Assembly: GCA_902826815.1 (NCBI GenBank)
Contig: CADEGF010000032.1
Span: forward strand, 16,683-77,644
Direction: 5' to 3'
Source: an uncultured Mycobacteriaceae bacterium
Lineage (GTDB): Bacteria > Actinomycetota > Actinomycetes > Mycobacteriales > Mycobacteriaceae
DNA length: 60,962 nucleotides
Shown here: one piece after another, positions 1 to 60,962 of the stretch
Position numbering within the stretch: the first letter of the stretch is position 1
Layout of the letters: every line of letters starts with the position of its first letter
Made by a program: the position numbers and the translations under genes
Notes under the pieces: generated by a model
Told to the model about the DNA's origin: nothing
Seen by the model: only the letters and a program-made list of their open reading frames with translations
Database searches by the model: none

Positions 1-49
1 CGTTCTCCTCGCGCGTTCTCCCCGCGTTCTCCTCGCGTGGGCCCCCGCG

Positions 50-123
50 TTCTCCCGCGAGCAGACGCAAATGCACGCGACACGCCGCTCAAAGTGATGC
101 ATTTGCGTCTGCTCGCGGGAGAA
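50..123. repeat. Perfect 26-bp inverted repeat, likely terminator hairpin
   Basis: Arms at 50-75 and 98-123 are exact reverse complements (they contain GAGCAGACGCAAATGC) with a 22-base loop. The repeat lies 12 bases past the stop codon of the VWA gene transcribed toward it, so a factor-independent or hairpin terminator is the simplest reading. Bases 1-45 upstream are a low-complexity run with CGTTCTCC repeated. No T tract follows, as is common in mycobacteria. It could instead be a dispersed intergenic palindrome. Confidence 0.6.
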
Positions 124-135
124 ACGGGAGGGAAA

Positions 136-1572
136 CTAGACCGGCAGGAGGGCGTCGATGACGCTTGCCAGCTGTTTGGCCGACCGGCATTCATGCATGG
201 CGATGACTTCCTCGTAGCGGGGCACCGCCGAATCGCCACTGCCCCACAGGTGCTTGGGCTCGGGGTTGAGCCAGTGCGCGTGCCTGCTCGCGTCGACCAT
301 ATGGGTCAGCAGGTCGGTCTCGGGGCTGCGGTAGTTGTTCCTGCCGTCGCCGAGGATGAGCAGTGAGCTCCGCGGCGAGAGCACGTTGGGGTACTTGTCC
401 AGGAACGATACGAACGCATGCCCGTAATCGGAGTGGCCGTCGCGGGTGTAGACGCCCGCCTCCCGTGTGATGCGCTGCACGGCAACGGCCAGGTCGGCGT
501 CGGGCCCGAACAACTCGGTGACCTCGTCGGTGGTATCGATGAACGCGAACACGCGCACGCGTGAGAACTGTTGCCGCAGAGCATGAACCAGCAGCAGCGT
601 GAAGTGGCTGAAGCCCGCGACAGAACCGGACACGTCGCACAGCACCACCAGCTCAGGGCGGGCCGGATGCGGCTTGCGCAGCACCACATCGATCGGCACC
701 CCGCCGGTCGACATCGACTTGCGCAGCGTCTTTCGCAGATCGATCTCCCCCGCGCGCGAACGGCGCCGACGGGCGGCGAGCCTGGTCGCGAGCGTGCGGG
801 CCAGCGGCGCCACCACGCGTCGCATCTGACGCAGCTGCTCGCCGGATGCGCGGAGGAACTCGACGTTCTCCGCCAACTGCGGGACGCCGTACATCTGCAC
901 ATGGTCACGGCCCAGCTGTTCGGCCGTCCGCCGCTTCGTCTCACCTTCGACCATCTTGCGCAGCTGCGCGATCCTTTGCGCTGCAATGGACTTGGCAATC
1001 TGTTCCTGTGTCGGCGTCGGCTCGTCACCGTAGGGCGCCAGCAGGCCTGCCAGCAGCCGGCCCTCGAGGTCGTCGAGGTTCATCGCCTTGAGTGCTTGAT
1101 ACGACGAGTACGACGGACCCCGGCTCGAGTTGTAACGGCCGTACGCCTCGACGATCTGCGCGATCATCGCAGCCAGCCGCTCGTCCATGTTGGCCAGCTC
1201 TTCGTTGTCGGTCAGCATGTCGAGCAGCATCTGCCGCATCGCCTCGACGTCATCGGGCGGCAGACCGTCGGCATTCGAGTCGTCGTCGTCGGCAAAGGTT
1301 CTCGAACCCAGCGCGGCCGGGAAGTACAGATCGAACATGGCGTCGTAGGTGTCGCGGTGGTCCGATCGGCGCAGCACCGCGCATGCCAGACCTTCGCGCA
1401 GCGCATCTCGATCGCCCAGCCCGAGCACGCCCATCACCCGGCCCGCGTCGACGGTCTCCGACGGACCCACCGCAATCCCTTGTCCGCGTAGGGCTTCCAC
1501 GAACTCCACCAGGTGGCCGGGAATGCCGTGCGGGGCAAGCGGCTGCGGCGGACGGGTGCGTCGGACGGCCAT
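136..1572 (-). CDS. VWA-domain protein, CoxE-like
   Basis: 478-residue protein with a C-terminal von Willebrand A domain. The metal-ion-dependent adhesion motif is seen as CDVSGSV, and the N-terminal half is charged and helical. CoxE-type proteins pair with MoxR AAA+ ATPases as cofactor-insertion or complex-assembly chaperones. The MoxR gene lies 10 bases upstream on the same strand, and proA lies beyond it, an order I recall from Mycobacterium tuberculosis (Rv2425c-Rv2427c). I chose the ATG at 1572 (MAVRRTRPP) because longer reading runs into the MoxR gene. The client protein is unknown. Confidence 0.85.
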   Translation of the reverse strand: MAVRRTRPPQPLAPHGIPGHLVEFVEALRGQGIAVGPSETVDAGRVMGVLGLGDRDALREGLACAVLRRSDHRDTYDAMFDLYFPAALGSRTFADDDDSNADGLPPDDVEAMRQMLLDMLTDNEELANMDERLAAMIAQIVEAYGRYNSSRGPSYSSYQALKAMNLDDLEGRLLAGLLAPYGDEPTPTQEQIAKSIAAQRIAQLRKMVEGETKRRTAEQLGRDHVQMYGVPQLAENVEFLRASGEQLRQMRRVVAPLARTLATRLAARRRRSRAGEIDLRKTLRKSMSTGGVPIDVVLRKPHPARPELVVLCDVSGSVAGFSHFTLLLVHALRQQFSRVRVFAFIDTTDEVTELFGPDADLAVAVQRITREAGVYTRDGHSDYGHAFVSFLDKYPNVLSPRSSLLILGDGRNNYRSPETDLLTHMVDASRHAHWLNPEPKHLWGSGDSAVPRYEEVIAMHECRSAKQLASVIDALLPV

Positions 1573-1582
1573 CAGTGCTCTC

Positions 1583-2458
1583 CTAGTTGAGCCGGAGCTC
1601 GCCGCTTGCCTTGATCTGGTCTGACTGGTGCTTGAGCACCACACCCAGCGTGGCAGCGATCAGCTCGTCATCGATGGTGTCAAGGCCCAGCGCGAGAATC
1701 GTGCGTCCCCAGTCAATGGTCTCGGCCACCGACGGCACCTTCTTGAGCTGCATGCTGCGCAGCACGCCGATGATCTTCACCAGCTCCTCTGCCAGGTGTC
1801 CAGGCAGCTCAGGCACCCGCGACAGCAGAATGCGCCGCTCGAGGTCGGGATCGGGGAAGTCGATGTGAAGGAACAGGCAGCGACGTTTGAGCGCCTCGGA
1901 GAGCTCGCGGGTGGCGTTGCTTGTCAGCAATACGAACGGTGCGCGCTCGGCCTTGATCGTGCCGAGCTCCGGCACGGTGACGGCGAAGTCGGACAGCACC
2001 TCGAGCAGCAGCCCCTCGATCTCGATGTCGGCCTTGTCGGTCTCGTCGATCAGCAGCACGGTCGGATCGGTCCGACGGATCGCCGTCAGCAGCGGCCGAG
2101 TCAGCAGGAACTCCTCGCTGAACACGTCCATCTTGGTCTGATCCCAGTCCCCGCTACCCGCCTGGATGCGCAGAATCTGCTTGGCGTGGTTCCACTCGTA
2201 GAGCGCGCGGGCCTCGTCGACGCCCTCGTAGCACTGCAGCCGGACCAGCTCCGAACCCGTGCACTCCGCGACGGCGCGCGCGAGCTCGGTCTTGCCGACA
2301 CCCGCAGGCCCCTCGACCAACAACGGCTTACCCAGCCGGTCGGCGAGGAAAACCGCTGTCGCCGTTGCGGTGTCGGGCAGGTATCCGGTCTCGGCGAGCT
2401 TCTTCGCGACATCATCGATGTCGGCGAAAAGCGGCGCCGGGCGTGCGGGGACGCTCAC
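1583..2458 (-). CDS. MoxR-family AAA+ ATPase
   Basis: 291-residue MoxR-type ATPase. Walker A is GPAGVGKTEL (around residue 50), Walker B is VLLIDETDKAD, and sensor 1 is LLTSNATRELSEAL. Family members couple ATP hydrolysis to maturation of client complexes together with a VWA partner, here the next gene downstream. proA begins 15 bases upstream of it in the same direction, so the three are probably cotranscribed. The assignment to family is firm; the client is not deducible. Confidence 0.9.
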   Translation of the reverse strand: MSVPARPAPLFADIDDVAKKLAETGYLPDTATATAVFLADRLGKPLLVEGPAGVGKTELARAVAECTGSELVRLQCYEGVDEARALYEWNHAKQILRIQAGSGDWDQTKMDVFSEEFLLTRPLLTAIRRTDPTVLLIDETDKADIEIEGLLLEVLSDFAVTVPELGTIKAERAPFVLLTSNATRELSEALKRRCLFLHIDFPDPDLERRILLSRVPELPGHLAEELVKIIGVLRSMQLKKVPSVAETIDWGRTILALGLDTIDDELIAATLGVVLKHQSDQIKASGELRLN

Positions 2459-2473
2459 AGAGGTACTCCTAGT

Positions 2474-3721
2474 TCAGGCAGGGCGGGTGTGGCCGTCTCC
2501 CCACACAATCCACTTGGTCGAGGTCAGTTCGGGTAGGCCCATCGGCCCGCGGGCGTGCAGTTTCTGGGTGGAGATGCCAATCTCGGCGCCGAAGCCGAAC
2601 TGCTCGCCGTCGGTGAACGCCGTCGACGCGTTCACCATCACGGCCGCCGCATCGACACGCTCGGTGAACCGTTGCGCGGCAGCGAGTTCCGTCGCCACGA
2701 TGGCCTCGGTGTGCCCGCTGCCGTACTCGTTGATGTGGGCGATGGCGGCATCGACACCGTCGACCACCGCCAGCGAGATGTCCATCGACAGGAACTCCGT
2801 GCGCAACTCCTCGTCGGAGGGGTCGGCGTGCACCGTGACGCCCGCGTCCTGCAGGGCCTTGGTCAGCCGCGGCACCGCACGGTCGGCGATGGCGCTGTCG
2901 ACCAACACCGACTCGGCCGCGTTGCAGACGCTGGGCCGCCGCGTCTTGGCGTTGAGAAGGATGCGCTCGGCCACGTCGAGGTCGGCCGATTCGTGAACGT
3001 AGACATGGCAATTGCCGACACCAGTCTCGATGGTCGGTACCTGCGCATCGCGGACGACGGCGTCGATAAGGCCCGCTCCCCCGCGTGGGATCACGAGATC
3101 GACCAGACCGCGGGCCTGGATCAGGTGGGTGACGCTGGCGCGGTTCTCGCTCGGGAGCAACTGCACCGCGTCGGGGTTGAGGTTCTCGATCTGCAGCGCG
3201 TCGCGCAGCGCGGTGACCAGCGCCTGGTTCGACCGCGCCGCCGACGAGCTGCCGCGCAGGAGCGCCGCGCTGCCCGCCTTCAGCGTCAAGCCGAATGCGT
3301 CGACAGTGACGTTGGGGCGGCCCTCGTAAACCATTCCGATCACGCCGATCGGGACCCGCTGCTGACGCAGCGAAAGACCGTTGGGCAGCGTCTGCCCGCG
3401 CAGCACCTCGCCGATCGGGTCCGGCAGCCCGGCGACCTGACGCAGTCCGGCGGCGATGCCGTCGATCCGCTGCGGGTTGAGTGCGAGGCGGTCCAGCATC
3501 GCGTCCGGGGTGCCCGCGGCCTTGGCGACAGCCAGATCCTCTTTATTCGCCTCGAGCACACGCGATGCCTCGCGCAGCACGTTGTCGGCTGCGGCGTGCA
3601 GAGCCGAGTTCTTCGCTTCCGTGCTCAACGTCGCCAGCTCGCGGGCGGCCACCCTTGCCCGCCGTGCCGCGTCGTGCACCTGCTGGCGCAAGTCAGGCAC
3701 CGACGGTGCGTGCAGACTCAT
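2474..3721 (-). CDS. proA: Gamma-glutamyl phosphate reductase
   Basis: 415 residues, the normal length for ProA, which reduces gamma-glutamyl phosphate to glutamate-5-semialdehyde with NADPH in proline synthesis in the cytoplasm. Family landmarks are [15 protein letters not shown], the LLRGSSSA segment, [11 protein letters not shown] and the catalytic cysteine region [16 protein letters not shown]. The C-terminal [19 protein letters not shown] segment is also typical. The gene heads the proA-moxR-VWA set and looks like core chromosome. Confidence 0.95.
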
Positions 3722-3782
3722 CGCCCCAGCGTATCGGAGCTGAATCCAGCGCTCACCGGGACGTTGGTCTAATTTCTACGAC

Positions 3783-4643
3783 ATGGCGGCGCGGGTGTGC
3801 GTAGTGGGCAGCGTCAACATGGACCACGTCTTCACCGTCGCGTCGCTGCCGCATCCCGGCGAGACGGTGATGGCGTCCTCAGTGCGCCTGATTCCCGGCG
3901 GGAAGGGTGGCAATCAAGCGATCGCGGCCGCCCGCGCCGGAGCAGATGTGCGACTCGTCGCGACTCTCGGCACCGACCCGACCGGCGACCAACTCCGCGC
4001 CCACCTGCAGGCCAACGGCGTCGACCTGGACGGCGTCACGGCCGTCACGGGCCCGAGCGGATCGGCGGTCATCGCGGTCGACTCCGCAGGCGAGAACACG
4101 ATCGTCGTCGCACCCGGAGCCAACGCACACCTGACCGTCGACGCCGGCCGGGCACGCGCCGCCATCGCCGAAAGCGACGTCCTGCTGTTGCAGCTGGAGA
4201 TTCCGGTCACCACCGCCGTGGACGCCGCGCGGGTCGCGCGCGACAACGGCACGGTGGTGGTCGTCAACGCGTCCCCGTCGGGGGCGGCGCCTCACGACCT
4301 GCTCGCCCTCGCCCAGCTTGCCGACGTCGTCGTCGTCAACGAGACCGAGGCCCGTGACTGGCATTGGCCGGTAGCGCATCTGGTGATCACCCGCGGTAGG
4401 CGCGGCGCGAGCTACCTCGGCGAGGACGAACGGTTCGACGTGCCCACGCCCGCGGTGAGGGCGGTCGACACCACCGGCGCGGGCGATGTGTTCGCAGGTG
4501 TGCTGGCGGCCGAGTGGACGTCGGGCCACGAGGAAGCGTTGCGGCGCGCGTGCGCCGCGGCGGCGCTGGCGACGACGGTGCGGGGCGCGGGCGACTGCGC
4601 GCCGTTTGCCGAGGCGATTGACGGGGCGGTTGCCACCGGGTAG
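3783..4643 (+). CDS. Ribokinase-like PfkB sugar kinase
   Basis: 286-residue PfkB-family kinase. The N-terminal signature GGKGGNQAIAAARAG and the C-terminal signature DTTGAGDVFAG, with the catalytic aspartate in GAGD, match ribokinase. It would phosphorylate ribose or a related sugar at C5 with ATP in the cytoplasm. It is slightly shorter than the E. coli enzyme (about 309 residues). It is divergent from proA and followed after 11 bases by an enoyl-CoA hydratase gene. No sugar transporter is adjacent, so the substrate is inferred from family only. Confidence 0.85.
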   Translation: MAARVCVVGSVNMDHVFTVASLPHPGETVMASSVRLIPGGKGGNQAIAAARAGADVRLVATLGTDPTGDQLRAHLQANGVDLDGVTAVTGPSGSAVIAVDSAGENTIVVAPGANAHLTVDAGRARAAIAESDVLLLQLEIPVTTAVDAARVARDNGTVVVVNASPSGAAPHDLLALAQLADVVVVNETEARDWHWPVAHLVITRGRRGASYLGEDERFDVPTPAVRAVDTTGAGDVFAGVLAAEWTSGHEEALRRACAAAALATTVRGAGDCAPFAEAIDGAVATG

Positions 4644-4654
4644 GCGTAAAGCCC

Positions 4655-5479
4655 ATGTCGACAACCAAAACCGGTCCGCGCCCGCCCGACGGCGATTGGC
4701 TGGGCACGCGCTTTCTGAGCTTCCGCCGCGAGGGCCCGTTTGCGGTCTGCACGCTCGACCGGCCCGAGGCGCGGAACGCGATGACGCCCGCGATGTACTT
4801 CGGCATCAAATACGCGATCGGCCATGTCGAGGCCGACCCCGACCTCGCCGGCCTGCTGATCACCGGCACCGGCGACGTCTTCGCCCCCGGCGGCGATCTC
4901 GGCGGAGCGGGTGACGACAACTGGCTGACGTTCGGCGCCGCACTCGGGATGGATGTCACGCCCTTCGAGAAGCTGCGCCAGTCGACGAAGCCGGTGGTTT
5001 CCGCGGTCAACGGCCTGTGCCAGGGCGGCGGCCTGCAGATCGCGCTCTGCAGCGATATGGCAGTCGTCAGCGACCGGGCCACGTTCCGCGTGCCGGAGTT
5101 GTTCCGCGGTATCGCCGATACCTACTACAGCCAGATACTGGCGCGCGTGATCGGACCGGTCCGCACCCGCGACCTGATGCTCACCGGTCGCACGCTGACC
5201 GCGGCCGAGGCCGAGGGCTGGGGCATGGTGTCGCGGGTGGTGCCGCATGAGGAGCTGATGGCCGCGGCCCGCGACGTGCTCGCGCAGTGCTGCCGGACGG
5301 CTCCTGCGGCCAGGCGGGTCGTGAAGTCCAGCCTGGACAACTACATGGGGCTGTTCGACCGCATCGGGATGCAGGCCAGCTACAGCGGTGACGAGGCGGT
5401 CGAGGGGTTCATGGCCTTCAAGGAACGCCGGTCGCCCAGCTGGGTGCACCCGGACCTGAGGGTGGATGGCCGCATCTGA
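4655..5479 (+). CDS. Enoyl-CoA hydratase/isomerase family protein
   Basis: 274-residue crotonase-fold protein. The oxyanion-hole segments are VFAPGGDLGG and GLCQGGGLQIALCSDMAV, followed by the hydratase-type FRVPELFRGI segment with a glutamate. Such enzymes act on 2-enoyl-CoA esters in fatty-acid or aromatic degradation. Mycobacteria have many paralogues, and neither the neighbours nor the sequence fixes the substrate. The ATG at 4655 lies 11 bases after the kinase gene, suggesting cotranscription. Confidence 0.8.
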   Translation: MSTTKTGPRPPDGDWLGTRFLSFRREGPFAVCTLDRPEARNAMTPAMYFGIKYAIGHVEADPDLAGLLITGTGDVFAPGGDLGGAGDDNWLTFGAALGMDVTPFEKLRQSTKPVVSAVNGLCQGGGLQIALCSDMAVVSDRATFRVPELFRGIADTYYSQILARVIGPVRTRDLMLTGRTLTAAEAEGWGMVSRVVPHEELMAAARDVLAQCCRTAPAARRVVKSSLDNYMGLFDRIGMQASYSGDEAVEGFMAFKERRSPSWVHPDLRVDGRI

Positions 5480-5491
5480 CACCGCTATGGA

Positions 5492-6964
5492 TCAGCGTTT
5501 GGCGCTCGCCAACAATTCGGCGCACGCCTGCCCCAACAGCGCGACACCGGGCTCGATCGAACGCGGGTTGATCGCGCCGTAGCCGATTCGGAAACTGTTC
5601 CGCGGGGGGTCGTCCTGCATATAGAAGATGTCACCCCGCTCGATGAGCACCCCGCGGCTCTCCGCTGCGGGGACCAGCCTGCGACAGTCGAGCTCTTCCG
5701 GCCCGGTCACCCACAGGCTGACACCACCCGGTGGAAAGGGCCCGGTGGGAAACGGCAGATACTTGTTGACCGCCGCGACGAGCCGCTCCCATTTGCGCTT
5801 CATCTGGGTCCGGTGGTGGCGCAGCGCGCTGTGGTAGTTGCCGCTGTCGATGAGGAGGGCGAGTGCGCGCTGGGTGTGTCCGGGCGGGTGGCGAAGCACG
5901 TAGCGACGCACGTCGCGCAGCTCACGCACCACGTCGGCAGGCCCGACGAGATAACCGAGCCGAAGTCCCGGCGCGAGGAATTTCGAGAACGTGCCAAGGT
6001 AGATGGCGTCGCCGCTGGTGTCGAAGGCTTTGAGCGAGGGGCTCGGGCTGCCTTGATAGCGGAACTCGCTGTCGTAGTCGTCCTCGACGACGACCGTCCC
6101 GGCCTCGGCCGCCAGCGCCAGCAGGCGGCGCCGACGGTCGACGCCGAGCGTGACGTTGGTCGGATGGTGGTGGCTCGGCGTCAGGTAAATCAGCTGCGTC
6201 CCGGCGAGGGTCTCCGGCGGCCGCATCCCGTGCTCGTCGACGTCGATCCCGGACACGGTCGCGCCCGCGCGGACGAAGATGTGGCGGGCGTCCAGATAGC
6301 CCGGGTTCTCTATCGCCACCCGGTGGCCGGGCCCGAGTAGGAGCCGGCCCACCAGGTCGAGGCCCTGCTGCGAGCCGACGGTGATGAGGATTTCATCTGG
6401 TCCCGCCTCGATGCCCCGGTGCGGCAGCAACTGTTGGCGGAGCATGTCGATCAGCATCGGATCGTCGGCGGCCACGCTGTCCTGGAGGCTCGCGTAGGCG
6501 TGGGGTTGGTAGAGCGCGTCGCGCAGACATCGAACCCACGCGCGTGCCGGGAAACTGCGGGTGTCGATCTGGCCGGCGAGGAACGGATACGGGTAGCGAT
6601 GCCAATCGCCGGTCTTCTCGATCTCCGGGATGCCTGCATCGGGTTGACGCCGGATCCGGGTCGCCCATTCGATGCGTGGAACAGTCGCGCGGGTTTCGGA
6701 TGCGGCGGCGTCGAGCATTTCGGGATTGACGAACATGCCGGAGCGTTCGTGGCTGCGCACATACCCCTCGGCGATCAGCTCCTGGTAGGCGAGGTTGATC
6801 GTGTTGCGAGACACCGCCAGGTCGGTCGCCAGCTCGCGCGAACTCGGCAACCGATGATGAATATCGAAGACGCCACTGGCGATGCCATGCTCGATGGCCC
6901 GTCGAACCTGCCGGTAGAGCGGCTCGGCGGAGCTCCGATCGATTTCGATGAGAGTTCTTGGCAA
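5492..6964 (-). CDS. MocR/GntR regulator, TauR-like
   Basis: 490-residue MocR-type regulator. It has an N-terminal GntR winged helix (RLPSSRELATDLAVSRNTIN) and a large aminotransferase-like domain whose PLP lysine is in YLGTFSKFLAPGLRLGY. TauR, the activator of taurine genes in Rhodobacter and Paracoccus, is a MocR protein placed next to tpa or xsc. Here the gene is divergent from a taurine:pyruvate-type aminotransferase, which supports the same role. A TTG start at 6964 is chosen because AGAAGGGG sits just upstream; an ATG at 6991 would add nine residues. PdxR-type control of vitamin B6 is the alternative. Confidence 0.75.
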   Translation of the reverse strand: MPRTLIEIDRSSAEPLYRQVRRAIEHGIASGVFDIHHRLPSSRELATDLAVSRNTINLAYQELIAEGYVRSHERSGMFVNPEMLDAAASETRATVPRIEWATRIRRQPDAGIPEIEKTGDWHRYPYPFLAGQIDTRSFPARAWVRCLRDALYQPHAYASLQDSVAADDPMLIDMLRQQLLPHRGIEAGPDEILITVGSQQGLDLVGRLLLGPGHRVAIENPGYLDARHIFVRAGATVSGIDVDEHGMRPPETLAGTQLIYLTPSHHHPTNVTLGVDRRRRLLALAAEAGTVVVEDDYDSEFRYQGSPSPSLKAFDTSGDAIYLGTFSKFLAPGLRLGYLVGPADVVRELRDVRRYVLRHPPGHTQRALALLIDSGNYHSALRHHRTQMKRKWERLVAAVNKYLPFPTGPFPPGGVSLWVTGPEELDCRRLVPAAESRGVLIERGDIFYMQDDPPRNSFRIGYGAINPRSIEPGVALLGQACAELLASAKR

Positions 6965-7129
6965 CCTACCCCTTCTATCTGCACAGGCCACAGTCGTAAT
7001 CAGTATGCGCCGAACGGAATTCTCTCAAACCGGACTGGACCCATTGAATGCTTCATTTCTGGCTCTGACCAGTGGGTCGAATAGCCGATATGTTCGAGCC
7101 ATCCGGTGAGAAACGCGAAGGAGACAGCT
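6965..7129. promoter_or_regulatory. Divergent control region between tauR-like gene and aminotransferase gene
   Basis: The 165-base gap separates divergent starts. It contains CTGGACCCA at 7035-7043 and CTGGCTCTGACC at 7059-7070, which loosely resemble the direct CTGGAC repeats I recall for TauR. A good ribosome-binding site, GAAGGAG, precedes the GTG at 7130. I could not settle the promoter hexamers. Confidence 0.35.
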
Positions 7130-8494
7130 GTGAACGGAAACGAGTTGCGGGCGCGTGCCCGTCGTCACCTCGGTCCCCACTTCACCCGTAAGCCCGCCTG
7201 GGACAGCGATTTTCCCGTCTTCGTCCGCGGCGACGGGAGCTATCTGATCGACACGGAGGGCGACCGCTATCTCGACGGCCTCGCAGGTCTCTTCTGCGTC
7301 AATATGGGCCACGGTCGAAGCGACATCGCCGCGGCCGCCGCCGATCAGATCGGCACGCTGGCCTACGCTTCCAACTGGGGCATGGCTCATCCGCCTGCGA
7401 TCGAGGCGGCCAGCCTGATCGCGGAACTCGCACCGGGCGACCTCGGCACCACATTCTTCGTCAACTCCGGTTCGGAGGCGGTCGAGACCGCGGTGAAGTT
7501 CGCCCGCCAGTATCACCGGAGCCAGGGTCAGCCGGAGCGCACCAAGATCATCAGCCGGGAAATGGCGTACCACGGAACGACCTTGGGCGCATTGTCGATA
7601 ACCCAGCTGCCGAAGATCAAGGAACCGTTCGGCCCCCTGCTTCCCGGCGTGCGCAGCGTGCCCAACACCTTGGGCTATCTCGGCGACTGCGGGCCCGCGG
7701 GTCAACTGCCGTGCGTGCAGGCGATCGAGCAAGTCATCGCCGAGGAAGGCCCCGAAACTATCGCGGCGCTGTTCGCCGAGCCCGTGCAGAACGGCCGAGG
7801 CGCGCTGGTGCCCCCCGACGGCTATTGGCAGGAGCTTCGCGCCATCTGCGACAAGTACGGCATCCTGCTCGTCTCCGACGAGGTCATCTGCTCGTTCGGG
7901 CGGTTGGGCCACTGGTTCGGCCACGGCCTCACCGGCGTCGTGCCGGACCTCATCACCTTCGCCAAGGGTTCGACATCCGGCTACGCGCCGCTCGGCGGCA
8001 TGATCGCGCGTGAGCAACTGGTGCAGGATCTTTTCGAATCGTCGGCGGGCGGCACCTTCACCCACGGCGCGACGTGGGGCGGCCACCCCGTCTCGACCGC
8101 CGTCGCGACCGCCAACATCACCGCGATGCGCGACGAGAAGGCACTGGAGAATGTGGCCGACCGCGCCCCGAAGGTGAAGGCGGCACTGAACTCTCTTCAG
8201 CAGTCCCACCGGTGTGTGAAAGATATTCGGGGAACAGGGTTCTTCTACGCCATCGAGTTGATGGCCGACCACAACAGTGGCCGCGAACTCACCGAGCAAG
8301 AATCGCTGTCCGTCCTGCGCGAGGTGCTACCCGAGTCATTCAAGCGCACCAAGGTCATTCTGCGCGGAGACGACCGCGGCGCCACGATGATCATGGTGTC
8401 GCCACCACTGGTGGCCGACGACGACGTGCTCGACGAACTCCTGCACGGTATCGACGGCATGCTGACCGACATCGAGAAGGCCGTGCAACCTTAA
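7130..8494 (+). CDS. tpa: Class III aminotransferase, probable taurine:pyruvate aminotransferase
   Basis: 454-residue PLP enzyme of aminotransferase class III. Visible parts are the N-terminal GDRYLDGLAGLFCVNMGHGR, the VNSGSEAVETAVKFARQYH segment that binds the cofactor phosphate, the aspartate of LLVSDEVICSFGRLG, and the catalytic lysine in ITFAKGSTSGYAPLGG. Tpa transfers the amino group of taurine to pyruvate, giving sulfoacetaldehyde and alanine, the substrate of Xsc. The position between a TauR-like gene and pta, with tauABC and xsc nearby, supports this role over other omega-amino acid transaminases. GTG at 7130 is preferred over 7106 on its ribosome-binding site. It converges on pta with a six-base gap. 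Confidence 0.8.
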   Translation: MNGNELRARARRHLGPHFTRKPAWDSDFPVFVRGDGSYLIDTEGDRYLDGLAGLFCVNMGHGRSDIAAAAADQIGTLAYASNWGMAHPPAIEAASLIAELAPGDLGTTFFVNSGSEAVETAVKFARQYHRSQGQPERTKIISREMAYHGTTLGALSITQLPKIKEPFGPLLPGVRSVPNTLGYLGDCGPAGQLPCVQAIEQVIAEEGPETIAALFAEPVQNGRGALVPPDGYWQELRAICDKYGILLVSDEVICSFGRLGHWFGHGLTGVVPDLITFAKGSTSGYAPLGGMIAREQLVQDLFESSAGGTFTHGATWGGHPVSTAVATANITAMRDEKALENVADRAPKVKAALNSLQQSHRCVKDIRGTGFFYAIELMADHNSGRELTEQESLSVLREVLPESFKRTKVILRGDDRGATMIMVSPPLVADDDVLDELLHGIDGMLTDIEKAVQP

Positions 8495-8500
8495 GGCGCG

Positions 8501-9511
8501 TCACCGCACCGCTTGTACGGCGCTCAGCAGAGACATCACCTCGATGTCTCTGCTGCTGCATCCGCGGGAAAGGTCGTTCAGCGGAGCCGAAAGTCCCTGC
8601 AGAATAGGGCCAAGCGCCATGGCGCCGCCCAGCCGCTCGGCCAGCTTGTAGCCAATGTTGCCCGCCCCGAGATTGGGGAAGACCAGGACGTTGGCCTCGC
8701 CTGCCGCATCGGAATGCGGCGCCTTGGCGGCGGCCACCGAGGCGACGAGGGCGGCATCCAGCTGCAGCTCACCGTCGATCCGCAACTCCGGGGCACGCTC
8801 GCGCACCAGCGCTGTCGCGGCGTTGACCGTATCGACGTCGGGATGGTCTGCGCTGCCCTTGGTGGAGAACGACAGCATCGCGATCACCGGCTCGAGACCG
8901 GTGAGGCTGAGATGGGTGGCCGCGGCCGCAATGGCGATGTCCGCCAACTCATCAGCGGACGGGGCGGGGACGACGGCGCAGTCGGAGAACGTCAACTGTC
9001 GGCCGTCGGGCAGCACCATCAAGAAGGCACTGCTCAGTGTCTTGATACCGGGAGCGAGCCCAACGACGCGCAGGCCCGCCCGCAATACGTCCGGCGTAGG
9101 ACGGGTCGCTCCCGCGACGCAGGCATGTACGCGCCCCGCGCGCACCGCGGCCGCGGCCACGAAGACCGGGTCGGTCGTAGCCTCGTCGATGCGCTCTGGG
9201 TGTCGCGCGAAGCCGGCCTCGAGGGTGGCCCGGACATTGTCGTCAGATACCGCGTCGGCCATATCGACGATGGTCTCGTCGGGAAGGTCCACCCCGTGCG
9301 TCCTCGCCGCCGCGCGGATTCGGTTCGCGTCCCCGAACAGTCGAGGGGCGATGAGGCCGTCGACGGTGAGCTTGGCCGCGGCGTGCAGGACACGGCCATC
9401 CTCCGCATCGGTTAGAGCTACGGTCAGACCTGCACCGCCCACGGTGGCGCGCCATCGGTCGATGATCTCGCTTTGACCGACCGGCACAGCGCCATCGGCG
9501 CGAGTCGTCAA
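8501..9511 (-). CDS. pta: Phosphate acetyltransferase
   Basis: 336-residue phosphotransacetylase of the short single-domain type. Recognisable segments are [47 protein letters not shown] and a C-terminal [19 protein letters not shown]. It would convert the acetyl phosphate released by Xsc into acetyl-CoA for central metabolism. It lies 20 bases downstream of the ABC transporter ATPase gene on the same strand and is most likely the last gene of that operon. Its location beside the taurine genes makes it a dedicated copy rather than the housekeeping one. Confidence 0.92.
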
Positions 9512-9531
9512 GAAATTACCTCTCAGAACAG

Positions 9532-10338
9532 CTAGTGGTCTGCGGACTCGTAGATTTTCCGGCTGACTTTGTCTCGGAGAGCGATGAATTCGGGCAGTGT
9601 GCGTAGTTCGGCGCCCAACCGCTTGCCGACTTCCCTGGAGAAGTCGACCTGTTCGTCGAACACGATTCGCCCGGGGCGGGCGCTCATCACGATCACCCGG
9701 CTGCCGAGAAAGATGGCCTCTTCCACGCTGTGGGTGATGAAGAAGATGGTCTTCTTCGTCTCCCGCCAGATGTTGAGCAACTCGAGCTGCAGGCGCTCGC
9801 GGGTGAGAGCGTCAAGCGCACCGAACGGCTCGTCCATCAGCACGATCTGAGGGTCGTTGGCGAGCACCCGCGCGATCTGGCAGCGCTGCTGCATACCGCC
9901 GGAGAGCTCGTACGGGCGGCGTTGCACGAAGTCGCGCAGCCCCACCAATTCCAGGTAACGGTGGGCATCGGCACGGCGCGTCGCCTTGTCAACGCCACGC
10001 AGTCGCGGACCGAACTCGACGTTACCCAGCACCGACAGCCACGGGTAGAGGTTGGACTGCTGGAACACCACACCCCGCTCGCAGCCGGGGGCGGCGATCT
10101 TCTCGCCGTCGATGGTGATCGAACCTTCAGTGGGGGTGATGAACCCTGCCAGCAGCTGCAGCAAGGTCGTCTTACCGCACCCCGAAGGCCCAGCGACGCA
10201 AACGAATTCGCCCGGCTCGATGACCAGGTCGATCTCGGAAAGGGCGTGCACCTGGGTGCCCTTGCTGAGGTAACGCTGGGTGACGTGATCGACCACCAGC
10301 CGCTGGGTGTCGGTAGCGGTCGTCGCCGACTTGGTCAT
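9532..10338 (-). CDS. tauB: Taurine/sulfonate ABC transporter ATP-binding protein
   Basis: 268-residue ABC ATPase with Walker [13 protein letters not shown], signature LSGGMQQR and Walker [13 protein letters not shown] followed by the H-loop [16 protein letters not shown]. This arrangement is typical of the nitrate/sulfonate/taurine class (TauB, SsuB, NrtD). It overlaps the binding-protein gene by four bases and energises uptake through the permease further upstream. Context of tpa, pta and xsc points to taurine as substrate, though aliphatic sulfonates cannot be excluded. Confidence 0.85.
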
Positions 10339-11411
10339 TGCGCTGCCGCCTCCGCAGGCTTGGCGTCGACGCCGCCCGCATAGACCGCTGGAGGGCTGAC
10401 GGCGGTGATCCCGCCCTGCTGGAGAAGGAAGCCCGCGGTGTCCTGCAGATCGGTCGCCATCTTGCCGCCCAGGTAGTCGGCGCTGGCCTGCTCCTTCGCC
10501 GGGAGGTACTCGTAACCGTCAAACTGGGTCTTGACGGTGTCGGGGTTGATGCCCATCACCGCGCCGATGCTCACCGACGCCTCGTCGGGCTTGTCGAGGA
10601 TCTGTTGCACTGCCGCGTTCTGCGCCTTGGCCCACCCGGTCATGAAGGCGGGGTTGGCGTCGATGAAGCTGGTCGTCGCGGCGCCGAGGTCGTAGGTGGG
10701 CTTACCGGCTTTTGCGGTGTCCGCGCTGGACAATATGATGTGGCCGCCGCTCTTGAGGAGCTCCGACAGCGTCGGATCCCACACCCAGGCGGCGTCGATC
10801 TGGCCGCCCTCCCAGGCCGAGGGTTGCTTGTCCGGCGACAGGTTGACGATCGAGACGTCGGTGGCCGGATTCATTCCGGCGTCCTGCAGTGCCTGTAGCA
10901 GGCTGTAGTGCGCGGTGGAACTGAACGCGACGGCGATGGTCTTGCCCTTGAGTTGCTTGATGTCGGTGATCGCCGCGTCCTTCACCGCCAGGGACTCGGC
11001 CTTGCCGATGACGTCATGCACCCAGATCACCTTCATCGGGATGTTCAGCGGCGCGGACAGTGCCTTGGTGGCAGGGCTCGAGCCGATCAGCCCGACGTCG
11101 GCGCTGTTGGAACCGAAGGCCTGGATGACGTCGCCGCCGGAGTCGAACTTGTTCCAGGTGATCTTCGCGTTCGGCATGCACTTCTCCAACATCTGCTGGT
11201 CCTTCACGACCAGGTCACCGTTGGGGATGTTCTGGTAGGCGATGCGCACGGATGACGTCACCGACGGGTCGGCCTCGAACGGGCACTCACTGCCGCCGGC
11301 CGCTTCCTCGGCGGGCCGATTGGATTCGACGCAGCCGCTGAGTGCCGTCGCTCCGACGACGGCGACCGCTGCCGCAAGGACACGAACAGAAGGGCGGTGG
11401 GCCTTGATCAT
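10335..11411 (-). CDS. tauA: Taurine/sulfonate ABC transporter substrate-binding lipoprotein
   Basis: 358-residue periplasmic-type binding protein. The N-terminus MIKAHRPSVRVLAAAVAV continues to a lipobox LSGC, so it is probably a lipoprotein anchored outside the membrane. The NMT1/SsuA-like fold is suggested by IAYQNIPNGDLVVKDQ near the start, VIWVHDVIGKAESLAV and DAAWVWDPTLSELLKSGG. The chosen ATG at 11411 gives the signal peptide directly; a longer reading would overlap the permease gene. It sits between tauC and tauB, and delivers taurine or a similar sulfonate to TauC. Confidence 0.85.
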   Translation of the reverse strand: MIKAHRPSVRVLAAAVAVVGATALSGCVESNRPAEEAAGGSECPFEADPSVTSSVRIAYQNIPNGDLVVKDQQMLEKCMPNAKITWNKFDSGGDVIQAFGSNSADVGLIGSSPATKALSAPLNIPMKVIWVHDVIGKAESLAVKDAAITDIKQLKGKTIAVAFSSTAHYSLLQALQDAGMNPATDVSIVNLSPDKQPSAWEGGQIDAAWVWDPTLSELLKSGGHIILSSADTAKAGKPTYDLGAATTSFIDANPAFMTGWAKAQNAAVQQILDKPDEASVSIGAVMGINPDTVKTQFDGYEYLPAKEQASADYLGGKMATDLQDTAGFLLQQGGITAVSPPAVYAGGVDAKPAEAAAQ

Positions 11412-11445
11412 GAATACTCCCGAGGTTGGTGGGACAGGTCGGCGC

Positions 11446-12363
11446 TCATGCTTTTCCGCGCCAGGGAACAAGTACCTTCTCGACACCCTTGATGGCCAGG
11501 TCGAGCAGGATCGCGGCGATACCGATCACAATGATGCAGGCGATTGTGAGCGGTGTCTTGAGTTCGGTACCGGACAGGTAGGCAAGCCCACCGATCCCTG
11601 GAATACCGTTGTTGAGCTCCGCCGCGACCACGGTGGTCCAGGCGAAACCGACGGCGATCCGGATACCGCTGATCACCTCGGGCAGCGTGGAGGGCAAGAC
11701 GACATGGGTAATCGTCTGTAACCGGCTGGCCCCGAGCGACAGTGCCCCGTTGATGCGTTCCTCTCTGACGCCGCGGACGCCGTTGATGGTCGCGATCGTG
11801 ATGGGCGGGAACGCGGCGAGGAACAGCAGCCACATCTTGGAGGTGTCGCCGATGCCGAACCACACGATCAAGATGCCGATGTAGCCAAGAGGCGGCAGAG
11901 CCCGGAGGAAGTTGAGGTAGGGCTCGATGATGGTGGCGATCGGCTTGTAGCTGGCCATGGCGAAACCGAGAATCGGGCCGAAAATGACGGCCCAACCGAC
12001 GCCGACGCCGATTCGCTGCAGGCTGGCGATGAGGTGTTCCCATAGGTAATAGTTCTGCTCACCCTTGACCATCCTGTCGACGCCAGGGGCGATCGGATGG
12101 TCGGTGTTGGCCAGCACGAACGCGTGCCAGACAGACGCAGGCGATGGCAGGTACAACGGCTTGATCAGCTGCAACGACGTGATCAGCCACCACACCCCGA
12201 GGAAGACGACGAGCGCGATGATCCGGACCAGAGTCCGCCGCAACAGCTGGCGCCTGCGCTCCTGGGTGTCGCGACGCTGCGCCTCGCGGGCGCCCAACTC
12301 CGGGTCGGTGGCCGCGCCGGCGGCGGGAGAACCGGCGGCGGCAGAAGTGGTGCTCCTAGTCAT
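11446..12363 (-). CDS. tauC: Taurine/sulfonate ABC transporter permease
   Basis: 305-residue inner-membrane permease. A charged cytoplasmic N-terminus is followed by about six hydrophobic segments, beginning with IIALVVFLGVWWLITSL. The EAA loop, GASRLQTITHVVLPSTLPEVISG-like, lies near residue 210 and would contact TauB. It is the first gene of a tauCAB-pta unit and is separated from the HAD hydrolase gene upstream by 123 bases that contain a palindrome. Confidence 0.85.
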   Translation of the reverse strand: MTRSTTSAAAGSPAAGAATDPELGAREAQRRDTQERRRQLLRRTLVRIIALVVFLGVWWLITSLQLIKPLYLPSPASVWHAFVLANTDHPIAPGVDRMVKGEQNYYLWEHLIASLQRIGVGVGWAVIFGPILGFAMASYKPIATIIEPYLNFLRALPPLGYIGILIVWFGIGDTSKMWLLFLAAFPPITIATINGVRGVREERINGALSLGASRLQTITHVVLPSTLPEVISGIRIAVGFAWTTVVAAELNNGIPGIGGLAYLSGTELKTPLTIACIIVIGIAAILLDLAIKGVEKVLVPWRGKA

Positions 12364-12486
12364 TGAGAGTCCTTCGTAGGGCCGCGCGGGCGCCCTCGTG
12401 ACGAGGGCCCAGTGCCATAGTGGCGGAGGTCACAGGACCAGAAAAGGTCCACATCTGTGCGTTTCGGGGGTACCAGAAGCGCAGAA
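12364..12486 (-). promoter_or_regulatory. Control region upstream of tauC
   Basis: Two inverted repeats are visible. GGACC-N6-GGTCC is at 12435-12450. CCCTCG-TGA-CGAGGG is at 12393-12407 inside the leader. Reading toward tauC, TATGGC at 12419-12414 could serve as a -10 hexamer, placing the first palindrome near the -35 position, where a regulator could act. This suggests tauCAB-pta can be transcribed separately from the upstream genes. Confidence 0.4.
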
Positions 12487-13179
12487 TCACGACGTCACCG
12501 GCTCTCGCAATCCGAGGACTTCGGGAAGTGTCGCCGCACTGGTCAGGATGTGGGTGTGCGGTTCGGGCCGCAGCGTCTCGGCGTCGTGGGCGCCGGTCAG
12601 CACCCCGGCGACATACCTTGCGCCTGCGTTGGCTCCTGCGCGTAGGTCGTTGGGTGTGTCGCCGGCGACGAGAACCTCCGAAACGCTCTGCACTCCAACG
12701 GTTTCCATCGCATGAAAGATCAGGTACGGTGCTGGCCGGCTTTCCCGAACCTGATCGCTGGTGATCACCGCGTCGATATCGCGCCCGACCCGCCAGCCGA
12801 CCTGCTCGAGGAGCGGGCCCGCGATCGCACCCGAATAGCCCGTCTGCAGAGCGATCTTGACGTCGTGCTCGCGCAGCACGGCGAACGCGTCCACGATGCC
12901 CGGCAGCGGCGCAGGCGGCGTCGAGCGGTAAGCATCGAGAAGTTGGCGGGTGAATTCGGATTCGACGGCATCGATCTCGTCGACGGTCGCATCTGGAAGC
13001 AGCCCTGCGATCGCCTGCCGCTTGCCTGCGCCCTTCCACCGGTCGAACTGATCGGAGGGAATCGGCTTGCCGGTGTGTGCCTCGACCGCGCTGCGCAACG
13101 CCACGTACACCGCCCCGCCCTCGTCGATGCTGGTGCCTGCGATGTCCAACGCAACCATCGCGATCCGCTCGTGAGTCAC
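12487..13179 (-). CDS. Phosphonatase-like HAD hydrolase
   Basis: 230-residue haloacid-dehalogenase superfamily protein. The nucleophile is Asp12 in LDIAGTSID, with alanine at position 14 as in phosphonoacetaldehyde hydrolase (PhnX) rather than the usual second aspartate. Lys53 in GAGKRQAIAGLL aligns by eye with the Schiff-base lysine of PhnX. Motif II is LQTGYSG and motif III/IV is VLVAGDTPNDLRAGANAGA. PhnX cleaves phosphonoacetaldehyde, the phosphorus analogue of sulfoacetaldehyde. It overlaps the CobT-like gene by four bases. The true substrate is uncertain. Confidence 0.75.
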   Translation of the reverse strand: MTHERIAMVALDIAGTSIDEGGAVYVALRSAVEAHTGKPIPSDQFDRWKGAGKRQAIAGLLPDATVDEIDAVESEFTRQLLDAYRSTPPAPLPGIVDAFAVLREHDVKIALQTGYSGAIAGPLLEQVGWRVGRDIDAVITSDQVRESRPAPYLIFHAMETVGVQSVSEVLVAGDTPNDLRAGANAGARYVAGVLTGAHDAETLRPEPHTHILTSAATLPEVLGLREPVTS

Positions 13180-14852
13180 CGGTACTGCCCCGCTTTGCTC
13201 AGTGATGCGATGGCCGTCAACACGTCGGCCATGACTCGGCGCGTCGCCCCTTCGGTGAGGTCGAGGGTCGTGCAGCGGTCGTAGTAGATAGTGAGATCCA
13301 GTCCAACACCGACGGCGCAGACGTCGACATCCGATGTGGCGGCGAGGACATCGCGCAGATGGTGGTCGAGGTATTCCCGGGCGTTGGCGAGGCTCGTCGC
13401 GCCGTCCATCGGGCTGCCGTCGGAGATGACGACGAGAATTCGGCGCTTTTCGTCACGCGCTTCCAGCCGGCTGCGGGCCCACTCAACGGCCTCGCCGTCG
13501 ATCCCCTCCTTGTAGAGGTCGAGCTTCATGAGACCGGCCATCGCGGTGCGGGCCGCCCGGTAAGGCGTGTCGGCACTCTTGATCACCAGGTGGCGAACTT
13601 CGTTGAGGCGTCCCGGGTTACGGGGTCGCCCGCAGCGAATCCAGTCACGGCGGGCGCGCCCACCGTTCCAGGAGGCTGTCGTGAAGCCGAGTACCTCGCA
13701 GCCCACCCCTGCGAGTTCCAGCGCACGGGCGAACACGTCCACCAGCACGGTCACCGGTTCGCTGACTGCCTTCATCGACCCGGAGCAGTCGACGAGAAAC
13801 GACACGATGGCGTCGGTGCGGGGTGCGTGGGCTGGGGCCAGGAAGATGTTGCGCTCATTGGGCGTGACGATGAGCTGGGCCAGGCTGCGGCCGTCGATGT
13901 ATCCGGAGTCGTGGCCACCCTCCCAGCCGTCGTGGTGCGGTTCGGCGAACATCTGCGTGAGACGGCGGCCGAGGGCCCGCGCGCTCACCCCGCCCGATTG
14001 AACCGCCCGGTCGACGCGCTCACGGTATTCGCGCAGCTCGGCCTGTCGCACCAGCGTCGCCAGGTTGCGCGTCTCGTCGTAGTCCCTGGTGAACACCCGG
14101 TACCCGGCGCTCTCCCCTCGCAGCGTCCGGCCTGCGCCGCCACGTGCGTCGGGCAATGCGTCGTCGTCGGATTCGAAGTCGAGAAGCCACTCGAACGCCT
14201 CCAAGCCCGGATCCTGCTCACCCTGCTCGATGTTCAGCTGCGGGAGGTCGGCGACGCGCTCTGCGATGGCGCGCGCGAGCATTCCGAAATCCCTCTGGGA
14301 GTTCCGGTTTCGGCGAAGCTGCGGGAGCTCACGGCCAATCGCCGGTGACAGTCCGAACCGGGTTACCTCGATCAGATCCTGCGTCCAGTCGGCGATCGGC
14401 TCCGCGGTGATCCGGGAGCGGCAGACCTGCGCAATGGTGTACAGCAGCAGGCCGGAGTCGGTTTCGACCGAGTTCGACGCCTCGAATTCCCGCGACCACG
14501 CACCGAATCGATCGGCGAGGTTGCGGCGCACACCGGGCCAGGCGGCCGGTGCCAGCGACTCCACCCGGAACTGTTCGAGCATTTCGAAGACCAGGCGGCT
14601 CGCGGTGCCGTCCGGCCGCAACTCGGCATGCACACCGGGGTCGTTGTACCGCAACCGAAGTGCCATCCCGTCGGCGGCGCCGCGATCGGTCGGCGGATGC
14701 AGGTGAGGCACCGGCATCGGCACCGAACGCGCGCCCCGGTACAGGGTCGAGCCGCGGAAGTGCAGGCCACGCTGGCGGCTCAGGGCGCGGATGGACGCGG
14801 CGCGCAGCTCGCGGATGCCCTGCTCACGTCGGATCGCGGCCTGTTCGTTCAT
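13176..14852 (-). CDS. CobT-like VWA-domain protein
   Basis: 558-residue protein. The C-terminal VWA domain has the metal motif [12 protein letters not shown] and a later [12 protein letters not shown], as in the CobT subunit of aerobic cobaltochelatase. The N-terminal half is acidic in the middle ([10 protein letters not shown]). The start at 14852 overlaps the stop of the CobS-like gene (ATGA), and its own stop region overlaps the HAD gene. No CobN large subunit is present nearby, so cobalt chelation for B12 is not supported. A chaperone role with its AAA+ partner is inferred. Confidence 0.8.
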
Positions 14853-15784
14853 GCGACCCTGACCGGCGCCCCGTCGAGCTCGCGATCGAAGCATCGCTGG
14901 AAGTACTCGGCCACGATCGGCCTTTCCGCGTCATCACACTTGTTGACGAACGAAAACCGGAAGGCCATGCCGACATCGCCGAAGATCTCGAGGTTCTCCG
15001 CCCACGTGATCACCGTGCGCGGTGACATCAACGTCGACAGGTCACCGACGCGGAAGCCGCTTCGGGTGAGGTCCGCGACGGCGACCATCGAGGCAACGAT
15101 GTCACGATCGACCTCGGGCACCTTCGACGCGACGATGTCGGCCTCCACCTGTGCCGGAAGGTGATCGAGCGACGCCACGATGTTCCATCGGTCGATCTGC
15201 GCGTGGTTGAGCCGCTGCACACCGTGATAGAGGCCGTTGAGATTGCCCAGCCCGACGGTGTTCGCGGTTGCGAACAGCCGGAAGCCCGGGTGCGGTGTGA
15301 TCACCCGATTCTGGTCAAGCAGGGTCAACTTCCCGTCCTGCTCGAGCAACCGTTGGATCACGAACATGACGTCGGGCCTGCCTGCATCGTATTCGTCGAG
15401 CACCAGAGCGACCGGTCGCTGGATCGCCCACGGAAGGATGCCTTCGGCGAACTCGGTGACCTGCTTGCCATCTCGCAGTGTCACCGAATCGCGGCCGATC
15501 AGGTCCATCCGGCTGAGCTGGCCGTCGAGGTTCACCCGCACACATGGCCAGTTGAGCCGTGCGGCGACCTGTTCGATGTGTGTGGACTTACCCGTGCCGT
15601 GCAGGCCTTGGATCAAGACCCGACGGTTGCGCGCGAAGCCGGCGAGCAACGCCAGCGTGACCGACTCCTCGAAGCGGTAGGCGGGGTCGGTGTCGGGGAC
15701 GTGCTCGTCATACTCGGTGAGCGCGGGCACCTGCAGGTCCGAGTCGATGCCGAAGACGTCTCGCGCCGATACGAGGCGGGTCAT
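14849..15784 (-). CDS. CobS-like AAA+ ATPase
   Basis: 311-residue MoxR/CobS-type ATPase. Walker A is [13 protein letters not shown], Walker B is [16 protein letters not shown], and sensor 1 is [13 protein letters not shown]. The start at 15784 overlaps the IclR stop (ATGA); upstream sequence in this frame is not protein-like. In cobaltochelatase, CobS forms a hexamer with CobT that drives the chelatase CobN. Here the pair lies in an IclR-headed operon between taurine genes and xsc, so it probably services some protein of sulfonate metabolism. No client is identified. Confidence 0.82.
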
Positions 15785-16611
15785 GAGCTCTCCTGTGACG
15801 GCTCGCCTGCGGCAACTTCTGCCTCGATCTCGCCGATGGCGTCCGCAGCGCGGCGCAGCGCGGGCAGCAGCCGCAATGCCCTTTCGGGCGTCAGCCGCAT
15901 CACCGGCGCCTGAACTGCGATGCCCAGGTTGGAGATTCCCGTGGCCGACGGAACAAGGACCGCCGCGCACACGAGGCCGGGCAGGAACTCCTCGGCGTCG
16001 ATCGCGTATCCGTCGCGGCGAATCTGTTTCAGCTCCTCCTCGATCTGGTCGACGTCGGTGACCGTGTTTGGCGTGAGCTGCTTCAACGGTGCAGCTTCCA
16101 ACAGCCGGCGGCGCTGCGCGGGTGCCAGCTGCGACATGATGATCTTTCCGCTCGCCGAACAATGTGCCGGTACGCGCGAACCCGCATGCAAGGTGAACCG
16201 CAGCGGCTCAGGCGTTTCCACGCGGTCGAGGTAGAGGATCTCGTTGCCGGACAGCGTTGTCAGGTTGCAGCTCTCGCCGAGCTCTTCCACCAGGTCCCGC
16301 AGAACCGCATGACGCGCCCCGTGGTGGGTGTCGTTGAGAAGCAGGCTTTCGGCCATCCGGCGCAGTCGGGCGCCCGTCCGGTAGTGGCGGCCGCTGTTCT
16401 CCCGGATCAGCAGTCCGGCCCCTTCGAGCTGTTGCAGCATGCGATGCAGGGTGGGCTTGGCCATCCCGGTGGTCTCGACCAGTCCCTGCAGCGTGAACAA
16501 CTGGTCCTTCGATGCGATCAGCTCGAGCAGCGAGAACAACCGCAGCATCGGAGTCTCCCCGGTCAGCTCGGCGGTCGCACCCGCCTCATCGATCCTGCGG
16601 ACCTCACCCAT
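15781..16611 (-). CDS. IclR-family transcriptional regulator
   Basis: 276-residue IclR regulator. It has an N-terminal winged helix ([25 protein letters not shown]) and a C-terminal effector domain with [26 protein letters not shown] and [14 protein letters not shown]. It is divergent from xsc, and the 198-base gap between them contains several GGAAC/GTTCC palindromes of the kind IclR proteins bind. It heads the IclR-CobS-CobT-HAD operon. It probably controls both directions and may repress until a sulfonate or sulfoacetaldehyde-related effector is bound. It is clearly different in sequence from the two other IclR proteins in the window. Confidence 0.88.
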
Positions 16612-16645
16612 GGCCCCTCCTTCACATCGCCGTCTCCATAAAACC

Positions 16646-16780
16646 GGAACGTGTTCCGAAAAACAACATACTCCGTTCCAAATTCAGAGATCTGCGTTGA
16701 CTCTTTACGCAATGGGTCGTAGCCTGACATCGGATCACAGAATAAGGAACATTTTGTTCCAAATTTTCCAAAATGTGGAA
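16646..16780. promoter_or_regulatory. IclR-type operator cluster between iclR and xsc
   Basis: Three palindromes are visible: GGAAC-GT-GTTCC at 16646-16657, GGAAC-ATTTT-GTTCC at 16746-16760, and TTCC-N7-GGAA at 16766-16780. GTTCCAAATT also occurs twice, at 16675 and 16756. The first lies close to the IclR start; the other two lie just downstream of the predicted xsc transcription start, where a bound repressor would block xsc. Confidence 0.7.
16697..16725 (+). promoter_or_regulatory. Predicted xsc promoter
   Basis: TTGACT at 16697-16702 and TAGCCT at 16720-16725 are separated by 17 bases and fit a housekeeping mycobacterial promoter (TTGACn / TAnnnT). The expected transcription start near 16732 is about 80 bases before the xsc ATG and directly upstream of two palindromes. 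Confidence 0.6.
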
Positions 16781-16809
16781 AACCATTCGAACCGAGGAGG
16801 ACGACTCAG

Positions 16810-18609
16810 ATGACCCAGGCACCAGACCGCGCCGCCGTATCGGGTGTGCAGCGGATGACCCCATCCGAGGCGTTCGTCGAGACGATGGTGGCCAACGACG
16901 TCACCGACATCTTCGGCATCATGGGTTCGGCCTTCATGGATGCGATGGACATCTTCGCGCCCGCAGGCATCAGGCTCGTCCCGGTAGTGCACGAGCAGGG
17001 TGCGGCCCATATGGCCGACGGGTACGCCAGGGTCAGCAATCGGCACGGTGTGGTGATCGGCCAGAACGGCCCGGGGATCAGCAACTGTGTCACCGCCATC
17101 GCTGCGGCGTTCTGGGCGCACAGCCCCGTCGTCATCGTCACCCCTGAGGCAGGCACGATGGGTACCGGCCTCGGCGGATTCCAGGAAGCCAACCAGCTGC
17201 CGATGTTCCAGGAATTCACCAAATATCAAGGGCACGTGAACAACCCGAAGCGGATGGCCGAGTACACCGGACGCTGCTTCGATCGTGCGATGTCAGAGAT
17301 GGGCCCGACGCAGCTCAACATTCCACGCGACTACTTCTACGGCGAGATCGAAACCGAGATCCCGCAGCCGAGCAGGCTCGACCGTGGGCCAGGCGGCGCG
17401 AAGAGCCTCGACGAAGCCGCCGAGCTGATCGCGCAGGCCGAGTTCCCCGTGATTATTTCGGGCGGCGGCGTCGTGATGGCCGATGGCGTCGAGGAATGCA
17501 AAGCCCTCGCAGAACGACTCGGCGCACCGGTGGTGAACAGCTACCTGCACAACGACTCATTCCCCGCCAGCCACCCGTTGTGGACCGGCCCGCTTGGCTA
17601 CCAGGGCTCCAAAGCCGCGATGAAGCTGATCTCGAAAGCCGACGTCGTGATCGCGCTCGGCACCCGCCTCGGCCCGTTCGGCACCCTGCCGCAGCACGGC
17701 CTCGAGTACTGGCCAAAGGATGCCAAGATCATCCAGATCGACGCCGACCACAAAATGTTGGGCCTGGTCAAGAAGATCAGCGTCGGCATCTGCGGCGATG
17801 CAAAAGCGGCGGCCGTCGCACTCGTCGAGCGACTCGACGGCAAGAAGCTGGCCGCCGACTCCACCCGCGAGTCGCGTGCCGGTCAGATCAAGGCCGAAAA
17901 GGACGCCTGGGAATCCGAACTCGACGAGTGGACCCACGAGCGCGACCCGTACAGCCTCGACATGATCGCCGAGCAGGAAGCCGAGGAAGGTAACTGGCTT
18001 CACCCCCGGCAGGTGCTGCGCGAGCTCGAGAAGGCGATGCCAGACGACGTGATGGTGTCCACCGATATCGGCAATATCAACTCGGTGGCCAACAGCTACC
18101 TGCGGTTCGAGAGGCCACGCAGCTTCCTGGCCCCGATGAGCTTCGGCAACTGCGGCTACGCACTCCCGACGATCATCGGAGCGAAGGCCGCAGCGCCGGA
18201 ACGTCCCGCAATCGCGTACGCGGGCGACGGCGCATGGGGTATGAGCATGGGCGAGATCATGACCGCCGTTCGGCACGACATCCCTGTCACCGCAGTCGTT
18301 TTCCACAACCGACAGTGGGGTGCGGAGAAAAAGAACCAGGTCGACTTCTACAACCGCAGGTTCGTCGCGGGCGAGCTGGAGAGCGAGTCGTTCGCCGGTA
18401 TCGCCGAGGCCATGGGCGCCGAAGGCATCGTGGTCGAGAAGCTCGACGAGGTGGGGCCCGCGCTGGAGCGCGCGGTCGCCGCTCAGATGAACGAAGGCAA
18501 GACGACGGTCGTTGAGATCATGTGCACCCGCGAGCTGGGCGACCCGTTCCGCCGCGACGCGCTCTCCAAGCCGGTCCGGTTGCTGGACAAGTACAAGGAC
18601 TACGTCTAG
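16810..18609 (+). CDS. xsc: Sulfoacetaldehyde acetyltransferase
   Basis: 599-residue thiamine-diphosphate enzyme, normal length for Xsc. The N-terminal catalytic glutamate is in VVHEQGAAHMADGYARV. The segment PTQLNIPRDYFYG is one I associate with Xsc, and the cofactor motif runs from GDGAWGMSMGEI to the asparagine of VVFHNRQWG. Xsc splits sulfoacetaldehyde with phosphate into acetyl phosphate and sulfite. It is the point where the taurine and sulfoacetate branches meet. GAGGAGG precedes the ATG. It is transcribed away from the IclR operon and toward a sulfite-exporter-type gene. Confidence 0.95.
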   Translation: MTQAPDRAAVSGVQRMTPSEAFVETMVANDVTDIFGIMGSAFMDAMDIFAPAGIRLVPVVHEQGAAHMADGYARVSNRHGVVIGQNGPGISNCVTAIAAAFWAHSPVVIVTPEAGTMGTGLGGFQEANQLPMFQEFTKYQGHVNNPKRMAEYTGRCFDRAMSEMGPTQLNIPRDYFYGEIETEIPQPSRLDRGPGGAKSLDEAAELIAQAEFPVIISGGGVVMADGVEECKALAERLGAPVVNSYLHNDSFPASHPLWTGPLGYQGSKAAMKLISKADVVIALGTRLGPFGTLPQHGLEYWPKDAKIIQIDADHKMLGLVKKISVGICGDAKAAAVALVERLDGKKLAADSTRESRAGQIKAEKDAWESELDEWTHERDPYSLDMIAEQEAEEGNWLHPRQVLRELEKAMPDDVMVSTDIGNINSVANSYLRFERPRSFLAPMSFGNCGYALPTIIGAKAAAPERPAIAYAGDGAWGMSMGEIMTAVRHDIPVTAVVFHNRQWGAEKKNQVDFYNRRFVAGELESESFAGIAEAMGAEGIVVEKLDEVGPALERAVAAQMNEGKTTVVEIMCTRELGDPFRRDALSKPVRLLDKYKDYV

Positions 18610-18664
18610 GTCCGTTCGAGGGCGGCGTCGTCGTGAGTCATCACGGCGGCGCCGTTCTTGCTTG

Positions 18665-19393
18665 CTATGCCGTCAGCGCCGTCAAAGCGCCTGCGACGAT
18701 CACCAACCCGATGACCGCCAACCGGAACGCGCGCTCCGGCAGACGATGGGCGATCCACAGGCCCGCGCCGGTTCCGAGAAGTGATGCCACGACATATGTC
18801 GGAAGGGCAGGCCACAGTATCGAGTGCGGGATCTGGCCGCGCGCGCCGAGGACGATCAGAGACACCGCGCTGACGACGGTGAAGTACCCGGCCATGTCAG
18901 CGATGAAGACCATCGGCGGGATACCCGCCCTGGTCAGCAGCAGAGCCGGGGGTGGGCCGTTCAGGGCGGTGGTGGTGCTGAGAAAGCCACCGACAGCGCC
19001 CGTGGCCGCCGCGGCGGCCGGCGAGGGTGAGCGCGGCTCGTCGGGGGTCGAAACAACCACCATGCTGACGCCACACAGCACCGCAAGTACGCCCGCCGCG
19101 ATCTTCAGGTAGTGCACCGAAACCACATGTAGGACTGCGGCACCGGCCCAGGCGCCCGGAATGCTGCCGAGCGCCAGAAGACTTGCTCGCGACCACACGA
19201 TGTGTGCCCGCAACCTGATCATCACCGCACAACGGGTCACCAGCCCGACGACGAGAATGACCGAAACCGTCTCGGGCACACTGATTCCCACCAGCAGCAT
19301 CAGAGGTGTCGCAACGAGAGCGGTTCCGAACCCCGTTGCCCCGCCGACGATTGAAGCGAAAGCAATGCAGACGCAGCCGAGCGCGAGCGTCAA
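18665..19393 (-). CDS. TauE/TSUP-family exporter, probable sulfite exporter
   Basis: 242-residue membrane protein with about eight hydrophobic segments and duplicated half-structure, as in the TauE/SafE/TSUP family. It opens with MTLALGCVCIAFASIVGG and ends with a hydrophobic helix. A TTG start at 19393 is used; it lies eight bases after the stop of the IclR gene. TSUP proteins beside xsc are thought to remove sulfite from the cytoplasm. It is the last gene of the operon running from the aldehyde dehydrogenase and converges on xsc. Confidence 0.8.
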   Translation of the reverse strand: MTLALGCVCIAFASIVGGATGFGTALVATPLMLLVGISVPETVSVILVVGLVTRCAVMIRLRAHIVWSRASLLALGSIPGAWAGAAVLHVVSVHYLKIAAGVLAVLCGVSMVVVSTPDEPRSPSPAAAAATGAVGGFLSTTTALNGPPPALLLTRAGIPPMVFIADMAGYFTVVSAVSLIVLGARGQIPHSILWPALPTYVVASLLGTGAGLWIAHRLPERAFRLAVIGLVIVAGALTALTA

Positions 19394-19400
19394 GACATCC

Positions 19401-20195
19401 TCAGAGCTGGTAGCCCGAGGGCATGATTGCGGCGATCGCCTCGGCTGTGTCGATCACGAGCTTTCCCAGTTCGGCGATGCGTTCCTCGGCGATCCGGATG
19501 TCGGGACCCTGCACGGCAAGTGCGGTGGAGGCGATCCCGTCGGTGGTCAGCACGGGAGCGGCAACGCCGTAGACGCCGGGGATCCGCTCTCCGCGGTTGA
19601 TGCTGTAGCCGCGTTTGCGGATCTCTTCGAGGTCACTGAGGAGGTCGCGCGGCGAGGTGATCGTCGTCGGGGTCAGCCTGTTCAGCTCGCCGAGCCTGGC
19701 CACCTCTTCGTGCAGATCGCCCGCGAACGCAAGGAGAACCTTGCCGGTACTGGTGCAGTACAACGGGATTCGCGCTCCGACAGGTTGGATGAACCGCAAC
19801 GGGTGCTCGGACTCGACGCGCAGCACGACCACCCCCTCGTCGCCGTCGCGGATCACCAGGTTGACCGACTCCCCCGTGGCCGCCGCCAACCGCTCCAGCA
19901 GCGGCATCGCCTCGTCGAAGCCGAGCGTGCGTTCCGCGGCGCGCCCGAGCAGAAAGGCCGCAGGCCCAAGGCGATACCGCTCGGTCTGCGGATTCTGCAC
20001 CACGTAGCCAGCGGCGACCAGCGCCCGAAGGATTCGGTGCGCGGTGCTCGCGTGTAGGTCGAGTGCCCGCGACAACTCGATGACCCCGACGTCGCTGCCT
20101 GCGTCGCGCAAGACCGCGAGCACGGCCAGTGCACGTGCGATTGTCTGGGTGCCCGCGACCTGCTCGTTTCGGGACGGTTCCGCCGCCGTGCGCAC
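19401..20195 (-). CDS. IclR-family regulator, first of a near-identical pair
   Basis: 264-residue IclR protein with helix-turn-helix VIELSRALDLHASTAHRILRAL and an effector domain containing RFIQPVGARIPLYCTSTGKVLLAF. It starts at GTG 20195 after a purine-rich ribosome-binding site. Nearly every residue matches the IclR protein encoded at 25464-26255, and the 20 bases upstream of both genes are also similar (GTCACCGCAAT then TAACAAG). It sits between a SucD-like gene and the exporter gene, so it likely regulates the sulfoacetate-type operon it belongs to. Confidence 0.9.
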   Translation of the reverse strand: MRTAAEPSRNEQVAGTQTIARALAVLAVLRDAGSDVGVIELSRALDLHASTAHRILRALVAAGYVVQNPQTERYRLGPAAFLLGRAAERTLGFDEAMPLLERLAAATGESVNLVIRDGDEGVVVLRVESEHPLRFIQPVGARIPLYCTSTGKVLLAFAGDLHEEVARLGELNRLTPTTITSPRDLLSDLEEIRKRGYSINRGERIPGVYGVAAPVLTTDGIASTALAVQGPDIRIAEERIAELGKLVIDTAEAIAAIMPSGYQL

Positions 20196-20263
20196 GCCCG
20201 CCCCTTTCCCTGGTGGTCACCGCAATGTAACAAGCGCGGTATGCAATATCCGGGAGCCTCGGG

Positions 20264-21160
20264 TCAGCTGTTGACGCCGGCGCCGACCGGCGCCACCCCG
20301 AAGCTCTGCAGGGCCGCTGCCACCTGGCTGGGGACGTCGATCACGGCGACTCCAGCCTGGGTCAGTGCGTCGACCTTGGACTGGCCGCTGCCGCGGTTGC
20401 CGGTGACGATGGCACCGGCGTGACCCATGCGGCGGTCCGGTGGAGCGCTACGGCCCGCGATGAACGACACCACGGGTTTGCCGATGCCCGCGATCAGCTC
20501 GGCGGCGTCCTCTTCCATGGTCCCGCCGATCTCGCCCACCAGCACAATCGCGTCTGTGCGTGGGTCAGCGTCGAGTATCCGAACCGCATCCAGTGTGGTG
20601 GTGCCCAGGATCGGGTCACCGCCGATGCCGATGAACGCCGACTGCCCGTAGCCTGCGGTGACCAGGTTGAGCGCGAGCAGGGTGCCGAGGCTGCCGCTGC
20701 GCGACACGACTCCGATGTTGCCCGGCTGGAAGATGTTCTTTGCGAACCCCGGCATGATGCCCACCGACGCCTCGCCCGGCACCACGAGCCCCGCGGTGTT
20801 CGGTCCGAGTATCTGGACCCCGCGATCGCGCGCTTCGGCCAGCACATGCATCACGTCGTGATACGGCACGTGTTCGGTGAGGAAGACGACCTTGTGGACG
20901 CCTGCGTTGATGGCGTCGAGAACCGCGGTCTTAGCGGCCAGCGGCGGGACGAACAGCACCGCGACGTCGAGGCGGTGGGCTTCCGACGCTTCCACGACCG
21001 AGTTGTAAACCGGAATCCCGGCCACTGTCCGACCGCCCTTGTTGGGCGTCGCACCGGCGACCACGTTGGTGCCGCATTCAATCATCCGCTCGGTCCAGAA
21101 TGATCCCTGCTTGCCCGTGATCCCCTGTACTACGACGGCCTCGGTTCCGGTGACCAGCAT
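20264..21160 (-). CDS. SucD-like acyl-CoA ligase alpha subunit (ADP-forming)
   Basis: 298-residue protein matching the alpha subunit of succinyl-CoA-type ligases. It has an N-terminal CoA-binding region (VQGITGKQGSFWTERMIECG), LGPNTAGLVVPGEA, and the active-site phosphohistidine in RRMGHAGAIVTG. It overlaps the beta-subunit gene by one base. With the acylating aldehyde dehydrogenase upstream and xsc nearby, the likely reaction is activation of sulfoacetate to sulfoacetyl-CoA. Succinate or malate are family alternatives, but the housekeeping sucCD is expected elsewhere. Confidence 0.85.
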   Translation of the reverse strand: MLVTGTEAVVVQGITGKQGSFWTERMIECGTNVVAGATPNKGGRTVAGIPVYNSVVEASEAHRLDVAVLFVPPLAAKTAVLDAINAGVHKVVFLTEHVPYHDVMHVLAEARDRGVQILGPNTAGLVVPGEASVGIMPGFAKNIFQPGNIGVVSRSGSLGTLLALNLVTAGYGQSAFIGIGGDPILGTTTLDAVRILDADPRTDAIVLVGEIGGTMEEDAAELIAGIGKPVVSFIAGRSAPPDRRMGHAGAIVTGNRGSGQSKVDALTQAGVAVIDVPSQVAAALQSFGVAPVGAGVNS

Positions 21161-22335
21161 CAGCGCACTCCCTCGTTGACTAGGACGTTCTCGTGTCCGG
21201 CGGCTGCCACTGCGGCCTGCACCGCGTCGTCCATCAGGTCGTATGGCTGCAGCCCGAGCCGATCCTTGACAAGGGCGATGGCTTCGTCTTCGCCGGTGCC
21301 GTGGATGGAGAAGAACACCGGAACGTCGGGTCGAAGCGCCTCGATCGCGTTGACCACGCCTTCGGTCATGACGTCGGTTCGCGCGAACGCCCCGCAGAAG
21401 TTGACCAGCAGGCTGCGGACGTTCGGGTTCTTCAGCACCAGTGCGAGTGCAGGGGTGGCCTTGGTGTAGGCGTCGCCGCCGATCTCCAGGAAGTTGGCCG
21501 GGCTGCCGCCGTAGTGGTTGACGGCGTCGAGGGTGGCCATCGTCAGCCCCGCGCCGTTGGCGAGCACCCCGACGGTGCCGTCGAGCTCGATGAATTGCAG
21601 ACCAAGTTGCGCGCCCTCGTCTTCGAGGATCGACTCTTCCTCGGCGGGCGCGCTCTCCAGGCTTCGCACGAAGTCGGCGGGTTGGCGCGCCAGCGCGCCG
21701 GGGTCCAGTGACACCTTCGCGTCGAGTGCGACCACGCGCGCATCCTCGGTGAGGATCAGCGGATTGACCTCGACCAGGTCGGCCTCCACATGGCGGTACA
21801 CCGCGTAGAGCTGGATGAGCGCGGCGGCGACGGAGGCCTGCTCGGCACCGGTTAGGTCGGTGCCGGACAGCAGCGCTGCGGCGTCGGCTTCCGCGAGGCC
21901 TGCCCTGATGTCTATCGGCAGCCGCAGCACCTTCTCGGGGGCGGTGGCGTTGACCTCCTCGATGTCCATGCCACCCTCGACCGAGAACAGCACGAGCGGT
22001 CCCTTGCTGGCCGGGTCGTTGAGGACGGCGGCGTAGAGCTCGCGGGCGATCGGCATCGCCTGCTCGACGAGCACGGCGGTCACCGGGAAGCCGTTGATCG
22101 ACGTCCCAATGAGGTCCGCCGCGACCTGTTGCGCCTGCGCCGAGGTCTCGGCGAACCGGATGGCGCCGGATTTGCCGCGCTTGCCCGCAGGGATCTGCGC
22201 CTTGATGACGACCCGGCCGCCCAGGGCGCTCGCAATCGTCGCGGCCTCGATGGCGTCCCGTGCGACGGCACCGTCGGGGGTGACGAGCCCTCCGCGCGAG
22301 AGCAGGCTCTTTCCTTGGTACTCAAGAAGTTTCAT
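21160..22335 (-). CDS. SucC-like acyl-CoA ligase beta subunit (ADP-forming)
   Basis: 391-residue ATP-grasp protein, normal for SucC. It has the start MKLLEYQGKSLL, the nucleotide-binding segment VVIKAQIPAGKRGKSG, VEVNPLILTEDARVVALDAK, and the C-terminal GGDAYTKATPALALVLKNP with VNFCGAFARTDVMTEGVV. In succinyl-CoA ligase this subunit binds nucleotide and contacts the substrate. It starts four bases before the end of the dehydrogenase gene's downstream spacer and is coupled to the alpha subunit. It is inferred to act on sulfoacetate because of context, replacing the AMP-forming SauT ligase. Confidence 0.85.
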   Translation of the reverse strand: MKLLEYQGKSLLSRGGLVTPDGAVARDAIEAATIASALGGRVVIKAQIPAGKRGKSGAIRFAETSAQAQQVAADLIGTSINGFPVTAVLVEQAMPIARELYAAVLNDPASKGPLVLFSVEGGMDIEEVNATAPEKVLRLPIDIRAGLAEADAAALLSGTDLTGAEQASVAAALIQLYAVYRHVEADLVEVNPLILTEDARVVALDAKVSLDPGALARQPADFVRSLESAPAEEESILEDEGAQLGLQFIELDGTVGVLANGAGLTMATLDAVNHYGGSPANFLEIGGDAYTKATPALALVLKNPNVRSLLVNFCGAFARTDVMTEGVVNAIEALRPDVPVFFSIHGTGEDEAIALVKDRLGLQPYDLMDDAVQAAVAAAGHENVLVNEGVR

Positions 22336-22338
22336 GGT

Positions 22339-23763
22339 TCACCGTCCGTAGGTCTCGAAGTAGTGGCCCCACAGTTGCTCCTCGGTGGGAACTCGTGGCG
22401 GGATGACCCGCGCAACTCTGGTGATGTTCAGGAAGTGCCGGTAGGACAGGTTGTCGCTGATGCTGTTGCCTGCCCATGTGCCCGCGCCCATCGTCAGCGT
22501 GAAGCCAAGGCCGTTGTCGAAGCCGCCTCCGGTACCGAAGCAGTGCGCCTGGTTGACGAGCACCCTGGCCACCCGCAGCCGCTCCGCGACGGCGCCGATG
22601 AGTTCGTCGTCGAACGTGTGGATGCCACACGAGTGCCCTGCGCCCTGAAAGTCGAGCAGCTGCTGGATCCGCTCCAGCCCCGCGTCGAAGTCCTGATAGC
22701 GGTAGACGGTGAGCACCACCGACAACTTCTCGCCACTGAACGGATACTCCGGACCGACGCCGTCCTCTTCGACCATGAAGAAGTCGGCGTCGCGAGCCTC
22801 GGGCGCGTCCAGCCCGGCGAGCGCGGCGATCTTCTCCGGCGGTTGGGCCGTGATCGCGGTGTTGAGCTTGCCGTCCGGCCACATCACGGCCTGCAGCCTC
22901 GCCTTCTCCGGCGCCGTCAGCAGGTAGCCGCGCTGGGAACGTAAGTGGTTGAGCGCATCGTCGTAGACGGCGGCGTCGATGTGCACTGAGTTTTCGGAAG
23001 AGCAGCTCGTCGCGTAGTCGAACACCTTGCTGCGCTTGATCTTGTCTGCGGCGTCGGCGAGGTTCGCGTCCGCGGCGATGATCACCGGAGCATTGCCCGC
23101 TCCCACCCCGATCGCCGGGGTGCCACTGGAGTACGCCGCCCGCACGTTGCGCTGAGAACCAGTGACCACGACGAGATCTGCCTGCTTCATCAACTCGTTC
23201 GTCAACGCCTTGCTGGGCTCCGCGATGAACTGCACGAGGTCGCGCGGTGCACCCACTTTGTCGAGTTCCGCATGGATGTAGCCCACCAGCATCGCGCAGG
23301 TGGAGGCACCCTTGGGCGACGGCGAAAGGATCACGGCGTTGCCGCCCTTGAGTGCCATCATGGTCTTGTTCGCCGGAGTGGCTGCTGGGTTGGTGGACGG
23401 GCACACCGCCGCCACCACACCGACCGGCTTGGCGTATTCGGTGATGCCGAGCGTGGTGTCCTCGCCGATGACACCGACCGACGGCGCTCCGGTCAGGTCA
23501 CGCAGGGTGCCGATGGTCTTGCGCTGGTTCTTGGTGATCTTGTCCGCGACGGAGCCCAGGCCGGTGGCCTGCACGCTGAGCTCGGCCAACTCCTTGGCAC
23601 GCTCGGGCTCATAGATCGCCCAGGCGGCCGCGGCCACGACGTCGTCGACCCGCTGCTGGGAAAAGGTTTGCAGCACCGCCTGCGCGACTCGCGCCTTGGC
23701 GATGAGCTGACCGATCTCCGCGGCGACATCCGCCGCGTCGGTCGAGTTTTGCTTCTCCGACAT
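22339..23763 (-). CDS. sauS: CoA-acylating aldehyde dehydrogenase, probable sulfoacetaldehyde dehydrogenase
   Basis: 474-residue acylating aldehyde dehydrogenase of the EutE/AdhE type. The catalytic cysteine is in FDYATSCSSENSVHID; the nucleotide region includes VVTGSQRNVRAAYSSGTPAIGVGAGNAPV. In Cupriavidus necator, SauS reduces sulfoacetyl-CoA to sulfoacetaldehyde, the Xsc substrate. The following SucCD-like genes would make sulfoacetyl-CoA. ATG 23763 is chosen over an upstream start because GGAAGGAT precedes it. It is divergent from an MFS transporter gene. An acetaldehyde or succinate-semialdehyde specificity is possible. Confidence 0.75.
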   Translation of the reverse strand: MSEKQNSTDAADVAAEIGQLIAKARVAQAVLQTFSQQRVDDVVAAAAWAIYEPERAKELAELSVQATGLGSVADKITKNQRKTIGTLRDLTGAPSVGVIGEDTTLGITEYAKPVGVVAAVCPSTNPAATPANKTMMALKGGNAVILSPSPKGASTCAMLVGYIHAELDKVGAPRDLVQFIAEPSKALTNELMKQADLVVVTGSQRNVRAAYSSGTPAIGVGAGNAPVIIAADANLADAADKIKRSKVFDYATSCSSENSVHIDAAVYDDALNHLRSQRGYLLTAPEKARLQAVMWPDGKLNTAITAQPPEKIAALAGLDAPEARDADFFMVEEDGVGPEYPFSGEKLSVVLTVYRYQDFDAGLERIQQLLDFQGAGHSCGIHTFDDELIGAVAERLRVARVLVNQAHCFGTGGGFDNGLGFTLTMGAGTWAGNSISDNLSYRHFLNITRVARVIPPRVPTEEQLWGHYFETYGR

Positions 23764-23856
23764 ATCGATCCTTCCGAGACGATGTCGACGACGGTGACGA
23801 CTGAACACCCGGGGCCGCAGCCTGCAAATGCCTGTTCAGGGTGCCCATGTCGGTAA

Positions 23857-24005
23857 TTCCACATTATGGTAACAGGTTCCACTTAATGCTGGGAACCACT
23901 GTCTTAAATGTGGTGGCAATCACTTTTTGCTGCCTACTTGAGCGTTGACACACTATCTCGTCCGGTTCTACCGTCGTCGTTGGTACTCGATTCCATATTT
24001 TGGAA
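23857..24005. promoter_or_regulatory. Divergent promoter/operator region between sauS-like and MFS genes
   Basis: Toward the MFS gene, TTGACA (23945-23950) and TACCGT (23969-23974) are 18 bases apart, and a TTCC-ATATTTT-GGAA palindrome (23991-24005) lies about 10 bases past the expected start. Toward sauS, CATAAT (23869-23864 on the minus strand) could be a -10, overlapped by TTCCACATTATGG at 23857. A further GGTTCC-N11-GGAACC lies at 23875-23897. The same layout recurs at 26396-26547. Confidence 0.7.
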
Positions 24006-24016
24006 GGGCTTTTGAG

Positions 24017-25408
24017 ATGGCGAATGCAGTCAACGAAGACGGGCCAGCCCAGGGCAGCACCACCACTGCCTCTATCGCGCCAGATCCGCAGACCCGGACC
24101 GTCCGGCCCTCGCCGCCGCGACGCACCTTCCTCGACTCATTCCGCCACCGAGTACGAACCAAGATTCTGGTGTTGTTGTGCCTGATGTACCTGATCACCT
24201 ACATGGATCGGGTCAACATCTCCACGGCGGCCCCGTTCATCAAGGAGGACCTGGGGCTCGACAACACCAAACTGGGCCTGGCGCTCGCCGCGTTCTCGAT
24301 TCCGTACGCGTTCTTCCAGATCTTCGGCGGAATCCTCGGCGACAAGTTCGGCCCGAGGAAGGTCCTCTTCGGTGTCGGCCTGGTATGGGCACTGGCCACG
24401 ATGTGCACCGGCTTCGCGGTGGGCCTGGTCTCGCTGTTCGCCGCCCGGCTGGCACTCGGGTTCGGGGAGGGGGCGTCCTTCCCGACGGCCACCAGCGCGA
24501 TGGCCAAATGGCTGCCTCTCGAACGAAGAGCGTTCGGGCAGGGCATTACCCATGCCTTCGCGCGAATCGGCAACGCCATCGCCCCGCTGGCGGTGGCTGG
24601 GCTGATCGCACTGTGGAACTGGCGGCTGGCGTTCTTCGTCTTCGGCGTCATCAGCTTGCTCTGGGCGTTCGCCTGGGTAGGTCTCTACCGGGACCGGCCC
24701 GCCGACCATCCGAAGATGACCGAGGGAGAACTCGCGGAGCTGACCACCGATCAGCAACGAGACACTCGCCCGCCGGTGCCGTGGAAAATGATGTTCGCCC
24801 GGATCCTGCCGGTGACGTTCGTCGACTTCTGTTACGGGTGGATGCTGTGGGTCTACCTGACCTGGATCCCGTCCTTCTTCCACGAGAGCTACGGCCTCGA
24901 GCTCAAGAAGTTCGCGCTGTTCTCGGCGCTGGTGCTCGTCGGTGGCGTGGTCGGCGACATGGTCGGCGGCATCCTCTCCGACTACCTGCTCCGCCGCACC
25001 GGAAGCCTCAAAATCGCTCGCCGCGCTGTGCTCGTCGTCGGGCTGTTGGGCTCGTTCCTGCTCATCCTGCCGACACTTTTCATCCACCAACTCGCGTTAA
25101 CCACGGTGTGCCTGGGCGTGGCGTTCTTCCTGCTTGAGCTGACCAATCCGGTGCTCTGGTCGATCCCGATGGACATCGCGCCGAATCACGCCGGCACCGC
25201 GGGCGGGCTGATGAACACCGGATTCGGCATCGCGGGCATCGTCTCGCCGATTGTCTTCGGCCATCTCATCGATGCCACCGGCACCTTCGTTGCATCGTTC
25301 ACGCTCTCCGCTGCCCTGCTGGTCATCGGCGGTATTGCGGCGTTGTGGATCGATCCCACCAAGCGGTTGCCCGATGTGTCGGCCAGCGTGCGCGCAAAGG
25401 TCGACTGA
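24017..25408 (+). CDS. MFS transporter, anion:cation symporter type, SauU-like
   Basis: 463-residue major facilitator with about 12 hydrophobic segments. It carries the ACS-family start LITYMDRVNISTAAPFI and the loop GILGDKFGPRKVLF. These carriers import small organic anions with protons. SauU, the sulfoacetate importer of Cupriavidus, is of this family and lies beside sauS, as here. The start is ATG 24017, after GGAAGGG. Operator and promoter sequences upstream match those of the tctBAC operon. Another carboxylate or sulfonate substrate remains possible. Confidence 0.82.
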   Translation: MANAVNEDGPAQGSTTTASIAPDPQTRTVRPSPPRRTFLDSFRHRVRTKILVLLCLMYLITYMDRVNISTAAPFIKEDLGLDNTKLGLALAAFSIPYAFFQIFGGILGDKFGPRKVLFGVGLVWALATMCTGFAVGLVSLFAARLALGFGEGASFPTATSAMAKWLPLERRAFGQGITHAFARIGNAIAPLAVAGLIALWNWRLAFFVFGVISLLWAFAWVGLYRDRPADHPKMTEGELAELTTDQQRDTRPPVPWKMMFARILPVTFVDFCYGWMLWVYLTWIPSFFHESYGLELKKFALFSALVLVGGVVGDMVGGILSDYLLRRTGSLKIARRAVLVVGLLGSFLLILPTLFIHQLALTTVCLGVAFFLLELTNPVLWSIPMDIAPNHAGTAGGLMNTGFGIAGIVSPIVFGHLIDATGTFVASFTLSAALLVIGGIAALWIDPTKRLPDVSASVRAKVD

Positions 25409-25463
25409 GGATACGAGGGCCAGGTAGCGCACAGCGACCGGCCGCCAGTGTCAACCAGACACC

Positions 25464-26255
25464 TCAGAGTTGGAAGCCCGAGGGCATGATGGCGGCGATC
25501 GCATCGGCCGTCTCGATCACGAGCCGTCCCAGCTCCGGGACGCGTTCATCGGGTATCCGGACCTCCGGTCCCTGGACCGCCAGCGCCGTGGTGGCGACAC
25601 CGTCGTTGGTCAAAACGGGAGCCGCGACGCCATAGACGCCCGGGATTCGCTCCCCCCTGTTGAGGCCGTACCCGCGCTCCCGAATCGCTTCCAGGTCGCG
25701 CAGCAGTTCGCGCGGCGAGGTGATCGTCCTCGGTGTCAGACGGTTCAACTCCCCGAGCCGCGCCACCTCCTCATGCAGGTCGCCCGCGAACGCCAGCAAC
25801 ACCTTGCCGGTACTGCTGCAATACAACGGGATTCGCGCGCCGACAGGTTGGATGAAACGCAACGGATGCTCGGACTCGACACGCAAGACGACCAGCCCCT
25901 CCTCACCGTCGCGGATGACCAAGTTGACCGATTCTTCTGTGGCCGTCGCGAGTTGCTCGAGCAGCGGCATCGCCTCGTCGAATCCCAGGGTGCGCTCAGC
26001 GGCCCGCCCCAGCAGAAAAGCCGCAGGCCCCAAGCGATAACGTTCCGTTTGTGCGCTCTGCACGACGTAGTTCGTGGCCACCAGCGCCCGCAGTATCCGG
26101 TGAGTCGTGCTTGCGTGCATGCCCAGTGCCCGCGCCAGCTCGATGACTCCGACGTCGCTGCCGGCGTCCCGCAGCACGCCCAGCACGTTCAGTGCGCGAG
26201 TGATCGTCTGCGTGCCCGCAACTTGTTCGTTTCGGGGCGGCTCTGCCGTCGTCAT
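25464..26255 (-). CDS. IclR-family regulator, second of a near-identical pair
   Basis: 263-residue IclR protein almost identical over its whole length to the one at 19401-20195; differences are scattered single residues such as GMHASTTHRILRALVAT. The effector domain keeps RFIQPVGARIPLYCSSTGKVLLAF. GTG at 26258 or ATG at 26255 could start it; ATG is better spaced from AGGGGAGAGG. It is divergent from tctB across a gap carrying a copy of the MFS-gene operator. It probably represses the transporter operon. The pair indicates a duplication of regulator plus promoter region. Confidence 0.9.
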   Translation of the reverse strand: MTTAEPPRNEQVAGTQTITRALNVLGVLRDAGSDVGVIELARALGMHASTTHRILRALVATNYVVQSAQTERYRLGPAAFLLGRAAERTLGFDEAMPLLEQLATATEESVNLVIRDGEEGLVVLRVESEHPLRFIQPVGARIPLYCSSTGKVLLAFAGDLHEEVARLGELNRLTPRTITSPRELLRDLEAIRERGYGLNRGERIPGVYGVAAPVLTNDGVATTALAVQGPEVRIPDERVPELGRLVIETADAIAAIMPSGFQL

Positions 26256-26395
26256 CACGCCTCTCCCCTTCCCACCTAGTCACCGCAATCTAACAAGAGC
26301 AACATGGGATCGCCGTGACCTTCGCGGCGCCCGGCATGGGCCCGCGTGCGGGACGGCGACCTTTCAAAAGGCCTGTTTAAGGCGCCATAATCGAT

Positions 26396-26547
26396 ACTTC
26401 CACATTATGATAGCTAGTTCCACTACCTGTTCCGACTCGGCGATGTCGCGTGTCGTGCCGCTCACATCTTGCTGGCAATGTAACCGTTGACACAACAAAC
26501 CTTAATGCTCTAGCGTCGCAAATGGTATTCAATTCCATATTTTGAAA
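26396..26547. promoter_or_regulatory. Divergent promoter/operator region between second iclR and tctB
   Basis: TTGACA (26487-26492) and TAGCGT (26511-26516) are 18 bases apart, followed by TTCC-ATATTTT-GAAA at 26533-26547. The distal box TTCCACATTATG at 26398 lies 89 bases before TTGACA, against 88 in the MFS-gene region. The remaining leader (26548-26705) holds a CCGGGC/GCCCGG hairpin at 26553-26577 and a possible 35-codon reading frame at 26606-26713. Bases 26259-26395 show nothing else. Confidence 0.7.
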
Positions 26548-26705
26548 GAGGACCGGGCACGCGGGAACCGCGCCCGGCAGCGCCGCAGCGAGAGGTTCGC
26601 ATCTAGTGACTGAGACCACAGTCGCTTCGACCAGCTTCCGTGGCGGTCACCCTCACCCTGTGGAATCAAGGTCGGCGGTCGCCGGTCCCGACGGAGAGGT
26701 AGCGC

Positions 26706-27332
26706 ATGCCTAAGACGGATTCGGACGTCTCAGCGCGGCAGAAGTCGGAGCCCCGGGCCTCGGGTGCGGAGTCGAGCAGGTTGTCCCAGTTGCGGCGGTG
26801 GACAGTGCTGCTACCGCCGCTCGCCGGGATCGCATTGTGTGTTCCGCTGTGGCTGGCGACCGCAAAGTGGCCCACCTCGGCGGAGGGCCCCGGACCCGCG
26901 TTCTACCCGCGATTGTTGATCGGGCTCTTCGCGTTCTCCATGGTGGTCAGGATCGTGCAGGACATCCGCACGGTGCGCCGCGGCGTCGCCGCCGTAAGGG
27001 GCGAGGACGAACAGGAGATCCCGGAAGAGGGCGCCGAGCTCGACACGGCATTGATCAGCGGCCGTCGAGTTGCGATCGTCATTGCGATCTCGGTGGCCTA
27101 CGTCGTCGGCACGATCTACCTGGGATGGGTGGTGGCCACCTTCTTGCTGGTCGTCATCTTTCTGGTGCTGGCCGGCAAGCGGAACCTGTTCATCGTCGTT
27201 CCGCTTGCGGCGGCGCTCTCCATCGGCTTCGCCTACATGTTCGTAAAGGTCGTCTACCTGTCCCTGCCGACCGGCGTGGGCTTTTTCGACGAGCTCTCGG
27301 TCCGGCTCTTCGAGTTGATCGGCGCCTACTGA
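26706..27332 (+). CDS. tctB: TctB-family small membrane subunit of tripartite tricarboxylate transporter
   Basis: 208 residues with four hydrophobic segments, the usual TctB pattern: one near residue 40 (LLPPLAGIALCVPLWLA), one near 75, and two in the C-terminal half. An acidic linker (EDEQEIPEEGAELD) lies between. TctB is the small membrane partner of TctA. It is first in a tctBAC operon, divergent from an IclR gene. GGAGAGG precedes the ATG. The tripartite system with an external binding protein imports carboxylates; here sulfoacetate is a reasonable guess. Confidence 0.82.
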   Translation: MPKTDSDVSARQKSEPRASGAESSRLSQLRRWTVLLPPLAGIALCVPLWLATAKWPTSAEGPGPAFYPRLLIGLFAFSMVVRIVQDIRTVRRGVAAVRGEDEQEIPEEGAELDTALISGRRVAIVIAISVAYVVGTIYLGWVVATFLLVVIFLVLAGKRNLFIVVPLAAALSIGFAYMFVKVVYLSLPTGVGFFDELSVRLFELIGAY

Positions 27333-27356
27333 CCCGCCACCGGTCTGGAGAAACAC

Positions 27357-28931
27357 ATGGAAACTTTCACGGGCGTCATGAACGAGCTCACCTCGTTCTC
27401 GCCCACGATGTGGATCATCCTCGTACTGGGGGTGGTAACGGGGTTGATCGTGGGGGTGCTGCCGGGCCTCACGTTCGTGATGGGGGTCATTCTGATCCTT
27501 CCCTTCACCTACGGCATGGACCCCGAGACCGGCATCGTCTTGATGCTGGCGGTCTATGTCGCAGGCACCTACGGCGGGGCGATCACCTCGATCCTGCTGC
27601 ATATACCCGGCGAGCCGAACAACGTGCCGTTGCTGTGGGACGGCTACACCATGACCCGGCGGGGCCGCGCCGCGGAGGCGCTCGGCTGGGCGGCTTTCGC
27701 GGCCCTCGCGGGGGGCCTGGTGGCGTGGGTGTTGCTCACATTCGCGGCCCGCCCCATCGCGCAGGTCGCCCTGAAGTTCGGCCAGGCGGAGTACTTCGTG
27801 ATCGTCCTGTTGGGGCTCACGAGTGTGCTGGCCCTGGCCGAGCGCTCGGTTACCAAGTCACTGGCCGCCTTACTGATCGGCATGCTGCTGGCGACGGTCG
27901 GCGTGGACGACGTGTACGGAACGGTCCGCTTCGACTTCGGTTCGGAAATGCTCCGGGATGGCGTCGACTACCTCCCGGTCATGGTCGGCATTTACGCGCT
28001 GGGACACGTGCTGGTCCGCTTCGGTGAAGGCTTCGCAGCGGAGAACGCCCCGCAGCCGGGTCGGGTGAAGACCAAGATCCCGTCGCTTCGGGAGTTCCGC
28101 GAACGCAGCGGCAGCATGGGACGCGGCGTGGTCACCGGCTCCCTTCTCGGCGGCGTGCCCGGCGCAGGCGCGACGGTGGCGTCATTCGTCGCCTACGGCC
28201 TGGAGAAGCAGTTCGGCAAGGACCGCGCCCAGGTGGGCAAAGGGTCACCGAACGGCGTCATCGCTCCACAGGCCGCGTCGACCGCGACCGTCGGCGGCGC
28301 ATTCATTCCGCTGCTGGTGCTGGGTATCCCCGGCAGCGCTGCCACGGCGGTGATCCTCGGCGCGATGTTGCTGCACAACGTACAGCCGGGCCCGCAGATC
28401 TTCCAGACCCAGCCGGAACTCGTATACACCATCATCGCCGCTCTGTTGGTCAGCGTGATTCTCATGTTCGTGCTCGGCATCGCAACCAGCGGGCCGATGG
28501 TGCGTTTGCTCAAGGTGCCCGAGCAGTACATCGCGGTGATCATCGTCCTGTTCGCCTACATCGGCGCCTTCGCGATCCGCAACTCGCTTTCTGACGTTTG
28601 GATCATGACGTTGTTCGCGATTCTCGGATTCTTCCTGCAGAAGTGGGGCTACCCGCTCGCGCCACTCGTGCTCGGCGCCATCCTCGGTCCGCTTGCCGAG
28701 CGCTACTTCACCACCGCGATGATCTCGTCGGGCAACGACCCGACGATCTTCATCACCCGTCCGATCTCGGCCGTGCTCATGGTCCTTTGGGTCGCGGTGC
28801 TCGGATTCCTCGTCTACCGCAGCGTCGCCCATGCGCGCCGGCAGCGCACCGGCGGTGCCGCGGGACCGCGAGAAGGCGACCCACAGAATTCGACGGCTCT
28901 ATCAACAGAGGAGACAAAGAATGTCCGTTAA
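27357..28931 (+). CDS. tctA: TctA-family large membrane subunit of tripartite tricarboxylate transporter
   Basis: 524-residue protein with about 12 hydrophobic segments. The conserved TctA segments LIVGVLPGLTFVMGVILILPFTYG near the N-terminus and GVPGAGATVASFVAYGLEKQF in the middle are present, with GGAFIPLLVLGIPGSAATAVILGAM. It forms the transport channel driven by the ion gradient. It follows tctB by 24 bases and overlaps tctC by 11 bases. Substrate is set by TctC and is unknown. Confidence 0.92.
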   Translation: METFTGVMNELTSFSPTMWIILVLGVVTGLIVGVLPGLTFVMGVILILPFTYGMDPETGIVLMLAVYVAGTYGGAITSILLHIPGEPNNVPLLWDGYTMTRRGRAAEALGWAAFAALAGGLVAWVLLTFAARPIAQVALKFGQAEYFVIVLLGLTSVLALAERSVTKSLAALLIGMLLATVGVDDVYGTVRFDFGSEMLRDGVDYLPVMVGIYALGHVLVRFGEGFAAENAPQPGRVKTKIPSLREFRERSGSMGRGVVTGSLLGGVPGAGATVASFVAYGLEKQFGKDRAQVGKGSPNGVIAPQAASTATVGGAFIPLLVLGIPGSAATAVILGAMLLHNVQPGPQIFQTQPELVYTIIAALLVSVILMFVLGIATSGPMVRLLKVPEQYIAVIIVLFAYIGAFAIRNSLSDVWIMTLFAILGFFLQKWGYPLAPLVLGAILGPLAERYFTTAMISSGNDPTIFITRPISAVLMVLWVAVLGFLVYRSVAHARRQRTGGAAGPREGDPQNSTALSTEETKNVR

Positions 28932-29922
28932 GTCCAGGCGCCGTCAGGCGCTCACGGTGGGGCCGGTCGCGGCACTCGCAATCGTTCTTGCAGGCTGTGG
29001 TGACAGCAGCGGCGGAGGCAGCGACGCTGATGGCAACGTTTTCCACAGACCGGTGGACCTTGTCGTGCCGTTCGGGCCCGGCGGTGGCGCCGACCAGGTG
29101 GCGCGCGCGGCGGGTGCGGCGATGGAGGACATCATCGGCCAGCAGGTCCCGGTGGTGAACGTGCCGGGCGCGACGGGAAGCACCGGAATGACCAAAATGC
29201 TGTCCGGAAGGCCGGGTGAATCGATGGCCATCCTCATCCAGGACACGCTCACCACGGTCCCCGCAGGCACGGCCTCGTTCAAGCTCGATGAGCTCCGGGG
29301 CGCCTGCCGGCTGCAATCGATGCCGTCGGCCATCATGGTCCGCAAGGACACCTACGCCGACTGGGCGGCGCTCGCCGCCGCCGCGAAACAGAAGCCCGGG
29401 CAGCTGAAGGTCGCGACGGTGGGCACGAACAGCGTCGATGACATCGTCCTGGCTGCTCTGAGGGACAAGCTAGGCACAGAGTTCCGGGCCGTGCCGTTTT
29501 CCGAGCCGAGCGAGCGGTACGCCGCCCTCCTGGGTGGCGGGGTCGACGTGTTGTATGAGCAGCTCGGCGACGTCAAGCAGTACTTGGACTCCGGGGACTT
29601 CGTGCCGGTCGTCCTGATCGCAGACGAACCGGTCGAGGGCTACGAGAACGTGCCCACCGCCGAAAAACTCGGGCTCCCCAAGGAAGTGGTTCTCCCGCAG
29701 TTCCGAGGGATCGTGGTCTCGGCTGACGCCTCCGACAAGGTCGTCCAAGCACTCTCAGATGCCTGTGGCGAGGCCGTCAAGACCCCGAAGATGAAAGAGT
29801 TCCAGTCGCAGGTGTTCGCTGCGCCGGACAGCTTCCAACCCGCGGACGAGTTCCAAAGCTTCCTCGACGAACAGCAGTCGCTGATCGCCGACCAGCTCAA
29901 GTCCTACAACATCGGGGGCTGA
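28921..29922 (+). CDS. tctC: TctC/Bug-family substrate-binding lipoprotein
   Basis: 333-residue extracytoplasmic binding protein. A signal peptide starts MSVKSRRRQALTVGPVAA and ends at the lipobox LAGC, so it is a lipoprotein. The Bug-fold signature VDLVVPFGPGGGADQVAR and the loop VVNVPGATGSTGMTKML form the ligand pocket that usually holds a carboxylate. The ATG at 28921 overlaps the end of tctA. It is the last gene of the operon; downstream is insertion-sequence debris. Confidence 0.88.
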   Translation: MSVKSRRRQALTVGPVAALAIVLAGCGDSSGGGSDADGNVFHRPVDLVVPFGPGGGADQVARAAGAAMEDIIGQQVPVVNVPGATGSTGMTKMLSGRPGESMAILIQDTLTTVPAGTASFKLDELRGACRLQSMPSAIMVRKDTYADWAALAAAAKQKPGQLKVATVGTNSVDDIVLAALRDKLGTEFRAVPFSEPSERYAALLGGGVDVLYEQLGDVKQYLDSGDFVPVVLIADEPVEGYENVPTAEKLGLPKEVVLPQFRGIVVSADASDKVVQALSDACGEAVKTPKMKEFQSQVFAAPDSFQPADEFQSFLDEQQSLIADQLKSYNIGG

Positions 29923-29955
29923 TAACTGTTGCGGGTCGAGTGGTCGGTTAAGTTC

Positions 29956-30528
29956 CTAAACGGAGTCAAGTCGGTAAGCGGGTTTTAATGTGGTGGTGAC
30001 GGGTCGGTGGATTGGAGCGCTTGGCGACTCCTGTTGTCCCCGGCCCGTCCTGCCTTTGATCCGTTGAGATTGGCGGGTGTTGGCGGCGTTGATCCTGGTC
30101 TGGCGATCGACGCGGTGGTGGGCGGTGACGAGCCGGCGGCCTTCGTCGGCGTCGATGGGTCGGCCGTCGGTGTCACGCAGCACGTAGTGCTCGCCGGCGC
30201 ACCAGCAGGTCGCGATGCGGGTCAGCAGTGCGGTCGCAATATGGCAGGTCGCCGAATCGTGGTGACGTTCAGCCGCATGAGCCGCTTGTATTTCGCCGCC
30301 AGCTGCGGGTCGACATTGCGGGGCGTGATCGGCTGCTGCGAAGAGGGCTTCACGCAGTAGCGGATCGCCGGCTTTGGTCAACCCGTGCTGGTGGTGGCTT
30401 TGTCCGGACTGATTGAGTTTGGGAACCAGCCCGGAATAGCGGACGCGGATCGTGCTCGCGGACGGCCACTCAAAAATCAGGAATCCGCGAGGTTCCAGTC
30501 GGTGGTTCGGCCGTCCGCGAGCACTCAC
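29956..30528 (-). pseudogene. Decayed C-terminal fragment of an IS110-type transposase
   Basis: Read leftward, the frame contains YSGLVPKLNQSGQSHHQHG and LTKAGDPLLREALFAAADHA, which is the C-terminal transposase_20 region of IS110/IS116/IS902 elements. The next stretch fits only in a shifted frame (RNVDPQLAAKYKRLM), after which the first frame resumes at ERHHDSATCHIATALLTRIA. This implies compensating frameshifts. The N-terminal catalytic DEDD domain is missing. It is a relic, probably disturbed by the IS607-type insertion beside it. Confidence 0.65.
30452..30524. repeat. Perfect 16-bp inverted repeat at IS110 relic / IS607 junction
   Basis: GTGCTCGCGGACGGCC at 30452-30467 and its exact reverse complement at 30509-30524 are separated by 41 bases. 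The left arm is inside the transposase relic and the right arm reaches the beginning of the IS607-type element. Confidence 0.75.
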
Positions 30529-30567
30529 TCAATCTAAAAGTCAGTGGTGTGCTGTAGGAACTGAAGC

Positions 30568-31167
30568 GTGAATTTGGCGACGTGGGCGGAGGGTATTGGT
30601 GTTGCGCGGGTGACCGCGTATCGCTGGTTTCGCGCCGCGGTGTTGCCGGTGCCCGCCCGGAAGGTGGGCCGGCTGATACTCGTCGACGAGTCTGGCAGCG
30701 GCGCTGGCCCGCAGCCGAGAACGGCGGTGTATGCGCGGGTGTCGTCGGCCGATCAGAAGGCCGACCTGGATCGGCAGGTAGCGCGGGTGACTGGGTGGGC
30801 CACGGCCGAACAGAGTCCTGTCGACGAGGTTGTTGGTGAGGTCGGTTCGGCGCTCGATGGGCATCGCCGCACGTTCCTTGCGCTGCTGGGTGACCTGACG
30901 GTGCACCGGATCGTGGTGGAACACCGAGACCGGTTCTGGCGGTTCGGCTCTGAGTACGTCCAAGCCGCTCGTGCCGCCCAGGGTCGTGAGTTGGTGGTGG
31001 TCGATTGGGCCGAGGTCGGTGACGACCTGGTGCGGGATATGACCGAGATCCTGACCTCGATGTGCGCCCGGCGCTACGGCAAACGCGCAGCACAAACCGG
31101 GCCTGGCGCGCACTGGCGGCTGCCGCGGCGACAGATGATCGGGGTGCGGCCTGATGGCGAAGTTTGA
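30568..31167 (+). CDS. IS607-family serine recombinase TnpA
   Basis: 199-residue protein with an N-terminal MerR-like helix-turn-helix (TWAEGIGVARVTAYRWFRAAVLPVP) followed by the serine-recombinase catalytic core. The nucleophile is in AVYARVSSADQKADLDRQV, and the conserved arginine region is VVEHRDRFWRFGSEYV. This order, DNA-binding domain first, is characteristic of IS607 TnpA. A GTG at 30568 starts it and it overlaps tnpB by 14 bases. It would catalyse excision and integration of the element. Confidence 0.88.
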   Translation: MNLATWAEGIGVARVTAYRWFRAAVLPVPARKVGRLILVDESGSGAGPQPRTAVYARVSSADQKADLDRQVARVTGWATAEQSPVDEVVGEVGSALDGHRRTFLALLGDLTVHRIVVEHRDRFWRFGSEYVQAARAAQGRELVVVDWAEVGDDLVRDMTEILTSMCARRYGKRAAQTGPGAHWRLPRRQMIGVRPDGEV

Positions 31168-32536
31168 TGTCCCTGAAGGCTGGTGTGTGCAGGCGTTCCG
31201 GTTCACGCTGGACCCGACCGAGGACCAGGCTCGCGCGTTGGCACGGCATTTCGGCGCCCGCCGCAAGGCCTACAACTGGACCGTCGCCACCTTGAAAACC
31301 GACATCGAGGCCTGGCGGGCCACTGGTGTCGCGACGGAGAAGCCCTCGCTGCGGGTGCTGCGCAAACGCTGGAACACGGTCAAAGACGAGGTGTGTGTCA
31401 ACACTGAGACCGGGGCGATGTGGTGGCCGGAGTGCTCGAAGGAGGCCTACGTCGACGGCATCGCCGGGGCTGTCGACGCGTATTGGAACTGGCAGCAGAG
31501 CCGTGCTGGCACGCGTGCCGGTAGGCGCGTTGGATTCCCGCGGTTCAAGAAGAAGGGCCGTGACGCCGATCGGGTGTGTTTTACCACCGGCGCGATGCGG
31601 GTCGAGCGCGATCGCCGGCATCTCACACTGCCGGTCATTGGCACCGTCCGCACGCATGAGAACACCCGGCGCATCGAGCGCCTCATCGCGAAAGGCCGGG
31701 CGCGGGTGCTGGCGATCAGCGTTCGCCGCAACGGCACCCGGCTGGATGCGAGTGTCCGGGTGCTGGTGCAGCGCCCCCAGCAGGCCGGCGTGGCACTGCC
31801 GGAGTCACGGGTCGGTGTCGATGTGGGTGTCCGGCGGCTGGCCACTGTGGCCACCGCTGACGGCGCGGTGATCGAACGTGTCGAAAACCCGCGCCCGCTG
31901 GAAACAGCGCTGCGCGAGTTGCGGCACGTTTCGCGTGCGCGCTCCCGCTGTGTGAAAGGTTCACGCCGCCACCGGGAACGCAGCACTAAACTGTCCCGGC
32001 TGCATCGCCGGGTCAACGATGTCCGCACCCATCACCTGCACGTCCTGACAACACGATTGGCCAAGACCCACGGCCGCATCGTGGTGGAAGGCTTGGACGC
32101 GGCGGGAATGCTGCGGCAAAAAGGGCTGCCCGGTGCCCGCGCCCGGCGGCGCGGACTCTCCGACGCCGCCCTGGGCACACCGCGGCGGCACCTGTCCTAC
32201 AAGACACGCTGGTACGGGTCACAACTCGTGGTCGCCGACCGGTGGTTTCCGTCGTCGAAAACCTGCCACGTTTGTGGGCATGTTCAGGACATCGGTTGGG
32301 CTGAGCACTGGCAATGCGATGGGTGTTCAGCACCCGCCCATCAGCGAGATGACAACGCCGCCATCAACCTCGCACGCTACGAGGAACCCGTTAGCGTCGT
32401 CGGCCCAGTTGGGGCCGCCGTCAAGCGTGGAGCCGACCGTAAGACCCGGCCTAGCCGGGCAGGTGGCCATGAAGCGCGGAAGGGACGCAGCCGCAACGCT
32501 GCCGAACAACCCCGAGACGGGGTGCGAGTCGCGTGA
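31154..32536 (+). CDS. TnpB RNA-guided nuclease of IS607-type element
   Basis: 460-residue TnpB. The N-terminal helical region begins with FRFTLDPTEDQARALARHFGARR. RuvC motif I is VGVDVGVRRLATVAT, motif II has the glutamate in GRIVVEGLDAAGM, and motif III has the aspartate in HQRDDNAAINLARY. A zinc finger with CHVCG and CDGC pairs lies between motifs II and III. All three acidic residues are present, so it looks active. TnpB proteins cut DNA guided by an RNA made from the element's right end, which here would be about 32400-32560. Confidence 0.9.
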   Translation: MAKFDVPEGWCVQAFRFTLDPTEDQARALARHFGARRKAYNWTVATLKTDIEAWRATGVATEKPSLRVLRKRWNTVKDEVCVNTETGAMWWPECSKEAYVDGIAGAVDAYWNWQQSRAGTRAGRRVGFPRFKKKGRDADRVCFTTGAMRVERDRRHLTLPVIGTVRTHENTRRIERLIAKGRARVLAISVRRNGTRLDASVRVLVQRPQQAGVALPESRVGVDVGVRRLATVATADGAVIERVENPRPLETALRELRHVSRARSRCVKGSRRHRERSTKLSRLHRRVNDVRTHHLHVLTTRLAKTHGRIVVEGLDAAGMLRQKGLPGARARRRGLSDAALGTPRRHLSYKTRWYGSQLVVADRWFPSSKTCHVCGHVQDIGWAEHWQCDGCSAPAHQRDDNAAINLARYEEPVSVVGPVGAAVKRGADRKTRPSRAGGHEARKGRSRNAAEQPRDGVRVA

Positions 32537-32636
32537 CCACCAAAGATCACTCACTCGCAACGGCTGATTCCGCCGCGCGCGAAGTGACGGACGGCACGCC
32601 GCATTTGTGGCGCGCGTTATAGCCCGTTACTTCGTT

Positions 32637-32673
32637 CTTTCGGATGATGGAAGTCAAATCCATTATCTGAAAG
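32637..32673. promoter_or_regulatory. Imperfect inverted repeat over the ribosome-binding site of a small gene
   Basis: CTTTCGGATGATGG (32637-32650) and CCATTATCTGAAAG (32660-32673) pair at 12 of 14 positions around a nine-base loop. The right arm includes GAAAG of the ribosome-binding site for the 59-codon frame starting at 32681. It could be an operator or an RNA hairpin limiting translation. Confidence 0.5.
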
Positions 32674-32680
32674 GCTTCGC

Positions 32681-32860
32681 ATGCTCACCCTGCTTCACGA
32701 GGAATTCGGTCCCGCATCGGACACGGTTCTGGCCCGGCGCGAGTATGGCGCAGCCGCGGCTGTGCGCCGCGACGAAGCACCGCAGCCCCCCGCCCGGCGC
32801 CGGACTCTGGCGGCGTTGACCGAGGCCCTGGCCGCCACCCGCCGCGGGTTCGGCGACTGA
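32681..32860 (+). CDS. Small hypothetical protein (59 residues)
   Basis: A 59-residue frame begins MLTLLHEEFGPASDTVLARR and ends TLAALTEALAATRRGFGD. GAAAGG lies six bases before the ATG. The composition (alanine, arginine, leucine) suits a short helical protein; there is no signal peptide or membrane segment. It converges on the LysR gene with 23 bases between. I do not recognise a family. The upstream inverted repeat supports a real regulated gene, but coding is not proven. Confidence 0.45.
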   Translation: MLTLLHEEFGPASDTVLARREYGAAAAVRRDEAPQPPARRRTLAALTEALAATRRGFGD

Positions 32861-32883
32861 AATCGCGTTTGCCAGACGAGTTG

Positions 32884-33831
32884 CTAGCGCCGAACCCGCA
32901 ATGGCTGGCTGAGTATGTGGGCGACCAGATCACGGACCGGGCCGGCGGGAGGATTCCGCGGGCCCATCCAGATCACCCGCAGCTCACGCCGGAGGTCGAT
33001 CCCGCTGACCGGCACGCGGCCGAGCCGATGACTTGCCAGGTCATCGGCGACGGCCAACTCACTCAGCACGGCGGGGCCTGCGCCCGCGAGGACGGCGGCA
33101 CGGACAGCGGACGTGGTGGACAACACCAGTGCAGGCGCGGCCTGCACGCTGTGCCGTCCCAGCGCAGCTGTCAGCGCGGCGCGCAACACATAGCGGGTCC
33201 CCGACCCCTCCTCGCGGCTGACCAACGGGATCTCGTTCAACTCCGCAGCCGACAGCGTCCGCCGCTTGCGCACCCACGGGTGATCCGGCGGCAGCACGAC
33301 GACGAGCTCGTCGCGCCCGATCACCCGGCTACGCACGCCGCGCGGGATGTAGGGGCCCTCGATGAACCCGACATCGGCCTCACCGCGGCGGACCTGTTCG
33401 ACGACCGTGTCGCTGTTAGCCGCGGTCAACACCACCTCGGCCGCCTCTTCGCGGCCGTTTGTCAGCGCTTGCAGTGACACCAGCCAGCCGGGCAGCAACT
33501 GCTCGGCGATGGTGAGGCTGGAGCTCACCCGGACGTGCATTCGCAGGTCATGCCGCAGCGCTGCCAGTCCGGCGTCCAGCTCCCCTGCCACATCCAGCAG
33601 CCGCGCGGACCACTGTGCCACCATCACCCCGGCGGGCGTCAGCGTCGAACCGTGCTTGGTACGCGTCAGCAACTGCACACCGGTCTGCGCCTCGATCGAG
33701 GACATGCGTGCCGATACCGCCTGCTGGGTGACGCCGACCTCCCGTGCGGCGGCGTTCAGGCTGCCGGTGTGCGCGACGGCGAGCAGCACCTCCAACGCGC
33801 CCAGCTCGGGCATTCGCGGGCTCAGCGTCAT
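32884..33831 (-). CDS. LysR-family regulator of the molybdo-oxidoreductase cluster
   Basis: 315-residue LysR protein. The helix-turn-helix is VLLAVAHTGSLNAAAREVGVT, followed by a substrate-binding-protein-like effector domain with VGFIEGPYIPRGV and VVVLPPDHPWVRKRR. It is a paralogue of the LysR protein at 47647-48552, sharing VRKRRTLS/ARKRRPLS, SGTR and VADDLAS/IADDVQA segments. A TACAA-N7-TTGTA site is directly upstream. The same half-sites lie in front of the iron-sulfur/NrfD gene, so it probably controls that operon and itself, perhaps in response to sulfite. Confidence 0.85.
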   Translation of the reverse strand: MTLSPRMPELGALEVLLAVAHTGSLNAAAREVGVTQQAVSARMSSIEAQTGVQLLTRTKHGSTLTPAGVMVAQWSARLLDVAGELDAGLAALRHDLRMHVRVSSSLTIAEQLLPGWLVSLQALTNGREEAAEVVLTAANSDTVVEQVRRGEADVGFIEGPYIPRGVRSRVIGRDELVVVLPPDHPWVRKRRTLSAAELNEIPLVSREEGSGTRYVLRAALTAALGRHSVQAAPALVLSTTSAVRAAVLAGAGPAVLSELAVADDLASHRLGRVPVSGIDLRRELRVIWMGPRNPPAGPVRDLVAHILSQPLRVRR

Positions 33832-33849
33832 CCCACCACCGTAGCGACA

Positions 33850-33866
33850 TACAAGGTGGCTTTGTA
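33850..33866. promoter_or_regulatory. LysR-type site TACAA-N7-TTGTA
   Basis: TACAA at 33850-33854 and TTGTA at 33862-33866 form a 17-base palindrome with a T-N11-A core, 19 bases upstream of the LysR start. It matches the half-sites at 40353-40379 in the promoter region of the operon. Confidence 0.6.
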
Positions 33867-33870
33867 GCCG

Positions 33871-34986
33871 CTAACCGACCGGCTGCACTCCGAGTTCGCG
33901 ACCGACGAGCGGGCGCCGGGCAGGCCGCAGCGCCCGCGCGACATCGACAAGGGCTCGCGCGGATGAACTTTGCGGCGCTCCCGCGACCACGGGCACGCCG
34001 ATGTCGCCTGCCTCGCGAAGCGCCGCGTCCAGTGGGATCTGACCCAGCAGCGGCGCCCCGAGGTCGCTCGCAAGGCGCTCCCCGCCGCCGGTGCCGAACA
34101 GCGCGGAACGCTCCTCGCAGCGTGGGCAGATCATCTCGGACATGTTCTCCACTACCCCGGCGACCGGCATGCCCACGTCGCGGGCCATCGCGCCGACCCG
34201 ACTGGCCACGGTCCTGGCCGCCTGCTGCGGCGTCGTGACCACGAGCAGCGATGCCTGCGGCAACAGTTCGAGCACCGACAGCGTCACGTCGCCTGTTCCC
34301 GGGGGCAGGTCAAGAAGCAGGACATCGAGCGGTCCCCAGTGCACGTCGTGCACGAACTGTGTCAGCGCCTTGTGCAGCATCGGGCCGCGCCAGACGATGG
34401 GCTCGCCTTCGGAGACCAGGAAGCCGAGCGACATCAGCCGCACGCCATGCGCCTGGACCGGCAACATCGTCTCGTACATCGCGATCGGGCTGCGCCGGAC
34501 GCCGAACAGCTGGGGCACCGAGTATCCCCACACGTCGGCGTCGAGCAGACCGACTGACTTTCCTTGGTTGGCAAGAGCGACGGCCAGGTTGGCTGCCACG
34601 CTGGACTTGCCGACGCCTCCCTTGCCGCTGGCGACAGCGACCACCGCGGAGGCCGCCGATGCGCCGAAAGCTGTTCTGCCCGAGAGGAATCGGTCGGCCA
34701 GCGCGCGGCGTTCGCCTTCGGTCATCACGGTGAAGTTGACATGCACGTCGCCGTTCGGGATCACTGCCGATGCCGCGGAGGTGACGTCACGGGCCAGCAG
34801 CTCGGTCATCGGACAGCCTGCGGTCGTCAGCGCGAGCTCGACCTCCACCCGGCCCCTGCGGCCGGTGGTCACCGCTCGGACCATGTTGAGCTCACCCAGC
34901 GAGCGGTGGAGCTCGGGATCCTGCACGGCATCGACCGCACCACGCACGGCGGCGGCGTCGACGAATTCGCGGGAACGGCCTAACAC
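33871..34986 (-). CDS. mrp: Mrp/ApbC iron-sulfur cluster carrier ATPase
   Basis: 371-residue Mrp protein. A DUF59-like domain at the N-terminus (VQDPELHRSLGELNMVRAV) is followed by the P-loop ATPase: VASGKGGVGKSSVAANLAVAL, DADVWGYSVPQLFGV, and the cluster-binding pair ICPRCEE. It would carry [4Fe-4S] clusters to client enzymes. A GTG start at 34986 overlaps the TorD-like stop. Since the operon encodes a protein with four [4Fe-4S] clusters and a molybdoprotein with one, this looks like a dedicated copy beside the housekeeping mrp. Confidence 0.85.
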   Translation of the reverse strand: MLGRSREFVDAAAVRGAVDAVQDPELHRSLGELNMVRAVTTGRRGRVEVELALTTAGCPMTELLARDVTSAASAVIPNGDVHVNFTVMTEGERRALADRFLSGRTAFGASAASAVVAVASGKGGVGKSSVAANLAVALANQGKSVGLLDADVWGYSVPQLFGVRRSPIAMYETMLPVQAHGVRLMSLGFLVSEGEPIVWRGPMLHKALTQFVHDVHWGPLDVLLLDLPPGTGDVTLSVLELLPQASLLVVTTPQQAARTVASRVGAMARDVGMPVAGVVENMSEMICPRCEERSALFGTGGGERLASDLGAPLLGQIPLDAALREAGDIGVPVVAGAPQSSSARALVDVARALRPARRPLVGRELGVQPVG

Positions 34987-35858
34987 GGTTGCATCTCTCG
35001 ATCTGAGACCAGCGCCTCGAGAACCCCTGCGGTGTCGGCGGCCCGCCTCGACCACCACTCGCACGGATCGTTGGCCGTGCCCGGCGCCGGCGCGCACCGC
35101 TTCGACCACCACCGGGCGCGAGCGCCGAGCCAGGCGAGCGTGCCCGCCGCGTCCTGCTCGAGCATCGCCCGCAGGGCGAACCGCCGCTCACCGCGGCGCA
35201 GACCCACCCCGACGTGACGCGCACAGGCCGCGAGGTCTCGGTAGGTGAACACCACGCCCGTGCGGATCGGGGCGACCAGGCCGTCGAGCGTCTCGCCGAG
35301 GGAGTCGGCGGCGCTCAGCCCCGGTGGTGCGGCACGCAGAGCCAACGGCAGCATCTCGGGCGCCGCCAGAACTGCCCGCTCGGCGCGCATGGCCTGCTCG
35401 GTCAGCCGCGCCCACGACGCGACAGAGGCGATGCCGAGCTCGGCGACGGCGAGCAGGTAGCCCGGCGCCCAACTCCAGATGTGCTCATGGAAGAGGACTG
35501 ATCTCGCCCGGTGCAACTGCGCGCGGCTGCGCTCGCCGGACGTGTTCTGCTCGGCCTCCGCCAGCTCCGCGTACAACATCAGCAGCGCTCCGAGGTGGTC
35601 GGCATCCTCTGGTGCCTGCAGGCCGAGAACGCGCCAATAGCCGGCGATCCGGTCGAGACCTTCACCTCCGAGCTGGCCCTCCGGACCCAGGTGGATCGCC
35701 CCGTGCGGAGGGGCGCTGAGCACGAAGGCGTCGGTGTATTCGACGCCTGTGGGAATCGGGAGGTCCAGTGCCTCGCACAGCGCACTGTTTCCCGGCGGCG
35801 GCGTCAGGACGACAGCGCCGAGCGAGCGGAACAATTCCGGTGCGACGGTCACGGTCAC
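34980..35858 (-). CDS. TorD/DmsD-like molybdoenzyme chaperone
   Basis: 292-residue, mostly helical protein. The region LGLQAPEDADHLGALLMLYAEL and LFHEHIWSWAPGYLLAVAEL matches the TorD/NarJ chaperone pattern, in which a leucine-rich helix precedes an H-x3-W-x-P-type segment. Such proteins hold the molybdopterin subunit until the cofactor is inserted. GTG 35858 overlaps the stop of that subunit's gene (GTGA). Its C-terminal extension, rich in tryptophan and arginine, is longer than in TorD, so part of its function is unclear. Confidence 0.75.
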   Translation of the reverse strand: MTVTVAPELFRSLGAVVLTPPPGNSALCEALDLPIPTGVEYTDAFVLSAPPHGAIHLGPEGQLGGEGLDRIAGYWRVLGLQAPEDADHLGALLMLYAELAEAEQNTSGERSRAQLHRARSVLFHEHIWSWAPGYLLAVAELGIASVASWARLTEQAMRAERAVLAAPEMLPLALRAAPPGLSAADSLGETLDGLVAPIRTGVVFTYRDLAACARHVGVGLRRGERRFALRAMLEQDAAGTLAWLGARARWWSKRCAPAPGTANDPCEWWSRRAADTAGVLEALVSDREMQPC

Positions 35859-38767
35859 GGCCCCGGGACGAGGAAGGTTTCGGGACTGGGCTTGAGCGGA
35901 CGCATCAACCACGAGGGGCGGCGCTTGTGCTCTGGCGAGGACCATCCGGCGGGCCGGGTCATCGCCAGCCACTCGGCGTACACCTTGCGCGCCTTGGAGG
36001 TGTCGACGGCGATGTCGCCCGCCTGGTCCTGCGGCTCGGCACGGACGACCCGAACGGCCTGGTGCCAGCAGTGCATGCCGGAGATGGGATCCGGATGCAC
36101 CGGGAAGGTCAAATTCTGGTGCACCCCGGTGTCGCTCCACCAGATTCGCTGGGTGTCCGGATCGCTGCTGGTGTAGGGCTGCACGCTCTTGACCCGCTTC
36201 ATCGCCCATTCGTCGCCCTCGTGCTGCAGGTCGACGGTGGCCATCATGCCGCCGACGTGACCCTGCTGCGCTCCGGTGCGCCACCTGCCCATGTGGTGAC
36301 TGCAGGCCACCACACCGGGTCGGATGCCCTCGGTGATCCACGCCTTGGCGACGAAGTAGCCGATGTCGGTCTGCACCCGGACAAGGTCGCCGGTGTGCTC
36401 GACCCCCAGCCGCCGCGCATCGGTGGGGTGAATCCACACCGGGTTGGTGTGGGCGAGTTCGTCGAGCCACTTGGAGTTTGCCGAGCGGGTATGTATCTGC
36501 GTCGGCAGCCGGAATGTCGACAACAGCACCATCTGATCGGACGCAAGTGCGTCCGGGTGGACGTGGCTCTTGATGTAGCCGGGCAACGCCTGCTCGGGCC
36601 ACCCCCAGTTGGCCAGCGTCGACGAGTAGAACTCCAGCTTGCCCGACGGAGTCGGGAAGCCTCGCCGCACAACGCCGTCGACGTCGATACCCACCGGCCG
36701 ACGCCCGGCGTCGTCGGGGGCAGGCGCGCCCATCGGCACGATGTTGGGGTTAGCGGGTTTAGGCGTCGAGGTGTACACCCGGCCCAGTGGGGTGACGTTG
36801 ACGTCAGCCAACTCCTCGGCGGGCACCTCGAACGCGTATTGGGCGCCAAGGCCTTTGGTGATCTCGAAGGCACCGTAACGCCGCATGAACTCCAGCGGCG
36901 TCAAGCCTTCCTCGGCCGCCCGCTCGGGCAGGCCAGGCACAGAGTTCTCGAACATCCAGCCGTAGTACTCGTCCACCGAGAGCTTCTCGCCGGGGTTGGC
37001 CCGAGACTCGTGGTACTGCCGGATGCCAAGGGAGCCGTCGGGATCGATCCGCCAGGACAACTCGATCCACCACTCGTTCTCCTCCCACACCTCGCCGGGG
37101 TTCACCTGCCGACTGTCGGTGATCTTCTCGCCGAGACGCTCGCGCGCCGCGCGCAGCACCGGCTGGCGGAAACCGATCCACTGTCCGTCGTACTGTTCGT
37201 AGGAGTGGGTGTCGTGCCGCTCGGAACCGTGCCCCATCGGCAGCACGTAGTCGGCCAGATACGCGGACTCGTTCCAGGTCGGCGTCAACGCCACGAAGCA
37301 GCCCACCATCTCCTCGTCGGTGAGGACCTCCATCCACGACAGGCCGTCCGGGTTGGTCCACACCGGGTTGTAGACGCGGATGAAATAGGTGTCGAGCTTG
37401 CCCCGGCCATCCTTGAGAAAGTCCGGAAGCAGAAACGACATCTCGTTCTGCGCGAGCGGGTACTCGAGCGGCCACGTCAGCTCCTGCCACACCCCAGGGT
37501 GCGGCGGGGTGTGAATCGGCTTGGGCACGAACTTGTTCCACGTGTTGGCGAACAGTCCCCCTTCGGTTCCGATGGCGCCGAGCAGGGCTGAGATCAGCAC
37601 GAGGGTGCGGGCGACCTGCCAGCCACCGAGGTTGGCGGCGGCTGCCGAGCGCCAGCAGTGGGTTGAGAAACGGGTGCCCGCGCCCGCGACCGTCTCGGCG
37701 ACCTCTTGCAGTGTGGCGGCGTCGATGCCCGACTCGGCTGCGGCGTAGTCGAAGGTGAACTCGTCGTACACCCTGTCCAGTTCGGCCTCGAAAGTCGCGA
37801 AGTCCTGCGGCAATTCGGGCCGACACGTTTGCAGGTATTCCTCCCAGTTCCACCACTGCCGCACGAACTCCCGGTTGTAGCGGCCGGTGACGATGAGGTG
37901 GCGCGCGATAGCCAGGTTGATGGCCGCTTCGCTGCCCGGCTGCGGGGACAGCCAGTAGTCGGCGTGGGTGGCGGTGTTGGACAACCTCGTGTCCAACACG
38001 ACGATCTTCGCACCGTTCGCCTTGGCGTCGATGATGCGCTGGGCGTGTGGATTGAAGTAGTGCCCGGTTTCCAGATGCGAGCTGATCAGGTAGATCACCT
38101 TCGCGTTCGCATGGTCGGGACTGGGCCGGTCGGCGCCCATCCAGAATTGGAAGCCGGTGCGCCCGCCGCTGGAGCAGACGTTGGTGTGTGAGTTATGGCC
38201 GTCCACACCCCAACTCGCAAGAACGCGTTCGGTGTAGCCGTCCTCGCCGGGCCTGCCGATGCTCACCATGATCTCGTTCTGGCGCTCTTCGATGATGGCC
38301 GCCCTGATGCGCGCGGCGATGGCGTCGAGCGCCTCGTCCCAGCTCACCCGCTCCCACTGGCCCGAGCCCCGCTCGCCCACCCGGCGCAACGGGTAGAGGA
38401 TCCGGTCGGGATCGGTCACCTGGTTCAGGGTCGACGGCCCCTTGGCACAGTTGCGTCCGCGCGAACCGGGATGTTCGGGGTTGCCCTCGAACTTCCGCAC
38501 GTGCAGGTCCTCATGGTCGACGTAGGCCAACAATCCGCATGCCGACTCGCAGTTGAAACACGTTGTGGGCACCAACATGTAGTGGTGCTCCTCCTGCCGC
38601 GGCCACGCGCGCGAGCTGACCTCGACCCAGTCGTCCCAGCGCTCCTTGGGCGGGAACGCGGACAGGTGGACCCCGCTCGGACCCTGGTAGAACGTTTCAC
38701 CTCGGGCTTCGACGTCCTTGCGTGCGGCGGAAACCCGCTTGGCGCGGGCGAAAAGGGACGGTGCCAT
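35855..38767 (-). CDS. Molybdopterin oxidoreductase, SoeA-like catalytic subunit
   Basis: 970-residue DMSO-reductase-family protein. Cysteines 70, 73, 77 and 107 (CFNCESACG ... RNCAKGP) hold a [4Fe-4S] cluster; Cys198 in HNSHTNVCSSGG is the likely molybdenum ligand. There is no twin-arginine signal, so it stays in the cytoplasm, as SoeA does and unlike exported PsrA or PhsA. Length and motifs such as GHGSERHDTHSYEQ resemble SoeA, the cytoplasmic sulfite dehydrogenase subunit. The setting among Xsc and sulfite exporters supports sulfite oxidation; polysulfide or another substrate remains possible. GAGGAGG precedes the ATG. Confidence 0.75.
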   Translation of the reverse strand: MAPSLFARAKRVSAARKDVEARGETFYQGPSGVHLSAFPPKERWDDWVEVSSRAWPRQEEHHYMLVPTTCFNCESACGLLAYVDHEDLHVRKFEGNPEHPGSRGRNCAKGPSTLNQVTDPDRILYPLRRVGERGSGQWERVSWDEALDAIAARIRAAIIEERQNEIMVSIGRPGEDGYTERVLASWGVDGHNSHTNVCSSGGRTGFQFWMGADRPSPDHANAKVIYLISSHLETGHYFNPHAQRIIDAKANGAKIVVLDTRLSNTATHADYWLSPQPGSEAAINLAIARHLIVTGRYNREFVRQWWNWEEYLQTCRPELPQDFATFEAELDRVYDEFTFDYAAAESGIDAATLQEVAETVAGAGTRFSTHCWRSAAAANLGGWQVARTLVLISALLGAIGTEGGLFANTWNKFVPKPIHTPPHPGVWQELTWPLEYPLAQNEMSFLLPDFLKDGRGKLDTYFIRVYNPVWTNPDGLSWMEVLTDEEMVGCFVALTPTWNESAYLADYVLPMGHGSERHDTHSYEQYDGQWIGFRQPVLRAARERLGEKITDSRQVNPGEVWEENEWWIELSWRIDPDGSLGIRQYHESRANPGEKLSVDEYYGWMFENSVPGLPERAAEEGLTPLEFMRRYGAFEITKGLGAQYAFEVPAEELADVNVTPLGRVYTSTPKPANPNIVPMGAPAPDDAGRRPVGIDVDGVVRRGFPTPSGKLEFYSSTLANWGWPEQALPGYIKSHVHPDALASDQMVLLSTFRLPTQIHTRSANSKWLDELAHTNPVWIHPTDARRLGVEHTGDLVRVQTDIGYFVAKAWITEGIRPGVVACSHHMGRWRTGAQQGHVGGMMATVDLQHEGDEWAMKRVKSVQPYTSSDPDTQRIWWSDTGVHQNLTFPVHPDPISGMHCWHQAVRVVRAEPQDQAGDIAVDTSKARKVYAEWLAMTRPAGWSSPEHKRRPSWLMRPLKPSPETFLVPGP

Positions 38768-38776
38768 GCGACCTCC

Positions 38777-40342
38777 TCAGGCAAGTGGAACGGATTGGCC
38801 GGCTTGCACGTAGGCGTGCTCATGCGCCAGCAACCCGATGAGCGCGAAGGGAGCGGCGGCGACGCCGATCCACGGCGCCGCGACGGAAACGGCCACCGCC
38901 AGAATGCCGAGCCAGAAAACCCGCGCGTAGCGACCGCGCACCATTTCGTAAGTGGCCAGCCGGGCGTGGGCAGTGACATGCGGCAGGTTGGTCTCGGTCC
39001 ACACCAGGACGAGATGTACGGCTGCGGCGACCGCGAGCACCACCTCGAGGGCATGGACACCGCGAGCGGATGACAGCCACACGGCGAACGGCAGCAGCGC
39101 CGCCGCTCCTGCGAGCACCGCCTGCACGGCCAGGTGCGCGGGTAGCAACGGACTCTGCCAAAGGTCTCTGGCCTTGGCCTGTGCGAACAGGTAGGCGGTG
39201 TAGCACGCGGTCGCCAACGCGAGAACAGCCCCGATCACACCCAAGACCTGTTGTGCCACAACACTATCGGCTACCGAGGCCCCGACATAGAGCACAACGA
39301 TCCCGCCGTATCCGCCGATGATGAAGGCGCCCTTCACCAACCAGCTCGTCCAGTGGTGCTTGGTGAAGATCAGGTAAAAGCGGAACGGATGCTTGAGATC
39401 CCAGATCAGCAGGACCCCGGTGACACCGAGGAACACCAACGCCACCGCCGGGGCCACCCAACGCGCGACGGAGTCCGACCAGTCGAGCAGCCCCGTCAAG
39501 GCCAGCAGCACAGCCAGCAGAAAGGCGCCGGCTGCGATGCTCTTGGTCCACGTGTAAAGGCTGACCCGCCAGCCCCATGGCGCGTGGTGGGGAATGTCGT
39601 AGGACAGCAGTGCGGCCGCCGACGACCTGGCTCCCTGCGGGTGTCCCGCGGTGACGAGCTGAGGATCGGGTGCGCCCTGGGTCGCCCAGGCGTACAGCCC
39701 GCCTTCCGGCCTGGCCGCTCCCAACGGGTCAAGCGTGGCCTGGTGCGCGCCCAGGTAGAACACGCCCGGTGCGGTCTCCTTCTCCGGCCGCCGGACGACC
39801 GCGGGCCTGCGCGCCACGAGTTGCGAGACCTTCGTTGTCGGGTCGTTGCCGTCGCCGACGATGATCGCTCCGGTCGGACACACCGAAACACATGCCGGCT
39901 CGAGACCCGCGTCGATCCGGTGTGCGCACATGTTGCACTTCTCGGCCGAGTGATCCTCGGGGTTGATGAAGATCGCGTCGTAGGGGCAGGCCGCCATGCA
40001 TGCCTTGCACCCGATGCAGATCTCCTTGTCGAAGTCGACGATGCCGTCGGGACGCTTGTACATCGCTTGAGTCGGACACGCCGTCACGCACGGCGCATCG
40101 GTGCACTGATTGCACCGCGTCACCTGGAACGCCCGGCGCGCCTGCGGGAACGTGCCGACGTCGGCGGACTTCACATAGGTGCGGGTGACCCCCACCGGCA
40201 CCTCGTTCTCGCTTTTGCATGCCGTCGTGCAGGCATGACACCCGATGCATCTGGTCTGGTCGAGCACCTTCAGCCATCGGGTGGGCCGTTGCGCCACCTG
40301 CTCCATGCTGTGAAACATAGTCGCAACTATCGGCTGCGGCAT
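38777..40342 (-). CDS. Fused four-cluster ferredoxin and NrfD membrane subunit (SoeB+SoeC-like)
   Basis: 521 residues. The first 190 carry four [4Fe-4S] motifs: CIGCHACTTAC, CNQCTDAPCVTACP, CIGCKACMAACP and CNMCAHRIDAG then CVSVCP. A linker to about residue 245 leads into eight or nine hydrophobic helices of NrfD type, with DLKHPFRFYLIFTKHHWTSW. In SoeABC and PsrABC these are two separate proteins. It would take electrons from the molybdenum subunit encoded nine bases downstream and pass them to quinone in the membrane. TTGTA/TACAA operators lie upstream. ATG 40342 is assumed; ATG 40318 is possible. Confidence 0.8.
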   Translation of the reverse strand: MPQPIVATMFHSMEQVAQRPTRWLKVLDQTRCIGCHACTTACKSENEVPVGVTRTYVKSADVGTFPQARRAFQVTRCNQCTDAPCVTACPTQAMYKRPDGIVDFDKEICIGCKACMAACPYDAIFINPEDHSAEKCNMCAHRIDAGLEPACVSVCPTGAIIVGDGNDPTTKVSQLVARRPAVVRRPEKETAPGVFYLGAHQATLDPLGAARPEGGLYAWATQGAPDPQLVTAGHPQGARSSAAALLSYDIPHHAPWGWRVSLYTWTKSIAAGAFLLAVLLALTGLLDWSDSVARWVAPAVALVFLGVTGVLLIWDLKHPFRFYLIFTKHHWTSWLVKGAFIIGGYGGIVVLYVGASVADSVVAQQVLGVIGAVLALATACYTAYLFAQAKARDLWQSPLLPAHLAVQAVLAGAAALLPFAVWLSSARGVHALEVVLAVAAAVHLVLVWTETNLPHVTAHARLATYEMVRGRYARVFWLGILAVAVSVAAPWIGVAAAPFALIGLLAHEHAYVQAGQSVPLA

Positions 40343-40352
40343 CTAAGCCAAA

Positions 40353-40379
40353 CTTGTACCGATACAAGGCTAACTTGTA
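40353..40379. promoter_or_regulatory. LysR-type operator CTTGTA-CCGA-TACAAG with extra half-site
   Basis: A perfect palindrome at 40353-40368 is followed by ACTTGTAG at 40373-40380. It lies 10 bases from the iron-sulfur/NrfD start and 75 bases before the divergent DUF202 gene, so one regulator could act on both. The half-sites match those in front of the LysR gene at 33850. Confidence 0.65.
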
Positions 40380-40443
40380 GGTCATGACCGCGTCACACAG
40401 GCCACACTGAGGTACGACACTCCGGGGACGAAGGAGTTCGGAA

Positions 40444-40887
40444 GTGACCAACAGCCCGTATGGCGACGGCCGGGACGCGCCTACGCTCACCCGCGAGGCG
40501 AGCGGCACCGGCGTGATGCACCGAATGCGCACCCGGTGGCCACCGGTGAGCTCGGTGGGACGCGACCCGGACTACCGCTTCTCGCTGGCCAACGAGCGCA
40601 CATTTCTCGCTTGGATCCGCACGGCACTGGCACTGCTCGCAGGCGGCGTAGCCGCGGTGCAACTGGTCCCCGCGTTCAAACTCCCCGGCGGCAGGCTCAT
40701 CCTCGGCATCACCCTCGTGCTGCTGGCTGTCATGGTCGCCGCAGGCAGCTATCACCGGTGGTCGGCCAACGAGCGCGCCATGCGGCTCGGCGAATCCCTT
40801 CAACCGTCGCTCGTGCCTCGGCTGCTGGCAGGCGGATTGACCTTGATCGCCTTACTGGCCCTGCTCCTGGTGATCGTCAGTGGCTGA
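40444..40887 (+). CDS. DUF202-family membrane protein
   Basis: 147-residue protein with a 45-residue charged N-terminus and three hydrophobic segments (LALLAGGVAAVQLVPAF, LILGITLVLLAVMVAAG, LTLIALLALLLVIV). The FSLANERTFLAWIRTALAL motif is the DUF202/YidH hallmark. Its role is unknown. A GTG start with GAAGGAG upstream is used. It is divergent from the oxidoreductase operon across the shared TACAAG site and overlaps the next DUF202 gene by eight bases. Confidence 0.8.
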   Translation: MTNSPYGDGRDAPTLTREASGTGVMHRMRTRWPPVSSVGRDPDYRFSLANERTFLAWIRTALALLAGGVAAVQLVPAFKLPGGRLILGITLVLLAVMVAAGSYHRWSANERAMRLGESLQPSLVPRLLAGGLTLIALLALLLVIVSG

Positions 40888-41221
40888 CGGACCCCGATTC
40901 GATCGGCGGCCCGTGCTCGACCCCGGCCTCCAGGCCGAACGCACCCGGCTGGCGTGGTCACGCACCTCATTGTCGTTCGCAGCGGTGGGTGCCCTGCTGT
41001 TGCACAACGGCTTGACGACCGGCGACCGGCTGCACGGGCTGCCCGGACTCATCGCGCTCTGCTGTGCGGCAGCCACATATCTGCTCGGTGTCAGCCGCTA
41101 TCACACCACCACCCGCAAGGTGCCTCGCGAGCAACCGATGACTTCCGTCGGTTCCGTCCGCACCCTGACCGCACTCACCGGCCTCACGGTCGTCCTGGCA
41201 CTGGTGCTCATCACCACATGA
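40880..41221 (+). CDS. Second DUF202-family membrane protein
   Basis: 113 residues with three hydrophobic segments and the DUF202 motif LQAERTRLAWSRTSLSF near residue 20. It overlaps the preceding DUF202 gene and forms a pair with it, a pattern I recall in other actinobacteria. The function is unknown. The gene ends 15 bases before the convergent TauE-type exporter gene. A link to sulfite metabolism is only by position. Confidence 0.8.
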   Translation: MADGPRFDRRPVLDPGLQAERTRLAWSRTSLSFAAVGALLLHNGLTTGDRLHGLPGLIALCCAAATYLLGVSRYHTTTRKVPREQPMTSVGSVRTLTALTGLTVVLALVLITT

Positions 41222-41236
41222 CATGGTCTTCCAGAC

Positions 41237-41998
41237 TCACCGCCACTGCCACAGCGCCTGCATGAGCACGGCGAGGGAAAGCGCAGCCAACAGCCACAGC
41301 GCATACCGTTGCGAGTTCGCCGACGGTGTTCGCTTGAACAGCAGGCTTCCCGCAGCGACACCGACCAGAGACACCGGGAACAACACGGCGATCTGGCCGA
41401 GGAGCGGCGCGGTGATCAACCCACCCACGGCGGCGGCAGCCGCCGCCCAAAGGTCGGTGCCGAGGAAGTACACGATCAGGCTGGCCCTGCCCGCAGCGAC
41501 GGCGGCGGGGCTGGAGAAATACATCAGGATCGCGGGCGGGCCGCCCATCGCGAAGGCGCCGTTGAGCACACCGGACACGCCCCCGACCGCGAAAGTCCCT
41601 GCCGCGCCCGGCAGTGCCGCCGCCCGATATTTCGAGGCCATCGCGACGGCCGCCGCGAGCACCGCGCACGCCAGCAGGATTCGCATCGGCGCGATCGGAA
41701 GGATCCGCAACAGCCAGATCCCCACCGGAGTGCCTGCCACGGCGCCGACGAGCAGCCAGCGCAGCGACCTCCAGTGCACATCCCGCCACACGCTGGGCAG
41801 CAGCTGCACACTCGCCAGCACCTCCAACACGAACGCAGTCGGAATCGCCGAGGAGGGCGGCAGCACCAGCGACAGCCCGACCACCCACACCATCGAGGCG
41901 CCGAAGCCGCCGAAGCCACGCACCGCGCCGCCGAGGACGATCACTATCAGCACCAGCACCCAGGCCAGCGGCGGCAGGCTCCAGACCGTCGAGCCCAT
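41237..41998 (-). CDS. TauE/TSUP-family exporter (second copy)
   Basis: 253-residue membrane protein with about eight helices, starting MGSTVWSLPPLAWVLVLI. The two half-repeats carry GGFGASMVWVVGLSLVLPPS and SGVLNGAFAMGGPPAILMYF, TSUP-type signatures. ATG 41998 follows GGAGGAGG. It is distinct in sequence from the exporter at 18665-19393. Next to the candidate sulfite dehydrogenase, it may export sulfite, sulfate or a sulfonate. Confidence 0.8.
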   Translation of the reverse strand: MGSTVWSLPPLAWVLVLIVIVLGGAVRGFGGFGASMVWVVGLSLVLPPSSAIPTAFVLEVLASVQLLPSVWRDVHWRSLRWLLVGAVAGTPVGIWLLRILPIAPMRILLACAVLAAAVAMASKYRAAALPGAAGTFAVGGVSGVLNGAFAMGGPPAILMYFSSPAAVAAGRASLIVYFLGTDLWAAAAAAVGGLITAPLLGQIAVLFPVSLVGVAAGSLLFKRTPSANSQRYALWLLAALSLAVLMQALWQWR

Positions 41999-42182
41999 GG
42001 ACCGTCCTCCTCCACCGCCGTGCCGTATGCAACCGTTGTCGGCAGGCCCGCCGACGACAAGCACCAGTACACGATCAACTGAAGGGACCACCACAGATCG
42101 CGCGCCACCACGCCGCAGATCTTGATGTGTGACCCACCTCAGGGATGGCTATCCGGCAACAGAGCGGCAAAGGAGCCCACCG

Positions 42183-43454
42183 ATGTACGAAGGACATGCG
42201 AACGAGAGCGTCTTCACCTGGGCGGCACCGCCGCTGAAGTTCGGGGTCGGCGCCGTCGACGAGATCGGCGCCGAGGTGGCCGCCATCGGAGCGGGCAGGT
42301 GCCTGGTGATCACCGACTCCGGCGTCCGCGAGACCGGCGTACCCGACCGCATTCATGCCCAGCTCGTCGCCGCAGGCATCAAGTCCGAGGTGTTCGACAG
42401 GGTGGCGATCGAGCCCACCGACGAAAGCATCAACGAGGCCGTGGGTTGGGCGCGTCAACAAGAGTGGGACTGCTTCATAGCGGTCGGCGGCGGGTCTGCC
42501 ATCGACACCGCCAAGGCGGTCAACCTGCTGACCACCCATCCCGGCGATCTGCTCGACTTCGTCACGCCACCGATCGGTGCGGGCAAGGCGCCCTGGCTAC
42601 CGGTGAAACCACTGATCGCAGTGCCGACCACCGCAGGCACCGGCTCGGAGTCGACGACCATCTGCGTCGTCGACTTTCTCGGCCTTCATCTCAAGGCCGG
42701 TGTGAGCCACCAGAAACTGCGCCCGACCCTGGCTGTGGTGGATCCGATGACGACCGTGTCGCTGCCTGCGCAGGTGACCGCGGCCAGCGGGATGGACGTG
42801 CTCTCGCATGCATTGGAGAGCTACACCTGCGTGCGGTTCGACGCGAAGGCCGCCCCGGAAGATCCGACCAAGCGTCCCGCGTTCTGCGGTTCCAACCCGA
42901 TCAGCGACGTCTGGTGCGAGCAAGCACTCGAACTGGTCGGACGCTATCTGCGGCGCGCGGTGATGAACGGTCGCGACCTCGACGCCCGCTACCACATGGC
43001 GCTGGCATCCACCTCTGCCGGAACGGGATTCGGCAACGCGGGCACCCACCTGCCGCACGCGAACGCCTATCCCGTGGCAGGCGCCGTCGAGAACTACCGG
43101 GCCGAGGGCTACCCGGAGATGCCGATGGTGCCGCACGGACAGGCCGTGTCCGCGACCGCTGCCGCTGTGTTCCGCTGGACTTACCCCGGCGATCCCGCGC
43201 GCCATCTACGCGCGGCAGAATTGCTCACCGGGCAGACGTTCACCAAAACCGATGGCGCAGAGGCATTGTCCCACGTGCTCAGCGAATTGATGGCCGACAT
43301 CGGCATGCCCGCGGGGCTGCGCACCTTCGGCTACGACGAGTCGCATCTCGACGTGCTCGTCGAGGGAACCATGAAGCAGACCCGTCAGCTCGCGGTGGTG
43401 CCGCGGCCGGTCACGCGCGCGGCGCTGACCGACATCTTCCGGGAGTCGCTGTGA
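42183..43454 (+). CDS. Iron-type alcohol dehydrogenase, ADHFE1/HOT-like
   Basis: 423-residue group III alcohol dehydrogenase. The nucleotide motif is GGGSAIDTAKAVNLL and TTAGTGSESTTICVV. Metal ligands are expected in the aspartate of ASGMDVLSHALESY and histidines of GNAGTHLPHANAYP and MVPHGQAVS, as in hydroxyacid-oxoacid transhydrogenase. Substrates in this family include 4-hydroxybutyrate; sulfoacetaldehyde reductase SarD is another iron-type member, so isethionate oxidation is an option here. AAGGAG precedes the ATG. It overlaps the transporter gene by four bases. Confidence 0.75.
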   Translation: MYEGHANESVFTWAAPPLKFGVGAVDEIGAEVAAIGAGRCLVITDSGVRETGVPDRIHAQLVAAGIKSEVFDRVAIEPTDESINEAVGWARQQEWDCFIAVGGGSAIDTAKAVNLLTTHPGDLLDFVTPPIGAGKAPWLPVKPLIAVPTTAGTGSESTTICVVDFLGLHLKAGVSHQKLRPTLAVVDPMTTVSLPAQVTAASGMDVLSHALESYTCVRFDAKAAPEDPTKRPAFCGSNPISDVWCEQALELVGRYLRRAVMNGRDLDARYHMALASTSAGTGFGNAGTHLPHANAYPVAGAVENYRAEGYPEMPMVPHGQAVSATAAAVFRWTYPGDPARHLRAAELLTGQTFTKTDGAEALSHVLSELMADIGMPAGLRTFGYDESHLDVLVEGTMKQTRQLAVVPRPVTRAALTDIFRESL

Positions 43455-44827
43455 CCAACGAGGACAAGGGCGCAAAAACCGAGGAAGTCTCGAAGTCCGA
43501 GCTGCGGACCGTCGTCATGTCGAGCCTCGTCGGCACCACCGTCGAGTGGTACGACTTCTTTCTCTACGGCACGGCTGCGGGCATCGTGTTTCCGAAGTTG
43601 TTCTTCCCGAGCACAGAGCCGGCCACCGGGACCCTGCTTGCCTTCGCGACCTTCGCCGTCGGCTTCATCGCACGACCGGTGGGCGGCCTGATCTTCGGGC
43701 ATATCGGCGACCGGATCGGCAGGAAGAACACGCTCGTGGCGACCATGCTGATCATGGGCGTGGCGACGTTCCTGATCGGGGTGATCCCCACCCACGCGGC
43801 CATCGGGGTCGCGGCGCCCATCCTTCTCGTGGTGATGCGGCTGGCCCAGGGCATCGCGGTCGGCGGGGAATGGGGCGGCGCGGTGCTGATGGCCGTCGAA
43901 TACGCCCCGCCAGGAAAGCGCGGGTTCTACGGCAGCATGCCGCAGATCGGCCTCGCAATCGGACTCATGCTCAGCACCGGAGTCTTCGCGCTGCTCGGCT
44001 ACCTGCTTCCCGACGCGTCGTTCCTCAGTTGGGGCTGGCGCATCGCCTTCATGTTGAGCGCGATCCTGGTCGCCATCGGACTGTACATCCGGCTGAGAGT
44101 GATGGAGACCCCCGCCTTCCGCAAGTTGGAGAAGGCGGAAGCGAAGGCCACGATCCCCGCGGCGCAGCTGATCAAGGACAAGCTTTCGCGCCGACATCTG
44201 CTGCTGGGCATGGGCAGCCGGTGGGCAGAGGGTGTTGCCTTTAATCTGTGGGCCGTGTTCACGATCTCCTACGCCACAGGCACTTTGGACCTGGGCAAGC
44301 AGCCGATCCTGCTGTCGGTGATGGCGGCTGCGGCGGCGATGATCGTGTTCATACCGTTCTTCGGCCGTCTCGCCGACCGCTTCGACCGCCGACACCTCTA
44401 CACGGTCGGGATCGTTGCGCTTGCCGTGGCCACATTCCCGGCGTTGGCGCTCATGGGTACGGGCAGCACGGCTGTCATCCTCGTGACCATCGTCGTCGTG
44501 CTCGGGGTGATCTACCCGATGGTGTACGCGCCCGAGGCTTCGTTGTTCGCAGAACTGTTCCCCACCAGGGTCCGCTACACCGGGATCTCCGTGGTCTATC
44601 AGCTCTCGGGCATCGTGGCTTCCGGTCTGACGCCGTTGATCCTGGCCTATCTGTTGAAGACCGCGGGCGGCAGCGTGTCCCTGGTGGTCGCCTACGTCGT
44701 GATTGTCAGCGTCATCAGCGCCGTCTCTACGATGGCCATCCGGAAACAGGACCTCTACACCGACACCGTGGACGCCGGCATCACCGAGTCGGCGAAGCCG
44801 GTGTCAACTCAGTCCTCTCCGCGGTAG
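43451..44827 (+). CDS. MHS-family MFS transporter
   Basis: 458-residue major facilitator of the metabolite:H+ symporter type. It begins VMSSLVGTTVEWYDFFLYGTAAGIVFP, a strong family hallmark, with GHIGDRIGRKNTLV in loop 2-3 and VGGEWGGAVLMAVEY in helix 5. It is translationally coupled to the alcohol dehydrogenase (GTGA), suggesting that it imports that enzyme's substrate, a small organic acid or sulfonate. Its last 47 bases overlap the 3' end of the oppositely oriented permease gene. Confidence 0.88.
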   Translation: MTNEDKGAKTEEVSKSELRTVVMSSLVGTTVEWYDFFLYGTAAGIVFPKLFFPSTEPATGTLLAFATFAVGFIARPVGGLIFGHIGDRIGRKNTLVATMLIMGVATFLIGVIPTHAAIGVAAPILLVVMRLAQGIAVGGEWGGAVLMAVEYAPPGKRGFYGSMPQIGLAIGLMLSTGVFALLGYLLPDASFLSWGWRIAFMLSAILVAIGLYIRLRVMETPAFRKLEKAEAKATIPAAQLIKDKLSRRHLLLGMGSRWAEGVAFNLWAVFTISYATGTLDLGKQPILLSVMAAAAAMIVFIPFFGRLADRFDRRHLYTVGIVALAVATFPALALMGTGSTAVILVTIVVVLGVIYPMVYAPEASLFAELFPTRVRYTGISVVYQLSGIVASGLTPLILAYLLKTAGGSVSLVVAYVVIVSVISAVSTMAIRKQDLYTDTVDAGITESAKPVSTQSSPR

Positions 44828-46217
44828 CGCCCGGCTCGGTTGTCCTCCTGGAGCGCAACACCTTCCGGATCTGATAGCTGACGAGGATGAGTAGCAGTGT
44901 CAGGCCGCTCATCAGGAATTGGGAGCGGGTGCTCGGCAGCACGGCCATCGCGGCGATCACAATTGCCATCAGTGCGATGGTTGCGTAGCTCAGCCATGGG
45001 AACAGCCACATCTTCAGCTGAAGCGACTCCGGATCGGTGCGATCCAGCTTGCGGCGCAACACAACCTGCGAGATGGCGATGATCAGGTAGACGAACAACG
45101 CGACGGCGCCGTAGGAGTTGACGAGGAAGTTGAACACCACGTCGCCCCACAGATACGTCGCCGCGACCGATATGTAGCCGACGATGGTGCCGAGCAGAAT
45201 TGCCCGCCGCGGAACGCCATTGGCGGACAGCTTCGTGAAGAACCTCGGAGCGTCGCCGTTGCGGGTCAGCGCGAACAGCATCCGCGAGGTGGTGTACAGC
45301 GCGGAATTGAGGCAGGACAGCACCGCGGTGAGGACGATGAAATTCATCACCGTGCTGACGCCGGGGATGCCGAGCACCGCGAGGACCGATGCGTACGGAC
45401 TGACGCCGACGCTCGGGGTATCCCATGCCTGGACCGCGACGACGATGAAGATCGATCCCACGTAGAACGTCACGATGCGGACGACGATGGAGCGCATCGC
45501 GCGCGAGACCGCACGCTTGGGCTCGTCGGATTCCGCCGCCGCGATCGTGACGATCTCGGCACCGGTGTAAAAGGCGACGCACGGAACGACGGCCGCGAGC
45601 ACGGCGCCCCACCCCAGCGGGGCGAACCCCCCGTGGGCGAACAGGTTCTGCAGGCCCGGCGTCGACTCTGGCCACAGCCCGGTGAGCCACAGCACACCCA
45701 TACCGAGGAACAGCGCGATCGCGATCACCTTGATCGACGAAAACCAGTATTCGAACTCGCCGTACGACCGCGCGGAAACCATGTTGGTCGCCGTCAACCC
45801 GACCATCAGCGTGAGGCTGAGCAACCACAACGGCGCCATCGGCAGCCACAGGTGCAGTATCCGGCCGCCGGCAACCGCCTCTACCGCGACCACGATGACG
45901 AAGAAGTACCAGTACATCCACCCGGTCGCGAAACCTGCACGGCCTCCGAGCGCCTGGCGGGCATAGACGTAGAACGAGCCGACCACCGGACGCGCGACTG
46001 CCATTTCGGCGAGCATCCGCATGATCAGCATCGTGATGACTCCGGCGATCAGAAAGGAGATGACCGCGGCCGGACCGGCATCCCCGATGACCACCCCGCT
46101 TCCGACGAACAGGCCCGCACCGATGACGCCGCCGAGTGCGATCAGGTTCATATGCCTACGTTTGAGGCCCTTGCCCAGACCGGTCTCATCGGTCCGTTCG
46201 GGCGTGGATTCAGCCAT
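44781..46217 (-). CDS. Amino-acid permease, APC superfamily
   Basis: 478-residue permease with 12 predicted helices. It opens LKRRHMNLIALGGVIGAGLFVGSGVVI, the signature of the AAT group (GabP, AnsP, CycA). The helix-8 region has LTAVLSCLNSALYTTSRMLFAL. ATG 46217 follows GGAGGAG. The substrate may be GABA or another amino acid; uptake of taurine is imaginable but unsupported. It converges on the MHS transporter gene with a 47-base overlap. Confidence 0.85.
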   Translation of the reverse strand: MAESTPERTDETGLGKGLKRRHMNLIALGGVIGAGLFVGSGVVIGDAGPAAVISFLIAGVITMLIMRMLAEMAVARPVVGSFYVYARQALGGRAGFATGWMYWYFFVIVVAVEAVAGGRILHLWLPMAPLWLLSLTLMVGLTATNMVSARSYGEFEYWFSSIKVIAIALFLGMGVLWLTGLWPESTPGLQNLFAHGGFAPLGWGAVLAAVVPCVAFYTGAEIVTIAAAESDEPKRAVSRAMRSIVVRIVTFYVGSIFIVVAVQAWDTPSVGVSPYASVLAVLGIPGVSTVMNFIVLTAVLSCLNSALYTTSRMLFALTRNGDAPRFFTKLSANGVPRRAILLGTIVGYISVAATYLWGDVVFNFLVNSYGAVALFVYLIIAISQVVLRRKLDRTDPESLQLKMWLFPWLSYATIALMAIVIAAMAVLPSTRSQFLMSGLTLLLILVSYQIRKVLRSRRTTEPGATAERTELTPASPTR

Positions 46218-46451
46218 AGTCTCCTCCAAGATTGCGCGAAATCAACGCGTTTTCGAATTCGCCGCGCACACGTCGATATTTCGATATAGGGGGTCTGTGA
46301 TGCGATTCACTCCCCCGGTTACGAATTCACTTTACGATCGCGCTTGATGGGTGGCCTAGAGCCAGATCGGCGAGTTCGAAAGGTGCCAGATATAAACCTT
46401 TTCGGCGCGGTTTTAGGCATTCTGAGCTGCAGGTATAGCCAGACGCCTCTT

Positions 46452-46475
46452 ACCCGCCGACGCTAATCGGCGGGT
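46452..46475 (-). terminator. Hairpin terminator downstream of the YeiH-type gene
   Basis: ACCCGCCGA and TCGGCGGGT are perfect complements around a six-base loop, 17 bases beyond the YeiH stop. It may also serve read-through from the left. The rest of the gap back to 46218 contains only the likely promoter of the permease gene, with CGATAT repeated at 46277-46290. Confidence 0.65.
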
Positions 46476-46491
46476 AGGTGGAACTGCACGG

Positions 46492-47544
46492 TCAGCCGAC
46501 CAGTAAAACTCCGGTCAGTGCAATCCCGGCCACCCATGCAGTGGAGATCAGGGCAAGCAGAAATGGTCGAATGCCCACTTTTCGCAACGCTGCGATATTC
46601 ACGCCGGCACCGAGGGCGAACATTGCCGCTGTCAACAGTGCAGTTTGTGCGAGTTTGGCGCCTGCCAGCACGTCGTCGGGTATCGCGCCGGTGGAGCGAA
46701 GTGCGATGCAGGCCAGGAACGCCAGCACGAAGAACGGGACCAGGGGCGGGCGCCGGACGTCGTCCCCGTAGCGATTGAGCCGGCGCTGGCGCGCGCTCAC
46801 GACGGCGATCACGGGGGCGAGCATGATGACCCGCGCAAGCTTGACGACAACCGCTACGGCGAGTGCGCCCCCTCCGATCGCTCCGCCCGCGGCGACCACC
46901 TGCGCGACCTCGTGGATCGAACCGCCAGCCCACAATCCCGACTGCACATCGGTGAGGCCGATCATGTTCGACAACAACGGAATGAGCGGGATCATGGCTG
47001 TGCCGAAGATGACGACCAGCGCGACGGCGGTGAGCACCTCCTCCTCATCGGCGTCGACGACGCCGTCCACCGCGGCCACCGCGGCTGCCCCGCATATCGA
47101 GAAGCCGCAGGCGATCAGGAAGCGCTGCGTCCAGTCGACGCCGAGTAGGTGGCCGACGAGCATCGTGCCGCCGATTCCCAGCACGACGACTGCGATGACC
47201 ACGGCGATCATTCCCAGGCCGAGTCCGACGACGTCACTGAACACCAGCTGCAGGCCCAGCAGTGCCACGCCGACCCGAAGGAGTTTCTTCGCCGAGAAGG
47301 TCATCCCCGGCTTGACCCGCGCGGGTAGCGGGCGGGCGTTCGATACGACCGCGCCGAGCACGATCGCGATCAGGAGCGGACTGACCATCGGCAGGAATCG
47401 ACCGATCACCAGCACCGCAACCGTCGCACTCGCGGCGATCAACAGTCCGGGCGCCAGGGTGGTGAGCCACTCGACGCGTCGGGGCGACCGCGCTGCGGTG
47501 CTATCGACACGGTCTGCCGGGGACAGGCGCAACTGACTCGTCAT
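46492..47544 (-). CDS. YeiH-family putative sulfate/sulfite exporter
   Basis: 350-residue membrane protein with about ten helices. Family segments seen are LLIAIVLGAVVSNARPLP, GMTFSAKKLLRVGVALLGLQLVFSDV, CGFSICGAAAVAAVDGVVDADEEEV and SGLWAGGSIHEVAQVVAAGGA. YeiH proteins (PF03601) are annotated as sulfate exporters and occur beside sulfonate genes. ATG 47544 or GTG 47553 are both usable. It is divergent from a LysR gene, like yeiH/yeiE in enterobacteria, where YeiE senses sulfite. Confidence 0.85.
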   Translation of the reverse strand: MTSQLRLSPADRVDSTAARSPRRVEWLTTLAPGLLIAASATVAVLVIGRFLPMVSPLLIAIVLGAVVSNARPLPARVKPGMTFSAKKLLRVGVALLGLQLVFSDVVGLGLGMIAVVIAVVVLGIGGTMLVGHLLGVDWTQRFLIACGFSICGAAAVAAVDGVVDADEEEVLTAVALVVIFGTAMIPLIPLLSNMIGLTDVQSGLWAGGSIHEVAQVVAAGGAIGGGALAVAVVVKLARVIMLAPVIAVVSARQRRLNRYGDDVRRPPLVPFFVLAFLACIALRSTGAIPDDVLAGAKLAQTALLTAAMFALGAGVNIAALRKVGIRPFLLALISTAWVAGIALTGVLLVG

Positions 47545-47589
47545 AGGTAACACTCTGGGTGACTTCCACGCAGGTCAGTAGGCCCCAAA

Positions 47590-47604
47590 ATGGCATCGGG
47601 CCAT
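47590..47604. promoter_or_regulatory. LysR-type palindrome ATGGC-N5-GCCAT
   Basis: The 15-base inverted repeat contains a T-N11-A core and lies between the divergent YeiH and LysR genes, 46 bases from the former and 43 from the latter. It is the expected place for autoregulation and activation. Confidence 0.5.
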
Positions 47605-47646
47605 CAGCATTTGATATGGGCTCTATGTCAGGCATATCGTTTTGTG

Positions 47647-48552
47647 ATGAGTCGCCAATGGCCGGAGGTGGCCACGCTCGAGCTGCTGGTCCGCATCGAC
47701 GAGCGCGGCAGCCTCGGCGCCGCAGGCAGGGCGCTCGGCATGTCGCAACCGAACGCAAGCCGCGCGATCCGCCAGCTCGAGCGCCGTCTCGGAATGGCCC
47801 TCGTCGAGCGCGGCCCGAGGGGTTCCACGCTGACCGCACGCGGCACCGTCATCGTGCACTGGGCGCGTCAGGTACTCGCCGATGTGGAACAACTCGTCGA
47901 AGCTGCCGCGACGCTGCGTTTCGAACGCGAAGCGCAGTTGACGATCGCCTCGAGCATGACCGTCGCCGAGTATCTGCTGCCCGAGTGGCTTGGAGGCTTT
48001 CGCACCCTCAACACCGACGTCCAAATCCATCTGCAGGTGTTGAACTCGATGCAGGTCTTCGAGCGCGTCACCGACGGTTCATGCGACCTCGGGTTTGTCG
48101 AAGGACCAACGGTGCCAGATCATTTGAACAAGATCACCGTTGCACGCGACCGGCTGGTGGTCGTCGTGCACCCGTCTCATCCCTGGGCGCGCAAGCGCAG
48201 ACCGCTCTCCATGACAGAACTCGCCGCTACGCCTCTACTTGTCCGCGAACCCGGTTCGGGCACGCGGAGCACGCTCGATCTGCTGCTGCAGGAATTCGAG
48301 CGCCCTGCGCCGCTGCTCGAGCTCGGCAGCAGTGCGGCGATCCGTACCAGCGTGCTCGGCGGCGTCGGCCCTGCGGTGATGAGCACGCTGGCGATCGCCG
48401 ACGATGTGCAGGCGGGTGCGCTACGTCAGGTCGAGGTGGAAGGGCTCGATATGGAGCGCACGTTGCGGGCCGTCTGGCGCGCACCGAACCTCGACGGCCC
48501 TGCGGCGCAACTGCTCAAGCTGGTGCTTCGGCAATCCCGAGGTCGACGCTGA
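47647..48552 (+). CDS. LysR-family regulator, YeiE-like
   Basis: 301-residue LysR protein with helix-turn-helix LELLVRIDERGSLGAAGRALGMSQPNA-type start and effector domain segments LGFVEGPTVPDHL, VVVVHPSHPWARKRRPL and LLVREPGSGTRSTLD. It is divergent from the YeiH-type exporter gene and paralogous to the LysR protein of the molybdo-oxidoreductase cluster. I infer that it responds to sulfite or a sulfur compound and controls the exporter. ATG 47647 is used; GTG 47644 is also possible. Confidence 0.85.
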   Translation: MSRQWPEVATLELLVRIDERGSLGAAGRALGMSQPNASRAIRQLERRLGMALVERGPRGSTLTARGTVIVHWARQVLADVEQLVEAAATLRFEREAQLTIASSMTVAEYLLPEWLGGFRTLNTDVQIHLQVLNSMQVFERVTDGSCDLGFVEGPTVPDHLNKITVARDRLVVVVHPSHPWARKRRPLSMTELAATPLLVREPGSGTRSTLDLLLQEFERPAPLLELGSSAAIRTSVLGGVGPAVMSTLAIADDVQAGALRQVEVEGLDMERTLRAVWRAPNLDGPAAQLLKLVLRQSRGRR

Positions 48553-48573
48553 ACGTTCGCGGGCAGTAGATAG

Positions 48574-48589
48574 TTCAGCCTTTGCTGAA
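48574..48589. promoter_or_regulatory. Palindromic operator TTCAGC-CTTT-GCTGAA
   Basis: This perfect 16-base palindrome is 28 bases upstream of the ArsR/CmtR-like start, within the promoter region. ArsR-family repressors bind such imperfect 12-2-12 or shorter palindromes, so it is the probable self-operator. Confidence 0.6.
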
Positions 48590-48616
48590 TACAGATCATG
48601 ATGTACTGTTGCGCCC

Positions 48617-48946
48617 ATGCAAACGGTCACCCACAGCGACGCGCTGTCGCGGTTCGGATGCGCGCTGTCCGACCCCACCCGAGCCGAGATTCTGCTGCTG
48701 CTGCGCCACGCGCCCGGCTACCCCTCCGAACTCGCCGACAAGATCGGCGTGAGCAGGCAGATCTTGTCCAATCACCTGGCCTGTCTTCGCGGCTGTGGGC
48801 TGGTGGTGGCCGAACCAGAGGGCAGGCGCACCCGCTACCAACTCACCGACAAGCGGATCGCCCACGCCCTCGACGACCTGGTCGGTCTGGTTCTCGCCGT
48901 CGACCCGGCCTGCTGCCCCGCTTCCGAAACCGACGCCTGCTGCTGA
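48617..48946 (+). CDS. ArsR-family metal sensor, CmtR-like
   Basis: 109-residue winged-helix repressor. The recognition helix region is KIGVSRQILSNHLACLRGCGLVV, with Cys56 and Cys60 corresponding to Cys57 and Cys61 of M. tuberculosis CmtR, a Cd/Pb sensor. Cys99 and Cys100 (PACC) could provide the third ligand. Two more cysteines, 108 and 109, form the C-terminus (DACC). On metal binding it would leave its operator and allow transcription of the overlapping transporter gene. Confidence 0.85.
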   Translation: MQTVTHSDALSRFGCALSDPTRAEILLLLRHAPGYPSELADKIGVSRQILSNHLACLRGCGLVVAEPEGRRTRYQLTDKRIAHALDDLVGLVLAVDPACCPASETDACC

Positions 48947-49554
48947 TGAGTGCGCCCGTCCGATCACGGCGCGACGTGCTCGCGCGACGGATCCGGCTTC
49001 TGGTCGCGGCGACGATCACCTACAACATCGTCGAGGCCGTCATCGCGTTGTCCGAGGGCGCACGGGTGTCCTCGTCGGCGCTGTTCGGCTTCGGCCTCGA
49101 CTCGGTGATCGAGGTGTCGTCGGCGGCGGCCGTCGCGTGGCAGTTCTCCGCCAAGGACCCCGAGACGCGGGAGAAGGTCGCGCTGCGATTCATTGCATTC
49201 TCGTTCTTCGCGCTCGCCGCCTATGTGTCCGTCGACGCGGTGTTGTCGCTGGCCGGCTTCGGCGAGCCGCAACCGTCGCTGATCGGAATCGTTCTCGCAA
49301 CGGCGAGCCTCGTCATCATGCCGGTGCTGTCGCTGGCACAACGACGCGCGGGCAGAGAACTGGGATCGGTGTCGGCAGTGGCGGATTCGAAGCAGACGCT
49401 GCTGTGCACATATCTGTCGGCGGCGCTGCTGGCCGGACTTCTGCTCAACGCCGCGCTCGGATGGTCGTGGGCCGACCCCGTCGCCGCATTGGTCATCGCG
49501 GTGATCGCGGTTCGCGAAGGCCGCAATGCCTGGCGCGGTGACCCGTGCTGTTAG
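48946..49554 (+). CDS. CDF-like cation transporter
   Basis: 202-residue membrane protein with five or six helices. FGLDSVIEVSSA and AYVSVDAVL are placed as the metal-coordinating aspartates of cation diffusion facilitators; ADSKQTLLCTYLS follows. It lacks the C-terminal cytoplasmic domain of full-length CDF proteins. The ATG overlaps the ArsR stop (ATGA), so the pair forms a metal-inducible efflux operon. The C-terminus DPCC is cysteine-rich. Zn, Cd or Pb are candidate substrates. Confidence 0.8.
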   Translation: MSAPVRSRRDVLARRIRLLVAATITYNIVEAVIALSEGARVSSSALFGFGLDSVIEVSSAAAVAWQFSAKDPETREKVALRFIAFSFFALAAYVSVDAVLSLAGFGEPQPSLIGIVLATASLVIMPVLSLAQRRAGRELGSVSAVADSKQTLLCTYLSAALLAGLLLNAALGWSWADPVAALVIAVIAVREGRNAWRGDPCC

Positions 49555-49795
49555 GGAAAGGGTCCGCCATGCCCGTCGTGGCCCTTGCGTCGGCTTCGCG
49601 CTACTGGTCCGCAAATCCCGGACGCATCCAACGTGCATCCACTGCGAAAAAACTCGCGAAATTTCGCAGCCAGCGCACGTTCGGCGATACCGCCACGCAT
49701 TGTCGCCAGACCTACCTACCCCGTGCAGCAACACGATTGCCGGATGACTCGACGCCATCTGCGAAGTCTGACGTTCGCGCCTGGCGCGATGACCC

Positions 49796-49817
49796 GTGAT
49801 ACCGCCGGCGGTATCAC
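49796..49817. terminator. Perfect 22-base palindrome at the end of the oligopeptidase gene
   Basis: GTGATACCG pairs with CGGTATCAC around CCGG, giving a nine-base stem that spans the stop codon of the leftward peptidase gene (49814). A terminator hairpin is most likely. The gap 49555-49795 has no convincing gene; one 84-codon frame there has poor codon structure. Confidence 0.5.
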
Positions 49818-51928
49818 ATTCCGGTGCCCTCTAATCCACCCGTTCTTGTGACAGGAGTGAGGCGGCCAAGGCAAGTCAGCGTCCAGGCGTGGATCTCGGC
49901 TTCGTACTCGAGTTGTGAGTAGCGCCCGACCGGGCCGGCGTGTGCGCCAGAACCCGTCTCGGCGCGAAAGAGCACCGTTTGCCGCGACGTCGGCGAGACG
50001 GAGTCGACGCCTGCACCGTGCCCGGGATCGGTCGCCCGTAGCGTCGCGACCCACTTCGCAGGCTCCCGGACCAACACCCTGGTGTCGTGGACGGCGCCGG
50101 TCACCAGCAGTGCCGGCCTCGCCTGCGCCTGCGGCGGATTGTCGACCGGCGAGTACGACGCCATCACCGCGCGGTCGTCGGCGTCGGCCGGATTGCCCCA
50201 CTCGTCCCATTCCGTGACCGTCAGCGGCAACGACGGGTCCGACATGGTGGTGACCACGTCGACGAAGGGCACCTCGGCCACGATCCCGGCGAAGCGTTCG
50301 GGACGCCGGGAGTACAGCGCACCCTGCAGCAGGCCGCCCGCCGACAACCCGCGGGTCACGATGCGGGTGCCGTCGATCAACCCGTCGGCGAGAAAATCGG
50401 CGACGGCCGCCTGGTCGTCGAATGTGTTTGGCTTCGCCCGCAGATGACCGTCGAGCCACCAGCGCCGCCCCTGTTCTCCACCGCCGCGAGGGTGGCCGAA
50501 CGCGCACACCAACCCCCGGTCGAGCAGCGAAGGCAGCGAGCGCGGCCAGTCGTAACCGAAGTCAGGGTCGGTGCACACTTCGTAGGACCCGTAGCCGTAC
50601 AGATACAGCGGCGGCCTGCCGTCGAGGTCGACGTCCCGTCGGCGCACGACGACGACCGGCACCCCAACCCCGTCCCCCGCCGTCGCAAGGAATCGCTCCT
50701 GGACGTAGGCGTCGGCGTCCACCCCGACGATCTCCTCGACGTGACGCAGGCTGCGCTGCCCGGTCACGACGTCGATATCCACCGAGCGCGTCGGACGGAT
50801 GAACGACTGCTGCGCGACGGTGACGAAGTCGGCGTCGAACACCTCGTTGCGGCCAAGCGTCACGAGACCACCCGCCTCGTCCGGCCAGATCTCGAACGGT
50901 GCACCCCCGTAGGGGTGCACCGTCAGCATCCCGACGCCGTCGCGCCGGGCCGACACCACGACGGCCGTGCGGAACGCGTGCACCCGATAGACGCGCGTCG
51001 CTGGATCCTCGGCGGCATAGTCGGTCCACGCCCCCGGCGCATCGACCGGCGCACTGACGATGCGAAACGATTCGGCGTCGAGATTCGTGACGATCAGGAA
51101 GCGGTCACCCTGGGGTCCCGGCGCGTGTTCGACCAGGTACTCGACGAGGTCCTCCCTCGGCCGCACGCACACCGGCGCCTGCGCGGGGTCGGCGCACGAC
51201 AGCATGTGGACCTCCGTGGTGTTACGCGACGTCGCGGTGATCACGAACCACGCCCCGGAGCGGGTGACCTCCAGGCTGACTTCGAACCGCTCGTCGGGTT
51301 CGGTGAAGACCAGTCGATCCGCCGCGGAGTCGGTGCCGAGGCGATGCGCCCACACCTGATGCGGGCGGTTGACGGCGTCGGTGCGCAGATACAGATACGT
51401 CGTCGCGTCGGCGCTCCATCCGCCACTGGGAAAGGTCGCCTCGATGACGCCGGGCAGATCGTCGCCGGTGGCCAGGTCTCGGAACCGAAGCGCATACCTC
51501 TCGTCGCCGACGACATCGGATGACCAGGCCAGAAGCGACCCGTCGGGACTGACCTCACACTCACCGCGGTGGAACTCCGCGCCGGGGTGAGCATCGGCCA
51601 CCGCCTGCAGGTCGATGACGGTCTCGTCCTTACCATCGGTTGTGCGACGCACTACGGTGGGGAATTCGGCGCCGGCACAGTGGATCTCGCGGTAGGTGAA
51701 GTCGCCCGACCGCCAGGGCGCCGACTCCGATGACGCGGGTACCCGCGCTGTCATCTCGGCCGCCAGCGTGGCGCACAGTTCCGCGAGCGGAGCGACCCGC
51801 GCCTCGTAGTAGGCGCGTTCGGCATCGAGCAGGTCGACCAGCTCCGCGGTCGGCTCGGCGATCCAGCCGTAGGGGTTGCCGCCGACCGCTTCCCTCGCGA
51901 CAGGCGGCTCAGACACGGTGGACACCAT
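49814..51928 (-). CDS. ptrB: Oligopeptidase B (S9A prolyl oligopeptidase family)
   Basis: 704-residue peptidase. A seven-bladed beta-propeller region fills about residues 75-410. The alpha/beta-hydrolase domain follows with YLYGYGSYEV, the catalytic serine in TRGLSAGGLLQG, aspartate in VTGAVHDTRVLV and histidine in TGSGAHAGPVGR. Oligopeptidase B cuts short peptides after Arg or Lys in the cytoplasm. ATG 51928 is selected. It is divergent from a peptide-type ABC operon, which may be coincidental or functional. Confidence 0.92.
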   Translation of the reverse strand: MVSTVSEPPVAREAVGGNPYGWIAEPTAELVDLLDAERAYYEARVAPLAELCATLAAEMTARVPASSESAPWRSGDFTYREIHCAGAEFPTVVRRTTDGKDETVIDLQAVADAHPGAEFHRGECEVSPDGSLLAWSSDVVGDERYALRFRDLATGDDLPGVIEATFPSGGWSADATTYLYLRTDAVNRPHQVWAHRLGTDSAADRLVFTEPDERFEVSLEVTRSGAWFVITATSRNTTEVHMLSCADPAQAPVCVRPREDLVEYLVEHAPGPQGDRFLIVTNLDAESFRIVSAPVDAPGAWTDYAAEDPATRVYRVHAFRTAVVVSARRDGVGMLTVHPYGGAPFEIWPDEAGGLVTLGRNEVFDADFVTVAQQSFIRPTRSVDIDVVTGQRSLRHVEEIVGVDADAYVQERFLATAGDGVGVPVVVVRRRDVDLDGRPPLYLYGYGSYEVCTDPDFGYDWPRSLPSLLDRGLVCAFGHPRGGGEQGRRWWLDGHLRAKPNTFDDQAAVADFLADGLIDGTRIVTRGLSAGGLLQGALYSRRPERFAGIVAEVPFVDVVTTMSDPSLPLTVTEWDEWGNPADADDRAVMASYSPVDNPPQAQARPALLVTGAVHDTRVLVREPAKWVATLRATDPGHGAGVDSVSPTSRQTVLFRAETGSGAHAGPVGRYSQLEYEAEIHAWTLTCLGRLTPVTRTGGLEGTGM

Positions 51929-51935
51929 AACGCCC

Positions 51936-51984
51936 AATCCGCGACGGATTCGTTCAAGATCTTCGGACTTCCTGCAGGAATCCG
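51936..51984. promoter_or_regulatory. Palindrome and half-site between ptrB and the ABC operon
   Basis: AATCCG-CGA-CGGATT at 51936-51950 is a perfect inverted repeat; a third AATCCG follows at 51979-51984. They lie in the divergent promoter gap, which suggests a regulator binding site, but no regulator gene is adjacent. Confidence 0.4.
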
Positions 51985-52040
51985 TCGTTCGTGGTTTATT
52001 TTGTGCGTCCTGATTCGTCAGTCAAACCAGAGGGCACGTG

Positions 52041-53864
52041 ATGGCATACCGACCCGCTCGCCTCATCGCCGCGCTTGCGTGCATCCTGGGGCTAGTTTTT
52101 CTCCCGACCGCTCTCTCGAGCGCCGACGAGGCACCGGCCAAGTCGGTGTTCACCGTCGGGGTCGTGCAGGACGTCGACTCGCTCAACCCGTTCATCGGGG
52201 TCACGGTCGCCGCCTACGAGATGTTCCAGATGCAGTACCCGACGCTGACCGAGTGGGACGCGAAGAACTTCGCCGTCGTGCCGGGGCTGGCGGAATCGTG
52301 GAAAGAGTCTCCGGACAAGTTGTTCTGGACCTACAAGATCAGGCCGGACCTCAAGTGGAGCGACGGCGAGCCGATGACCGCCAAGGACGCCGCGTACACC
52401 TTCAACCGCATCATCAACGGGACCTTCGAGAAGACGAACTACGGCAACTACGTCAGCAACATCACCAAGGCCGAGGCCCCCGATGACACCACGCTGATCC
52501 TTCACGTCGACAAACCCACCCCGATCATGCAGACGCTCATGGTCTACATCCTGCCCGAGCACGTCTACTCCAAGATCGACGAGACGGCCATCCAGAGTTA
52601 CAACAACGAACCGGTGGGCGGCAAACCCACTGTCGGGGCCGGGCCGTATCTGGTCACCGAGCGCAAGGTCGGCGAGTTCACCAGGTTGACCTCCAATCCG
52701 AACTTCTACCGCGGCAAGCCCGCCGTCGACGAGGTCGTCTTCAAGAACTACGCGAACCCGGACGCGCTCGGCCAGGCGCTCAAGAAGGGCGAAATCGACT
52801 ACGCCAACGACCTGCAGCCCAACGTCTACGACTCGCTGGCCGATGCGCCCGACATCGAGCGCAAGTCTCAGGTCTACCCGGGGTTCAACGAGCTGGCCTT
52901 CAACAACGGCGCCGCGCTGGTCGACGGCAAGCCGATCGGGGACGGCAACCCGCTGCTGAAGGACAAGCGCCTGCGCGAGGCCATCGGCTGGTCGTTGGAT
53001 CGAAAGACCATTGTGGACAAGGTTATCGGGGGCCACGGCAGCGTAGGCACGACCATCATCACGCCGAACTACGCGAGCCTGCACGTGACACCGCCCAACG
53101 AAGTCAGCTATGACCCGAACAAGGCCAGGCAACTTCTGGATGCGGCGGGCTACCGCATGGGCCCGGACGGCGTCCGCCATTCCGCAAATGGCGCGCCGCT
53201 CAATTTCCGGCTCTTCGGCCGCACGGACAACCCGTTTTCCAAGAAGGCCGTCGAATACATCAAGCGCTACCTCGCCGATGTCGGCATCACGGCCAATGTC
53301 ACGCTCATCTCGGAGGACGCACTCACCGAGAAGATCGGTCAGGGCGAGTACGACATGTTCGAATGGGGCTGGGTCGTCGAGCCGGACCCGAACTACCAGC
53401 TGTCGACGTTCACCTGCGGCAGCAGATCCTACGAGGAGAACGGCAGCGTGCTTGCCGGCCTCTCCGACTCCTTCTACTGCAATCCCGAGTACGACAAACT
53501 CTTCGAGGCTCAGGGCAGTGAGACCGACGTCGCAAAGCGCACCGAGATCGTCAAGCAGATGCAGCAGATCCTCTATGACGACTGGCCATACGCGCTGACC
53601 TACTACTACGACAACCTTGTCGCCTACCGCACCGACAGGTTTGAGGGCTTCATCCCGCAGCCGGCTCCCGACGGCTCCTACCTGTTCCAGTACGGGACCT
53701 GGACGTATGAGAACCTCAAGCCGGTCGCTGCGGGCGCGGGGAAGTCGAGCGGCCCGTCGCCCGCGCTCATTGGCGGCGTCGTCGCGGCTGTCGTGGTCCT
53801 CGGTGGTGCGGCCCTCCTCTTGCTCAGACGGCGTCGCGCCGGAGCGGCCGACGACCGGGAGTGA
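52041..53864 (+). CDS. Peptide/opine-type ABC transporter substrate-binding protein, C-terminally anchored
   Basis: 607-residue family-5 solute-binding protein. It has a signal peptide (LIAALACILGLVFLPTALSSADEA) with no lipobox, the family segment VGVVQDVDSLNPFIGV, and the conserved LTEWDAKNFAVVPGLAESWKE. Unusually it ends in a membrane helix, ALIGGVVAAVVVLGGAALLLL, followed by an arginine cluster, so it is anchored from the C-terminus. GTG 52038 or ATG 52041 start it. It is the first gene of the operon and would capture the substrate demethylated by the enzymes downstream. Confidence 0.85.
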   Translation: MAYRPARLIAALACILGLVFLPTALSSADEAPAKSVFTVGVVQDVDSLNPFIGVTVAAYEMFQMQYPTLTEWDAKNFAVVPGLAESWKESPDKLFWTYKIRPDLKWSDGEPMTAKDAAYTFNRIINGTFEKTNYGNYVSNITKAEAPDDTTLILHVDKPTPIMQTLMVYILPEHVYSKIDETAIQSYNNEPVGGKPTVGAGPYLVTERKVGEFTRLTSNPNFYRGKPAVDEVVFKNYANPDALGQALKKGEIDYANDLQPNVYDSLADAPDIERKSQVYPGFNELAFNNGAALVDGKPIGDGNPLLKDKRLREAIGWSLDRKTIVDKVIGGHGSVGTTIITPNYASLHVTPPNEVSYDPNKARQLLDAAGYRMGPDGVRHSANGAPLNFRLFGRTDNPFSKKAVEYIKRYLADVGITANVTLISEDALTEKIGQGEYDMFEWGWVVEPDPNYQLSTFTCGSRSYEENGSVLAGLSDSFYCNPEYDKLFEAQGSETDVAKRTEIVKQMQQILYDDWPYALTYYYDNLVAYRTDRFEGFIPQPAPDGSYLFQYGTWTYENLKPVAAGAGKSSGPSPALIGGVVAAVVVLGGAALLLLRRRRAGAADDRE

Positions 53865-53871
53865 CTAGCGC

Positions 53872-54909
53872 ATGGCGCTGATCAGCGCACCGGATGTCGC
53901 GCCCATCCCACCGGCCGCCGGCCGGGGACGCATCCTAGGGCCGGGTGCCCGTTTCGCCCTGTCACGCGTGCTGTCGTCGTTGGGCACGTTGGTCTTCGTC
54001 ATCCTGTTCAACTTCTTTCTCTTTCGACTACTGCCCGGTGATCCCATCGCGCTCTACACCCGCGGGCGGGATGTGGATCCGGAGATCAGACGGCAGATGC
54101 AGGCCAAGTTCCATGCTCCGATCGCAGAGCAGTTCATCCAGTACATCAAGAACCCGTTCGTTCCCGAACTGCCCAGCCAGCAGTTCAGCGCGCCGGTCTG
54201 GGACGTGATCGTCCCTCGCATCGGTCCGACTCTGTTGCTGGTCGGCACGGCGACCGTGCTGGCGACGATCTTCGGCGTATGGCTCGGTGTTCGCAGCGCA
54301 TGGAAGCGCGGCGAGCGCTTCGACAAGGTCGCCACCACAACGACTCTCGTGCTCTACTCGATGCCGGAGTTCTGGTTCGGGATGATCCTGTTGATCGTGT
54401 TCGCGGTGGGCGTATTCGGGTTCCCGGGGATCTTTCCCGTCGGCGGGCTGTCCACGCCGGGCGTCGAGGGCGGGAGTTTCGCCGGAATACTCGATACGAC
54501 CTGGCATCTCGTCCTTCCGGTGTTCACCCTCACCGTCGTCTATCTCGCCGAGTACGCCTTGGTCATGCGCGCCTCGCTGATCGACGAGATGGGCCAGGAC
54601 TACCTGCAGACCGCCCGCGCGAAGGGTCTGCGCGACGACGACGTGCGCCGCAAGCACGCGGTACCCAACGCCATGCTGCCGACGACCACGCTGATCTTTC
54701 TCAACCTCGGCTTCGTCATCGGCGGGGCTATCACCATCGAGTACGTGTTCTCGCTGTCGGGTCTCGGCTCGCTGACGGTACAAGCCCTGCGCGGGCCGGA
54801 CATCCCCCTGCTGCAGACGCTGTTCCTGTTGTTCTCCGCGGCTGTGATTCTCGCCAACCTCGCGGCCGATCTGCTCTATGCCCGGCTCGATCCGCGGGTG
54901 CGCACATGA
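53872..54909 (+). CDS. ABC transporter permease, DppB-type
   Basis: 345 residues with six hydrophobic helices, the first LSSLGTLVFVILFNFFLFRLLPGD typical of DppB/OppB. The EAA loop is ARAKGLRDDDVRRKHAVPNA. The ATG is seven bases after the binding-protein gene. With the next permease it forms the membrane channel of a peptide/nickel-class importer. The stop overlaps the next start (ATGA). Confidence 0.9.
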   Translation: MALISAPDVAPIPPAAGRGRILGPGARFALSRVLSSLGTLVFVILFNFFLFRLLPGDPIALYTRGRDVDPEIRRQMQAKFHAPIAEQFIQYIKNPFVPELPSQQFSAPVWDVIVPRIGPTLLLVGTATVLATIFGVWLGVRSAWKRGERFDKVATTTTLVLYSMPEFWFGMILLIVFAVGVFGFPGIFPVGGLSTPGVEGGSFAGILDTTWHLVLPVFTLTVVYLAEYALVMRASLIDEMGQDYLQTARAKGLRDDDVRRKHAVPNAMLPTTTLIFLNLGFVIGGAITIEYVFSLSGLGSLTVQALRGPDIPLLQTLFLLFSAAVILANLAADLLYARLDPRVRT

Positions 54910-55814
54910 CGACTCAGAAGGCTGCCGTTTCGGCCCGCTCGATCGTGTGGAAGCGGCGACGCCGGTCGTGGAACATGGTGATGGCCCAGTTCCGCCGCTC
55001 GCGCCAGGGCATGCTCGGGCTGACGATCTTCGTCTTCTTCGCCGCGATCGCACTGCTCGCGCCGGTCATGTTCGACGAGTCCCAACTCGACGTCACCAAA
55101 GCGACCGGCGCCGTCTATGAACCCCCGTCGGGGCAGTTCTGGCTCGGCACCGACGCCGCCGGTCGCAACGTGCTGGCTCTCGTGGTGTGGGGCGCCCGCA
55201 TCTCGCTGCTAGTCGGGTTGTGCGCCACCGTGCTTGCGATGGTCATCGGCACCTCCGTCGGCATCGCGTCGGGGCATTACCGCGGACTAGCCGCCGGAAT
55301 CCTGAACCGGATCACCGACTGGTTCCTGGTGATCCCGTTCCTGCCGCTGGCGATCGTGCTGGCGACCGTTCTCGGCAAGAGCCTGCTCAACATCATCATC
55401 GTGATCGGCGTGACCTCGTGGCCCGCCACCGCCCGGTTGATCCGGGCGCAGACACTCTCCGTCGAGGGCAGGCCCTACCTGGAGCGCGCCAAGGCGCTCG
55501 GCGCAGGCGATGTGCACCAGATGACGCGCCACGTGCTGCCCAACGTCATGCCGCTGGTCCTCGCGAATACCACGCTCGCCGTGTCGATCTCGATCCTGTC
55601 GGAGACGACGTTGTCCTTCCTCGGCCTCGGCGATCCGACCGCGGTGTCATGGGGAACGATCCTCGACGATGCCTTCGCAGGCGGTGCCATCTCCTCGGGC
55701 GCATGGTGGTATCTGGGTCCGCCAGGTATCTGCGTGGTGCTTGTCGTGCTGGCCTTCAATCTCATCGGGCGAACGCTCGAGGACATCCTCGATCCGCGCG
55801 GAGCCCACGAATGA
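54906..55814 (+). CDS. ABC transporter permease, DppC-type
   Basis: 302 residues. Cytoplasmic N-terminus then MLGLTIFVFFAAIALLAPVMFD, the family segment FWLGTDAAGRNVLALVVWGARISL, and the EAA loop ERAKALGAGDVHQMTRHVLPNVMPL. The ATG overlaps the previous stop; the end overlaps the next ATPase gene. It pairs with the DppB-type permease. Confidence 0.9.
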   Translation: MTTQKAAVSARSIVWKRRRRSWNMVMAQFRRSRQGMLGLTIFVFFAAIALLAPVMFDESQLDVTKATGAVYEPPSGQFWLGTDAAGRNVLALVVWGARISLLVGLCATVLAMVIGTSVGIASGHYRGLAAGILNRITDWFLVIPFLPLAIVLATVLGKSLLNIIIVIGVTSWPATARLIRAQTLSVEGRPYLERAKALGAGDVHQMTRHVLPNVMPLVLANTTLAVSISILSETTLSFLGLGDPTAVSWGTILDDAFAGGAISSGAWWYLGPPGICVVLVVLAFNLIGRTLEDILDPRGAHE

Positions 55815-56776
55815 CCCTTCTCGAGTTCGACGATATCAGCGTCACCTACCAGTCCAGGCAGGGCCCGGTCCCCGCGGTCCGCAATGTGTCGTTGTCCGTG
55901 AAACAAGGGGAAACCCTCGGCATCGCCGGTGAATCCGGCTGCGGGAAAACTACATTGACGAGCTCCGTGTTGCGCCTGCTGCCGAAGACGGCGAAGGTGA
56001 CCGGCGAGATCCGGCTCAACGGCGAGGACGTCATGGGGATGACGTTCGGCCAGTTGCGCGCCGTCAGATGGGCCCAGGCCGCCGTGGTGTTCCAGGGCGC
56101 GATGCACGCGCTGAACCCGGTCCAGCGCATCGAAACCCAACTCGCCGAACCGATCCTGCTGCATGACGACGTCGGAACCGGTGCGGCACGGAAGAGGGTG
56201 GGAGAACTCCTCGAACAGGTCGGCCTGCCCGCCAGCCGGGCCCGCGCCTACCCCCACCAACTCTCCGGCGGGCAGAAGCAACGCGTCATGATCGCCATGG
56301 CGCTGGCCTGCCGACCGAAGCTGCTCATCGCCGACGAACCCACCACCGCACTCGATGTGATGGTTCAGGCGCAGGTTCTCGATCTGCTGTCGTCGCTGGT
56401 CGCCGATCTCGGTCTCGGCGTGGTTTTCATCAGCCACGACTTGTCCGTCCTCGCCGCGACGTGCGACCGAGTGGCCGTCATGTACGCGGGCCGGCTCGTC
56501 GAACAGGGCAGGGCGAGCGACGTTTTCACCAAACCGCTGCACCCCTATGCCCGTGCCCTCGCCGCGGCATTCCCCCGCATCGGCGACGCTCAGTTCCGGT
56601 ATGCGCCCGCCGGTGTGCCCGGTGACCCGCCCTTCCCTGGGGACCTGCCAACGGGCTGTCCGTTCCACCCGCGCTGCCCGATGGCCGAAGACGTGTGCAC
56701 GACGACGGAGCCCTTGCTCGAGGAACACGGCGAACGGGATGCCGCCTGCCATCGCGCAGGGGAGGTACTCGTATGA
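55811..56776 (+). CDS. ABC transporter ATPase, DppD/OppD-type
   Basis: 321 residues with Walker [11 protein letters not shown], signature LSGGQKQR, Walker [13 protein letters not shown] and the C-terminal oligopeptide-transporter extension [15 protein letters not shown], whose cysteines may hold an iron-sulfur cluster in this class. It energises the importer with the next ATPase. Both junctions overlap by four bases. Confidence 0.92.
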
Positions 56777-57786
56777 CGGCGGCGACAACAGAAGCCAGCA
56801 CGACGGTGCTCGAAACGCGTGGCCTCGGAGTCGAGTTCGGGATTCGGGGTGGTGGGGTGGCACGTGCGGTCGACGGCGTCGACCTCGCCGTCCGCCGAGG
56901 CGAGATCATCGCCCTTGTCGGCGAAAGCGGCTCAGGGAAAACCACATTGGCGCGCACAATTCTCGGCCTGCAACGGCCGACCTCGGGCGGCGTCTACGTG
57001 GCGGGCGAGGCGCTCTCCTACAAGGCCCGCGCCCTGAAGGCCTACCGCAGGCGGGCGCAGTTGATCCTGCAGGACCCGTCGGGTGCGCTCAACCCGCGGC
57101 ACACCGTCTACGAGGCGGTGGCCGAGGGCCTTCGGGTGCACGGCCTGCACGACGGCGAGGAGGCCAAGGTGGCCGACGCGCTCTCACGAGCCGGACTGCG
57201 GCCGCCGGAGCGCTTCTACCTCCGCTACCCACACGAACTGTCCGGCGGCCAACGTCAGCGGGTGGTGATCGCAGGAGCGCTGGTCCTCGACCCCGACATC
57301 ATCGTCGCCGACGAGCCGGTGTCGAGCCTCGACGCCTCGGTCCGCGGCGAGATCCTCGCGTTGCTGTTGCGCCTGCGCGACGAACTCGGTCTGACGCTGG
57401 TTGTCGTCACCCATGACCTCGGCCTGGCCTGGAACATCGCCGACCGGGTGGCGGTGATGTACCTCGGTCGCATTCTGGAGATCGGGCCGACCGAGGAGAT
57501 ACTGTCCTCGCCGCAGCATCCCTACACCAAGGCGCTGCTCTCGGTGGTCCCCGAGACTGAGCGCCTCGAGCCGATCGTGCTGAAAGGCGAGACACCGGAC
57601 CCCACCCGGATCCCGGCCGGCTGCCGGTTCCACACCCGCTGCCCCGCACTGGCCGACGGCACAGCCGCCGAGGCAGGCGTCGACGGGAACTGCCGATCCG
57701 TCGCGCTGCCCGTGCTCAATCCCGAGACGAGCGCCGAGGCCCATTCGAGCGCCTGCTATCTCGTCGCGGCGGGCACGGGGTCGTAG
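56773..57786 (+). CDS. ABC transporter ATPase, DppF/OppF-type
   Basis: 337 residues with Walker A GESGSGKTTLAR, signature LSGGQRQR, Walker B IIVADEPVSSLD and the C-terminal extension GCRFHTRCPALADG. It completes the five-gene importer. The Rieske gene starts two bases after its stop, so the transporter and enzymes are surely cotranscribed. Confidence 0.92.
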   Translation: MTAATTEASTTVLETRGLGVEFGIRGGGVARAVDGVDLAVRRGEIIALVGESGSGKTTLARTILGLQRPTSGGVYVAGEALSYKARALKAYRRRAQLILQDPSGALNPRHTVYEAVAEGLRVHGLHDGEEAKVADALSRAGLRPPERFYLRYPHELSGGQRQRVVIAGALVLDPDIIVADEPVSSLDASVRGEILALLLRLRDELGLTLVVVTHDLGLAWNIADRVAVMYLGRILEIGPTEEILSSPQHPYTKALLSVVPETERLEPIVLKGETPDPTRIPAGCRFHTRCPALADGTAAEAGVDGNCRSVALPVLNPETSAEAHSSACYLVAAGTGS

Positions 57787-57788
57787 CG

Positions 57789-58931
57789 GTGTCTCCGACA
57801 TCGCCGCGAGAGCTCCAGCCTGCGCTCGATCGCCATCACTACACCGACGCAGCGTCGTTCCGGCGCGAAGAGGACATGCTGCGGCGGGAGTGGACGTGCG
57901 TCGGCCGTCTGGACGACCTCGGCCTTGCCGCGTCGGGCAAGGTGATCGCGAATCGTCGCGCAGTGGTGGCATATCTGGGTGAGCCGGTCATCGTCACCGC
58001 CGACGCCGCCGGATCGCTGCACGCGTTCGCAAACGTGTGCAGGCACCGCGGTTCCCAGGTCGTACCCGTCGAGCCGGGTGTGCCGCTCGAGCCGTGCGAC
58101 GCGAAGTCGTTGCGGTGCCCCTATCACTCCTGGACGTACGGGCTCGACGGCCGCCTCTTGCATGCCCCGCACACCGAGGGCGTCGATCTGGACACCTCGA
58201 CATTCGGGCTGACGGCATTGGGTGCCGCGGCCTGGGGTGGATTCCTCTGGCTCACCGAGGATTTGGCGGCACCGGCCGTCGTCGACGCACTGAGTCCGGT
58301 ACCTGAGCGGGTGAGACGCTACCCGCTCGACACCCTCGTGCTGGGGATGCGGCTGACCTATTCGGTCGCGGCGAACTGGAAAGTCATCGCCGAGAACTAC
58401 AACGAGTGCTACCACTGTGGCCCGGTTCACCCGGAGCTCACCCGGTTGGTGCCCGCATTCGGTGGCGGCGGTGCCGCCAACCTCGCCTGGGATGACGGAA
58501 TCCCCCACCGCGACGGCGCGTGGACGTTCACCGTGTCCGGCACGTCCGACCGCGCGCCGTTCCCCGACCTCGACGACGCCGAGCGGGTACGGCACAAGGG
58601 CGAGCTGGTTTACCCGAACCTGCTGCTGTCGCTGGCGGCAGAGCACGTCGCGGCGTTCATGCTTCGGCCCACAGCGGTCGATCGCACCGAGATCACCTGC
58701 GATCTGCTGTTCGCACCCGATGAGGCGGCGAAGCCCGGATTCGATCCGAGCGACGCGGGCGATCTCTGGGATTCGGTCAACCGGCAGGACTGGGGAATCT
58801 GCGAATCGGTGCAGCGCGGAATGACGTCGCGGTACTACACGCAGGGATGGTTCGCACCGATGGAGGACGCCTCGGTGGACATCCGGCGGTGGCTGCTCCC
58901 CCGGCTCGAACGGCACGGTTTTCATGACTGA
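57789..58931 (+). CDS. Rieske non-heme iron oxygenase, quaternary-amine type
   Basis: 380 residues. The Rieske cluster is bound by Cys84, His86 (CRHRG) and Cys110, His113 (CPYHSW). The mononuclear iron ligands His209 and His214 are in NECYHCGPVHP. The bridging residue is Glu206, not the usual aspartate; that substitution is found in CntA (carnitine), GbcA (glycine betaine) and Stc2 (stachydrine). This points to oxidative attack on a quaternary ammonium compound. The GTG start at 57789 is used. No reductase gene is present in the operon, so electrons must come from elsewhere. Confidence 0.85.
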   Translation: MSPTSPRELQPALDRHHYTDAASFRREEDMLRREWTCVGRLDDLGLAASGKVIANRRAVVAYLGEPVIVTADAAGSLHAFANVCRHRGSQVVPVEPGVPLEPCDAKSLRCPYHSWTYGLDGRLLHAPHTEGVDLDTSTFGLTALGAAAWGGFLWLTEDLAAPAVVDALSPVPERVRRYPLDTLVLGMRLTYSVAANWKVIAENYNECYHCGPVHPELTRLVPAFGGGGAANLAWDDGIPHRDGAWTFTVSGTSDRAPFPDLDDAERVRHKGELVYPNLLLSLAAEHVAAFMLRPTAVDRTEITCDLLFAPDEAAKPGFDPSDAGDLWDSVNRQDWGICESVQRGMTSRYYTQGWFAPMEDASVDIRRWLLPRLERHGFHD

Positions 58932-60084
58932 GACATGTGACCTCGCGGTCATCGGCCTTGGGGCGCTTGGCAGTTCGACGGCCTGGCATGCCGCGAGCCG
59001 CGGCCTCGGCGTGGTCGGAATCGAGGCATTCGGGTTCGGCCATGACCGCGGCGCGTCCCACGACACGTCGCGGATCATCCGGCACAGCTACCACACCCCC
59101 GCCTACGTCGCCCTGACCTTCGGCGCCTACGACGACTGGGCACGTCTGGAGGAGGAGACCGGCGAACAGTTCGTGACGGTGACGGGCGGGCTCGACCTCT
59201 ACCCGGAGGGCGCCGCGATCTGCGTGCACGACTACACGTCGTCGATGGACGCCCACGACATCGCCTACGACGTGCTTGACGTCGACGCCGTCAAGCAGCG
59301 ATGGCCCGCCTTCGACCTACCCGACGGAACCGTCGCTATCCATCAGGCCCGCACCGGAATCGTGCCCGCGGCCAAGGGGACTGCCGCGATGGCACAGCGT
59401 GCACAGGACCTCGGCGCGGTGCTGCACTACGACACCCGCGTCGAGGCGATAGTGCCGGGCGCCGACGCAGCCGACGTGGTGACCGCCGACGGTGTGGTCA
59501 GCGCGGCACGCGTGGTCGTCACGGCGGACGCGTGGACCAACGATCTGCTCGGCCCGCTCGGCGTCGACCTGCCGCTGACCGTCACCGAGGAGCAGGTCAC
59601 CTACTTCTCTCCGGCCCGGCCCACGGACTTCAGCCCCGACCTCTTCCCGGTGTGGATCTGGATGGACGAGCCGTCCTACTACGGCTTCCCCACCTACGGT
59701 GAGGCGACCGTGAAGGCCGCGCAGGATTGCGGCGGCCCCACGGTGACCGGCGATGACCGCAGCTTCGCGTTGGATGAGGCGATGCGGGAACGCCTTTCGG
59801 AGTTCATGCGCCGAACGATTCCCGGTTCGGGCGCGCCTGTGCGGTCCAAGCGCTGCCTGTACACGTTGACACCGGACCGCGACTTCGTCATCGATCGACT
59901 CCCCGGCCATCCCGGCATCACGGTCGGACTTGCCGCCGGGCACGGGTTCAAGTTCGCCGCTCTCTCCGGACGGCTGCTCACCGACGTTGCCGTCGACGGC
60001 GAAAGCGGCTACGACCTCTCAGCTTTCCGGTTCGACCGCCCGGCCCTCACCGACCCGTCCTATGTCGCAAACTGGATGGTATGA
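58924..60084 (+). CDS. Monomeric sarcosine oxidase-type flavoenzyme
   Basis: 386 residues. The FAD-binding GLGALGSSTAWHAASRGLGVVGIE lies at the N-terminus, RGASHDTSRIIRHSYH follows, and Cys311 in SKRCLYTLTPDRDFVID is the likely covalent flavin site (Cys315 in Bacillus MSOX). Such enzymes oxidise N-methyl amino acids, yielding formaldehyde and peroxide. It overlaps the Rieske gene by eight bases and probably takes its N-methylated product. Confidence 0.88.
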   Translation: MTETCDLAVIGLGALGSSTAWHAASRGLGVVGIEAFGFGHDRGASHDTSRIIRHSYHTPAYVALTFGAYDDWARLEEETGEQFVTVTGGLDLYPEGAAICVHDYTSSMDAHDIAYDVLDVDAVKQRWPAFDLPDGTVAIHQARTGIVPAAKGTAAMAQRAQDLGAVLHYDTRVEAIVPGADAADVVTADGVVSAARVVVTADAWTNDLLGPLGVDLPLTVTEEQVTYFSPARPTDFSPDLFPVWIWMDEPSYYGFPTYGEATVKAAQDCGGPTVTGDDRSFALDEAMRERLSEFMRRTIPGSGAPVRSKRCLYTLTPDRDFVIDRLPGHPGITVGLAAGHGFKFAALSGRLLTDVAVDGESGYDLSAFRFDRPALTDPSYVANWMV

Positions 60085-60911
60085 ACGTGGACTACGTGAA
60101 GGTCAATCGGCTCAACTGGGACGAGCGCGCCCCAGCGCACGCCGCCTCACCCGACTACCACGTTGCGGAATTCGCTTCTGACCCCGAATTCTTGAGTCCC
60201 GTCGTCAGGTTCGACAGGCCGCGCCTCGGAGACATCGCCGGGCTTCGCGGTGTCCATCTGCAGTGCCACATCGGCACCGACACCATCTCGCTCGCCCGCC
60301 TCGGCGCACACATGACCGGACTCGACTTCTCACCCGCAGCGCTGACCGAGGCGAGGCGGATAGCGGCGCTGGTCGGTGCGGAAGTGGATTACGTCGAGGC
60401 CGAACTGTACGACGCCGTCTCGGTTCTCGGTGCGGAGGCATTCGACCTCGTCTACACCGGTGTCGGTGCCCTCGGCTGGCTTCCGGATATCCGCCGGTGG
60501 GCACAGACGGTCGCAGATCTGCTTCGGCCGGGCGGACGGCTGTTCATCCGGGAGGCGCATCCGATGATGTGGAGCCTGGACGAGGAGCGCACCGACGATG
60601 TGCTCGCCGTTGACTACCCGTACTTCGAGACGCCCGAACCGCTGGTTTTCGAAGACGAAGGCACCTATGCCGAGACGGATGTGGTCTTCTCGCACAGCAC
60701 GACGCACAGCTGGAATCACGGACTCGGCGAAACCGTCACCGCAGTGCTCGATGCGGGCATGGAACTCACTGCCCTGGATGAGCATCGCAGCGTCCCGTGG
60801 GAGGGGCTGCCCGGCCACATGGTGCGCGACGAGAACGAGGAGTGGCACCTGGTGGAGCGACCGGAGCGAGTGCCGTTGACCTTTACGCTGCAGGCGCGCA
60901 AGCGAAATTAG
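60081..60911 (+). CDS. Class I SAM-dependent methyltransferase
   Basis: 276 residues. The SAM-binding region is VHLQCHIGTDTISLARLGAHMTGLDFSP, with a second motif FDLVYTGVGALGWLPDI. The ATG overlaps the preceding stop by four bases, so it is part of the same operon. A methyltransferase next to demethylating oxidases is surprising; it could recycle methyl groups, detoxify, or modify a substrate. The acceptor is unknown. No terminator is seen in the last 51 bases. Confidence 0.82.
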   Translation: MNVDYVKVNRLNWDERAPAHAASPDYHVAEFASDPEFLSPVVRFDRPRLGDIAGLRGVHLQCHIGTDTISLARLGAHMTGLDFSPAALTEARRIAALVGAEVDYVEAELYDAVSVLGAEAFDLVYTGVGALGWLPDIRRWAQTVADLLRPGGRLFIREAHPMMWSLDEERTDDVLAVDYPYFETPEPLVFEDEGTYAETDVVFSHSTTHSWNHGLGETVTAVLDAGMELTALDEHRSVPWEGLPGHMVRDENEEWHLVERPERVPLTFTLQARKRN

Positions 60912-60962
60912 CCCGGATTTTTCGCGAAACTTGCGTTCGGCGGTGTGTAGATATGCGAAAGC

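Follow-up and report, generated by a model that had tools for sequence, protein, structure and literature searches.

A CobS/CobT-like AAA+/VWA pair that is probably dedicated to one clade of sulfoacetaldehyde acetyltransferase

The cobaltochelatase CobNST puts cobalt into corrin. Sulfoacetaldehyde acetyltransferase (Xsc) is a central C-S cleaving enzyme in the breakdown of taurine, isethionate, and sulfoacetate; to our knowledge it is treated as self-sufficient, and we know of no need for metal insertion into it. CbbQ and CbbO combine an AAA+ motor with a VWA adaptor, and the available part of one article describes CbbQO isoforms that are specific for particular rubiscos and that use the MIDAS together with a surface carboxylate of the client (PMC4660213). 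NorQ and NorD are an AAA+/VWA pair dedicated to one enzyme, and the MIDAS is proposed to contact acidic residues of this client (in the accessible sections of PMC13036017 and PMC9976466). In the literature that we searched, we found no earlier report of a CobS/CobT-like pair with Xsc.

Such a pair lies beside xsc in the window (the whole stretch of 60,962 nucleotides that we analyzed, from an uncultured Mycobacteriaceae bacterium), where the relevant features are:

7106-8494, plus strand: class-III aminotransferase, taurine:pyruvate aminotransferase by context (Aminotran_3; NF005102, 630.2 bits against 574)
8501-9511, minus strand: phosphotransacetylase, Pta (PTA_PTB; NF007233, 335.8 bits against 310)
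9532-10338, minus strand: ABC ATPase, TauB-like (open reading frame, named from context)
10335-11486, minus strand: ABC substrate-binding protein, TauA-like (open reading frame, named from context)
11446-12363, minus strand: ABC permease, TauC-like, in the same strand run (open reading frame, named from context)
12487-13179, minus strand: phosphonatase-like HAD hydrolase (HAD family; TIGR03351)
13176-14852, minus strand: CobT-like protein with a C-terminal VWA domain, hereafter short CobT (CobT and CobT_C, the latter being the VWA domain, PF11775)
14849-15784, minus strand: CobS-like MoxR-type AAA+ ATPase (AAA_5, CobS_N, CbbQ_C)
15781-16611, minus strand: IclR-type regulator (IclR_C and HTH_IclR), which heads the iclR-cobS-cobT-HAD run
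16612-16809, no strand: intergenic region between the divergent iclR and xsc, which contains the palindromes GGAACGTGTTCC (from 16646) and GGAACATTTTGTTCC (from 16746)
16810-18609, plus strand: xsc, clade I by our tree (TIGR03457, 1089.3 bits, above the equivalog cut-off of 676.4)
18665-19393, minus strand: TauE/SafE sulfite exporter family protein (PF01925)
20264-22335, minus strand: two subunits resembling succinate-CoA ligase, from context a sulfoacetate-CoA ligase (alpha from a family match, beta from its position and open reading frame)
22339-23808, minus strand: acylating sulfoacetaldehyde dehydrogenase SauS (NF047625, 785.6 bits against 600)

The run from iclR to the HAD gene is divergent from xsc, and by coordinates all three of its junctions are four-base stop/start overlaps, as an earlier note on this sequence had stated (ATGA at 15784-15781, ATGA at 14852-14849, and GTGA at 13179-13176). 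Strict four-base coupling is not a conserved feature, as the gaps between CobS and CobT and between IclR and CobS, judged from BLAST offsets, differ among related loci.

The pair shares its domain families and gene order with CobS and CobT of CobNST, and the nearest solved structures by sequence are 9ujv for the CobS-like protein and 9uka for short CobT. However, both proteins fall short of the curated cobaltochelatase equivalogs (494.9 bits against a cut-off of 558.55 for TIGR01650, and 285 against 759.05 for TIGR01651), and the Xsc-linked CobS lies outside the canonical CobS group (starred; 20 of the 109 rows of a quick tree, one of the 20 being from G1248). The statement of the earlier note that CobN is absent holds for the window but not for the genome, whose sole CobN match lies on a different contig, next to cobG and cobI/J in a group of B12 genes. 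This CobN, used as a BLAST query, gave zero matches in the other fetched loci, and short CobT was not found in 394 of the 396 genomes of the host genus.

By their domains and motifs, the two proteins resemble a MoxR AAA+/VWA chaperone pair. The CobS-like protein keeps its P-loop (GLHGTGKST) and Walker B region (LDEYDAG) across 7 aligned rows. In short CobT, D355, S357, S359, T391, T392, and D478 are invariant in 24 aligned rows and form, by motif, a MIDAS-type DxSxS..T..D site.

Related loci in other genomes show that the arrangement is not an oddity of one genome. A scan of genome contigs with short CobT gave 341 confirmed relatives, of which we surveyed the best 80, so these loci are the closest relatives and not a random sample. 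Within this set, xsc (called at >60% identity) was in the fetched flank at 69 of the 80 loci; it was elsewhere in the genome for 6 of the remaining 11, and the other 5 are metagenome bins. Thus, the genomes of 75 of these best 80 loci have an xsc match. When neighboring genes (called by codon usage) were clustered over 84 loci, the largest clusters were CobT (84), CobS (78), Xsc (68), and IclR (61), and the next had 26. The recurrence of IclR-CobS-CobT-HAD with xsc, which the earlier note had asked to be surveyed, is therefore seen for all but the HAD hydrolase, whose window-type cluster was present at 5 of 84 loci.

The HAD hydrolase does not belong to a conserved module with the pair; it is a lineage-specific addition. 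Another HAD cluster, with lower similarity, was seen at 4 loci. The window's protein reaches the "phosphonatase-like" model TIGR03351 (246.5 bits, cut-off 218.9). Its closest solved structures by sequence are of the phosphonoacetaldehyde hydrolase PhnX, with which its DxAGT start motif aligns, but it misses the PhnX equivalog (TIGR01422, 90.7 of 220 bits). It may break down a phosphorylated or phosphonated compound of the wrong kind.

Co-occurrence in genomes that were not selected via CobT narrows the putative client further. Short CobT was present in 8 of 10 genomes with clade-I Xsc (excluding the genome that holds the window and also G793, to which a CobT locus had led, and counting G976 and G1046, whose Xsc are near-identical, as two) versus 0 of 35 genomes with other Xsc (Fisher 2.1e-7). 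For this comparison, xsc-bearing Actinomycetota and Pseudomonadota were re-examined with all candidates scored; 16 clade-II Burkholderiales genomes, G1222, G263, and four more were re-examined with CobS only. Among 566 xsc-negative genomes, in each of which at most 3 or 6 candidates were scored, short CobT was not seen once. By the earlier note, frequent occurrence of the set in genomes without sulfonate genes would have counted against its view that the pair serves the sulfonate pathway; for short CobT and xsc, in the genomes searched, we found the opposite, and the view gains from this. Client-isoform specificity of the CbbQO kind is thus visible here as co-occurrence, and the sequence data support Xsc, and one clade of Xsc, as the candidate client.

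There are exceptions. G1222 and G263 have clade-I Xsc, yet neither short CobT nor a close CobS was found in them. Also, three Rhodococcus plasmids carry an xsc that is 92% identical, with no CobST on the same plasmid record (only the plasmid records were compared). Each of the 21 xsc-bearing Pseudomonadota contains some match to CobS and to CobT, but we do not take this as a general need of Xsc for CobST, because 15 of them, with distant Xsc, hold canonical-type CobT only and the count covers xsc-bearing genomes alone.

In a tree of 117 Xsc rows (at least 580 residues, >45% identity, duplicates removed; G991, G841, the partial G988 and G206 rows, and short fragments are absent), the CobST-linked Xsc group falls in one starred clade, clade I. 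We assigned clades by identity and tree and dropped the TIGR03457 bit score as a proxy because the Xsc of G991 scores 1015.7 bits but is 44% identical to the window's Xsc. Among 392 conserved positions, 27 separate clade I from other Xsc, in a list drawn up without G1222, G263, and three distant rows from actinobacteria. Clade-I Xsc has its own insertion (with D384, E388, and E392), its own conserved C-terminus (KYKDYV), and changes at cofactor motifs: the clade-specific M38, S91, C93, N424, A471, and H499 (next to N500) lie in or beside motifs that we take to be cofactor-binding. The insertion differs from clade II yet is not uniquely acidic, because the segment in alphaproteobacterial Xsc is comparably so (5.5 acidic residues versus 5.6). 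The KYKDYV end also occurs in 2 of 18 clade-II Xsc, and the Xsc of G1222, where no pair was found, retains E392 and a KYRDYV end.

The regulator offers another link. The window's IclR scores too low for any of the named IclR equivalogs (the best is BhcR, 147.1 bits against a cut-off of 350). We propose that the palindromes GGAACGTGTTCC and GGAACATTTTGTTCC are putative IclR operators: GGAAC-N5-GTTCC is exact in 20 of 47 iclR-xsc regions versus 0.7% of random windows, and with at most one mismatch it is in 30 of 47 versus 1.9%. The upstream IclR might then control chaperone and client jointly.

Given that linkage and co-occurrence with clade-I Xsc exceed those of any other surveyed neighbor, and given the AAA+ and MIDAS motifs and the shared divergent promoter region with its palindrome, we consider it likely that the CobS/CobT-like pair forms an accessory complex of the MoxR-AAA+/VWA kind, dedicated to the neighboring clade-I Xsc as its client. 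It probably switches this enzyme on or keeps it working, and the best reading by analogy is an activase or maturation factor that would resemble CbbQO or NorQD. The analogies are partial. CbbQO has rubisco as its client, the N-terminal part of CbbO is unlike the CobT type, and activation of Xsc is putative; the enzyme into which NorQD inserts iron, nitric oxide reductase, lies in the membrane. In a possible mechanism, a CobS hexamer would drive CobT, whose MIDAS would dock on an Xsc carboxylate (candidates to consider first are in the insertion with D384, E388, and E392), perhaps helped by the KYKDYV end. ATP hydrolysis could then open the thiamine-diphosphate site, for loading of cofactor and metal or for expulsion of a dead-end adduct.

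In a specific form of this proposal, clade-I Xsc would receive a particular metal from the pair (Co, Fe, Mn, Zn, or Ni), either where the thiamine cofactor has its metal or at a new position. The closest relatives of the pair are cobaltochelatase subunits, the clade-specific residues named above lie in or beside the presumed cofactor motifs, and NorQD drives metal insertion (according to the available portion of PMC13036017). However, the clade-specific motif residues are retained in G1222 and G263, where no pair was found (we sought reversions there and saw none that was decisive), and clade I has lost C424 of the other groups. Also, position 499 varies among H, N, and R between Xsc groups and therefore need not bind metal. 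We view metal insertion as unlikely, and as slightly less likely still that clade-I Xsc carries, or uses at its cofactor site, a transition metal placed by a repurposed cobaltochelatase motor.

Another explanation is that the client is some other protein that is common to clade-I hosts and encoded outside the surveyed flanks, with the xsc link reflecting common regulation only. Our survey covered genes within about 10 kb, and among near-full-length proteins the Pta and IclR distances track the Xsc distances at least as well as those of CobT do. But no further gene cluster exceeded 26 of 84 loci, and Burkholderiales with other Xsc have xsc without the pair, so we find this quite improbable.

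Finally, despite the homology to CobS and CobT and the CobN match in the genome, it is scarcely credible that the pair drives cobaltochelatase for B12 and lies next to xsc by chance, as the earlier note had also argued, because of the equivalog scores, the quick CobS tree, and the placement and BLAST results of CobN, along with the near absence of short CobT from the genus and an xsc linkage seen in three proteobacterial and actinobacterial groups.

If the pair does act on clade-I Xsc, then AAA+/VWA activases would extend to thiamine-diphosphate enzymes, and the locus would show the recruitment of cobaltochelatase subunits to a new client. In that case, the names "cobaltochelatase" or "cobalt chelatase" that public genomes give to this pair would mislead, and Xsc would split into two types, which would be expected to behave differently in the laboratory. 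If the metal version were true, a machine for inserting metal would have passed from corrin to an enzyme that helps to degrade sulfonates.

Four consecutive genes of the minus strand (12487-16611) run from iclR to a HAD hydrolase gene, and the four-base stop/start overlaps that an earlier note had reported at their junctions are present. The gene for sulfoacetaldehyde acetyltransferase (xsc) is divergent from this run, with 198 bases between:

15781-16611, minus strand: IclR, first of the four-gene run
14849-15784, minus strand: CobS-like AAA+ ATPase
13176-14852, minus strand: CobT-like VWA protein
12487-13179, minus strand: HAD hydrolase
16810-18609, divergent from the iclR run: xsc
near xsc: class-III aminotransferase (Tpa by context)
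near xsc: Pta
near xsc: ABC importer (ORFs read as such)
near xsc: TauE-family exporter
near xsc: CoA-ligase-like alpha subunit and a neighbour gene
near xsc: dehydrogenase SauS

The gene set around xsc is a taurine and sulfoacetate locus. Both the CobS-like motor and the CobT-like VWA protein have their motifs. The window also holds a second VWA gene of another family (CoxE-type, PF05762; 136-1644, minus strand). Downstream of the sulfoacetate genes come those for TctA and TctC, of a tripartite tricarboxylate transporter (27357-29922, plus strand). A transposase gene of the OrfB_IS605 type, which includes a Cas12f1-like TNB domain, lies at 31154-32536 (plus strand).

A role for the pair in B12 synthesis, which the earlier note had argued against, is made very unlikely by four observations. 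First, both proteins score below the cut-offs of the cobaltochelatase equivalogs (CobS, 494.9 of 558.55 bits; CobT, 285 of 759.05 bits). Second, in a quick tree of 109 rows, canonical CobS forms one starred group (20 rows, one under a wrong label) and the Xsc-linked CobS lies outside it. Third, CobN is absent from the window as claimed, but not from the 6.87 Mb genome: the sole match lies on another contig, beside cobG and a cobI/J fusion. Fourth, the window-type (short) CobT had no match in 394 of 396 genomes of its own genus; a match was also found in G558, a relative of the same genus.

Short CobT is instead linked to xsc. Seven plasmid records encode a CobT with >40% identity along most of its sequence, and all seven also encode CobS and Xsc (81-85% identity); xsc and pta were present in all four neighbourhoods fetched. 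On one plasmid (pNK83 of Caballeronia sp. NK8, L008:13621-16238), genes for a GTP-binding protein and an amidohydrolase are annotated adjoining the xsc-linked cobS-cobT. We also scanned genome contigs with a CobT alignment and took the best 80 of 341 confirmed relatives as loci, which span Actinomycetota, Betaproteobacteria, and Gammaproteobacteria. The neighbour survey bore out the linkage: xsc was within the fetched flank at 69 of these best 80 of 341. Among the 11 other genomes of the best 80 of 341, six matched xsc outside the flank, one of them only in part and below the family cut-off, and five had no match; those five are all metagenome bins whose CobT contigs measure 3.3-7.6 kb. When called genes were clustered across 84 loci (four plasmid loci plus the best 80 of 341), Xsc (68) and IclR (61) were the commonest besides CobT (84) and CobS (78). 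The remaining clusters had 26 members or fewer, including Pta (25) and the window-type HAD, which at 5 of the 84 does not belong to the recurring set as had been supposed.

Conversely, we surveyed genomes for xsc. Among 396 Actinomycetota, xsc was found in six (including the window's own genome) and short CobT in its own genome only. Among 299 Pseudomonadota, 21 have xsc: six (including G793) have a short CobT (581-846 bits) alongside an Xsc that is 80-84% identical to the window's, and fifteen have an Xsc with 44-47% identity and only canonical-type CobT (<=363 bits). Xsc is encoded by 24 of 200 Burkholderiales, and short CobT by 7 of the 8 with 80-84% identity (including G793), but by none of the 16 with 62-74% identity and none of the 176 without xsc (canonical-type CobT was found in one genome of each latter group). 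In these sets short CobT was not found without xsc, in keeping with the earlier proposal that the pair serves a sulfonate pathway. In the union of these sets, leaving out the window's own genome and G793 (which was reached through CobT), short CobT was present in 8 of 10 genomes with this Xsc (clade I) and in 0 of 35 with other Xsc (Fisher, 2.1e-7).

Within a quick Xsc tree (117 rows), the pair keeps to a single clade: all CobST-linked Xsc fall in one starred group of 83 rows, of which 81 have the pair. As CobT was the route to most of these rows, the tree speaks for this confinement, and the frequency of the pair in the clade rests on the 8 of 10. The two exceptions are G1222, which has a clade-I Xsc and pta with no CobST near xsc or found in the genome, and G263, with no CobT match and only a 22.9-bit CobS match. 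Also, three Rhodococcus plasmids carry xsc without CobST on the same (plasmid) record. One xsc-pta locus (Rhodococcus sp. DK17 plasmid pDK3, L228:1920-17896) includes TauE, thiS, thiazole synthase, CoA-ligase, aldehyde dehydrogenase, and transhydrogenase genes, with no cobS-cobT annotated in the stretch; thiamine genes adjoining a thiamine-dependent enzyme may reflect cofactor supply. Because the other Burkholderiales (clade II) have xsc without the pair, the data point to Xsc itself, rather than the whole pathway, as the client.

Are the genes regulated and inherited together? GGAAC-N5-GTTCC lies between iclR and xsc, exactly in 20 of 47 divergent loci and with at most one mismatch in 30 of 47, as compared to 0.7% and 1.9%, respectively, of equally long windows drawn at random from those loci. 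The window's region has the palindromes GGAACGTGTTCC and GGAACATTTTGTTCC. From these motifs we propose that the CobS/CobT-like pair and xsc are under shared control by IclR. Protein distances are correlated for CobT-Xsc (r = 0.70, 67 loci), CobT-CobS (0.86, 80 loci), CobS-Xsc (0.65, 66 loci), IclR-Xsc (0.81, 49 loci), and Pta-Xsc (0.88, 26 loci): the genes travel together, and CobT is not singled out.

Of 392 clade-I-conserved Xsc positions, 27 separate clade I from clade II. These include M38, S91 and C93 (GPGISNC vs GPGITNF), N424 (DIGNIN vs DIGNIC), A471 adjoining GDG, and H499 adjoining N500, at motifs that we take to be cofactor-binding in this enzyme class. They also include an insertion around 384-394, with E392 in 81/81 clade-I rows and a gap in 18/18 clade-II rows. 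The C-terminus KYKDYV is found in 67/81 and 2/18 rows, respectively. A simple acid-patch idea is weakened because alphaproteobacterial Xsc has, at that site, a stretch comparable in length and acidity. No chain named Xsc was among 7 PDB matches at E up to 1e-50.

Passages on CbbQO state that the MIDAS of CbbO requires one surface carboxylate of rubisco, that isoforms are client-specific, and that the rubisco C-terminus is implicated in activation (PMC4660213). The clade-I insertion and C-terminus are therefore the first docking candidates, where, by analogy, CobT would dock. Parts of the same source describe CbbQO as expelling inhibitors (PMC4660213), and an excerpt on NorQD describes opening of the enzyme for metal insertion (PMC13036017). 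By analogy, the pair would act on Xsc by cofactor or metal loading or by adduct release. In Mycobacterium and Rhodococcus, the HAD beside the pair is reminiscent of the sugar phosphatases that, in a passage of PMC4660213, break down compounds set free by rubisco activases, but the likeness is loose, and this HAD is absent at 79 of 84 loci (80 being the best 80 of 341). A CobS-CobT pair is also encoded within a urease cluster, where it immediately follows a UreE-like gene and ureG (Pandoraea oxalativorans plasmid pPO70-1, L012:6942-11005); its CobS groups with canonical CobS in the quick tree, and it may be another recruitment of the motor to an enzyme.

In the library searched, no paper had "sulfoacetaldehyde acetyltransferase" together with CobT or MoxR, and no report of a pair-Xsc link was found, although an earlier remark on these genes is possible. 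Taurine, CobT and CobS do occur together in two papers. Passages of a taurine-gene regulon study name xsc and no cob gene (PMC5320631). Finally, one locus (L061:7030-13695) has two xsc genes with cobS-cobT between them, one of clade I (81% identity) and one that groups with clade II (62% identity). This natural pair would suit a comparison of the two types of Xsc.
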